Below, piece after piece: positions 1 to 30,340 of a stretch of DNA of 30,340 nucleotides. The notes beneath the pieces are model-generated. The model did not search any database, had not been told where the DNA came from, and worked only from the letters and a program-made list of their open reading frames with translations. This DNA is from a virus. Numbering within the stretch: position 1 is the first letter of the stretch; each line of letters opens with the position of its first letter. Both the position numbers and the translations under genes were made by a program. The stretch lies in the IMG/VR virus record IMGVR_UViG_3300028024_000192, positions 1-30,340 of that record; one strand, 5' to 3'.

Positions 1-1923
1 TCAGCGTTGAAGCGGCGCCTTCTGACGGACACCGAGAGCGGAAGACTGGCCTACAAGCCCAGAAGCACCCGCCGCGACATCCGCAAGGGCTGACCTCTGC
101 TGGGCAGTCATCTTAGCGATGATGGCCTGCGATTCTGGAGCCTGTGGGTTGGCGATAACGCCAGCCAGCTTGGCCTTGATTGTGTCGTTGGTGCCGAACA
201 GCTTGTACAGCGTGTCGAGAGGCCGCAGGACGGTCCCAAGAAGCCCGCTGTCGGCAAGGCCAGGCAACCCCAGCCCGTTAGCTGCCTCACCCAATAGATT
301 CTGACTGGCGAGGTTCTGGACGGTATTGGAGCCTGCTGACTTGCCCACCGAGTCTGCTACAGCCTGACGGCTAAGGTCGTCGCCAATGGTGCCGAGTAGT
401 CCCTACTGCTGCGGAGAGAGAATCTTAGCTGCCTGCGCACCCTTCTGGCCGGTAACCTTCTGTGCAATCTGGTCAAGTTGTGAGAGTGAATTGTTGAACG
501 TCGTTGGTGCGGCAACTTGATTTCCAAAGGCATCCTTATTGCCCTTCTCGACCTTGGCGAGTAGCCCCTGAAGGATCTGCTACTGGTTGATGGGTCCGCT
601 AGCCGCTTTATAGGCATCCTTGGCAGCGATGTAGTCCGGGGCAATCTTGCCAATCTCACCAATGAGGTCGTTCTGAGTTTTTTGCACAGACGCCTTCGAC
701 ACATTCTCAAACCCCGGCTTACCTGCCGAGTTAGCGATATTGTCTAGAGCCATTTTTACGTAATGGAGCCCCTGCGTAGAGCTAAGCGCGTCGCCGATAT
801 CCTGATCGTTTTCTGCGGCAAGGCCCTTCGCCATATCCACCGCCTTTTGCATGGATGGGCGTTCGGCCAGCTTCAAAAGATCCGGACTAGGCTGGATGGG
901 AGCATCCGTCACTGCCTGCGAGTAAAGCTGGTTCGCCGTTTGGGCGCGTGCCGCCTTAGCCGCTGCGACATCTGCTGGCGTACCCGCAGCGGCATCCAGA
1001 AGTCCGATGCGTGCCTGGTTGTTGCCAAGCCTCTGTTCGACGAACTGGTTCGCAATAGCGGGGTCGCTATCGGAGACGGCACGACGAAGCTGTGCAATTC
1101 CGGGGTTGCCCGTTTGCTCGGCGAGGTCCGCATTAACCCCCGGAACGGCACTAGGCGTCGCCCGCTTGGCAGCGTCACCACCGAAGCGACTCAGGGTATT
1201 GGCTACGATCTGATCCTGTCCACCATCGAAGAATGGGGCCAGCAATCCCTTGCCGGCACGATAGGCAGCACCAACCACGTTAGACGCCGTCTGGCCCAGA
1301 AGGCCAGCTCCCGCACCGATGCCCGTATTCAGGGCGCGACTACCTTCACCCTACCCCGTCGCAAGCGGCTGTACGGCACCCATGACTGCGCCTGTGGCCG
1401 CTGCGCCGCCGTAGCCTGCCGGTACTACGCTACCAGCCACACCGGCGCCTTTGAGCAGCGTACCGCCGAGTAGGCCGAGGCCGACGTTTCCAGCTATGGC
1501 TCCGGCTAGACCAGCCTTGGTATGCATAAGGGGCGCATCTGTGGCGTTCGTATCCGCCTGGTCTGCCTTTAGGCTGTCGTATGCGCTAGAGAATGGCTTT
1601 GGAGCCCAGTCAGGAGCGAGGCTGTGTCGCTCCAAAAAGGCAGGTATAGCGATTGCGGCCTATTTTGCGCCACGAATTGTATCAAGGGTTGTTTTCCCAG
1701 CCGCTGCTCCGAAGTTCTGAAGGTCTGTCCCAAGTCCGTTAGCTGCCGGTGCTCCGTTATCCGGTGCATTCGCATCGATCAGATGATAGAGGCCAGCCTT
1801 TTTGTAAAACTCCGTGGGATCTGCGTCTGGGTAGTATTTCTGGCGGATGGCGGACGCCAGCTTACCATCCGGAACATCGGCATATTGTGGGTACTGCTGT
1901 CGAATGTCATCGAGTATCGTCAC
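1..1923 (-). CDS. Putative ejection / internal virion protein, amber-recoded (4 TAG)
   Basis: Seen: a 640-codon frame opening at GTG 1921-1923 (GTGA overlap with the preceding gene) and ending in TGA at 1-3. It is broken only by TAG at 1660-1662, 1351-1353, 580-582 and 403-405 (residues 88, 191, 448, 507). The N-terminus carries IRQQYPQYADVPDGKLASAI and a KKAG motif, a start common in large podophage virion proteins. Residues about 105-185 are Gly/Ala-rich and hydrophobic and could cross or insert in a membrane; the rest is mostly helical and Gln/Ala-rich. It is the last gene of the structural block, after other tail/ejection-type genes. Inference: a protein ejected with the DNA. The exact function is not recognised. 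Without TAG read-through it would be four or five fragments with no plausible starts. Confidence 0.75.
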
Positions 1924-3338
1924 AGGCCAAGTCCAAGCGGGTCTTTCTGATTGAGGTTGATAGTGCCTCCGCTAACTGCCGGAACAGACGGTGATGCGCC
2001 ATCACCACCTGAGAACTTGTCAAACAGCTTTTTGGCCCTCGGGTCGATGACCTGAATACTCTTGGAGCCGTAGCCTAGGGCCTGGTCAGCCTGATCCTGT
2101 AGAGCCTGTAGACGGCCTAGGACAAGCTTCGCAGCCTCCTGGTGTGCAGCCTTGAGTGCATCATCGCCATTACTGTCGGCGAATATTTGGCGATTGTGTT
2201 CACGGTCACCTAATGCGCTATTGCCACCTGCGAAAGTCTTTGCTAGTTCATCACTTACCGCACTGGAAGCTACATCGAACTTAGATAGCTTGGCTTGTCG
2301 ATCACCACCAATCTTTTGCGCATACACATTCATCGGTCCGTTAACCAGCGAAGAATTAGTGTTTCCTAACTGGTCAATGGTTGTGCCGAACTCGTCAAGA
2401 TGGTGAGCAAGCGTGTTCAATGACTTGATCTGCTCGCCTATCTTGCCAGAGGTAAAGTTCTGGCGAGCAGCGGCACGTGCCTTGTAGGTTCCGGCGTCAA
2501 GCGTCGGGTCTACCTGCTGGGCCACAGAAATAAGTCGCTGCCAATTAGGGTCCATGGCCTGCTTACCGGTGGGGACTGGATAGCGACCGTCAACGATGGC
2601 CTGAACACTGGCCTTGTCGGCAGGAGACAGGGAGTCCATTGTGGGAACGGCGCTCGTGTCTGCACCACCAATGCCAAGCGCACGCTTCACATCGTCATCC
2701 GTGCCGCCGTACTGCTTGATTAGGGCAACTTTCTGGGCGAAGGCGGACGCAGCCGACTGCTGAGGTGCAAATCGTCCTGCTGTAGCGATGGTCTTGTACG
2801 TCCCGTCCGGCTGCAATTCCTGGGTGACCTTGTTGTTACCCACATCGAGTTCACGAGTCGGGGCAATGCTGAGGTCACGCTGACCCTTCTGGATAGCCAA
2901 TTGCTGGGCTTGGGTCTGAAGCTCGTTCTTATGGAGTTCAAGAGCGGCCTCCGGGTCAATCCCCGCAAGCTCCTGTGCATAGCCAGCCTGGTCGAACACA
3001 GGCTTTCCATCAGGTCCCTGTGTGACGTGCTTCAGGGCCAAATCCTGAATCTGCTGGCGACGCTGCATCTGTTGCTGCTGATCCTGCATCTACGCTTGCT
3101 GGAACTGCATCTGCTGCTGCTTGAAGCGGTCCTGCACAAGCTGCTGTCCGCCCTACTGGGCTGACTGGATGCCGCCGAGTAGGCCGCCCGAGATCGCCTG
3201 AAATGGACTGACGCCCGGCTGAGAGTTTGCCGATAGGATGGAAAGACCAGCATTGAGAAGGCCCCCATTCGCCAGTGAACTCTTGTCGCTGTCGCTAAGT
3301 CCGGGCTGATTGCCAGTGAAAATATCCTGCCATGCCAT
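1920..3338 (-). CDS. Putative ejection / internal virion protein, Gln-rich, amber-recoded (2 TAG)
   Basis: A 472-codon frame from ATG 3336-3338 (TAATG overlap with the upstream gene) to TGA 1920-1922. TAG codons at 3153-3155 and 3090-3092 (residues 62, 83) lie in an extreme Gln-rich stretch: the first follows IQSAQ and precedes GGQQLVQD, the second lies between QFQQA and MQDQQQQMQ. This is some of the clearest local evidence that TAG means Gln here. The N-terminus (MAWQDIFTGNQPGLSD, then LLNAGLSIL and a Gly-rich helix) followed by a Gln-rich coiled coil and a long helical C-terminal part resembles podophage internal/ejection proteins. Function is inferred from position and composition only. 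Confidence 0.75.
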
Positions 3339-3727
3339 TATCGCATGCTCCCGAGAAGGCCGAGTCGAGTGTTACCGCCGATGTAACCCGATGCCCCTTG
3401 CTGGACCTGACCAAGCTGCACGGCACGAGCACGAGCCTGAAGCGGCGACTGGGTTGGCATCGTTCCCTGCGTCGGCTGAGTCGGTCCCATGCTTAGTGGG
3501 CTCGATGCCTGCGGTTGCTGACCCGGATATTGAGCCTTTTGAAGTGCCCACTGGCCGATCTTGGAGAAATCGAGTCCCTGCGTAGCGGCAGATTGTGCCT
3601 AGCCACCACCGAGTACCTGGCTGTAGTCAGTGGTTGGCTGAAACTGCTGGTACTGTTGCATCGGTGCTGCGGCCTGAGCGTTGGCGTTAGGTCCAGCCAG
3701 GCCAGAAAGAAAGTCGAAGGTTCCCAT
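3338..3727 (-). CDS. Small virion-associated protein, amber-recoded (1 TAG)
   Basis: A 129-codon frame from ATG 3725-3727 to TAA 3338-3340, which overlaps the next start as TAATG. TAG at 3599-3601 is residue 43, in the context VLGGG-TAG-AQSAATQG. It is Gln-, Pro- and Ala-rich with no membrane segment and no domain I recognise. It sits between two ejection-type genes and is probably a virion component. Because of the TAG it has no long uninterrupted frame and would be missed by standard-code gene calling. Confidence 0.65.
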
Positions 3728-3736
3728 ATGTCCGCC

Positions 3737-4702
3737 TTAGAGGTAGTAACCAGCCGCACCAACGATGCCGCCACCGATTGCGCCAATAGCCGTACCGATA
3801 CCCGGGACTACGCTTCCGATTGCCGCGCCGGTGGCGGCACCTCCTAGTGCTGAAGTGGCGGCACCACCAACAGTACGGGGCTTATAGGCCGGGTTAGCTC
3901 CAGTCGTCGCCGATCCAGCAAAGTTTCCAGAAATCGAGTTAAGCGCGTTGCCGTAGTTCGCAAGCTGTTGCTGACCGTAACCGTAGTTCTTCTGATACCA
4001 GTCGTTGTAGTCCTGATTGATACCGCCCTGGTTGTAGTCCTGATAGACCTGTCCAAGGTTTGCTAGCTGGCCGTTGTACTGGGCCTGTAGGGCACTTGCG
4101 CCGTTTAGGGCATTGGATGCGCCAAGGATGTTCTGGCTGTTGTTCTGCGATGCCGCTAGCTGGTTCTGGAAGCCCTGCTGCCAGCGATCCGCCTGGTTGT
4201 TGTAATCGGTATAGCGCAGGTTGTCCGTGTTCGTTGCAAGGCTCTGTGCGAGCTGCTGCTGGCTGGCCGTAGACGCCTGCTGCATGGCAGACCCACCGAA
4301 CGCACCGCCCTGTGCGAACTGGGTCGGAAGCTGTACGCCCGCACCCTGAAGGTACGAGTTGGTGATATCCCGGTTGGAGTCACCGACGACCTTGTCAAGG
4401 TACTGGTTCGGACCAGCATACGGGCTAGCCTGAGCGGCGACATTCTGACTTCCGCCGACAATATTGTTGAGCGCCGCCTATTGACCGCCATTTCCCAGCG
4501 CACCCCAGTAGGAGTTGACGGTGGCAAGTTGCTGCTGATCTGAAGGTGCTGCGTTTAGCTGACCCTGGTAGGACTGGTAAGGAAGTGCGTTCTATGCCTA
4601 TGTCTGGTTGATGAACTACGTATAGTCCTGGGTCAACCAGGCCGGAAGTTCCGTCTTGGTCGTGGTGGTGGTGTTCTTCGGGGTGCTGCTTCCGCCGCCC
4701 AT
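3737..4702 (-). CDS. Putative ejection protein, Gln/Asn-rich with Gly-rich C-terminal membrane segment, amber-recoded (4 TAG)
   Basis: A 321-codon frame from ATG 4700-4702 to TAA 3737-3739, with TAG at 4616-4618, 4598-4600, 4592-4594 and 4478-4480 (residues 29, 35, 37, 75). Read as Gln the N-terminus becomes LTQDYTQFINQTQAQNALPY, which blends with the surrounding Gln/Asn/Tyr-rich sequence. The C-terminal 45 residues alternate Gly/Ala with hydrophobics (GTAIGAIGGGIVGAAGYYL), a glycine-zipper-like membrane segment of the kind seen in phage pore or DNA-ejection proteins. Position among virion genes supports this. The precise role is inference. Confidence 0.72.
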
Positions 4703-4703
4703 A

Positions 4704-5141
4704 TCAGTTGACCTCGTACCAAGAATGAAGTTTCGTGGCGTAGCGCTCGGGCCAGCCTTCCTGCGGAGTTGCGAATACCAGTCGCTCGAAGCCGGCTGCT
4801 TGCTGGACAGCTTTTGAAATCTCGATGCCGTAATGCCCCGTAGTCGGCTCTGTCGTATAGCCGAGCCACAGGTTCAGGGCGGGCATTTTTTCGTATGGGA
4901 ACATGTGCGGAACGACGATAGAGAAACCGGCATACTCGCCCGACACCTTGTTAACGATATAGGCGGCAGCATGTCCCGATACAAGCGCGTGATAGACATC
5001 CTCGGCAATGTAGGGCTCGTGGTTCGTCTCTATGATCTACCGAATGCCAGGCGAAATAATGGGCCATGCGGACCGGATATCGGCCACGTATGCATAGTTC
5101 ATCATGCCGTCTGAGGTGGTGCCTGCGAGTTGAGGAAGCAT
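4704..5141 (-). CDS. GNAT-like or internal core-type virion protein, amber-recoded (1 TAG)
   Basis: A 145-codon frame from ATG 5139-5141 (TAATG with the gene upstream) to TGA 4704-4706. TAG at 5037-5039 is residue 35, giving ISPGIR-Q-IIETNHEPY. The body (AAAYIV, then GFSIVVPHM, LNLWLGYT, and IEISKAVQQAAGFERLVFAT) has the beta-helix-beta rhythm of small phage proteins with a GNAT-like fold found among podophage internal core genes. No acetyl-CoA loop is certain, so enzymatic activity is not claimed. Confidence 0.6.
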
Positions 5142-5446
5142 TAGTTGCCTGTCAGTGTGCGTACGGGTAGCCAAGTGCCGGGAGTGCCGGCTACGGTGCA
5201 GCGCCATCCGTGAACGAGATATTTCGATCCTGCCGTGCCTAGCTCGGAAGGCGCCGAGTTCAGTACGAAGTCACCCACAGCATTCTGTCCCTGCGTTGGG
5301 ATTGTCGGCTGGGCGTTGTAGACCGCTGCCGCCCTTCCCTCGGTGATCAAATTGACCTACGTGGCCGTTAGCCTATAGAGGTCTGACAGCCGAAGGACGA
5401 GCTACTGAAGGTCGCCAGGAAGCGTGGGATTCTGCTGAAGCTTCAT
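5141..5446 (-). CDS. Conserved small tail-region protein, amber-recoded (2 TAG)
   Basis: A 101-codon frame from ATG 5444-5446 (ATGA overlap with the gene upstream) to TAA 5141-5143. TAG at 5402-5404 and 5357-5359 are residues 15 and 30. Read as Gln they give GDLQQLVLRLSDLYRL and TATQVNLITEGR. From memory of this podophage family the motif before the EGR turn is usually written QVN or QIN, so residue 30 falls on a conserved Gln. The C-terminus (NSAPSELGTAGSKYLVHGW, then GTPGTWLPVR) is typical of a short structural protein next to the tail/stabilisation gene. Enzymatic role: none expected. Confidence 0.68.
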
Positions 5447-6900
5447 TCGGGTGTCGTCGGCATGATTTCAGGCGTATATCCATTGATGACCACCGTACCC
5501 GTCCAGTCCATGCGTATGCGGTGCCAGCGAGCATCCCTGTGGAAGTCGAATCGTCCGTTAGTTTGGGGGATCGTTGAGTCCTGAACCGGTGCAACACCGA
5601 AGTCGTAGCGGTAGAAGTTAGTGCCTGTAGCGGCAGTCGGGCTGGTTCGATAGCGAGGCGTGACGCGTCTAAGAAGGGAGTAGTTCGTCTCGTCGCCTAT
5701 ATCACCGGTGACGATATAGGATGCACCCGGAACACCTGTCAGGCTGTAGAGCTTATGGTCCGTGCTGATAACCCCCGGAACCGTGTTGTCGGCGATCCAG
5801 AACGGCGAGTCATAGGCGATATTTGGCAGGTTGTCGTAGGTGCTATAGAGCGTTCCAAGACCATCGTATGTGACGTTCCCCGACGAGTACTGAATCACCG
5901 CCTCGATGGACCGGGCGAACTTCCCCCATTGGTTCGTGCGGATGTTGTAGACCACGCACAGATCACAGATGCCGGTAGATGCCGTGCTAGGGAAGTACCA
6001 ATACACCAGATCTCGCGTAAGGTCTGCGCCGCCCTTGATATTCGACCGCTGCGACCCGTTTAGGTTGGTGAAGAACCACTCGCGGATCGGGGCACCGATG
6101 GACCTTGGGACCGTACCGTCGTAGACGAAGAAGTCATTCGGTCCGACGAAGAAATGGCTCGCGGCCACGACCACGACCGCCTCTTGACCGGAGCAGCCAA
6201 TCTCGCCGGGAATCCTCTGCCACTGCCATATAACCGGTGGGCCCGCGAACTGGCCTCGGTACATGGATTTCTCCTTGTAAGCCACCACATCAGCGCCGAA
6301 TTCACGAGCTGCGGTGATTGGGCCCGGAGCATCTACCAAGCGCCCATTGGCCGCCTGAGATCCGACTGTGGGTGTCCAGGCCGTCTAGTCGAACAGGTTT
6401 GAGCACCACCATCCGTCGGGCTGATCACCGTAGCTTCCCGTTTGGTCCGACCAGTTAAAGGCCATGACGAAGTTGGATGCTGAGCAGATGATGGCGGCAG
6501 CGGGTGCTGTTGGGATGTCGGCGAACACTCCCGAGGGGGCAGCCTACTGAATACGCTGCGCACGGTTGGTCGCCAGGACATTGCTTCCGAACATGGTGAA
6601 TCGCCACGGAGAAAGCCCTGTATAGGCTCCAGCCACTCGTGTACGGTCCACCCACGCTCCGCCCGATATATCCCAAAGCTTTGCTGTCGTACCAGCTACG
6701 ATGCGCTTAGTGCCGTCTAGCAACGTGCCAACGTAGGCACCCTTGCAGGCGCTATCCAGTGCGGCAAGGCCAGCGTCAACGAGGCTATTCCCCGCTGCGA
6801 ATCCTTTGGTCGTCGGGATGATGTTATCGCAATCCACGATAACGCCCGGTGTCTGTGGATCGGTGTCCGGACCAAAGCCAATGAAGGGAGTGGCACTCAC
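5443..6900 (-). CDS. DNA-stabilisation / tail stopper-type structural protein (P22 gp10-like), amber-recoded (2 TAG)
   Basis: A 485-codon frame from GTG 6898-6900 (GTGA overlap) to TGA 5443-5445. TAG at 6544-6546 and 6385-6387 (residues 119, 172). The pattern is that of podophage tail stoppers or packaged-DNA stabilisation proteins: an N-terminal trimmer-like segment, then DGWWCSNLFD-TAG-TAWTPTVGSQ, PGPITAAREFGADVVAYKEK, a GPPVIWQW stretch, and a beta-rich C-terminal half with repeated aromatic turns (WQRIPGEIG, FFVYDGTVP, WGKFARSI). It lies directly after the head-tail adaptor gene, as expected. The assignment to the P22 gp10 class is inference from motifs and position. Confidence 0.7.
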
Positions 6901-7499
6901 GGCGTCTGAATATCCATGCGCTGACGTGGAGACGGTGAGTAACGAACGTAGTCGTCCTGCTTCTGAAGACCCGCAAGTGCCGTCTGATAGCCAACGCCAA
7001 ATAGCTGCGTGCGGGAGTCGTCACGCATGTATACCGATGCCTCCAAGAGCGTGGCGTATAGGTAGAGGCTCGGGTCGTCCTGAATGAGCCAGTTCTGGGT
7101 ATTCGTCGTCGATAGCGAAGGTACGCCCGCGAAGTAAACCATGCGGTAGCTATAATCGTCGCTTCCTATGACGTTCAGGGTGTTATTGGTGATGTAGTAC
7201 CCGGTAGGACATACACGGTTGTCGCCGTTAAGCGACTGCTAAGGTGGGACTGGATCAAGCTCACGCTCGTACCCACCGAAGCTGATGATGAATGCCTGCA
7301 TCTGCCGAAAGTCGGAGGGCAGCGCTACCTATCCGCCCACGGTGGTTCCCGATAGGACGGTTTGCTGCGGAGCCGTACGAAGGTCTCGATTGATCCTCGT
7401 CTCGGCAAGCTGAATGAAGTCAGGGATGCGCGGTGCCAGGTCGGCACGAGCAAGCCAGTTTGTTACGGCAGCCTGCAAGGAGGCATAGTCGTTAATCAC
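6897..7499 (-). CDS. Head-tail adaptor protein (SU10 adaptor-like), amber-recoded (2 TAG)
   Basis: A 200-codon frame from GTG 7497-7499 (GTGA overlap with the upstream gene) to TGA 6897-6899. TAG at 7329-7331 and 7239-7241 (residues 57, 87), in contexts TTVGG-TAG-VALPSDF and LDPVPP-TAG-QSLNG. The order FIQLAETRINRDLR, VALPSDFRQM, SYRMVYFAGVPSL, WLIQDDPSLYLYATL and a C-terminal helix is the signature of phage adaptor proteins that dock on the portal ring. Position between coat region and tail genes agrees. Confidence 0.75.
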
Positions 7500-7795
7500 T
7501 TGTTGCCTACCCGGCCCTGGTACACGCGAAACGGAGCGTTCTGCGGGTCATTCAGAAAGTCGGCCTGAACCTGCGGATCGCGCATGAAGTCACGCCACAA
7601 TACGCCCTTACGGTTGCACCAGTCTTCGCAGATCCACGCGTCCACATGGGCGAGAACCTTGATGTCCTCATCACCTGTCTAGCCGGCCTCACGCTGCTCA
7701 CGGCAGGCGTCGGCGAGCTGCTTGATCTGGCTCGTCTGCACGATGGCATAGTCAACCATCGTCTTGTTATCGACTGCTACGAGTTGGCGTTCCAT
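7496..7795 (-). CDS. Small structural-region protein, amber-recoded (1 TAG)
   Basis: A 99-codon frame from ATG 7793-7795 to TGA 7496-7498, with a GGAGAG ribosome binding site 6 bases before the ATG. TAG at 7679-7681 is residue 39 (EQREAG-TAG-TGDEDIK). The N-terminus MERQLVAVDNKTMVDYAIVQ and an acidic/aromatic C-terminal half (DWCNRKGVLWRDFMRDP) do not match a family I can name. It lies between coat protein and adaptor; a head-completion or decoration role is possible but not shown. Confidence 0.6.
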
Positions 7796-7812
7796 GTGTC
7801 TCTCCGTAAAGT

Positions 7813-7836
7813 GGGGAGAGGCCGAAGCCTCTCCCC
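7813..7836 (-). promoter_or_regulatory. Strong UUCG hairpin after the coat gene
   Basis: Perfect 10-bp stem (GGGGAGAGGC paired with GCCTCTCCCC) closed by a TTCG tetraloop on the transcript strand, 19 bases after the coat protein stop and 18 bases before the next start. There is no T-run after it, so it is unlikely to be a simple terminator. It may protect or process the coat mRNA or lower downstream expression. Confidence 0.6.
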
Positions 7837-7854
7837 GTTGCTAAGCTGACCGTA

Positions 7855-8853
7855 TTAGTTACCGGTCGCCGTCAGATCACGCACCGCGGCCAGGGTCGAT
7901 TCCTGGCGAACCACGAGCGTGACTTCCGTACGGATCTGCCAGTTCTTGGCATCACCGGTCGTCGCAAGCTGTTCGGATTCGAACGGACGGAGCTGACCTA
8001 GGGCCAGCTTGTCGAAGTCGACCAGGTAAGCCGTGTTGATGAGGCCCGCCGAGCCCGCACCCATGACGCGGTTCGGGACAACCTTGCTGACACCGAAGTC
8101 GTGACCATAGAACGTGAACGCGGTCTGGACGATGACGTCATTCGGGTTGAGCGACTTGGAGACACCGCCCTACATGGCGACCTCGTTGGTACGCTGGACA
8201 GCCGCACCGAAGGTGGAGAACTTCGCCTTGTGGGCCGGGCTGACCAAGAACACCGCCGCGTCGCCACCGTTGCTGTACGCACCGAGGATGACGGCCTTGG
8301 CCGAGGCTTCCACGAACGGACGCAGCGTACCCAGGGTCGGGGCCGTGTTCGTCTGCGGGTTGGGAGCCACGCCACCGACGCCGAAGTCGTTGTTGGTCGC
8401 TACGAAGCCGTACAGGCCACGCATCTGACCAGCGACACCGGAAGTTCCGGTCACCGAAGCACCGTTGCCGATGGCGGCAGCCTCGATATCGCGCTTGAGT
8501 TCGACCATTTTCTTGGTCTTCAGGCGGGCGATTTCCGAGCTACGACCGTACTTGCGAACCGCCTCAGCCGTATTAGACACCGAAAGCGTGTCCTGAATGA
8601 TCTGGGTGCGGTTGTTGTACTGACCCGGCTGGGCCTACGCGGCGTAGGTCGCATCCGCACCTTCGATGGAGGCATTGGAGGCGTTCGGCGAGCGGTACGT
8701 GTCGGCAGTCCACTCGTCGAACACGTTCTCGACCTTGATACGGTCGATAGCCGAGGTCAGCGGGGAGTCCGAAGGACGGAAGTTGTAGATCTTGTCCTCG
8801 ACGTCTTCCGCAACGCGGATGACACTCGGGGTGATAAGGGTATTTGCGGGCAT
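7855..8853 (-). CDS. Major capsid protein (SU10-like, DUF5309 family), amber-recoded (2 TAG)
   Basis: A 332-codon frame from ATG 8851-8853 (AGGA site upstream) to TAA 7855-7857. TAG at 8635-8637 and 8170-8172 (residues 73, 228): contexts ATYAA-TAG-AQPGQYNN and NEVAM-TAG-GGVSKS. Family features: an N-terminal MPANTLITP arm, NVFDEWTADTYR, NNRTQIIQDTLSVSNTAEAV, then KTKKMVELKRDIEAAAIGN, matching the DUF5309 / SU10 coat fold in order and length. The scaffold gene lies directly upstream. Two ambers in the most abundant virion protein mean suppression must be efficient late in infection. Confidence 0.85.
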
Positions 8854-8870
8854 TTCAGTTTCCTAAGAGG

Positions 8871-9890
8871 TTAGATGCCGCGCTCAAGGGCGAAACCGGC
8901 CAGCGCATCCAGGGAATTAGGATTGCGTCGGTAGTTGTCGGCTGCCTTCATAGCGCCAGCGGATTTCTCGGGCTTTCCAGCCGTGCCAGGTTTGACGGGT
9001 TTTGCCGGGATCGCCGGGGGTTTCGTCACTTCCGTGGCTTTGGCCTTCGCAGCCTGTGCTTTGTCCCAGAGAGCCGCCTTGCGGGCGACGATCAGGGCAC
9101 GTGGGTCAATCAGTTCTTTAAGCTCGTCATGGGTGTAACCCGCGTCTACGAGCGCATTGGCGATATCCGTCGATTCCGCCTTACGCTTGCCGGGGTCTTT
9201 CCATTCGGGGAGGCGATCCAGCAACGTTTCCTCCGCCAGTCGAAGCGATTCGGCGCGGGCTTTCGCCTGCTCGTTGATCGCGTACTCCTGCGTGGCCTGT
9301 CGGTGGGCCTCAATCTGCCCAAGAAGGGCCTGTCGCTGTGCCATCTGCTCTTTGACACGCAGATAGCCGTGCGGGTCCGTCTCAAGCAATCCTGCAAGCT
9401 TCGCCTGATCACCAACGTACTCCTGATAAAGCGCTGCCCCGAGCACATTTAGCGAGTTGACTCGACTTTCGAGTTCCTGCTTGACCTGTGCCCGCTCAGC
9501 CTGCGCCGCTCGGGTTAGTTCCGCTGCCTCTTGCGTCTTGCGTGTGTAGTCCTGCTGCCGCTGGTAGCCATTGATGGCCTCTTCGAGGGTGATTTCGTGC
9601 TCTTCACCCTGGATGCTCACCTTGACCTTCTTGGCCTTCCAGCTTTCGTCCTCGTTGGTCTTGTCGGTGTCCTTTGCTGAATCGTCTGTGGCCTCGTCAG
9701 CGGCTTTCTGCACTTCTTCCGTGTCTGCGTCCGTATCTTCGTGGCCCTCCTGGCTCTGATCGCCTTCTGCGCCCTCCTAGGCGGCCTCGTCCTTCTCGCT
9801 CTCGTCCATCATTCCAGCGATATCAAGCAGGCTGTGCTCCGTTTCCGGTTGGCCGCCCTCGTGTGTAAGCTCCGTTTCCGGTTGGCTCAT
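8871..9890 (-). CDS. Capsid scaffolding protein, amber-recoded (1 TAG)
   Basis: A 339-codon frame from ATG 9888-9890 (GAGG site upstream) to TAA 8871-8873; TAG at 9777-9779 is residue 38 (SEKDEAA-TAG-EGAEGDQ). The composition is typical of a scaffold: a strongly acidic, disordered N-terminus, then long charged helices (EHEITLEEAINGYQRQQDYT, LLDRLPEWKDPGKRKAES), and a basic Pro/Lys-rich C-terminal tail near residues 280-310 that could contact the coat protein. It directly precedes the major capsid gene. A 16-base direct repeat at 9837-9852 and 9870-9885 encodes a duplicated QPETE at the N-terminus. Confidence 0.8.
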
Positions 9891-9905
9891 GGGGTAAATC
9901 CTCAG

Positions 9906-10226
9906 TTACTTGGTGACGGTCTGCCCATCGCTCAGGCGGACCTTGAATGTGCCACGCACAACAGGTGCGGAGCCGTAGATGCCGATAAAATAGTCGGGTC
10001 CGTCGCAGGGGATAGACACGGCCGTCAGGGAGCGAGGCTTGTATCTGTCCTCAATCGCGTTCAGAAGCCCGTAGCACTCTTTCCAATTCGATGGGCTATC
10101 GTCGCCCTGGCAAGCTTCCCGCTCTCCATCACGGATGCCAGGTGCTGTTCCAGACGATCCAGAATCTTGCTCGACAACCACAACTTTTCGCGGCCTTCCG
10201 CGTCTCTTGCCGGTGAGTTGCGCCAT
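9906..10226 (-). CDS. Small protein overlapping its upstream neighbour
   Basis: A 106-codon frame ending in TAA 9906-9908. If it opens at ATG 10224-10226 (GGAG about 12 bases upstream) it overlaps the 3' part of the preceding gene by 166 bases in another frame. The N-terminus holds an AT-hook-like RRGRPRK; the C-terminal half (SLTAVSIPCDG, YFIGIYGSAPVVRGTFKVRL) is beta-rich and looks genuinely coding. The first half may instead be an accidental frame, with the true start nearer 10064, where only a CTG is available at the upstream stop. No amber. Function not recognised. Confidence 0.5.
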   Translation of the reverse strand: MAQLTGKRRGRPRKVVVVEQDSGSSGTAPGIRDGEREACQGDDSPSNWKECYGLLNAIEDRYKPRSLTAVSIPCDGPDYFIGIYGSAPVVRGTFKVRLSDGQTVTK

Positions 10227-10333
10227 TGGGTTTCAATCTCCGAGCGTACGGTGTCGAATGCCTCGCGATAGAGAGCATCCTCAAGGATGGCTTTCGCCTG
10301 GTGGCCTCGCTGGTCTTCTTTCTCAGGCGTCAT
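10061..10333 (-). CDS. Conserved podophage protein downstream of portal
   Basis: A 90-codon frame from ATG 10331-10333 to TGA 10061-10063, with a textbook AGGAGG 9 bases before the ATG that decides the start. It overlaps the end of the portal gene by 11 bases. The sequence (RGHQAKAILEDALYREAF, ETQWRNSPARDAEGREKLWL, then two further helices) is an all-helical small protein often seen beside portal and scaffold genes in this type of phage. No amber. Molecular role unknown. Confidence 0.75.
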   Translation of the reverse strand: MTPEKEDQRGHQAKAILEDALYREAFDTVRSEIETQWRNSPARDAEGREKLWLSSKILDRLEQHLASVMESGKLARATIAHRIGKSATGF

Positions 10334-12572
10334 TTTCGTGTGCCTCCTGATAGTCCGCATCAGCCGACGCCGTGCTGGCGTCCTTCGCGCCCATAGCTTT
10401 AGCTGCGAGGATCTTCGCCTCGGCGTTGATGCGAGCGACTTCGATGGCGGTCTGGTGAGCCAGTTGGGCCTTAGCCATCGCGAGCTGGTACTCAAGGCTG
10501 GCCTTCTCTCTTGCAAGGGTCATGTCGCTTTCTGACTGAAGCTGATTGCGCTGGGCCTCAAGCTGCGTCTCCTGCTGAGACTGCTGAGCCTGATACGCCT
10601 GCTTCATGCGCTCGACTTCCACATCGCCCTGCTGCTTCTGAGCCTGCAACTGGCCCTGCTGCTGCAACTCGGCCTGCTTGATCTGAGCGTTGGCCTGGAT
10701 AGCGGCCATCTTGTGGGCATTCGGGTCAGGCGCTTGCGGAGGCGGCTGACTGGGATCGGGGGCTGTGAAGTACCGGCTGACGTCGGTCTTGCCGAGGGCT
10801 GCGGTGAGGTCTTCCAGCGTGTTATAGGCGTTCTGCGGGACAGTGAGACCGTATTGACCCGCCTGCTGCTGGATCTGCAAGAGCTGCATGGCCTGGGCCA
10901 CCTGCACCTGCTTGGACTGCGTGCCGATGCCGACCGATACCACCATGTCGTAGTTGTTGGCCCACTCGCGGGGATCGACGGCGAGCCACTGGCCGTTTAC
11001 CTTCACCTGTTCCTCGCGATCCTGATATTGCGTGACCATCTTCAGGATGAGGCGATACAGGCGCTTGATGCCGGTCTCGGCGAACACGCGGGCAAGAAGC
11101 TTCTGGCGGGTTGCGGCCTGGTCCATGAGCTGGCTAACGCCTTCGGAACCAATGTTCGACTTCGACAGCTCGTTACCCACTAGGCCCTGACTGAATTCCT
11201 TCACGCCAGTGCGTCCGTCGCGGACGTTCTTGAAGTACTCGATGCCCTGCATGGCCTGGGCGGCGATGGATGGCACCGTGACCTCGCGCATCATTCCGGA
11301 CTGCTTGACCCGAATCGCACCGCCCGGAACCGGGTTGAGAAAGTCGTCTAGGTTGACCTGTCCTTCCACGATCTCGGTGCGCGGCGTGTTGGACAGGTAG
11401 AAGTTGTCCAGCATCTGGCGGTTGATCGCCGTCATGATCCGCTGGAGGTCTTCCACGAGGTCGTAGAACGACATACCGACCAGCTTGTAGGGCATCAGGA
11501 TTGGGGTAAACAGGGCGAACGGGTGATCTTCTACAATCTCATTCTCGAAGACGACCATTCCTGCCTTGACGATGCGCCGGTACTCGGCAATCCCATCCTT
11601 GTCGAAGTCGACCAGCATGTACGCCTCGGTCAACGTCACCTTGCGCTGGCTCTTGTCGGCAGGATGGTCGTCGTAGCTGTTCACGCCATCGTAGTCGCCG
11701 CGTACGGACGCCTCAGAGGAGGAATTCGCACGTTTGTCCTCGTACATGGACTCAACCTTTTCCTCGTCGTAGCCCATGCTCAACAGGTCGGACTTGGTGC
11801 GCTCCACGTCGTGGCCGATATAACGGACCTTCTCGATGTCCCGCGAGTCCTTGGAAATGGTGATTTCCTCGGGAGGCACACCACAGACGACGAACTTGTC
11901 CTTGCGCTGCTTGACACGAACCGTGACGTCATAGGTAGGCGGAGCGGGCTGAAACTGACCCGGTGCCACCTCTACGGGCTGAGCGTCCGCCTATGGGGCG
12001 CTGGCTGCGACTGAGACGACCTCCATCGAGTCATCGCCCTTGATCGCCTCAAGGTCCATGTCCGACTGGTTGGTCAGCTTCTACTCGCGGACATCCCACG
12101 AGCGATCACAGTAAGCCTTGACGACGCCCATACGGGTAATCAGAGACGACTTGATGGCGTCGTGCAGGATGGTGAACCCAGGGTTCTTGCGATGCAGGAC
12201 GTAGCCGCAATACCGCGTGGCGTCCTTGCAGTTCTTTTCCTCGGACGGACCTGAAGGCTCAAAGGCCACGACATCGTCTGTGGAGGCGAACATTTCCATG
12301 AGACCAGGCATCGTCCACTCGACGACGTCCATTAGCTCCTTGGAAACGACACGACTGCGACCCTCTACCTCGGGCGGGGCAAGCTCACCTACGGCCTCGC
12401 CCTGGTAGTAGGACATCGCACGCTCGCGGTCCGTCTACATCTTGTCATTGAAGCCGATGCCGTTCGTGCGCTCACGGTCGATCAGGGCGCACAGCTCACC
12501 ATCCGACATCGAGCCGCCAGTGGCTTCGTCGTCCGTGTCACCCAGGATTTCGTCGTACGGGTCAGTTTTCAA
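10323..12572 (-). CDS. Portal protein, amber-recoded (3 TAG)
   Basis: A 749-codon frame from TTG 12570-12572 (TTGA overlap with the terminase stop, which picks this start) to TGA 10323-10325. TAG at 12435-12437, 12081-12083 and 11991-11993 (residues 46, 164, 194). Contexts: NDKM-TAG-TDRERAMSYYQGE, WDVRE-TAG-KLTNQSD, SAAP-TAG-ADAQPVE in outline. Family features are RERAMSYYQGE near the start, MEMFASTDDVVAFEP, the clip/wing region, KDGIAEYRRIVKAG, PILMPYKLVGMSFYDLVEDL and a very long Gln-rich C-terminal coiled coil (about residues 600-735), probably the barrel. It follows the large terminase, as in most podophages. Confidence 0.85.
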
Positions 12573-13825
12573 GCGGTGCCCATTTTCTTGTAGGTGAGTT
12601 TCGTCTTGTCCCAGCTATCGTTAGAAAGCTGCGGGGCGACAACATGCATGTATCGGAAGGCGTCGGCACCGTGGCTGTACTGGTCGTGCAACGGAGCGCC
12701 AGGCTCGCCCGTCGATAGCGGCAGGGAGCGCCTGTAACGCTTCAGGCACTCGACCAGCGGGCCAGTCTTCGCCTTGTCGAAGTAAACCTGTGCAAACTGC
12801 CTGCGAGCGAGACGGATGCCTTCCTCGACGCCCAGCTTCGGGACAATGATCACGTCCCAACCAAGCTCCTGCATGATCTCCTGCGAGGACTTTCCGGTCT
12901 TGAAGTCCCGGTTCTCGCCATCGTGGGGGAGGCATACCTTGCCCCAGTTGTACGGACGGGTTTTGAGTTCCGTCGAGTACCAGTCCAGAGTCTTGTGGTT
13001 ACCCTCGATGTACTCGATAGCCCTAAGCTGGCTTAGATGCTTCTACACGAGAATAAGCGTCATCTGGTCGTTCCAGCCAAGGTCGAATACCACATGGACC
13101 TTCAGGGCTGGATCGTAGGGAACTTCGCAGATGCGGCTAGGTGCAGCTTCCCTGGCGCTTGCTATCTCGTCAGCGTAGATCGCACCGGAGACGGCAGGCA
13201 GGCAGATGCCTTCCCATGTGTGGTCGTACTCTGCCTTGGTCAGCATTTCCTTGTCGCGAAGCCGCTCGGCCTCAAGGATGCCGTTGAACCACGGATTGTC
13301 TGAGTAGTTCATCTTCACGACAAACGAGTCTTCGGGAGCATTCTCCACGAAGCGTACGAAGGTCGGGTCAGTGTCCAACTCCGGGTTGAACGTAATCCAG
13401 ACTTCGGAGCCGTCCTTGCGGATGGTCGGTATCAGGATCTTCCAACTCCGCTCCGTGATGGCCTGCGCTTCCTCGCACCAGACGATGTCAACGCCCTCGT
13501 AGGACTTCACGGACTCGGCGGTCTATTCGCTCAGTCCGGCAAAGGTGATCTCCGTGCCGTTGATGCCCTTGATGACCGTTGCCTGGACCTCGTAGAACGC
13601 ACCCAGACCCATTGAGGCTATCTGGTCGCCCAGGAGCTTGTGTACCGAGTCCTTGATGGACTTCTGGATCTCTCGGGTACAGAGGATACGCAATGGCCTC
13701 TGAGCGCCCTGCAGGAGCAGCGCGCGGGCGTAACCCCAAGACTTGCCGGAGCCTCGCCCGCCGTATGCCACCTTGTAGCGTGCTGGCTTGAAAAGTCCCT
13801 CTAGCTTGTCAGGGAACTCGATCAT
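12569..13825 (-). CDS. terL: Terminase large subunit, amber-recoded (2 TAG)
   Basis: A 418-codon frame from ATG 13823-13825 to TGA 12569-12571. Walker A GGRGSGKS at residues 22-29, Walker B DIVWCEEA at about 113-120, and the nuclease-domain DLGWND before residue 255. TAG at 13523-13525 (residue 101) gives AGLSE-Q-TAESVKS; TAG at 13043-13045 (residue 261) gives MTLILV-Q-KHLSQLR. In phage terminases of this family both sites usually carry Gln (GLxxQTAxSIKS and the Gln after the ILV/FFF strand), so they are strong evidence for TAG=Gln. The enzyme packages DNA into the prohead with the small subunit encoded just upstream. Confidence 0.9.
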
Positions 13826-14078
13826 GCTCAGCCTTGACGAACGAGATAGTCAGCCCCGCCACCAGCGGATTATCCGGGTCGCCTGATACCTGAGTGGGAA
13901 GAACCTTCCCGAGAAGCGTCATAAAGGCGCTAGGCGACGACTCAGCCTGCTTCACCAGATAGTCGACGCCACCCTTCTTGTCCAACGCCTCAAGGATCAT
14001 TTCCTTGAGCGTCGCGGTCGTCTTGTTCGGGACACCCTTCTGGCGTCCACCAGTTTTGGGTGCACCTTTACCAGCCAC
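13809..14078 (-). CDS. Terminase small subunit-like protein
   Basis: An 89-codon frame from GTG 14076-14078 (GAGGTG 11 bases upstream) to TGA 13809-13811, overlapping the terL start by 17 bases. The N-terminus ([18 protein letters not shown]) is the basic, Gly-rich leader typical of phage small terminase/DNA-packaging proteins, followed by a helical segment ending in [20 protein letters not shown]. Position directly before terL supports the role. No in-frame amber. Confidence 0.72.
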
Positions 14079-14117
14079 GTCTGTTCACCTCTAGTTTAGA
14101 CTTCCGAACCAACTGAC

Positions 14118-14363
14118 TTAGACATTGGGTTCAATCGTCGGCCACCAATCCTCTGTGACCTATTCGCCAGTGTCGGCGTTGATGTAAATGGCGGCGGCTG
14201 TTGGATTCGAACCAACGTTGGCAGCGGTTAAGCTGCTGGATGGTTTAGAGCCATCCCCCTTCGGCCCCTCGGGCAAACCGCTCTTGAAAATGCGCTCCCA
14301 GTTATCTGAGAACGTCTGTTCGTCCACGCTCAGAGGACGACGGTCATCGCCCTTTCCGCTCAT
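14118..14363 (-). CDS. Small phage protein with an embedded suppressor tRNA, amber-recoded (1 TAG)
   Basis: An 81-codon frame from ATG 14361-14363 (ATGA overlap) to TAA 14118-14120. The first 28 residues (SGKGDDRRPLSVDEQTF, then NWERIF) look like a small protein common near phage terminases. Residues about 28-58 are simply the translation of the tRNA at 14189-14282, which keeps the frame open. After it come IYINADTGE, a TAG at 14160-14162 (residue 68), and VTEDWWPTIEPNV, which looks coding. So the gene appears to have received a tRNA in frame, or the tRNA has been kept in frame. Cutting out the tRNA would destroy the message. Whether protein is made is unknown. Confidence 0.6.
14189..14282 (-). 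tRNA. Amber suppressor tRNA, anticodon CTA, long variable arm
   Basis: Seen on the minus strand: acceptor AGCGGTT pairing with AGCCGCC (A1-C72 mismatch, T6-G67 wobble), discriminator G73 and encoded CCA. The D-stem is CCC/GGG, the anticodon stem GATGG/CCATC with loop CTCTAAA (anticodon CTA, T33, A37). The variable arm is long, GCAGC/GCTGC, and the T-arm is GTTGG-TTCGAAT-CCAAC. All arms pair well, so I judge it functional. The anticodon reads UAG. The body is class II (Ser/Leu type). G73, G2-C71 and an open 1-72 pair are known glutaminyl-tRNA synthetase preferences. It lies in the late operon between spanins and terminase, so it would be made with the genes that need it. Confidence 0.9.
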
Positions 14364-14527
14364 GCAGTCGCGAAGTTGGCGTTGAGGTAATACGCCAGCG
14401 CAGCCCAGGTTTCGAAGGCCACGGATTCGCTAGCAGCGCTTGCCGGCGACTGGACGATGGCGTAACCGTTAAACGTCTTCACGATGGTGATGGCTGATCC
14501 TGCCAGCCAGGTAGGAATGCCGGTCAT
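14360..14527 (-). CDS. Small hypothetical protein (55 aa)
   Basis: Frame from ATG 14525-14527 to TGA 14360-14362, linked by ATGA-type overlaps at both ends. The sequence (MTGIPTWLAGSAITIVKTFN, then YAIVQSPASAA, FETWAALAYYLNANF) is hydrophobic and aromatic but without a clear transmembrane helix. It fills a space that would otherwise be an odd gap in a compact operon. Function unknown; perhaps a small structural or lysis-associated protein. Confidence 0.6.
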   Translation of the reverse strand: MTGIPTWLAGSAITIVKTFNGYAIVQSPASAASESVAFETWAALAYYLNANFATA

Positions 14528-14766
14528 CAGCTACGCACCTTGGCGATTTCCTGGCGAAGCCAGTCCACGAGGTTGTGGGCAGAGGCGCCCAGTTCCTCTA
14601 CGGCCTTCTCGACGCGCTGGAAGAAGGATTCGTCGGCGACACTGGCCGAGGCGTCCGGAACTTGGGCAAAGACGGGATCAGGCGCCACGATGGGTGTGGG
14701 CTCGGGGGCAACTTCAGCAGCCACTACAGACTCGGTTACTTCAGGCTGTACGGTTTCGTCGGTCAT
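14527..14766 (-). CDS. Hypothetical acidic protein with C-terminal amphipathic helix
   Basis: A 79-codon frame from ATG 14764-14766 (ATGA overlap with the o-spanin stop decides this start) to TGA 14527-14529. The N-terminal half is Glu/Val/Pro/Ala-rich and disordered; the C-terminal part (FFQRVEKAVEELGASAHNL, then DWLRQEIAKVR) forms an amphipathic helix. No family recognised. It sits between the spanin pair and the packaging genes. Confidence 0.65.
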   Translation of the reverse strand: MTDETVQPEVTESVVAAEVAPEPTPIVAPDPVFAQVPDASASVADESFFQRVEKAVEELGASAHNLVDWLRQEIAKVRS

Positions 14767-14999
14767 TTGGATTCCTCGGGTTTGTATTTGACCCAGCCGC
14801 AGATAACCTTTCCGGTCTCGTCGTGGGTCAGGATTTGCTTGGCTGTGCCGTCCGTCAGCACATCGTCTTTTGACACGTAGATGGGCTTGGCCCAGTCGCA
14901 TCCGTCAGTCTGGACGGGACCAGTCGCGCAGCAACTCAGCACTGGCAGAGTCAGAAGGAGCAGTAGCGACAGGAACCGTTGGTGCATCTGGAAGCGCAT
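14763..14999 (-). CDS. o-spanin, Rz1-like outer-membrane lipoprotein
   Basis: A 78-codon frame to TGA 14763-14765, starting inside the i-spanin gene in another frame. The N-terminus is a signal peptide with a lipobox (LLTLPVLSC, then a second Cys), and the mature part contains CDWAKPIYVSKDDVL, TAKQILTHDETG and VICGW, a pattern I know from Rz1-like lipoproteins of proteobacterial phages. With the i-spanin it would fuse inner and outer membranes at the last step of lysis. No amber. Confidence 0.82.
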   Translation of the reverse strand: MRFQMHQRFLSLLLLLTLPVLSCCATGPVQTDGCDWAKPIYVSKDDVLTDGTAKQILTHDETGKVICGWVKYKPEESK

Positions 15000-15165
15000 T
15001 GACCTGACCCTCTACGGTGCTTCTAACCTTCTTGTGCTTCTTGATGACCTTCTCGACCTTCTGAGCCTGCGCCTGTCGCTCGCTGGTGGCTCCGTGGTAG
15101 TCAGCCCATAGCAGACTGGCTCCCCACAGAAGAACGATGCCTAGGGCTATGTAGACGTATCTCAC
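14905..15165 (-). CDS. i-spanin, Rz-like
   Basis: An 86-codon frame from GTG 15163-15165 (AAGGAG upstream) to TGA 14905-14907. N-terminal membrane anchor (YIALGIVLLWGASLLW), then a charged coiled coil (RQAQAQKVEKVIKKHKKV) and a Pro/Ala-rich tail. The o-spanin gene starts within it in another frame, the classic overlapping Rz/Rz1 arrangement. It acts in the inner membrane and periplasm at lysis. No amber. Confidence 0.8.
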   Translation of the reverse strand: MRYVYIALGIVLLWGASLLWADYHGATSERQAQAQKVEKVIKKHKKVRSTVEGQVNALPDAPTVPVATAPSDSASAELLRDWSRPD

Positions 15166-15174
15166 GAGGTCTCC

Positions 15175-15264
15175 TTAGTCATCACCAGATCCGAAGTAGG
15201 CACGACCTACAACGATGACCACCGACAGCACCAGCCCAAACGCAATAAGGTCAATGAATGGCAT
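15175..15264 (-). CDS. Tiny single-span membrane protein (29 aa)
   Basis: Frame from ATG 15262-15264 to TAA 15175-15177: a short N-terminus, one hydrophobic helix (FIDLIAFGLVLSVVIVVGRA) and a charged tail. It overlaps the end of the protease gene by 14 bases and lies in the lysis cassette, so it could be a lysis modulator. Its ribosome binding site is weak, so I am only moderately sure it is translated. Confidence 0.45.
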   Translation of the reverse strand: MPFIDLIAFGLVLSVVIVVGRAYFGSGDD

Positions 15265-15868
15265 AGCCGACATCCCGATATTGCTCAGCCGTGAAGACGA
15301 TGGGGATAGACCCCATAAGCTTGAACTGGGTGTCCTGGTAGTTAATGACGATGGCGTAACTCGTCACTGCCACTACCTGACCATCCTCGCCGAAAACCCC
15401 CGATCCACTGTCCCCATAGAACCCGTTGACATCGTAGATCGTCGTCACCTTGCCTTCCTTCTCGTCGTGCCCGGCCACATGGCCTTCGCGGTACATGAAG
15501 TTCAGGAAGGCTGGCTGACCCCAAAGAAACACTACGTCGCCAGGTTTGGCCTCCTTGCCGATATGGGACCACGAGGTGAACGTGGTATCCACGACCAGCA
15601 TCGTGTGGTCGTTGCCGTCGTCGATCTGCTTCTAGACCTTCGCGGCCCTGTCGTTTACCTTCAGGGACTTCATGCCAACGAAGCAATGAGTCGCTGAGAG
15701 AATAAGGTGTGGGCCAATGGCCGTACCGCTACACACCCCATTTCCGTCCATTTCCAGCCGCAAGGCCGTAGCCCTGGTTCGACTCAGCAAATCTTCTCGC
15801 GGAGAATGCGTTGCGCACCCTACCGCAGCCAAGACAAGGACGAGGTAGAACGCGATTCGCAATTTCAT
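15251..15868 (-). CDS. Trypsin-like serine protease lipoprotein, amber-recoded (1 TAG)
   Basis: A 205-codon frame from ATG 15866-15868 to TGA 15251-15253, with TAG at 15632-15634 (residue 79, AAKV-TAG-KQIDDGNDH). The N-terminus is a lipoprotein signal (LVLAAVGC, Cys18). The catalytic triad of the chymotrypsin/trypsin fold is visible: His61 in LSATHC, Asp87 in DGNDH, Ser154 in YGDSGSG. The amber lies between His and Asp, so unsuppressed translation cannot give active enzyme. It sits between the holin and the spanins. The substrate is unknown; an envelope role in lysis or exclusion is inference. Confidence 0.82.
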
Positions 15869-16069
15869 TTACTGCCTCAAACCGGAGGTGTCCGGCGGCT
15901 TCTTTGCTACGGCTGACTCTGCGACATCTGCGGAGCAGTACAGCCCGAGTACCCAGGTGACCGTGCTCGACCACTGGGCGGAATCAATGAGGTGGAAGAT
16001 CAGCAGGCCAGTTGCGGTAATGAACGCAGCGCAGGCCAGCTAGAACTTGGATTGAAGGAAGCCGCTCAT
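15869..16069 (-). CDS. Holin-like protein, amber-recoded (1 TAG)
   Basis: A 66-codon frame from ATG 16067-16069 (ATGA with the endolysin stop) to TAA 15869-15871, which directly abuts the next ATG. TAG at 16040-16042 is residue 10 (MSGFLQSKF-TAG-LACAAF). Two hydrophobic segments follow (LACAAFITATGLLIFHLI and VTWVLGLYCSADVA) and a charged tail, a holin-like layout, next to the endolysin. The amber at residue 10 would block almost all protein until UAG is decoded. Confidence 0.75.
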
Positions 16070-16542
16070 GGCTTGAGACACAACTGGGTTTCGGCCTCTC
16101 GGCGTCGGGTGAGTCCGTTTACCACCTAGCCACCTGCCCTATTCCACCTGCGTAACTGGGTACACCACACACTGGGCGGGTAGCCCTCATTGGCAAGACG
16201 CTGCAAGGTTGAGGCACATGCGACATCGGGGCCGAGATTGAACACCGCCGATGTCAGGGCCGCAGCCTAATTAACCGTCAGTGGAACCTAGATGCACTGG
16301 AGTACGTATCCCGCAGCTACCTACAAGTCCCTCTTGAACCACTTTTCGCACTGGTAGTTGTCGTAGTGCTTGCCCAGTACCACCTCCGGCCCCGTATGCC
16401 CCGTGCAGGCAGTCGTAACCCCTACAACGTCCGAGTAGCCCTCGTAGACCGTACCCTCCCATGGCTGGGTGAAGGCTGCGGCTGCGGCAACGACTGCCGC
16501 CAGAAATCCGCCAACGATCTTAGAGCTTGGGCGAAATGACAC
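16066..16542 (-). CDS. SAR endolysin, phage lysozyme (GH24), amber-recoded (4 TAG)
   Basis: A 158-codon frame from GTG 16540-16542 (GGAG upstream) to TGA 16066-16068. The N-terminus is a weak hydrophobic Ala-rich segment (VGGFLAAVVAAAAAF), the signal-anchor-release type. Catalytic Glu29 (WEG), Asp38 and Thr44 have the GH24 spacing E-8-D-5-T. TAG at 16321-16323, 16288-16290, 16267-16269 and 16126-16128 (residues 74, 85, 92, 139). Read as Gln they give FKRDLQVAAGYVLQCI, QVPLTVNQAAAL and RAGGQVVNGLTRRREAE, restoring the family's conserved VPLTxxQ and AGGxVVxGLxRRR motifs. The catalytic Glu/Asp/Thr lie before the first amber, the rest of the fold after it. Confidence 0.9.
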
Positions 16543-16726
16543 TCTTGCGCTCCAACAATGGTCGAACCCACTTACGCCACAGGAAATCCACGATCATCAG
16601 GGCTGAGTAGACGCAGGCGAGAATACTCGCCAAGGTGCCCCACTAGACGCCCACGAGGGTCGAACCTACATATCCCACGGTCGGCGCTACCTTTGCTGCA
16701 TCGACAAGATGTTCTTGAAGCATCAT
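16520..16726 (-). CDS. Second holin-like membrane protein, amber-recoded (1 TAG)
   Basis: A 68-codon frame from ATG 16724-16726 to TAA 16520-16522, overlapping the endolysin start by 23 bases. TAG at 16643-16645 (residue 28) lies just before the second hydrophobic stretch: GYVGSTLVGV-TAG-WGTLASILACVYSALMIVDF. The basic tail (WRKWVRPLLERK) is typical of small phage holins. It is the first gene of the lysis cassette. In the standard code it would look like two meaningless fragments. Confidence 0.7.
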
Positions 16727-16744
16727 GGATGCCCTTTCTGTTAG

Positions 16745-17251
16745 TTAGACGGCGATGGTCCGCACTGGACCGCCCGTATACACGTCGAGTTTCGACGCAA
16801 TCTTGACTGCCTGGGCAGCGGTGGAACCGGCCAGCATGGCACCCATGGCGAATTCCTCACCCGACCCAATAGCGTATGGTCCCTTGAACTTCATCGGGAT
16901 CATCGAGGTTGAATCTAGCCTGTAACTAACCTTGGGGCCGACCAGAAGGCCATAAGCGGACGTGTCGTCGCTCGTATCGGCCTCTAGTGACTCCAGCGAC
17001 CCCGTCTCGATCTGGCAGAGCATTTTCATGACCAGGGAGAGCTTCCCCGCTCCGCCAAATACCCACCCACTAAATGGTCCAGTTCCGACGCGATGGATCT
17101 TCACCACATCGAACCGCTTGAACGAGGCCGTACTCTGGCTGTCTGCCGCCACAACTCCATCTTTCACGGCTATGGTCGTAATGACAGCGATCCTCGGTAA
17201 AATTCTGTTGGCGAAAATGCAGATTTGTGAAATTTCGTGGATATCTATCAT
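16745..17251 (-). CDS. Proteasome-like (Ntn-hydrolase, HslV-type) protein
   Basis: A 168-codon frame from ATG 17249-17251 to TAA 16745-16747. From residue 24 the sequence ITTIAVKDGVVAADSQST matches the start of proteasome-beta/HslV-like proteins, where Thr after the initiator Met is the nucleophile; GLLVGPKVSYRLDS, PYAIGSGEEFAMGAM and AAQAVKIASKLDVYTGGPV follow, as in this family. The preceding 23 residues look unlike the family. An ATT codon at 17180-17182 with GAGG 9 bases before it would start the protein exactly at the expected position (145 aa). No amber. A role in virion maturation or host-protein turnover is possible; not shown. Confidence 0.75.
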   Translation of the reverse strand: MIDIHEISQICIFANRILPRIAVITTIAVKDGVVAADSQSTASFKRFDVVKIHRVGTGPFSGWVFGGAGKLSLVMKMLCQIETGSLESLEADTSDDTSAYGLLVGPKVSYRLDSTSMIPMKFKGPYAIGSGEEFAMGAMLAGSTAAQAVKIASKLDVYTGGPVRTIAV

Positions 17252-17254
17252 TTT

Positions 17255-17281
17255 TGATACTTTAAGTAGCTTAAGGTATCA
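17255..17281. promoter_or_regulatory. 27-bp dyad in the gap before the late block
   Basis: TGATAC-TTTAAG-TAG-CTTAAG-GTATCA: a 12-bp inverted repeat with one G-T pair and a 3-base centre, in an AT-rich island between the phosphoesterase and the protease gene. As RNA it pairs better on the plus strand, where TTTT follows. On the minus strand a plausible promoter (TTAAGC, 17 bases, ATGATA) overlaps it. It could be a late promoter with an operator, or a terminator against plus-strand transcription. I cannot decide. Confidence 0.4.
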
Positions 17282-17307
17282 TTTTAGATAGATCGACTTG
17301 GGCCGGA

Positions 17308-18132
17308 TTACGCCACGCGTGCCAGCGAAAACCTGCTCTCAGCATTCTTGTACTGGCGCTTGAGGTACGAGGCCAAGGAGCGGTTCTCATACTTACGGCA
17401 AAGGTAGTCGAGGGTCAGCGGCATTTCGCAGAACGTGCCGTCGCGAACCTCGTTCAGTACCACGATTCCTCGCCAGTGCGAATTAGCCATGCCTTTGTAG
17501 GGCTCGTCGTGGAGGTAGCAGCTACCAGCGACGATGCCGTGGCGCATCTGGCCTGTGGCGTACTGCACAGAGCCCTGCTGAAGACCCTGGACGTGGCCCT
17601 GCACGAATGTCGTGCCGATCTTGGCTAGCCGGTTGCTGATCGTTCCGCTGATCGGCTTGCCTGTATTCGGATTGGCGAAATAGTGGGCGTAGGTGACGCC
17701 ATCGATCACTACCGCGCCGGGCGATCCATGGACGTAGTCGATGACCTCCCAACCTAATTTTCGGTCTACGAACTGATGCGAGCCAACGGCACCAGCCCAC
17801 TTGGGGCTTGCTGAGATAGCTCGCTCAAGCCTCCATTCGTGATTCCCGCGAAGGATAACCTTGCGACCCTTGTAACCAGCCATGGCCTCGTGAAGACGAA
17901 TCAGGGCCTCGTTACCTGCGTCGAGGTCGTCCTGATACCGAAGTCCCTCAAGGTCGAGCGATCCCGGCGAACTCCACGAGGACAGGCTTTCGAAGTCCCA
18001 ATGGTCGCCGAGGTGGACAACCACATCAGGCTTGTAGTCCTGAATCGCTCGACCTACCCACTCAAGGTGGTCAGTCGGGGCGCCCGGCTTGATTTGGGTA
18101 TCTGGAAGAATAAGGTGTCGACGGGGCTTCAT
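17308..18132 (-). CDS. Calcineurin-like metallophosphoesterase
   Basis: A 274-codon frame from ATG 18130-18132 (GGAGG upstream; ATGA overlap decides this start over a longer frame) to TAA 17308-17310. Metal-binding motifs in order: PDTQIKPG (Asp11), VVHLGDHWD (Asp43), LRGNHEWRLER, and a late GHVQG, the standard calcineurin-fold set. Phages use such enzymes on nucleotides, RNA ends or phosphoproteins; the substrate here is unknown. No amber. It follows the DUF5664 gene and is probably co-expressed with early or middle genes. Confidence 0.85.
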   Translation of the reverse strand: MKPRRHLILPDTQIKPGAPTDHLEWVGRAIQDYKPDVVVHLGDHWDFESLSSWSSPGSLDLEGLRYQDDLDAGNEALIRLHEAMAGYKGRKVILRGNHEWRLERAISASPKWAGAVGSHQFVDRKLGWEVIDYVHGSPGAVVIDGVTYAHYFANPNTGKPISGTISNRLAKIGTTFVQGHVQGLQQGSVQYATGQMRHGIVAGSCYLHDEPYKGMANSHWRGIVVLNEVRDGTFCEMPLTLDYLCRKYENRSLASYLKRQYKNAESRFSLARVA

Positions 18133-18569
18133 CAGTCCTCCCGATCCGCCAAAGGCATGGAGTAACCAGCCACTGGCGTGTGGTCGTGCTCGGCCTTTAG
18201 TACCTCGTGAAGCATCCCCGACGCGTTGAACAGGACGGCGCAAAGGTTCTCGACCAAGCCGTCCGGCGTCTCTATACCCTTGCTCTCTTCCCACACGGCG
18301 AAGAAATGCCGCCAGAGGGACTTCATGTAGACATCGCGGGCAATGCCCAGGGTCCAGTTGTCCGAGGCCCTTAGAGAGCCATCTGGGAGCTTCCGGTGGG
18401 CGTGCATATAGTCGGCGTACTGGCGAAGAACGAGCGGGCTCAGAAATCCATCAAAGTCCAGCTTCCCAGCGTCCGTATCGCGAGTCGCACCTGTTGAGAA
18501 CTGGCGAATCTCCGCCTCAGTACCGACCAATCGGCTACTGCCATCCTGATTGAAAGTCGCACGAATCAT
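18132..18569 (-). CDS. DUF5664-type protein (dATP/dGTP diphosphohydrolase N-terminal-like)
   Basis: A 145-codon frame from ATG 18567-18569 (GGGGG upstream) to TGA 18132-18134. Characteristic words are RQFSTGATRDTDAGKLDFDG, FLSPLVLRQYADYMHAHR, NWTLGIARDVYMKSLWRHFF and a final helix (NLCAVLFNASGMLHEVL). This family occurs in many phages and is related by name to nucleotide diphosphohydrolases, but the catalytic C-terminal domain is not fused here. No adenylosuccinate synthase-like gene for modified purines is seen in the window. No amber. Confidence 0.75.
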   Translation of the reverse strand: MIRATFNQDGSSRLVGTEAEIRQFSTGATRDTDAGKLDFDGFLSPLVLRQYADYMHAHRKLPDGSLRASDNWTLGIARDVYMKSLWRHFFAVWEESKGIETPDGLVENLCAVLFNASGMLHEVLKAEHDHTPVAGYSMPLADRED

Positions 18570-18666
18570 ATGACCCCCGATAGGTCGGTTTTAGGGTGCC
18601 GGTGCCCTGTATCGGGCAGGGCGGGCTATACGCCTCGACCGGCATAAATGGCGGAAGGTTAAGGAG
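18570..18666 (-). other. Intergenic spacer holding a tRNA-Ser 3' end fragment
   Basis: 97 bases with no gene. It holds a 6-bp hairpin (18604-18622) and, at 18651-18667, a 17-base copy of the tRNA-Ser 3' end found at 19066-19082. Here the copy is followed by an intact CCA (18649-18651), which the complete tRNA lacks. Confidence 0.7.
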
Positions 18667-18667
18667 T
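18651..18667 (-). repeat. Direct repeat of tRNA-Ser 3' end, copy 1
   Basis: GCGGAAGGTTAAGGAGT on the plus strand, identical to 19066-19082. It contains the 3' acceptor strand, G73 and part of the T-stem of tRNA-Ser. The pair encloses the HNH endonuclease gene, and the copy overlaps the first base of that gene's stop codon. Confidence 0.8.
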
Positions 18668-19035
18668 TACCTTCCCGTACGAAGATAGTGTTCGCGACGC
18701 TTCTGTGGAGTCCAATGTCGAGATTTTGACGCCTTATCCCTTAGAACCCTCTGCTCATGGGTGAACTGCTTAGCTCTACCCTTTCCACCGGCGCTGTAGT
18801 TGCATGATTGATGGCTAAACGCGATGTTATTTAGATCGAAAAACAGATCCACCGCATTGCCTGAATCTATCCAGGGCCGGATATGCTCCACGCTGAAAGA
18901 TTCTCTTGTAAGCTCACCACCACAGCGATAACACAGGTGCCCAGCCGACTTAATGAAAGCAAAAAGCAAGTCCGATCTGAGCCTGTTAGCCGCTGTGCTT
19001 ACATTCATGCCCAACTGTAGCGAACGCTTATCCAT
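18667..19035 (-). CDS. HNH endonuclease (homing type)
   Basis: A 122-codon frame from ATG 19033-19035 (GGGGG site 6 bases upstream decides this start) to TAA 18667-18669. Zinc/HNH pattern: Cys35 and Cys38 (CYRCGG), VEHIRPW (His51), LNNIAF (Asn70), then HQSC (Cys78). It is a free-standing HNH nuclease lying immediately downstream of tRNA-Ser and flanked by 17-base direct repeats of that tRNA's 3' end, which marks it as a likely mobile insertion. No amber. Confidence 0.85.
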   Translation of the reverse strand: MDKRSLQLGMNVSTAANRLRSDLLFAFIKSAGHLCYRCGGELTRESFSVEHIRPWIDSGNAVDLFFDLNNIAFSHQSCNYSAGGKGRAKQFTHEQRVLRDKASKSRHWTPQKRREHYLRTGR

Positions 19036-19065
19036 GACTGCCCCCAAGGCGTCTACAGATGAAAT

Positions 19066-19082
19066 GCGGAAGGTTAAGGAGT
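19066..19082 (-). repeat. Direct repeat of tRNA-Ser 3' end, copy 2
   Basis: Same 17 bases as 18651-18667, here forming the 3' end of the complete tRNA-Ser gene. The base context after it reads GCA instead of GCCA on the minus strand, so the encoded CCA is broken at this copy. Confidence 0.8.
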
Positions 19083-19150
19083 CGAACCCTTACGGTTTCC
19101 CGCAGCACGGTTTTCAAGACCGCTCGCCGGCCAACCCAGCGCAACCTTCC
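19067..19150 (-). tRNA. tRNA-Ser, anticodon TGA
   Basis: Minus strand: acceptor GGAAGGT/ACCTTCC with G73, D-stem CGC/GCG, anticodon stem GCGGT/ACCGT with loop CTTGAAA (anticodon TGA, reads UCA). The variable arm is TGCGG-GAAA-CCGTA, typical of tRNA-Ser. The T-arm has one mismatch at 49-65. CCA is not encoded. The 3' end is duplicated beyond the HNH gene. It decodes an ordinary Ser codon and is not a suppressor. Confidence 0.88.
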
Positions 19151-19199
19151 TAAGTGGTGCGGCACGACCGGGAACTCCCAATCCAGATGCCGGGTAAAT

Positions 19200-19278
19200 T
19201 GGAGCGGGTCAGGAGAATCGAACTCCGCGTTCTTCAGCTTGGAAGGCTGCTGCGCGCCCTTTGCGCTTGTTAACCCGC
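19200..19278 (-). tRNA. tRNA-Gly-like, anticodon TCC, atypical D-arm
   Basis: Minus strand: acceptor GCGGGTT/GACCCGC with T73 and encoded CCA, anticodon loop CTTCCAA (TCC), T-loop TTCGATT. Weak points are the 27-43 and 49-65 mismatches and an irregular D-arm, where the only good stem is GCGC/GCGC five bases after the acceptor stem. It may be functional with a strained structure or be decaying. Its 5' end directly abuts the 16-bp stem of the neighbouring structured RNA. Confidence 0.65.
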
Positions 19279-19615
19279 ATAGGTTTGCTGTCAGTCGTGG
19301 CCGTTAAGCCACTAGCGGGTGGTGTGAGGCCCGCATCAGATCCACAGCATGAGATCTACAGCAATGAAAGTTTTCAGGTGTTCGCCGGCCTGAGCACCGG
19401 AAGCATCTGACAGCAAACCTATACAGGTCACGGTTACCGTTATCCGTGTCGTCCCGCCAGACGAGGCCCTGCCCTTGCGGCAGTAATCCCGGCCTCTTTC
19501 TGGCTGTGCGGCGACTACCGTTCGATGAACGGGCCCGCAGAGGCTTAGCCGGGAATCTCAGGCGTTTAATCCGCCCTCGTGTGGATTTGACCATGCGAAA
19601 ATTCGATGGTCACAG
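19279..19615 (-). ncRNA. Candidate large structured RNA next to tRNAs
   Basis: 337 bases without a credible gene, dense in perfect stems when read on the minus strand. A 16-bp stem (19407-19422 with 19279-19294) encloses hairpins AGATC/GGATCT, GCGGG/CCCGC and GTGGC/GCCAC. Upstream lie TCCCGGC/GCCGGGA closing CCGTTC-ATC-GAACGG, then CTGCC-GCAA-GGGCAG (GNRA-type loop), TCGTC/GACGA and GACCAT/ATGGTC. The location between a possible late regulator gene and tRNA genes resembles that of large ornate phage RNAs (GOLLD, ROOL), but I do not see sequence identity to them. Function unknown. Confidence 0.6.
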
Positions 19616-19888
19616 TCAGGGCGTTGATTGAAACTCGTCTACGATGTGTAGCTGAAAGCCTCCCCATCCCTCACTCAAGTTGTATTTCCCTGGGTCCTCG
19701 CTGGCCAATAGGGCCAGAAGAGCCTCCGGCTCGCCGTAATTGAATTCTGGATAGGGGTGGCTGTAGCCTGGTACTTTCTCACCTACGTAACTGCGCAGCA
19801 TGTCCATGACAGCGTCCCGATTAGTTGTAGCCTTAACGTCCTCAGCGCCATACTCGTCATAGTTGCTTAGAATGTAGATCCGGCTCAT
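19616..19888 (-). CDS. Hypothetical acidic protein
   Basis: A 90-codon frame from ATG 19886-19888 (ATGA overlap) to TGA 19616-19618. It starts with a beta strand (MSRIYILSNYDEYG), then a helix (RDAVMDMLRSYVG) and an acidic, Tyr/Pro-rich C-terminal half ending in WGGFQLHIVDEF. No family recognised. It is the last gene of the early leftward operon before the RNA zone. Confidence 0.68.
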   Translation of the reverse strand: MSRIYILSNYDEYGAEDVKATTNRDAVMDMLRSYVGEKVPGYSHPYPEFNYGEPEALLALLASEDPGKYNLSEGWGGFQLHIVDEFQSTP

Positions 19889-20376
19889 GCGACAGCCCTC
19901 GTTGCTCGCAGTACGTGGTGGTACTGGTAGTGAAGCTCGACGGTGTAGTTCTTTAGGCCCTCTGACATCATCGTGGTCAGTTCGCCTCGGATCTTCAGGT
20001 AGGTGGCGTGGTGGATGCCAAGGCGGCGTTCAACCTCGCGGGCAAACTCAGCGTGGCGACCGAAGACGATGAACTCCAGGGCATCCACGCCGGCTTGCGA
20101 AACCCAATCGTTCCTACGCCCCCTAGGAGCCACTACAGCCTGTCCGTTAGTCTTCCGGGTACGAGTGTGCTGCCTAGCCATGCCGATAGCCCACGAGGCT
20201 AGCTGGCGGTCGTATACGGTGTCGCCACGAACCACTCGGCTGTAGAGTTGCCAGCCGGGGTAATGGGGATCAAACAACTTCGCCGTCCGGTTCGCCGCAT
20301 CAATGCAAGCGTCCGAAAGTTCAGGCATCGCGAATGCCTCGTCCGTATCGCGGCCAATGATGTCGTGGGTGGTCAT
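19885..20376 (-). CDS. Possible Q-like late regulator (uncertain)
   Basis: A 163-codon frame from ATG 20374-20376 (ATGA) to TGA 19885-19887. The C-terminal part (ALEFIVFGRHAEFAREVERR, LGIHHATYLKIRGELTTM) reads like a helix-turn-helix: a helix, LGIHHATY as turn and recognition helix. Its place at the far end of the replication/nin-like genes, before tRNAs and the lysis cassette, is where lambda-like phages carry antiterminator Q. Sequence similarity to a named Q family is not clear to me, so the role is inference from position and a possible HTH. No amber. Confidence 0.55.
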   Translation of the reverse strand: MTTHDIIGRDTDEAFAMPELSDACIDAANRTAKLFDPHYPGWQLYSRVVRGDTVYDRQLASWAIGMARQHTRTRKTNGQAVVAPRGRRNDWVSQAGVDALEFIVFGRHAEFAREVERRLGIHHATYLKIRGELTTMMSEGLKNYTVELHYQYHHVLRATRAVA

Positions 20377-20741
20377 TTAGCCACCTTCGGTACGCTGACC
20401 TTTGGCAACGTGACCGGTTCGCCCCAGGTCTGGAAATACTTCGCTCCGATCTTTACAAAATCGACCTTATTCACCGGCTGACCACCCGATGCTGCATGGG
20501 CCTGCTCGCATGTGTGGAAGTATTTAGGCGGACCGGGGACTTTCTTTTTATATGCCGTGTTACCCAGGCTGAAGATTCCATCCCTTAGCTTCGGTGGTAT
20601 ATAGTCCGGGTTGTCGATTTCTGGGTAGGTCCTATAGAGACTAGTGAGTGATGCCTTTCCAACTACCTCGACGATCTTCTCAACCTCGACGATCTTATCA
20701 ACGATTTTCTCAACCTCTACAACCCTCGTAAAAAAACTCAC
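20373..20741 (-). CDS. Hypothetical protein with N-terminal Val/Glu/Lys repeat
   Basis: A 122-codon frame from GTG 20739-20741 (GTGA overlap decides this start) to TGA 20373-20375. Residues about 8-25 repeat the pattern VEVEKIV three times, encoded by near-identical DNA repeats at 20660-20720, and probably form a coiled coil for oligomerisation. The rest (YPEIDNPDYIPPKLRDGIF, YKKKVPGPPKYFHTCEQA) is polar and unrecognised. No amber. Confidence 0.65.
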   Translation of the reverse strand: MSFFTRVVEVEKIVDKIVEVEKIVEVVGKASLTSLYRTYPEIDNPDYIPPKLRDGIFSLGNTAYKKKVPGPPKYFHTCEQAHAASGGQPVNKVDFVKIGAKYFQTWGEPVTLPKVSVPKVAK

Positions 20742-21136
20742 GCCGCCTCCTTCATCTTCGTGTAGTTGATGGCTTTCTGAATCGACGCCCACGCACATTC
20801 TGGGTCGATGCCTAAATGCCACAGGATGTTTCTCTTCTCGCCGCTTGGCAGTTCGATCATGCCGTGGATAGCCGTATCGCCAGCGGGGATATCCGCAGCA
20901 TCGTATTGCCTGCCACTTAGGCCAATGCCGAAGTAGTCATAGACGGCCCGCGAGTAGATCGCCCACAGGAATTCGTGTTCCTTCGTCCGCCACTCGGATG
21001 ACAGGTGCGGAGCTGGTCGCATCGTGACAACGCCGTGGTTCACATGCATATCCTGCTTCCGCTCGTGGGCCGGTGAGGTCGACGCGATGTGATACAGGTC
21101 AATCCGGAGTGTCTTGCATAGCTGGCGGCTGTTCAT
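20738..21136 (-). CDS. Hypothetical early protein
   Basis: A 132-codon frame from ATG 21134-21136 (ATGA) to TGA 20738-20740. It contains EWRTKEHEFLWAIYSRAVYD and IHGMIELPSGEKRNILWHL; the C-terminus is helical and ends in KMKEAA. I do not recognise the family. It lies in the nin-like region between a nuclease-like gene and the coiled-coil protein. No amber. Confidence 0.65.
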   Translation of the reverse strand: MNSRQLCKTLRIDLYHIASTSPAHERKQDMHVNHGVVTMRPAPHLSSEWRTKEHEFLWAIYSRAVYDYFGIGLSGRQYDAADIPAGDTAIHGMIELPSGEKRNILWHLGIDPECAWASIQKAINYTKMKEAA

Positions 21137-21468
21137 GAGACGTCGATTACCCTCTGGCTATATACACGGCGATTTCCGACCTTCTTGCTAGTCCATCCAT
21201 GCACCTGAAGCGTCCACCCGGCCTCACGGCAAGCCTGCAATGCCGCAGCGTGGTCTTCGTCACTGATCTTCTTAACGCGGGCTGACACGCCGGTCGTCGT
21301 GGTCTGCACTGCGATGGTTCCGAGCGGACCAACTCCCAGGATGTCCCACATGCCGAACAGATCCACGCGGCGCTTAGTGAAACTGTTCCAAGTCTCGACA
21401 ATCCAGCACACGTAACCCTGAGCGCGCAGTGAGGCGAGGCTAAGCTGCGTTGGCGATTGGCCTGCCAT
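21133..21468 (-). CDS. Putative small nuclease (PD-(D/E)XK-like)
   Basis: A 111-codon frame from ATG 21466-21468 (TAATG overlap decides the start) to TGA 21133-21135. The order LRAQGYVCWIVETWN, RVDLFGMWDILGV, GTIAVQTTTT, then ACREAGWTLQVHGWTSKK follows the helix - beta hairpin - beta - helix - beta layout of small PD-(D/E)XK enzymes (Asp in VDLFG; Gln replacing the usual Glu/Asp in IAVQ, as in some members). Likely a DNA repair or recombination nuclease in the nin-like region. No amber. Confidence 0.6.
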   Translation of the reverse strand: MAGQSPTQLSLASLRAQGYVCWIVETWNSFTKRRVDLFGMWDILGVGPLGTIAVQTTTTGVSARVKKISDEDHAAALQACREAGWTLQVHGWTSKKVGNRRVYSQRVIDVS

Positions 21469-21722
21469 TAGTGCCTCGTCACGGTCGAAGAGGCCCAACC
21501 TTGGGCCCTTGCCCCAATCAGCCGGCTATAAGCCTGCCGAGAGTCTTCAAGCTGCACGTTGGTGCGGTGGAGTTCCAGTTCGTAGTCGATCCGGTCCTCT
21601 TGCTCGTTCTCGTAAAGCTCCCTGTAGTTCTCACACTTTTCTCGGTAGTACCTGACCTTGAAGTCCATGCGGATGTAGATACCTGCCGCGACGAGGGCGG
21701 CAATAACAATTAGCGTCACCAT
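21468..21722 (-). CDS. Membrane-anchored coiled-coil protein
   Basis: An 84-codon frame from ATG 21720-21722 to TAA 21468-21470. The N-terminus is a hydrophobic anchor (VTLIVIAALVAAGIYI), followed by a charged Glu/Arg/Tyr-rich coiled coil (YREKCENYRELYENEQEDR). It has an i-spanin-like layout but lies in the early region far from lysis genes, so I do not call it a spanin. Function unknown. Confidence 0.6.
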   Translation of the reverse strand: MVTLIVIAALVAAGIYIRMDFKVRYYREKCENYRELYENEQEDRIDYELELHRTNVQLEDSRQAYSRLIGARAQGWASSTVTRH

Positions 21723-22006
21723 TTAAGTACCCTCTCGTTGGCAAGTAGAGCGATCGTTCTCAGAACGCCCTCGTAGAACCACCGCTTAACGTCTTCGGTG
21801 GCAAGGAAAGTTGTGCGACGGTCGCATTCGGCGTGGCAGTCGCTGCATCCGTATGCGCCCAAGATGTCCGGAGCCTTCTGCCCTGCCCCAGTGATCCCGG
21901 CGAGTCGTACGTGACAGAGAACGACCGTCTCAGGGTTGTGGTTGCAGATGGTCGGCAGGCGTATTAGGCATTCACGGCCACGAGCCTGTTTGCGAAGGTC
22001 AGTCAT
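21716..22006 (-). CDS. DUF1364 / YbcO-like nuclease-family protein
   Basis: A 96-codon frame from ATG 22004-22006 (GGAGG upstream decides this start) to TGA 21716-21718. Family features: LRKQARGRECLIRLPTICN, NPETVVLCHVRL, then AYGCSDCHAECDRR, with Cys/His residues spaced as in DUF1364 (zinc-binding, HNH-like). These proteins are common in lambdoid nin regions near NinB and are thought to act on DNA structures. No amber. Confidence 0.8.
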   Translation of the reverse strand: MTDLRKQARGRECLIRLPTICNHNPETVVLCHVRLAGITGAGQKAPDILGAYGCSDCHAECDRRTTFLATEDVKRWFYEGVLRTIALLANERVLKW

Positions 22007-22430
22007 GGCCAACCTCCAGATAAACGCCACGCTTGGCAAAGTCGGCCTGTACCGCGTCGGCATAGGCGGACAGTTGTTTCTTGGTCATCAGGGACGTGAC
22101 CGGCCAGAAGCGCATGACGGCAAGCTTGTCTTCGTAGCTCAGCGGCTTAATGGCCTGGTCATAGGCGGCACGGAAGTCCTCGTCCTCGGCACGCAGTATC
22201 GCCACGCCGTGATGTAGCTTGCAGTAGCATTTCCATGCGAGCGCGTCGTCTTCCCGAAGCTCTCGGGCCATCTGCCCGTACCATGCGTGCGAAAACGCGT
22301 TCTGCTGGCTGCTACGAGCCTTCCCGGGCTTCAAGACAAGGCGGAGAAACTTGCTCTCCGCCCATGCCTCGCGGACCTTGCCCAGCGCATCGCTAAGCGT
22401 CTCCGCCGAATTGATGGTCAAGGTCTGCAT
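21999..22430 (-). CDS. ninB: NinB-like recombination protein
   Basis: A 143-codon frame from ATG 22428-22430 to TGA 21999-22001. Typical NinB sequence: LGKVREAWAESKFLRLVLKP, GKARSSQQNAFSHAWYGQMA, LAWKCYCKLHHGVAIL and FWPVTSLMTKKQLSAYADAV. NinB (lambda Orf) loads recombinase by displacing SSB. Neighbouring DUF1364 and nuclease genes agree with a recombination module. No amber. Confidence 0.85.
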   Translation of the reverse strand: MQTLTINSAETLSDALGKVREAWAESKFLRLVLKPGKARSSQQNAFSHAWYGQMARELREDDALAWKCYCKLHHGVAILRAEDEDFRAAYDQAIKPLSYEDKLAVMRFWPVTSLMTKKQLSAYADAVQADFAKRGVYLEVGHD

Positions 22431-22433
22431 GAC

Positions 22434-22640
22434 TTAGTGGGCCACCTCGTAGGTCACCGAATGAACCTTGGCGATCCGCTCACCCTTCTGCGGGTTAGCA
22501 AACTCACGAGCCCACTTACGGGTGTTTGCGAAGGTGATGACTGTGCCCTCATGGGCGTCGATTACTGCCCATCCCGGTACATCCTTGCCGACTGCATCCA
22601 CGTATGTCCCGGTGCGGATATGGTTGCCGTGCTGATTCAT
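22434..22640 (-). CDS. Small hypothetical protein
   Basis: A 68-codon frame from ATG 22638-22640 to TAA 22434-22436. A compact beta-rich sequence (NHIRTGTYVDAVG, GWAVIDAHEGTVITF, AKVHSVTYEVAH). No family recognised. It is in line with, and tightly spaced to, the NinB gene. Confidence 0.6.
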   Translation of the reverse strand: MNQHGNHIRTGTYVDAVGKDVPGWAVIDAHEGTVITFANTRKWAREFANPQKGERIAKVHSVTYEVAH

Positions 22641-22906
22641 TTGCGCCTCTTGTTCATCATGGTTGAGGTACGTTCAAACTGGTCGTGCATCTGAACTAAT
22701 CGGTCGCCGTCCAGGCTTTGCGAGCTATCCGGCTTCTTCCCTATAGATCGTCCGTTTTCTTCTGCGTAGATCGGTTTCGGCTTGAACTCGGCGAACAAGA
22801 CAAGGGCTTCTGCCATTGCAGTGAAGTTTTTCCGGTTCTCCGCCGCCTCGACTTCTCTGGCGGCCATTCGTTTCCGGATGAGGGCCTGTACGTCATCGGT
22901 TGTCAT
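22637..22906 (-). CDS. Small helical protein downstream of helicase
   Basis: An 89-codon frame from ATG 22904-22906, inside the end of the helicase gene, to TGA 22637-22639. N-terminal helix DDVQALIRKRMAAREVEAAE, then a Lys/Ser-rich tail. The start is chosen because the frame upstream is only the shadow of the helicase. It could be a helicase or initiator accessory factor; unproven. Confidence 0.62.
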   Translation of the reverse strand: MTTDDVQALIRKRMAAREVEAAENRKNFTAMAEALVLFAEFKPKPIYAEENGRSIGKKPDSSQSLDGDRLVQMHDQFERTSTMMNKRRK

Positions 22907-24215
22907 AAGCCATGTCCGTAAAGCGCATTGTCTCGGCCAGCCATGCGGCACGAACGACTCCGGTCGGGCCGTGGCGGTTCTTCTCGACGCTAAGAATTGC
23001 CTCTGCCTGATCCGCCGAGTCGTCATGTACGCCCGGGCGATACAGGGTGATGATCTGGTCCGCTTCCTTCTCTATCTCGGATGAATCGGAGATATCGCCC
23101 ATGCCAGGCTGCTTGTCCTCTCGGGTATCGACGTGACGCCCAACCTGAGCCAAGGCGATGACAGGGATGTCCAGATCGCGGGCTAGGTTCTTGAGACCGC
23201 GCACCACTTCGCCCACCCGTTCATGCTTCGGTGTGCGCTTGTCGGCGTTACTGGCCTCGATGCGCTGAACGTAATCGACCAGAAGAATCTTGATGCCGTT
23301 CTGTTGCTTCCACTTCCGGGCCATGCGGGACACGTCGGCGATGGACGGGGCGCTCCGGTCGTAGATCAGACAGGTACGCTCGATCAGGCGCCCTACGGAC
23401 AGGTCAAGCTTCCGAAGGTCGTCCGTGTCAAAGCTTCCGTTACGCATCCGCTCGGCGGGAACGTGGGAGTCGATGGACATCAGGCGGGCAGCCATCTGCT
23501 GCGCGGGCTGCTCAGCGGAAATGAGTCCGCACGGCACGCCAGCGGACAGGGCGAAGTTGAGCAGCAGGGCCGTCTTGCCCATCGCAGGGCGAGCACCGAC
23601 GACCACAAGATCCGAGTCGTGCCAGCCACCCAGAACCTTGTCCAGGCGAGCGAGGCCAGTGGAGATTCCCGGCACCTTGCCGCCGAGCGCCTTCGCCCGT
23701 TCGGCCTCCTGATACGCGAGGGTCATCGCCTGCCGCAAAGTGAACTCTGCGCGTGCCTCGACCTTCTGCATCGACATCAGCCCTGCGATAGCCCCGTCAA
23801 GCAGCGCAGGAGCCTCGCTGTCGGACGTGTAGGCATCGGTTGATAGGGACGTAGCCAGATCAATCAAGGATCGCCGTACGGCCTTCTCACGGACGATCTG
23901 AGAATAGGCGGCTAGGTTGGCCGACGACGGGGTGTTGTTCGCCAGATCGTAGAGGTACGACGAGCCGCCCATCATTTCGGCGAAACCGTTCGTGTCCATC
24001 CAGTCGCCGAGCGTCACGGCATCGCACGGCTGACCACGACCGGAAAGTTCCAGCATGGCCCGGTAGATCATTTGGTGATCGCGGCGGTAGAAGTCCGCCT
24101 GCGTCAGCCGCTCGGCTACCGTCTCGATCTTCTCGGGCGAAAGCATCAGGCCGCCAAGCACGGCCTGTTCGGCTTCGACAGAATTTGGAGGCACCAGAAG
24201 GAAACGGTCGGTCAT
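22893..24215 (-). CDS. dnaB: Replicative DNA helicase, DnaB-like
   Basis: A 440-codon frame from ATG 24213-24215 (ATGA overlap with the initiator gene decides this start) to TGA 22893-22895. DnaB layout: N-terminal SVEAEQAVLGGLMLSPEKI, linker, then STGLARLDKVLGGW, Walker A GARPAMGKT at residues 207-215, SAEQPAQQMAARLMS, Walker B KILLVDYVQ, and IPVIALAQVGR with the arginine-finger region to the C-terminus. Length matches phage DnaB homologues. No in-frame TAG in 440 codons, in contrast to late genes of similar size. Confidence 0.92.
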   Translation of the reverse strand: MTDRFLLVPPNSVEAEQAVLGGLMLSPEKIETVAERLTQADFYRRDHQMIYRAMLELSGRGQPCDAVTLGDWMDTNGFAEMMGGSSYLYDLANNTPSSANLAAYSQIVREKAVRRSLIDLATSLSTDAYTSDSEAPALLDGAIAGLMSMQKVEARAEFTLRQAMTLAYQEAERAKALGGKVPGISTGLARLDKVLGGWHDSDLVVVGARPAMGKTALLLNFALSAGVPCGLISAEQPAQQMAARLMSIDSHVPAERMRNGSFDTDDLRKLDLSVGRLIERTCLIYDRSAPSIADVSRMARKWKQQNGIKILLVDYVQRIEASNADKRTPKHERVGEVVRGLKNLARDLDIPVIALAQVGRHVDTREDKQPGMGDISDSSEIEKEADQIITLYRPGVHDDSADQAEAILSVEKNRHGPTGVVRAAWLAETMRFTDMAYDNR

Positions 24216-25015
24216 ACGCCGAGTTCCTTTCGCGTCTTTTGAGGCCCTGAAAAGGCAGGTTGCTGTCCGTTCTGAGCGGCGGGAGCGAACAGTCCCGTCC
24301 ATCCACGCTCAATGGAGCGTTCGATGATCGTCTTCGGGCTATGCCCCTGGCCGTGAAGTTCCGTCAGGGTTTTCAGGGAAAGCTCTTTCGCCTTTGCCGT
24401 CCAACCTTTCCGAGAGTTTCGGTAAGTGTGCCAGTCCGCCCAAAGTTCAGCGGGTAGCCAGTCGGGCAACGAAATGGGGAGGGACTTTTCCGACCCTTCT
24501 TTTTCTTCTCTACTCTTCTCTTCTCTATGCGTTACCGTAACGTCTCGCGTTACGTTACTTTCTGTAACGTTTTCGACCTTCTTTTTATCCCTGTATCGAC
24601 GCTGACGTTCCGCGTTTGCCGAAGCACTCCCGGTGGCCGGATCAACATTGTATTCATTGAAAAATCCTGGGAATACGATACCGTCCGTAGTCTGCTTAAC
24701 CCACCCAGACGACGCCATTGCCTCGCCAAATCCTGGCAGGTCGGCGATGTCGTCAAGCACGTAAATGTCCACGCCACGGCAGATCAAATCAGCGTTTTCG
24801 CGATCACCTCGCGTACGCATAACGCCCCATACAGAAACGAGTGCGCCTACCGTTACGTTACGCATAACGTTACGCGTTACGGTCATGTCACGATGACAGT
24901 TATGCGAAACGAACGAGGCTAGTTCGCCATCCGGAGATATTAGGGCGTCAGCGATCACCGATACCTTGGGGTCTCGGTATAGGTCGCTTCGGATCTTGAT
25001 CCAGTCTGCTGCCAT
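24212..25015 (-). CDS. Replication initiator, lambda O-like
   Basis: A 267-codon frame from ATG 25013-25015 to TGA 24212-24214. It starts MAADWIKIRSDLYRDPKV, a common opening of phage replication proteins with a winged-helix N-terminal domain (GALVSVWGVM, LPGFGEAMASSGWVKQ). A charged linker (HREEKSREEKEGSEKS) leads to a C-terminal helical domain (WADWHTYRNSRKGWTAKAKE) that would contact the helicase encoded next. Repeats of CGTTAC lie inside this gene. No amber. Confidence 0.82.
   Translation of the reverse strand: MAADWIKIRSDLYRDPKVSVIADALISPDGELASFVSHNCHRDMTVTRNVMRNVTVGALVSVWGVMRTRGDRENADLICRGVDIYVLDDIADLPGFGEAMASSGWVKQTTDGIVFPGFFNEYNVDPATGSASANAERQRRYRDKKKVENVTESNVTRDVTVTHREEKSREEKEGSEKSLPISLPDWLPAELWADWHTYRNSRKGWTAKAKELSLKTLTELHGQGHSPKTIIERSIERGWTGLFAPAAQNGQQPAFSGPQKTRKELGV
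24530..24880. other. Candidate replication origin: CGTTAC repeat clusters inside initiator gene
   Basis: Five copies of CGTTAC or its complement in 24530-24569, four in 24851-24880, and one more at 25033-25038 upstream of the gene. Next to the first cluster is a pyrimidine tract (24500-24525). Origin iterons inside an initiator gene are known from lambda O. The spacing is irregular, so this is a candidate only. Confidence 0.5.
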
Positions 25016-25092
25016 GCTTCATTCGCTCTTGGCGTTACGTTGACGTTCGGCGTGGTTCGATTACGGACGCTAGGAAAAATGCGTGCCGTGGA

Positions 25093-25305
25093 TTAGCCCG
25101 TAGGCTTCGGCGGTCCTCGCAATTGCCTATTGAGGGCCTGTAGGGGGATCACGTTGTTGCGTATCTCCGGAAGCTTGTAGCGAGACGCTATGGCCGTCTC
25201 AGCGGCATGAGCAGCGAATTCCTCGATAGACATCCCTGCCCTACTTGCAGCCTCGGTAAGCACCGAAAGCTGTTGGTCCGTTAGGTCGCACGTAATTACG
25301 GGCAT
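25093..25305 (-). CDS. Small DNA-binding-type protein
   Basis: A 70-codon frame from ATG 25303-25305 to TAA 25093-25095. The core DQQLSVLTEAASRAGMSIEE, FAAHAAETAIASRYK resembles ribbon-helix-helix proteins (a beta strand, two helices). It lies between another RHH gene and the initiator, the place of cII-type regulators. Function inferred only. Confidence 0.6.
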   Translation of the reverse strand: MPVITCDLTDQQLSVLTEAASRAGMSIEEFAAHAAETAIASRYKLPEIRNNVIPLQALNRQLRGPPKPTG

Positions 25306-25335
25306 GTGGCCCTCCCCAGGGACTCCCTAGACACT

Positions 25336-25521
25336 TCAAGCCGCACGCGCTTCGTCGTTACTCTTTGCCAGCAGTTCCACACCAGCCATCAACAGTTCGC
25401 GAGCGAACGCGGCAGGCTGGCGTTTGTTGATTCGTGCAAGGGCCTCGATGACCGCGTATTCCTCATCGTTGAGGCGGACCTTGATCGGGTTATCCCTTAC
25501 ATGCGTCGGATCGGCGTACAT
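25336..25521 (-). CDS. Ribbon-helix-helix (Arc/MetJ-like) regulator
   Basis: A 61-codon frame from ATG 25519-25521 to TGA 25336-25338. PIKVRLNDEEYAVIEALARI forms the strand and first helix, RQPAAFARELLMAGVELL the second, a standard Arc-type fold. It follows cro in the early leftward operon and probably binds phage or host DNA as a dimer. No amber. Confidence 0.75.
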   Translation of the reverse strand: MYADPTHVRDNPIKVRLNDEEYAVIEALARINKRQPAAFARELLMAGVELLAKSNDEARAA

Positions 25522-25563
25522 CGTTCGTTCCTTTGGAGGTCTCGTATGGGTAGGACTAAGGGG

Positions 25564-25773
25564 TTACCTGGACTTGTTGGCCCGAAGGTTGCCGTTCTCG
25601 TCGAACGCTTCGGGACGAAGCTCGTAGCGGATGCGCAGAAAGTGATTGGCCGGAATCCGGTCATGGGGCCACTGGTAGATCGCCTGGCGGTTCTTGAGGC
25701 CAAGTGCAGCCCGGAGCTTTTCGACAGTTCCGAACAATTCGATGGCTTGGGCTTTCGTTATCATGGCTGACAT
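25564..25773 (-). CDS. cro: Cro-like repressor
   Basis: A 69-codon frame from ATG 25771-25773 (GGAG 6 bases upstream decides this start) to TAA 25564-25566. The HTH is AIELFGTVEKLRAALGLKNR, QAIYQWPHDRIP, with the closing LRIRYELRPEAF common in P22 Cro-like proteins. It is divergent from the cI gene with an operator region between, the lambda immunity layout. It would open the leftward early/lytic programme. Confidence 0.85.
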   Translation of the reverse strand: MSAMITKAQAIELFGTVEKLRAALGLKNRQAIYQWPHDRIPANHFLRIRYELRPEAFDENGNLRANKSR

Positions 25774-25834
25774 TCTCACTCCGCTTACCACTAATGTCAA
25801 TGGGCTGACACTAAATAAAAGTAAGCTGCATTAC
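25774..25834. promoter_or_regulatory. cI-cro intergenic operator region
   Basis: Between the divergent cro and cI starts lie two TGTCA/TGACA half-sites, at 25795-25799 and 25806-25810. They form an inverted pair with a 6-base centre (TGTCA-ATGGGC-TGACA). Two more half-sites lie just inside cro (25768-25772) and at the cI start (25836-25840). The inverted site resembles one in the rightward promoter (27366-27385). Probably CI/Cro operators; promoter boxes are not clear to me. Confidence 0.6.
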
Positions 25835-26551
25835 ATGACACTTACAGAGCGGGCGCGCTACGCCAGAAAGCGGGTAGGAATGACTCAGGTCGAGGCCGCG
25901 AAGGCGATCGGCTGTAGCCGGGGCACGGTCGCCATGTGGGAAAGCGGTGGAAGCGCCAGCATTGAGCAATACCTTTTGCCGGCCGCTAAGGTGTACAAGG
26001 TCAATCCAGATTGGCTCGATTCTGGCAAGGGAAGCGATGACTACCCATGGACAGGTCGAGTAGTCCCGGTGCGTGCCTTCGAGGTGGAGGCCGTTGAGTC
26101 AGACGAAGATTTCGACCCTAGCCGAGAGGTTTGGGTCGAGGGGGTGGAGGTGGAAGTAAGCGGGGGGAGCGGGCGCATCGTGCCCGAGTTCGTGCCGACT
26201 GAATATCGGCAGCGGTACACCCTTAAGTGGTTTCAAGAAACAGGGGCAATTCCGGCAAATGTAAAGGTGATGCGCGTCAGAGGGTCCAGCATGGAGCGGA
26301 CGCTGTTCGACGGGGATAAGGTTGCCGTAGACACCGGGAATGTACGGCTTCAGAGCAACCATGTGTATGTCGTTGTGATGGGTGACGAGGTACGTGTAAA
26401 GCGGCTGTTCCGGACGGCAGATGGGAGGGTCCGCATCGTGTCCGACAATGCCGACAAGGCGCTCTATCCTGATGAATTCGTGGAAGACGATGCGTCCTCG
26501 TTCATGATTATCGGCCGCGTCATCGACCGGAGTGGTCGTGGCGGCCTCTAG
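25835..26551 (+). CDS. cI: CI-like repressor (HTH + S24 peptidase), ends in TAG
   Basis: A 238-codon frame from ATG 25835-25837 to TAG 26549-26551. The HTH is at residues 5-36 (ARKRVGMTQVEAAKAIGCSR), and the S24 domain has VRGSSMERTLFDGDKV (Ser152) and VRVKRLF (Lys189). There is no ribosome binding site before the ATG, so the message may be leaderless, as for lambda cI from PRM. No Ala-Gly cleavage pair is visible in the linker, so self-cleavage is uncertain. It ends in TAG, unlike nearly all other genes here. Read-through would add 96 residues, to TAA at 26837-26839. Confidence 0.87.
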   Translation: MTLTERARYARKRVGMTQVEAAKAIGCSRGTVAMWESGGSASIEQYLLPAAKVYKVNPDWLDSGKGSDDYPWTGRVVPVRAFEVEAVESDEDFDPSREVWVEGVEVEVSGGSGRIVPEFVPTEYRQRYTLKWFQETGAIPANVKVMRVRGSSMERTLFDGDKVAVDTGNVRLQSNHVYVVVMGDEVRVKRLFRTADGRVRIVSDNADKALYPDEFVEDDASSFMIIGRVIDRSGRGGL

Positions 26552-26564
26552 CCTGGGGAATGCT

Positions 26565-27029
26565 ATGCGGAACGTCGTAATTTTGGCGGCTGGAGTCGCT
26601 TTATTGGCAGGCTGTTCGACCGGCTACAAGACAAAGGGATGGACTGGCGGCTTCAGCGAGACGCAATTGACTGCCGATTCCTTTATGGTGAATTTCGCAG
26701 CCAACGCCTACACATCGCCGGAACAGGCGTCAGACTTCGCCATCCTACGAGCTGCGGACAAGTCCGAGGCCCTAGGATGCGACCACTTCACCATCCTCAA
26801 CGGATCGGAGTCGGCGGTCACCGGGGCGGTCACGGTTAACACGGCCGCCTACGGGCAGAACACCGCTATTTCTACTGGTGGGGTGTTCCCCATGGTCAAG
26901 CCGAACAGCAAGCTCATGGTGAAGTGCTACCGGGGCCAGCCGGAGGGCATCCAGGCGTTCGACGTGGCATTCATCCAGTCGAGCATCCGGGGCAAGTACA
27001 AGCTGAAACAGTATGCGGTGGCAAAATGA
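26565..27029 (+). CDS. Lipoprotein next to repressor (CC0125/CC1285-like)
   Basis: A 154-codon frame from ATG 26565-26567 (GGGGA upstream) to TGA 27027-27029. Lipobox ILAAGVALLAGC, then YKTKGWTGGFSETQLTADSF, MVNFAANAYTSPEQ and AADKSEALGCDHFTIL, a pattern I recall from a widespread proteobacterial lipoprotein family. Being downstream of cI it is probably expressed in the lysogen and may change the envelope or exclude other phages. That role is inference. Confidence 0.78.
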   Translation: MRNVVILAAGVALLAGCSTGYKTKGWTGGFSETQLTADSFMVNFAANAYTSPEQASDFAILRAADKSEALGCDHFTILNGSESAVTGAVTVNTAAYGQNTAISTGGVFPMVKPNSKLMVKCYRGQPEGIQAFDVAFIQSSIRGKYKLKQYAVAK

Positions 27030-27250
27030 AGACGATCGCATTCGTCGCTTGCATCGCCACGGCTGGATGCAGCACTACACACCAAATCCGAGGCGCTGCG
27101 GGCGAACCTATCGTAATGATCCATTGCGGTTCATCGACTTCGTTCACCGTTTGCTACGACAGGGCTGCAAAGGAATGTCCTGGTGGCTATCGGACGGTCT
27201 CCGAGGAACCTGGCTTCAACAGAAAAACCTTAAAGGTCATCTGCCAATAG
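27026..27250 (+). CDS. Small lipoprotein, ends in TAG
   Basis: A 74-codon frame from ATG 27026-27028 (ATGA overlap with the preceding lipoprotein) to TAG 27248-27250. Lipobox FVACIATAGC, then a Cys-rich short domain (IHCGSSTSFTVCYDRAAKE). It is the last gene before a strong terminator and belongs to the cI transcript. With cI it is one of only two genes in the window that stop at TAG. Function unknown; superinfection exclusion is possible. Confidence 0.72.
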   Translation: MKTIAFVACIATAGCSTTHQIRGAAGEPIVMIHCGSSTSFTVCYDRAAKECPGGYRTVSEEPGFNRKTLKVICQ

Positions 27251-27256
27251 CTATCG

Positions 27257-27280
27257 AGCCCGCCCAGAGCGGGCTTTTTT
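27257..27280 (+). terminator. Rho-independent terminator of the lysogeny operon
   Basis: AGCCCGC-CCAGA-GCGGGCT followed by five more T: a 7-bp GC-rich stem with a 5-base loop, 6 bases after the last lipoprotein stop. Confidence 0.92.
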
Positions 27281-27435
27281 ACGCCCACCAATGTCAATAG
27301 TCACCATGAATTGTCAGTAGATGTCAGCATAGAAACAATTTATGGTCATTGTGCTTGCATTCCACTGTCAGTGGGCTTACATTAGTCCTCAAGCCGCCCA
27401 TCCCGCCATCCCGGCGAAGCGGCTAGGAGACTCAG
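27281..27435 (+). promoter_or_regulatory. Rightward promoter and operators
   Basis: TTGCAT (27355-27360), 17-base spacer, TACATT (27378-27383) fits a sigma-70 promoter. Four TGTCA half-sites occur (27292, 27312, 27322, 27366). The one in the spacer belongs to the palindrome CCACTGTCAGTGG and to a 20-base site matching 25795-25814 at 16 of 20 positions. CCAC(T/C)AATGTCAAT(G/A)G is also shared with 25788-25803. This looks like a second repressor-controlled promoter. Confidence 0.65.
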
Positions 27436-27585
27436 ATGAACTTCCTCTACTCGATCATCGACGGCAGCGCAAAGGCTCAGGAAGAAGGCACCGAGTTCGT
27501 GTGCCGCCTTGAGGCCCGCAACCAGGCAGAGGCAAATCGCCTCGCACGTCGCTACGGCGATTGCTGCTACGCCGTGGAGCTTTGA
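27436..27585 (+). CDS. Small rightward early protein (49 aa)
   Basis: Frame from ATG 27436-27438 (AGGAGA upstream) to TGA 27583-27585. It starts MNFLYSIIDGSAKAQEEG, then a helix (EARNQAEANRLARRYG) and ends CCYAVEL. It is the first gene after the operator-controlled promoter. No known family. Confidence 0.7.
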   Translation: MNFLYSIIDGSAKAQEEGTEFVCRLEARNQAEANRLARRYGDCCYAVEL

Positions 27586-27588
27586 GCC

Positions 27589-27849
27589 ATGGAAATCAAA
27601 ATCCGCAACCAGAACTTCGGGTACGCCGATGTCAGCGTTGTCGAGGGGTCTACCTCGATCGATATTGGCTGCCTGAGCGAGAAAGAGCGCGGCACCTTAG
27701 CCAGCCAGCTTCGCCGTGCTGCTTATGAGCTTGACGGCATCGACACGGTCACCAAGGAATCTGCCGAAAAGGCCATCCGCTATTTCGAAGACGAAGGCAA
27801 CTCGGACGATATCGACGAGGCCGCCCTTCTTTTGGAGGAAACGGAATGA
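27589..27849 (+). CDS. Rightward early hypothetical protein
   Basis: An 86-codon frame from ATG 27589-27591 to TGA 27847-27849. N-terminal strands (MEIKIRNQNFGYADVSVV), then helices and an acidic C-terminus (DDIDEAALLLEETE). ATGA overlap with the next gene. Function unknown; small acidic early proteins often bind host factors. Confidence 0.7.
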   Translation: MEIKIRNQNFGYADVSVVEGSTSIDIGCLSEKERGTLASQLRRAAYELDGIDTVTKESAEKAIRYFEDEGNSDDIDEAALLLEETE

Positions 27850-28100
27850 ACATCGCCCACTCCTACCCCATCCTCGTTTCCAGCCGCGACGTGAAGTTCG
27901 CCGTAGCTGAGGAAGACGCGGTCGCTACGGCCCGCAAGGGTGTGAATGCCATCGCCAAGAACAACGCCGTGCATCGCCTTCTCGATACGGCACAGGTGAT
28001 CCTCGATTCGATGTCCGTAGCAGACCAGCCGTCGCTCCATGCGCGTCTGCGTAGCGACATTGCGGCCCTCAAAAGCTTCTCTCCGGAGGCATCGGCATGA
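27846..28100 (+). CDS. Rightward early hypothetical protein
   Basis: An 84-codon frame from ATG 27846-27848 (ATGA) to TGA 28098-28100, with GGAGG upstream. Mostly helical (EEDAVATARKGVNAIAKN, HRLLDTAQVILDSMSVA). No family recognised. Confidence 0.7.
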   Translation: MNIAHSYPILVSSRDVKFAVAEEDAVATARKGVNAIAKNNAVHRLLDTAQVILDSMSVADQPSLHARLRSDIAALKSFSPEASA

Positions 28101-28342
28101 GCACCGAGACGCAGAATGTGGATGTGCTGGCGGTGATGGACCGTATCACTCGGGAAGTCCCGATGGGCTGTGGTCACATCGTAAATATGCGGGATGCTCG
28201 CGACGCCGTAGCCGAACTGATCGATGCATCAGACAGGTTGCAACGTAAGGCGATTCGAAAGTCGAAGCTCACATCGTCCGTGTTCACCTCGGATGTCGAT
28301 AAGACCCGCGCCGCCCTCGCCCGCGTCGGCGGTGCCGCATGA
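28097..28342 (+). CDS. Rightward early hypothetical protein
   Basis: An 81-codon frame from ATG 28097-28099 (ATGA) to TGA 28340-28342. Helical with charged ends (DVLAVMDRITREVPMGCGHI, RDAVAELIDASDRLQRKAI). No family recognised. Overlap pattern continues into the next gene. Confidence 0.68.
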   Translation: MSTETQNVDVLAVMDRITREVPMGCGHIVNMRDARDAVAELIDASDRLQRKAIRKSKLTSSVFTSDVDKTRAALARVGGAA

Positions 28343-28590
28343 GCAAGAACAATGGTGGTCCGGCGTTTCCAGAGGTATCAACCAACGTCAGCTATAGCCA
28401 AGACTCCGACTATCGCTACGCAGACGTACAGAGCTTTGGTGGGATGACCCTTCGCCAGTACTACGCCGGAAAGGCTCTTCAGGGCCTTCTAGCTGATGGC
28501 TCCAGCGGACTCAAGGGCCAGATCGATGCCACAGCGGATTTCGCATGGTCATTGGCGGCGGCGATGATCGATAGGGAGCCTTCCCCATGA
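28339..28590 (+). CDS. Conserved phage small protein (GGPAFP-type)
   Basis: An 83-codon frame from ATG 28339-28341 (ATGA) to TGA 28588-28590. NNGGPAFPEV at the start and GGMTLRQYYAGKALQGLLA in the middle are typical of a small protein found in many phages of proteobacteria. Function unknown. Confidence 0.75.
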   Translation: MSKNNGGPAFPEVSTNVSYSQDSDYRYADVQSFGGMTLRQYYAGKALQGLLADGSSGLKGQIDATADFAWSLAAAMIDREPSP

Positions 28591-28658
28591 CAACCCTCCG
28601 CACCATCGCCGCCTTCCTTTTCATCGGTGCCTTGGGGCACGTATTGGGGCTGATATGA
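28587..28658 (+). CDS. Tiny membrane protein (23 aa)
   Basis: Frame from ATG 28587-28589 (ATGA with the gene before) to TGA 28656-28658, which overlaps the next ATG. One hydrophobic helix (TIAAFLFIGALGHVLGLI). It is the only frame that links its neighbours by the operon's stop-start overlaps, which supports translation. Confidence 0.5.
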   Translation: MTTLRTIAAFLFIGALGHVLGLI

Positions 28659-28963
28659 ATCACGAAGAAACACGCTTTGCTGCAAAGGTGATGTCTGCTT
28701 GGGCTGACGGGAAAACCGTGCAGGCCCGCGACAAGCACTCGAATAACTCGTGGTTTGATTGCCCATCAACGGAAAATGATTCGATGTCGTGGAGTTGGCG
28801 GGATATGGAATACCGCTTCAAGCCTGAGCCGCGCGTCGCATACCTAACGGTTTACGAGCGCGAGGGTAATCCGTATGGGGGCGCCTATCGGAGCGAAGTC
28901 GAGGGAGAGTGCAATTGTGGTGCCGGCGGAGAAGTCCGCAAGTTCGTCGAGGTTCTCCCATGA
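28655..28963 (+). CDS. Rightward early protein with W/DxxY-type domain
   Basis: A 102-codon frame from ATG 28655-28657 to TGA 28961-28963. FAAKVMSAWADGKTVQARDK, then WSWRDMEYRFKPEPR: a fold common in phage accessory proteins, where a conserved helix is followed by a Trp and a YRxKP strand. The C-terminal half (YLTVYEREGNPYGG) is beta-rich. Function unknown. Confidence 0.7.
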   Translation: MNHEETRFAAKVMSAWADGKTVQARDKHSNNSWFDCPSTENDSMSWSWRDMEYRFKPEPRVAYLTVYEREGNPYGGAYRSEVEGECNCGAGGEVRKFVEVLP

Positions 28964-29208
28964 GCGCCCAGCACATCACCAAAGACACCCGCTTTGAGTG
29001 CGCGCAGATAGCTATCGGTCGTCGTATGGCCGACTCCTTGTGGATGAATGAGGCATGGGGCACACAAGTTGATTGCGATGCCGTGAGTAGGCAGATGTGC
29101 GAGGCCATGGCTGACGGCGATGACGCCCAAGCCATCGCCATCCTTCGAAACGCATTGAGTGCCGTCGCCGAGCGCGAGGCATCAGCGATATACGGGGTGT
29201 TTCTATGA
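28960..29208 (+). CDS. Rightward early hypothetical protein
   Basis: An 82-codon frame from ATG 28960-28962 (ATGA decides this start) to TGA 29206-29208. Helical (RFECAQIAIGRRMADSLWMN, AIAILRNALSAVAERE). No family recognised. Confidence 0.66.
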   Translation: MSAQHITKDTRFECAQIAIGRRMADSLWMNEAWGTQVDCDAVSRQMCEAMADGDDAQAIAILRNALSAVAEREASAIYGVFL

Positions 29209-29363
29209 ACAGGAATCCACAGATGTTCCGCTGCAAGCTCGCCAAGATGGTGAACGGCGCCATGGTCACGGTGACGTACATCGGCCCCTACGACCGCATC
29301 CCGTCTGGCTGGTCGATGTTCATGCGCCGCATCGTTGGTCCGAGCTGTGGAATGGCCGCATGA
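29205..29363 (+). CDS. Small basic hypothetical protein (52 aa)
   Basis: Frame from ATG 29205-29207 (ATGA) to TGA 29361-29363. Basic and Met-rich (FRCKLAKMVNGAMVTVTYIG, WSMFMRRIVG). Linked by overlaps on both sides. Function unknown. Confidence 0.62.
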   Translation: MNRNPQMFRCKLAKMVNGAMVTVTYIGPYDRIPSGWSMFMRRIVGPSCGMAA

Positions 29364-29506
29364 ACGACTACGACGACTACATGGCGCACATCCGCGCTAG
29401 TGCCAGGGCGCGCAAGCCGCTGACCCGCGCCGAATGGCAGTGCATCGGCGCCTATTTCGGCCTTGTCGCCATCGCTGTGCTGATCGCGCTCTGGACTGGG
29501 CACTAA
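29360..29506 (+). CDS. Small single-span membrane protein (48 aa)
   Basis: Frame from ATG 29360-29362 (ATGA) to TAA 29504-29506. Charged N-terminus (MNDYDDYMAHIRASARARK), then a C-terminal membrane helix (YFGLVAIAVLIALWTGH). Tail-anchored layout. Function unknown. Confidence 0.62.
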   Translation: MNDYDDYMAHIRASARARKPLTRAEWQCIGAYFGLVAIAVLIALWTGH

Positions 29507-29548
29507 TTCCATAACTGTTTGTAATCCGAATTTTCTAAGGGGTATCGC

Positions 29549-30340
29549 ATGGCTAAGAAAAAGGAAACTCCGTCACAGACCATCGTCTCCTACAAGGGAT
29601 TCGATGAGAACTTTCAGTGCCGTGGATATCAGTACGAGATCGGCAAGGAGTACCTGCACGAAGGTAGCGTTGAGGTTTGCGCCAATGGCTTTCATACCTG
29701 CGAGTATCCGCTTCATGTGCTTCGGTACTACAAGCCTTGCACATCGCGTTTCGCCATTGTCGAGCAAGGCGGCGAACTGTCTCGCCACGGCGATGACACC
29801 AAGGTAGCTAGTTCCAAGATCACCGTCAAAGCCGAAATCAATCTAGCCGGCCTCATCAAGGCGGCGATTGAGTACACGACCAGCAGGGCAAAGCCTGCTA
29901 CTGGTAGCTCGTCCAAGGCTAAGAATGGGTCGGCCAGTAACTCTGGCAACTACGGTGCAGCGACGGCCTCTGGCTACTCCGGTGCAGCGACGGCCTCTGG
30001 CTACTCCGGTGCAGCGACGGCCTCTGGCAACTACGGTGCAGCGACGGCCTCTGGCAACTACGGTGCAGCGACGGCCTCTGGCAACTACGGTGCAGCGACG
30101 GCCTCTGGCTACTACGGTGCAGCGACGGCCTCTGGCTACTCCGGTGCAGCGACGGCCTCTGGCTACTCCGGTGCAGCGACGGCCTCTGGCTACTACGGTG
30201 CAGCGACGGCCTCTGGCTACTACGGTGCAGCGACGGCCTCTGGCGACTACGGTGCAGCGACGGCCTCTGGCTACTCCGGTGCAGCGACGGCCTCTGGCTA
30301 CTCCGGTGCAGCCACGGCCTCTGGCGACTACGGTGCAGCG
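29549..30340 (+). CDS. DUF7666-type protein with 9-residue repeats, partial
   Basis: Frame from ATG 29549-29551 (AAGGGG upstream) running past the window end (264 codons seen). The N-terminal domain (YKGFDENFQCRGYQYEIGKE, CANGFHTCEYPLHVLRYY, RFAIVEQGGELSRHGDDTKV, ITVKAEINLAGLIKAA) is that of DUF7666 phage proteins. Then come 14 full and one partial 9-residue repeats, GxxGAATAS, where the variable pair is NY, YS, YY or DY. The repeat likely folds as a solenoid. Function unknown. No amber in the visible part. Confidence 0.8.
   Translation, partial: MAKKKETPSQTIVSYKGFDENFQCRGYQYEIGKEYLHEGSVEVCANGFHTCEYPLHVLRYYKPCTSRFAIVEQGGELSRHGDDTKVASSKITVKAEINLAGLIKAAIEYTTSRAKPATGSSSKAKNGSASNSGNYGAATASGYSGAATASGYSGAATASGNYGAATASGNYGAATASGNYGAATASGYYGAATASGYSGAATASGYSGAATASGYYGAATASGYYGAATASGDYGAATASGYSGAATASGYSGAATASGDYGAA
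29945..30340 (+). repeat. 27-bp in-frame tandem repeat array (14.7 copies, open-ended)
   Basis: The unit GGC-xxC-TxC/yAC-GGT-GCA-GCG-ACG-GCC-TCT is near-identical in every copy except for the two codons after GGC. One copy has GCC for GCG at about 30310. DNA identity this high suggests recent expansion or gene conversion. It continues beyond the window. Confidence 0.92.

Follow-up and report, generated by a model that had tools for sequence, protein, structure and literature searches.

The window analysed here, a 30,340-nucleotide stretch of viral DNA (IMG/VR virus record IMGVR_UViG_3300028024_000192), carries on its minus strand, from position 1 to 16542, a block of structural and lysis genes in which TAG is used as a sense codon. 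This block contains 33 in-frame TAG codons, and all of its genes end in TAA or TGA. Tail genes are among the minus-strand late genes. No in-frame TAG was found in the genes from 16745 to the right end of the window. The features are the following:

1-1923, 1920-3338, 3338-3727, 3737-4702 and 4704-5207, minus strand: further late (structural) genes with in-frame TAG, first part
5141-5446, 5443-6900, 6897-7499 and 7496-7795, minus strand: further late (structural) genes with in-frame TAG, second part
7855-8853, minus strand: major head protein, two in-frame TAG (PHROG, E 7e-72)
8871-9890, minus strand: head scaffolding protein, one in-frame TAG (PHROG, E 1.6e-46)
10323-12572, minus strand: portal protein, three in-frame TAG (PHROG portal, E 3e-146)
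12569-13825, minus strand: terminase large subunit (terL), two in-frame TAG (PHROG, E 3e-58; the TAG sites are CAG in relatives)
13809-14078, minus strand: small protein directly upstream of terL and downstream of the tRNA, terminase-small-subunit-like by position (position and conservation; putative function)
14118-14363, minus strand: small ORF containing the tRNA in frame (open through the tRNA, with N- and C-terminal landmarks in frame in 11 of 11 genomes)
14189-14282, minus strand: amber suppressor tRNA gene, anticodon CUA, class II, 94 nt (ARAGORN, Markov null, compensatory changes)
14360-14527, minus strand: small gene upstream of the tRNA-bearing ORF; its TGA and the start ATG of that ORF share bases in an ATGA (from the sequence)
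14905-15165, minus strand: Rz-like spanin, no TAG in the window, three in the relative G382 (PHROG, weak, E 0.0019)
15251-15868, minus strand: protease-like protein, one in-frame TAG (PHROG protease, E 1e-10)
16066-16542, minus strand: endolysin, four in-frame TAG (PHROG endolysin, E 2e-45)
16745-25305, minus strand: early-type genes without in-frame TAG (metallophosphoesterase-like, HNH, DnaB-like helicase and others)
25694-26551, plus strand: CI-like repressor, ending in TAG, which is still a stop here (PHROG transcriptional repressor, E 9e-44)

A few other features of the window were recorded. A second tRNA, Ser-UGA, lies at 19066-19150 (minus strand) and has no encoded CCA. Beside it, at 19206-19275 (minus strand), a gene that resembles tRNA-Gly(UCC) and includes CCA gives a weak score (25.5 bits vs a cut-off of 29), and both calls fall outside the listed minus-strand genes. 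A weak match to the Trp_leader model at 27175-27282 on the plus strand (29 bits vs a cut-off of 41) is probably just an intrinsic terminator, GAGCCCGCCCAGAGCGGGCTTTTTT. The ORF at 29549-30340 (plus strand) runs off the window and shows many short repeats of the SGYSGAATA type toward its C-terminal side.

ARAGORN returned a CTA tRNA at exactly 14189-14282 on the minus strand, with the anticodon loop CTCTAAA and an encoded CCA (3' GCCA). The position, loop and CCA described in an earlier reading made from the sequence alone (hereafter the sequence-only reading), which had proposed this program as a check for a Sup-CTA call, were thus recovered. That reading had also described a well-paired cloverleaf, but the molecule is not fully paired: the 7-bp acceptor stem has an A.C mismatch at 1-72, followed by G2-C71 and with G73 as discriminator, and the D stem has only three pairs (10-25, 11-24 and 12-23). 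The D arm is Ser/Tyr-like, and the variable arm of 22 nt forms a 5-bp hairpin, as in class II tRNAs (Ser, Leu, Tyr and Sec). When 300 windows (9.1 Mb) were simulated with a Markov model, ARAGORN made four tRNA calls, about 0.013 per window, and none of them had a CTA anticodon. The folding energy was unremarkable (z = -1.2), and the best Rfam match, tRNA-Sec, was sub-threshold (28.5 bits vs a gathering score of 47), as expected for an odd class II tRNA. Since fold energy and Rfam alone are unconvincing, the case is made by architecture plus comparison, and we conclude that the tRNA is real. Selenocysteine identity was rejected because the anticodon is CUA and not UCA, the 7-bp acceptor stem is not elongated and the score is below the cut-off. 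A 1-72 mismatch is also a hallmark of initiator tRNA, and this candidate was discarded because the anticodon stem lacks a run of three G-C pairs. ARAGORN labels the molecule 'Pyl', a name that reflects the CTA anticodon alone. A pyrrolysine tRNA has a negligible probability here: the TAG sites are glutamine positions (see below), the variable arm is 22 nt long and no pylS-like gene was noticed among the window ORFs, which were inspected without a profile search. Such a long arm is at odds with tRNA-Pyl, in which the variable loop is short.

The strong evidence for the window tRNA is comparative, and consists of covariation. The same 94-nt tRNA is present in the viral contigs L007 and L140, and between them and the window there are five double-sided compensatory pair changes with no stem pair broken. 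In sequence numbering, these are C-G/A-T at the D pair 12-23, G-C/C-G at 28-44 and A-T/T-A at 29-43 in the anticodon stem, and A-T/G-C at 49-60 and G-C/A-T at 50-59 in the variable arm; the L140 tRNA also has one C-G to T-G change. These changes bear on a rival idea, in which the tRNA is decaying or silent and the decoding of TAG falls to the host or to a suppressor gene elsewhere, in the part of the genome that the window lacks. The acceptor mismatch and the modest fold energy would fit such decay, and the window is incomplete: of the 40 kb expected it covers about 30, and the remainder could encode a further suppressor tRNA. Against this, the stems have been maintained by compensation, the CCA is intact, the 1-72 mismatch is common to all suppressors of the group, and the near-complete relatives G002, G003, G004 and G007 have exactly one CTA tRNA, at this same place. 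We regard a silent tRNA as very improbable.

The distribution of TAG is that of a code used only late. In the window, TAG accounts for 33 of the 385 Gln-coding codons of late genes and for none of the 49 of early genes (Fisher p 0.04), and matched genes from 12 contigs, the window included, contained 262 in-frame TAG on the late side vs 6 on the early side. The sequence marks of code 15 are present, namely in-frame TAG in conserved genes with TAA or TGA stops, correspondence of TAG to Gln, a CUA tRNA and late enrichment, and we conclude that the recoding of the late genes is real. The tRNA and the genes with in-frame TAG are all on the minus strand, and in 14 further phage contigs a CTA tRNA occupies the corresponding position, beside the small (terminase-side) ORF. 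Together with the contrast between 33 late and no early TAG and with the Gln residues at these sites in relatives, this upholds the proposal that the recoded block contains its own amber suppressor as decoding agent. Every relative with TAG-rich late genes has the CTA tRNA at this place, whereas G385 and G386, with no TAG in their matched late genes, have none in the stretch examined.

The meaning of TAG was read from relatives, that is, viral contigs found with terL (amino-acid identity 84-91% for L002-L007 and 76% for L081). In relatives with at least 70% amino-acid identity, 40 of the 54 sense residues at window TAG sites are Gln and none is Ser, the others being Asn (6), Thr (3), Tyr (2), Val (1), Glu (1) and Lys (1), and TAG itself occurs 28 times. 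By likelihood, the margin of Gln is 79 log units over Lys, which ranks second, and 114 over Ser, values that are a ranking and not a probability because columns and relatives are not independent; the calculation used substitution frequencies from the same alignments, with values capped and columns treated as independent. The reciprocal analysis gave a Gln majority at 19 of 30 window sites, and Gln headed the count at the sites of each well-covered relative. Few sites could be scored in G006 and G013, the two other genomes with the class II tRNA (Gln in 2/6 and 4/10, respectively), and not every TAG column in the less conserved genes indicates Gln. At five sites (88, 83, 43, 172 and terL 101) TAG is found only in the window and all close relatives have CAG, so that these CAG-to-TAG changes arose in the window phage. 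On these comparisons, TAG is most likely read as glutamine.

The same counts weigh on a serine reading, in which the class II body and G73 would lead SerRS, which ignores the anticodon, to charge the tRNA, and TAG would mean Ser or a Ser/Gln mixture. The long variable arm, G73 and the D loop GAGGGGCCGAA, close to the GAGTGGCCGAA of Pseudomonas tRNA-Ser, are in keeping with it, and tRNA-Ser is among the best alignment matches, along with Gln and Tyr. Yet Ser is absent from all 54 positions in close relatives, the window-only TAGs replace CAG, and the A1.C72 break is foreign to tRNA-Ser and common to all Gln-like class I suppressors at the locus, which leaves serine improbable. As a leading reading, a Ser, Tyr or Leu identity deduced from the class II body was rejected because close relatives have Gln, and in no case Ser, in the TAG columns; Tyr and Leu also because the window tRNA lacks A73.

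The acceptor end points to glutamine as well. All ten distinct suppressors at this locus have a 1-72 mismatch (A.C, U.C, C.C or C.U), G2-C71 and G73, and those of the relatives comprise 75-nt class I tRNAs of two kinds, a 74-nt Gln-like type and a 71-nt type with a reduced D arm. In Pseudomonas nitroreducens, with 30 distinct tRNAs compared, a 1-72 mismatch is confined to the two tRNA-fMet (C.A), and the tRNA-Gln of this bacterium has the weak pair A1-U72 and G73. The G3-C70 and G10-C25 pairs of E. coli tRNA-Gln, which contribute to Gln identity and do not alone define it, are both replaced by C-G in the window tRNA (C3-G70 and C10-G25). U35, G73, a weak or open 1-72 and G2-C71, features of GlnRS substrates according to PMC9976931 and established knowledge, are all there. 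It has been reported that an amber tRNA-Ser is moved from serine to glutamine by two acceptor-helix pair changes, at 1-72 and 3-70, and that in vivo selection of amber tRNA-Asn suppressors yielded only molecules with a destabilised 1-72 pair, which inserted glutamine (PMC9976931). Like these laboratory molecules, the window tRNA combines CUA on a non-Gln body with a weakened 1-72 and G73; unlike them, it is natural and phage-borne, and its charging with Gln is predicted from the sequence. By analogy, it looks like a natural counterpart of the laboratory conversions. Glutamine is likewise inserted by the classical su+3 mutants of tRNA-Tyr that carry A1 or G73. Host GlnRS would charge the phage tRNA with glutamine despite its Ser/Tyr-like class II body, the cues being U35 from CUA, G73 and G2-C71 from the acceptor end, and the unpaired A1.C72 as an easily opened end. 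The presence of GlnRS in the host of the window phage is assumed from related prophages in Pseudomonas; the enzyme is encoded in the P. nitroreducens genome, and a Pseudomonas lysogen of a related prophage has it. No close cellular parent of the window tRNA was found in plasmids or in the P. nitroreducens genome, and its phage matches were confined to the T-arm.

The diversity of tRNA bodies over one acceptor end goes with signs of exchange at the locus. L002 and L005 are nearly identical on either side of the tRNA, as far as its first base and again from CCA on (LRLEGL[tRNA]HEVTHGNAS), but their tRNAs differ, and L003 and L005 share the tRNA and differ in the downstream flank. Sequence comparison thus indicates that relatives exchange entire tRNA genes as cassettes, and on several occasions other suppressor tRNA genes have taken the place of the tRNA part of the small gene. 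Crossover could have occurred at the shared TGGGG...CCCCCGCCA ends. Three contigs (L140, L155 and L158) carry the module though their terL is only 32-34% identical to that of the window, which indicates that it also moves between phages with different terminases.

The sequence-only reading placed the tRNA between the spanin and terminase genes. It does lie between 14905-15165 and the terminase genes, but it is not intergenic, as it is contained in the ORF at 14118-14363. This ORF starts with MSGKGDDRRPLSVDEQTFSDNWERIF and is laid out as MSGKGDD..NWERIF, the tRNA as codons, and then IYINADTGE(TAG)VTEDWWPTIEPNV. Relatives conserve its N-terminal part, with a mean pN/pS of 0.36, and this part resembles a small phage protein, MGKGS..RP..NWDRIF (G385, L054-L072), which differs in being encoded by a short gene without a tRNA. 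The ATGA overlap with the gene at 14360-14527 suggests translational coupling. In all 11 genomes with recognisable ends (the window, L002, L003, L004, L005, L006, L007, L081, L140, L153 and L155), both ends of the ORF are in the same frame with no TAA or TGA between them. The end-to-end distances take seven different values, all multiples of 3, for which the chance of agreement would be about 1 in 700 or less if they are independent. In 10 of the 11 genomes, the frame used is the sole one open across the tRNA, and in 15 of 15 loci the tail motif follows in frame, directly behind CCA or after a short spacer. L007 and L140 have two tandem tRNAs inside the open frame (CTA + Gln-TTG and CTA + Asn-GTT, respectively).

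Some further observations concern these segments. The second tandem tRNAs, Gln-UUG and Asn-GUU, stand 3 bases behind the class II suppressor (L007:9358-9432 and L140, minus strand, about 2112-2186). About 28 nt around the tail motif (CATCAACGCCGACACTGGCGAATAGGT, window about 14146-14183, minus strand) are identical in five genomes, third codon positions included, and the sequence on either side varies among the five; this could reflect either recent recombination or an extra function of the DNA or RNA. No significant homologues of the ORF tail were found in named phages, and a scan of viral contigs for tRNA-tail junctions, with a pattern that was too strict, gave no match.

The frame through the tRNA might be a by-product, with only the N-terminal part being a gene and the rest open by chance or shared ancestry. 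The segments are short and several relatives share flanks by recombination; moreover, in G385 the N-terminal gene occurs by itself, ending after 54 codons with neither tRNA nor WWP tail, and in L014, L017, L158 and L160 the N-terminal domain is absent while the tail motif stands in frame directly or shortly behind the tRNA. Agreement of frame in 11 of 11 genomes over seven distances, the single crossing frame of three that is always the one used in 10 of 11, and the tail in frame at every locus argue the other way, and we consider a by-product unlikely, if worth keeping in mind. With the tRNA gene nested in frame inside a small late gene, one stretch of transcript could yield either mature tRNA or the small-ORF protein. 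A dual-use gene may be envisaged in which tRNA maturation destroys the message and translation blocks maturation, the whole acting as a gauge that ties tRNA output to late translation, with a TAG behind the tRNA that would itself have to be suppressed for the protein to be completed; we put this forward as a speculative and rather doubtful proposal.

Taken as a whole, the reading that we favour with considerable confidence is that of a working amber suppressor tRNA, charged by GlnRS, by which the late TAG codons are read as Gln and which is nested in a small gene. Before the late phase, early and lysogenic genes would use UAG only as a stop, as the CI-like repressor does with its terminal TAG. 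Late transcription would then run through the tRNA gene, and the tRNA would be cut out of the transcript and, once mature, compete with release factor 1 at UAG, so that full-length tail, capsid, portal, terminase, protease and endolysin would be made as Gln-containing proteins. Production of the tRNA from the late transcript is plausible from its position and strand, and a consensus scan of 13.7-17.4 kb (weak evidence) disclosed no convincing separate promoter for it, nothing being above chance. The positive feedback that the sequence-only reading had also put forward is plausible solely in the weak sense that more late transcript would mean more suppressor. The class II body with its Gln-type acceptor end, the nesting in an ORF and the exchange of tRNA genes between relatives are points that the sequence-only reading did not have.

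The window phage is probably temperate. Its terL relatives occur in Pseudomonas phages and prophages. The recoded relative G382 is a prophage in isolate IMG 2824527706 (L167/L168, IMGVR_UViG_2824527706_000001). This prophage has an integrase-like gene, dozens of in-frame TAG in its late genes, TAG-free early genes and, at the same place, a 71-nt CTA suppressor tRNA, which fits a temperate phage with conditional recoding. In the six recoded phages with a CI-like homologue (the window, G002, G006, G007, G382 and G383) the repressor always ends in TAG, and suppression would lengthen it by 10-95 residues. A repressor switch controlled by suppression is possible, yet not supported: G385, with no TAG in its matched late genes and no suppressor found, also has TAG as its CI stop, conservation is lacking in the read-through tails and the TAG sometimes abuts the ribosome site of the next gene. 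The CI homologue of G386 ends in TGA.

Recoding of late-gene TAG to Gln by phage suppressor tRNAs is already known (PMC9523058, PMC10607447, PMC11210395, PMC10879173). The window resembles the code 15 phages (crAss-like phages, Lak megaphages and phAss-1; PMC9523058, PMC8346664, PMC10607447) in its structural and lysis genes with in-frame TAG for Gln, in its phage-encoded CTA tRNA and in a host assumed to use the standard code. It differs from those of the gut, which are large, in that its group has genomes of about 40 kb, a GC content of 58%, CI and integrase and Pseudomonas-phage relatives, and in that the tRNA is nested in a protein gene and its type is exchanged among close relatives. Phage phAss-1 (OQ749652) has an 88-nt class II Sup-CTA with A1-U72 and G73 (L183:12442-12532, minus strand) and a class I Sup-CTA with U1.C72 and G73, so neither trait is confined to the window group, but its CTA tRNAs are annotated between genes. 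The gut-phage suppressor tRNAs associated with Theta ribozymes, most of them predicted to be Gln, are similar in that their maturation is proposed to be tied to recoded late expression (PMC10879173). In contrast, the 3' end of the window tRNA is an encoded CCA that runs on into ORF codons, and no ribozyme family matched the window at E<=1. The literature searched gave no instance of suppressor tRNAs nested in frame in a protein gene, of their exchange as cassettes or of a class II Gln-type suppressor with a 1-72 mismatch; that literature excluded Borges et al. 2022, reportedly the main paper on lytic-gene (phage stop-codon) recoding, and the search is therefore no proof of absence. With this reading of the literature, the nested gene, the cassette exchange and the class II Gln suppressor are what is new, and phage code 15 with Sup-CTA is what was known.

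If the small ORF is translated, the same sequence, read in the sense direction, would serve both as the gene of a structured tRNA and as coding sequence for part of a protein, and in the literature searched we found no case of a tRNA gene doubling in this way. The locus also bears on the origin and turnover of suppressors, since different tRNA bodies occupy one place with the same Gln-type acceptor end, an end that matches the identity rules obtained from amber suppressors in E. coli. Finally, the range of conditional stop-codon recoding would now include small phages that are apparently temperate and whose hosts are probably Gammaproteobacteria, given their relatives in Pseudomonas, and the presence of G382 in a sequenced isolate may provide a cultured lysogen in which conditional recoding can be tested, instead of gut metagenomes.

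Follow-up and report, generated by a model that had tools for sequence, protein, structure and literature searches.

A conserved structured RNA beside predicted Q/AlpA-type antitermination genes of phages, a possible leader of late transcripts

The locus and its antiterminator-like gene

The locus lies in a phage record of IMG/VR that was analysed over its whole 30,340 bases (the window); the coordinates of the RNA given below are those of the window, minus strand. Its first member is a gene for a protein of 163 aa, here termed gene X (19885-20376), followed by an open reading frame of 90 aa without family match (19616-19888) and by a gap (19279-19615) in which an earlier note had proposed a large structured RNA. 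The gap is adjoined by a degenerate tRNA-Gly(TCC)-like sequence (19202-19278), beyond which are tRNA-Ser(TGA) (19066-19150, called by ARAGORN), an HNH endonuclease gene (18667-19047; phrog_23251, 6.9e-27, and PF01844, 1.4e-5) and a second structured element, M2 (18593-18645), all on the minus strand. The genes downstream of HNH encode a metallophosphoesterase and an HslV-like protein, then terminase and portal. In the relatives G003, G011 and G005, endolysin, spanin and holin genes lie within about 2.6 kb downstream.

The AlphaFold model of the window gene X protein (pLDDT 86) was aligned by VIA-align with Q-lambda (7ubm, Z 8.0), AlpA (7xya, 7.4), AlpA again (7.3) and Q-lambda again (7.2), followed by Orc6 at Z 6.3, values to be read with the tool's warning that Z below about 13 may be chance for helical folds. 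The two best Foldseek matches in the PDB were AlpA complexes, with E-values (0.08 and 0.10; the next 1.8) that are not significant alone, and the first-ranked of the viral models was named 'Antitermination protein Q'. A second AlphaFold model, of the divergent L174 copy (pLDDT 80), aligned with Q-lambda at Z 10.0, 9.7 and 7.0 and with AlpA at 6.8 and 6.5 (next row 5.4), and a named Q protein stood at rank 2 in the viral library. Since the two models agree on two Q-type proteins, and gene order points the same way, gene X is predicted to encode a Q/AlpA-type antitermination protein, the modelled structure showing the Q fold with a C-terminal helix-turn-helix. A gene family so far lacking annotation would thereby be assigned to the Q/AlpA fold. 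The window protein had no match in Pfam or PHROG, and gene X had none in the phages collection; the L149 copy gave weak matches to HTH_23 (0.0087) and phrog_36 (0.016). Searches with the two small neighbouring proteins gave no matches, and the 90-aa frame is missing from L004 and L031, where the RNA comes directly after gene X.

A conserved RNA core within the gap

The gap folds better than shuffled sequence on both strands (minus strand, z -4.45, equalled by 0 of 100 shuffles; plus strand, z -4.33), so the inverted repeats on which the earlier note was based are real. Single core sequences have minimum free energy z-scores of -0.02 to -2.3; minimum free energy by itself is weak evidence, and it is comparative pairing that carries the case for an RNA.

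The DnaB helicase served as query for a scan that yielded 19 related loci, five of which show DNA-level likeness to parts of window 19618-19424, excluding a window domain with a 16-bp stem. The pattern of the P1 hairpin was found in 11 stretches, comprising five contigs already known, four new true members (L024, L026, L027 and L031) and two chance matches, L021 and L028, which were rejected as members, their R1 scores being not above chance. R1, a covariance model built from seven sequences, recovers ten contigs with 110-173 bits (173 in the window), while an eleventh, L299, with 91.4 bits, came to light only in a search with the protein. At least 119 stretches matched the pattern AGCCAGAAAGN{2,5}CGGGA, nearly all without further signs of the RNA.

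The conserved core, P1-P6 (19429-19578, minus strand), consists of seven helices in about 150 nt and is present in 11 contigs, 10 of them distinct. Its 36 pairs are paired in 96.6% of cells, in an alignment whose fitting to its own model is a bias in favour of pairing, and pairing falls to 36.5-44.5% when the partners are slid. Double changes occur in 23 of the 36 pairs, with 66 double-change cells compared with 19.5 in shuffles. P4 (19469-19483, minus strand; five pairs, four double-changed), P5 (19449-19464, minus strand; five of five) and P6 (19429-19448, minus strand; three of five, loop AUAACGGUAA) are each 100% paired. A candidate pseudoknot would join the P5 loop, UGGCGG, to AGCCA in the internal loop, a loop pairing that is nearly invariant. 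P1 (19560-19576, minus strand; GGGCG/CGCCU, loop GAUUAAA) is 100% paired in 10 distinct sequences, and is so nearly invariant that it is weakly tested, with a single double change contributed by L299. In P3, pair 44-75 is an unpaired A.C in three distinct sequences.

The structured RNA described by the earlier note is therefore real and conserved, but its borders are those of the core and not of the whole gap. The 16-bp closing stem is present in the window, where the gap fold places it in a hairpin domain at 19279-19424 (minus strand), but the ten other core contigs contain nothing equivalent, L014 having about 60 nt in place of this domain. A 7-bp GC-rich closing helix (CGCCCT/AGGGCG) is not conserved and competes with P1, which is; its 5' strand is missing from L014, L027, L003 and L006. 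The hairpin described as GCAA-capped is P4, whose cap proved to be a GCAAN pentaloop on a covarying stem.

Translation of 10 core copies showed that no reading frame, of the three, is free of stops in all of them. A coding reading was rejected: although L014 and the window share an open 96-aa frame (19304-19594), frames are broken in other core copies. Rfam at gathering cut-offs gave 0 matches in the window, none to GOLLD or ROOL, and a permissive Rfam search of the window gave only tRNAs and one chance mir-370. With no match to GOLLD, ROOL, group I introns or other Rfam 15 families, these were rejected as its identity, and the likeness to GOLLD and ROOL that had been drawn from the position of the gap is not supported. 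The gap holds a conserved structured RNA uncatalogued in Rfam 15, and the suggestion of a new RNA class gains from the covariation among homologues, which exceeds shuffles both in the core and in the P2-P3 module, and from the lack of a conserved protein frame.

An element acting as DNA, for example as a folded single strand in replication or packaging, might likewise fold on both strands, and the strand signal is weak, since nine of the 16 G.U cells in the core (compared with five A.C cells) come from one pair. Such an element is nevertheless very improbable: unpaired loops are conserved, as in RNAs, and the RNA is in sense with gene X in 23 of 23 loci.

The wider P2-P3 module

The widely shared heart of the RNA is the P2-P3 module (19484-19555, minus strand), with the internal loop AGCCUCU / AGCCAGAA, which has a wider spread than the core, 25 distinct sequences being known from 27 loci. 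In viral sequences, 65 stretches matched the pattern GCCTCTRC..GCA(N)AGCCAGAA, some of them in other phages and with a new perfect P2 stem, and 46 matched a second pattern, in which the P3 bases were left free. P2 reached at least 7 bp in 17 of the 53 distinct viral matches to the first pattern (16 structural members with 7-10 bp, and L198 with 7) and in 11 of 38 distinct matches to the second (10 members and L234). The sequence-pattern scan of cellular genomes gave no structural member, P2 being at most 6 bp in 30 of 30 matches. P2 length is thus bimodal, dividing chance cellular matches from viral structural members. Synteny added L005, L015 and L018, and their 3' strand, AGCU(A/U/C)GAA, makes the module motif AGCYNGAA.

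Model R2, to which the 27 members were aligned, gives the window 31.7 bits. The alignment is 91.2% paired, falling to 33-43% in slides, and has 54 double-change cells compared with 16.2 in shuffles; it is weakest at pair 19-84, which forms in only 8 of the 25 distinct sequences. The near-duplicates L027, L177, L200, L293, L304 and L310 are left out of alignment A11, as are L160 (10486-10564, minus strand) and L168 (1205-1250, plus strand), sites in other phages with a module-like internal loop and P3, no P2 stem, and R2 scores of 25.8 and 15.6 bits. L168 has a good sigma-70-like promoter 60 nt upstream of its module-like site. The idea that L008, L010 and L013 carry a 'permuted' module was not retained, as evidence for it was lacking.

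In L148, L152, L196, L244, L015 and L306 the module is followed on its 3' side by an additional conserved element, which is closed by the stem CUGCAUC/GAUGCAG, includes GAGGUCGGG...CCCG and is perhaps another leader domain.

Association with gene X

Gene X stands before the module in most records, and an HMM of seven gene X copies detected it at 23 of 34 loci with E of 3e-11 or below and at one with E 0.009. In a blind test, viral sequences were scanned with the gene X protein alignment only, and R2 was then applied to the 28 loci obtained. The module was found at 23 of these, in 23 of 23 cases downstream and on the same strand, at a distance of 58-582 nt, counted from where the tblastn match to gene X ends; the independent cases are fewer, owing to the near-duplicates L292/L293, L298/L304, L309/L310, L312/L313 and L315/L316. 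Fourteen contigs were already known, and the 14 new ones comprised nine with the module and five without (L312-L316), the latter carrying the most divergent gene X copies, at 37-41% identity. L008, L010 and L013, from the earlier set, also have gene X and no module. In L312, L313, L315 and L316, a tRNA with CTA anticodon occurs within about 450 nt after gene X.

The phages that carry the RNA beside Q-like genes have portal proteins that are sometimes only about 30% alike. In L149, L174 and L018 the module begins at most about 15 nt from the gene X stop, which leaves no space for a promoter between them. A recurring CTGACTGYGACNATCG-like stretch between gene X and the module (window 19600-19625, minus strand) is seen in about half of the members, and might be a protein-binding or promoter element.

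tRNAs, recoding and the second element

The RNA is kept in the members and tRNAs occur in some members only. The position near tRNA genes, noticed at the outset in the window, is true of several phages, but it is the upstream gene of Q/AlpA type, and not a tRNA, that is the most constant neighbour. The gap does end at the acceptor stem of the tRNA-Gly-like sequence (19278), but this sequence is degenerate, with an Rfam score of 25.5 bits under a cut-off of 29, and was not called by ARAGORN. It is 92% like L014 over 84 nt, and L299 has a clear tRNA-Gly(TCC) at the equivalent place (2663-2736). A tRNA-Gly(TCC), intact or degenerate, recurs after gene X (L299, L174, L008 and the window). A blastn match to Burkholderia phage Mica was discarded as merely a tRNA-Gly-like stretch beside an integrase gene, as were those of L299 to named phages and plasmids, which among the matches listed all fall on its tRNA-Gly.

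The window phage looks TAG-recoded from its sequence. A tRNA with CTA anticodon is encoded at 14189-14282 (minus strand), the late genes lie at 1-13825 (minus strand), and long frames for terminase (12569-13825, two TAG) and portal (10323-12572, three TAG) are obtained if TAG is read through, with in-frame TAG also in the portal frames of relatives; DnaB and gene X contain none. Recoding of TAG, the CTA-anticodon tRNA and the adjoining of the RNA to tRNA genes in several phages raise the idea of a ribozyme or an element for tRNA maturation, comparable to the theta ribozymes that adjoin suppressor tRNAs in recoded phages. This seems quite improbable. Theta ribozymes are situated at the 3' end of tRNAs (PMC10879173) and cleave no more than 5 nt away from it; the core lies 5' of the tRNAs. 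A rough HDV double-pseudoknot descriptor matched the window minus strand at two places with C in J4/2, none of them in 19000-19700, and at two to four with other bases. Moreover, the members G002, G003 and G011 do not look recoded by coding coverage, for which reason recoding was also rejected as a condition for the RNA.

M2 lies 3' of the core in 10 of 10 core contigs searched; in the window, tRNAs and the HNH gene come between the two. It is 96.9% paired, with 12 double-change cells compared with 3.9 in shuffles. M2 is a three-helix RNA with the loop CCCGAUA, for which UAUCGGG, immediately ahead of the start codon at 18569, is a possible pairing partner. A second element set apart in this manner, together with the compact fold and conserved unpaired residues of the core and the tRNA neighbours in the window, L014, L026, L027, L174, L299 and L301, would suit a small RNA acting in trans, a leader set free by excision or early termination to function at another place, as has been suggested for GOLLD and ROOL. 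However, a promoter and terminator of its own were found neither in the window nor consistently in 24 leaders, and close synteny with one gene suits cis action better, so that trans action is regarded as a lesser, though appreciable, possibility.

A possible leader of late transcripts

The RNA is conserved, structured and non-coding, and stands 3' of a Q-like gene and 5' of late genes. On balance it is somewhat favoured that it is the cis-acting structured leader of a Q-dependent late transcript, with tRNAs inserted behind it; here we infer its transcription, the start of the transcript and action in cis. By analogy with Q proteins, the gene X product would be loaded onto RNA polymerase close to where gene X ends, and the loaded polymerase would then read on into lysis and structural genes. 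The first RNA beyond gene X would fold into P1-P6 around the conserved P2-P3 internal loop and would most likely act in cis, on its own transcript or the polymerase that made it. The folded 5' domain may set pausing, processing or stability where the late message begins, and the tRNAs and HNH gene would have been inserted behind this domain. In other phages, tRNAs can occur between the Q gene and the lysis genes.

No promoter-like or terminator-like sites were found in window 18300-20500. Across 24 leaders, promoter-like sites numbered 10 compared with 20.4 in shuffles and terminators six compared with 2.2; no common late promoter was found that might hold a Q binding element and a -10-like pause. 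L178 has a terminator between gene X and the module, and in L244 the module is immediately preceded by a promoter-like TATAAT site and an intrinsic terminator of 8 bp.

The strong terminator that precedes the module in L244, the immediate succession of Q-like gene and RNA at 23 of 28 loci, and the conserved internal loop and GNRA-like pentaloop could point to an RNA cofactor of antitermination, similar to nut or put. Nascent P1-P6 would then be a dedicated RNA partner that binds the Q-loaded polymerase, and late transcription would need both a protein nozzle and an RNA, joining mechanisms known only separately. This is considered unlikely, as RNA made past the L244 terminator could not act at that terminator. 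Furthermore, Q proteins are described (PMC9371919) as joining the polymerase while it is paused close to the promoter, with the help of elements in DNA and not in RNA, and as forming a nozzle that prevents terminator hairpin formation.

Comparison with known systems

By the tests made, the RNA is not GOLLD, ROOL or a theta ribozyme. GOLLD and ROOL (PMC12286853) are also structured phage RNAs, often near tRNA islands, but measure 659 nt or more compared with about 150 nt conserved here, and the most constant neighbour of the present RNA is an antiterminator gene. Theta ribozymes (PMC10879173) share the recoded phages and the tRNA neighbourhood, whereas the present RNA is 5' of the tRNAs and is not confined to phages that look recoded.

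Accounts of Q-type late antitermination usually invoke protein and DNA elements, and a covarying RNA associated with Q-like genes would make a leader-RNA role in late gene control directly testable. It also gives a sequence handle on late-operon borders in uncultured, partly TAG-recoded phages. A limited literature search, from which subscription journals were mostly missing, gave no title or abstract opening on a structured RNA after a Q gene. From the lambda pR' leader, no comparable conserved and structured RNA is known. The put and nut elements are structured nascent antitermination RNAs of phages; they resemble the present RNA, by description, in their phage antitermination setting, but are early-operon elements. 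The present locus, for which the search gave neither a common promoter nor a common pause element, differs in this from the leader of Q-dependent late operons (lambda pR'; AlpA-alpB, PMC9371919), but shares with it a gene of Q/AlpA fold immediately upstream and, in relatives, the lysis genes downstream.
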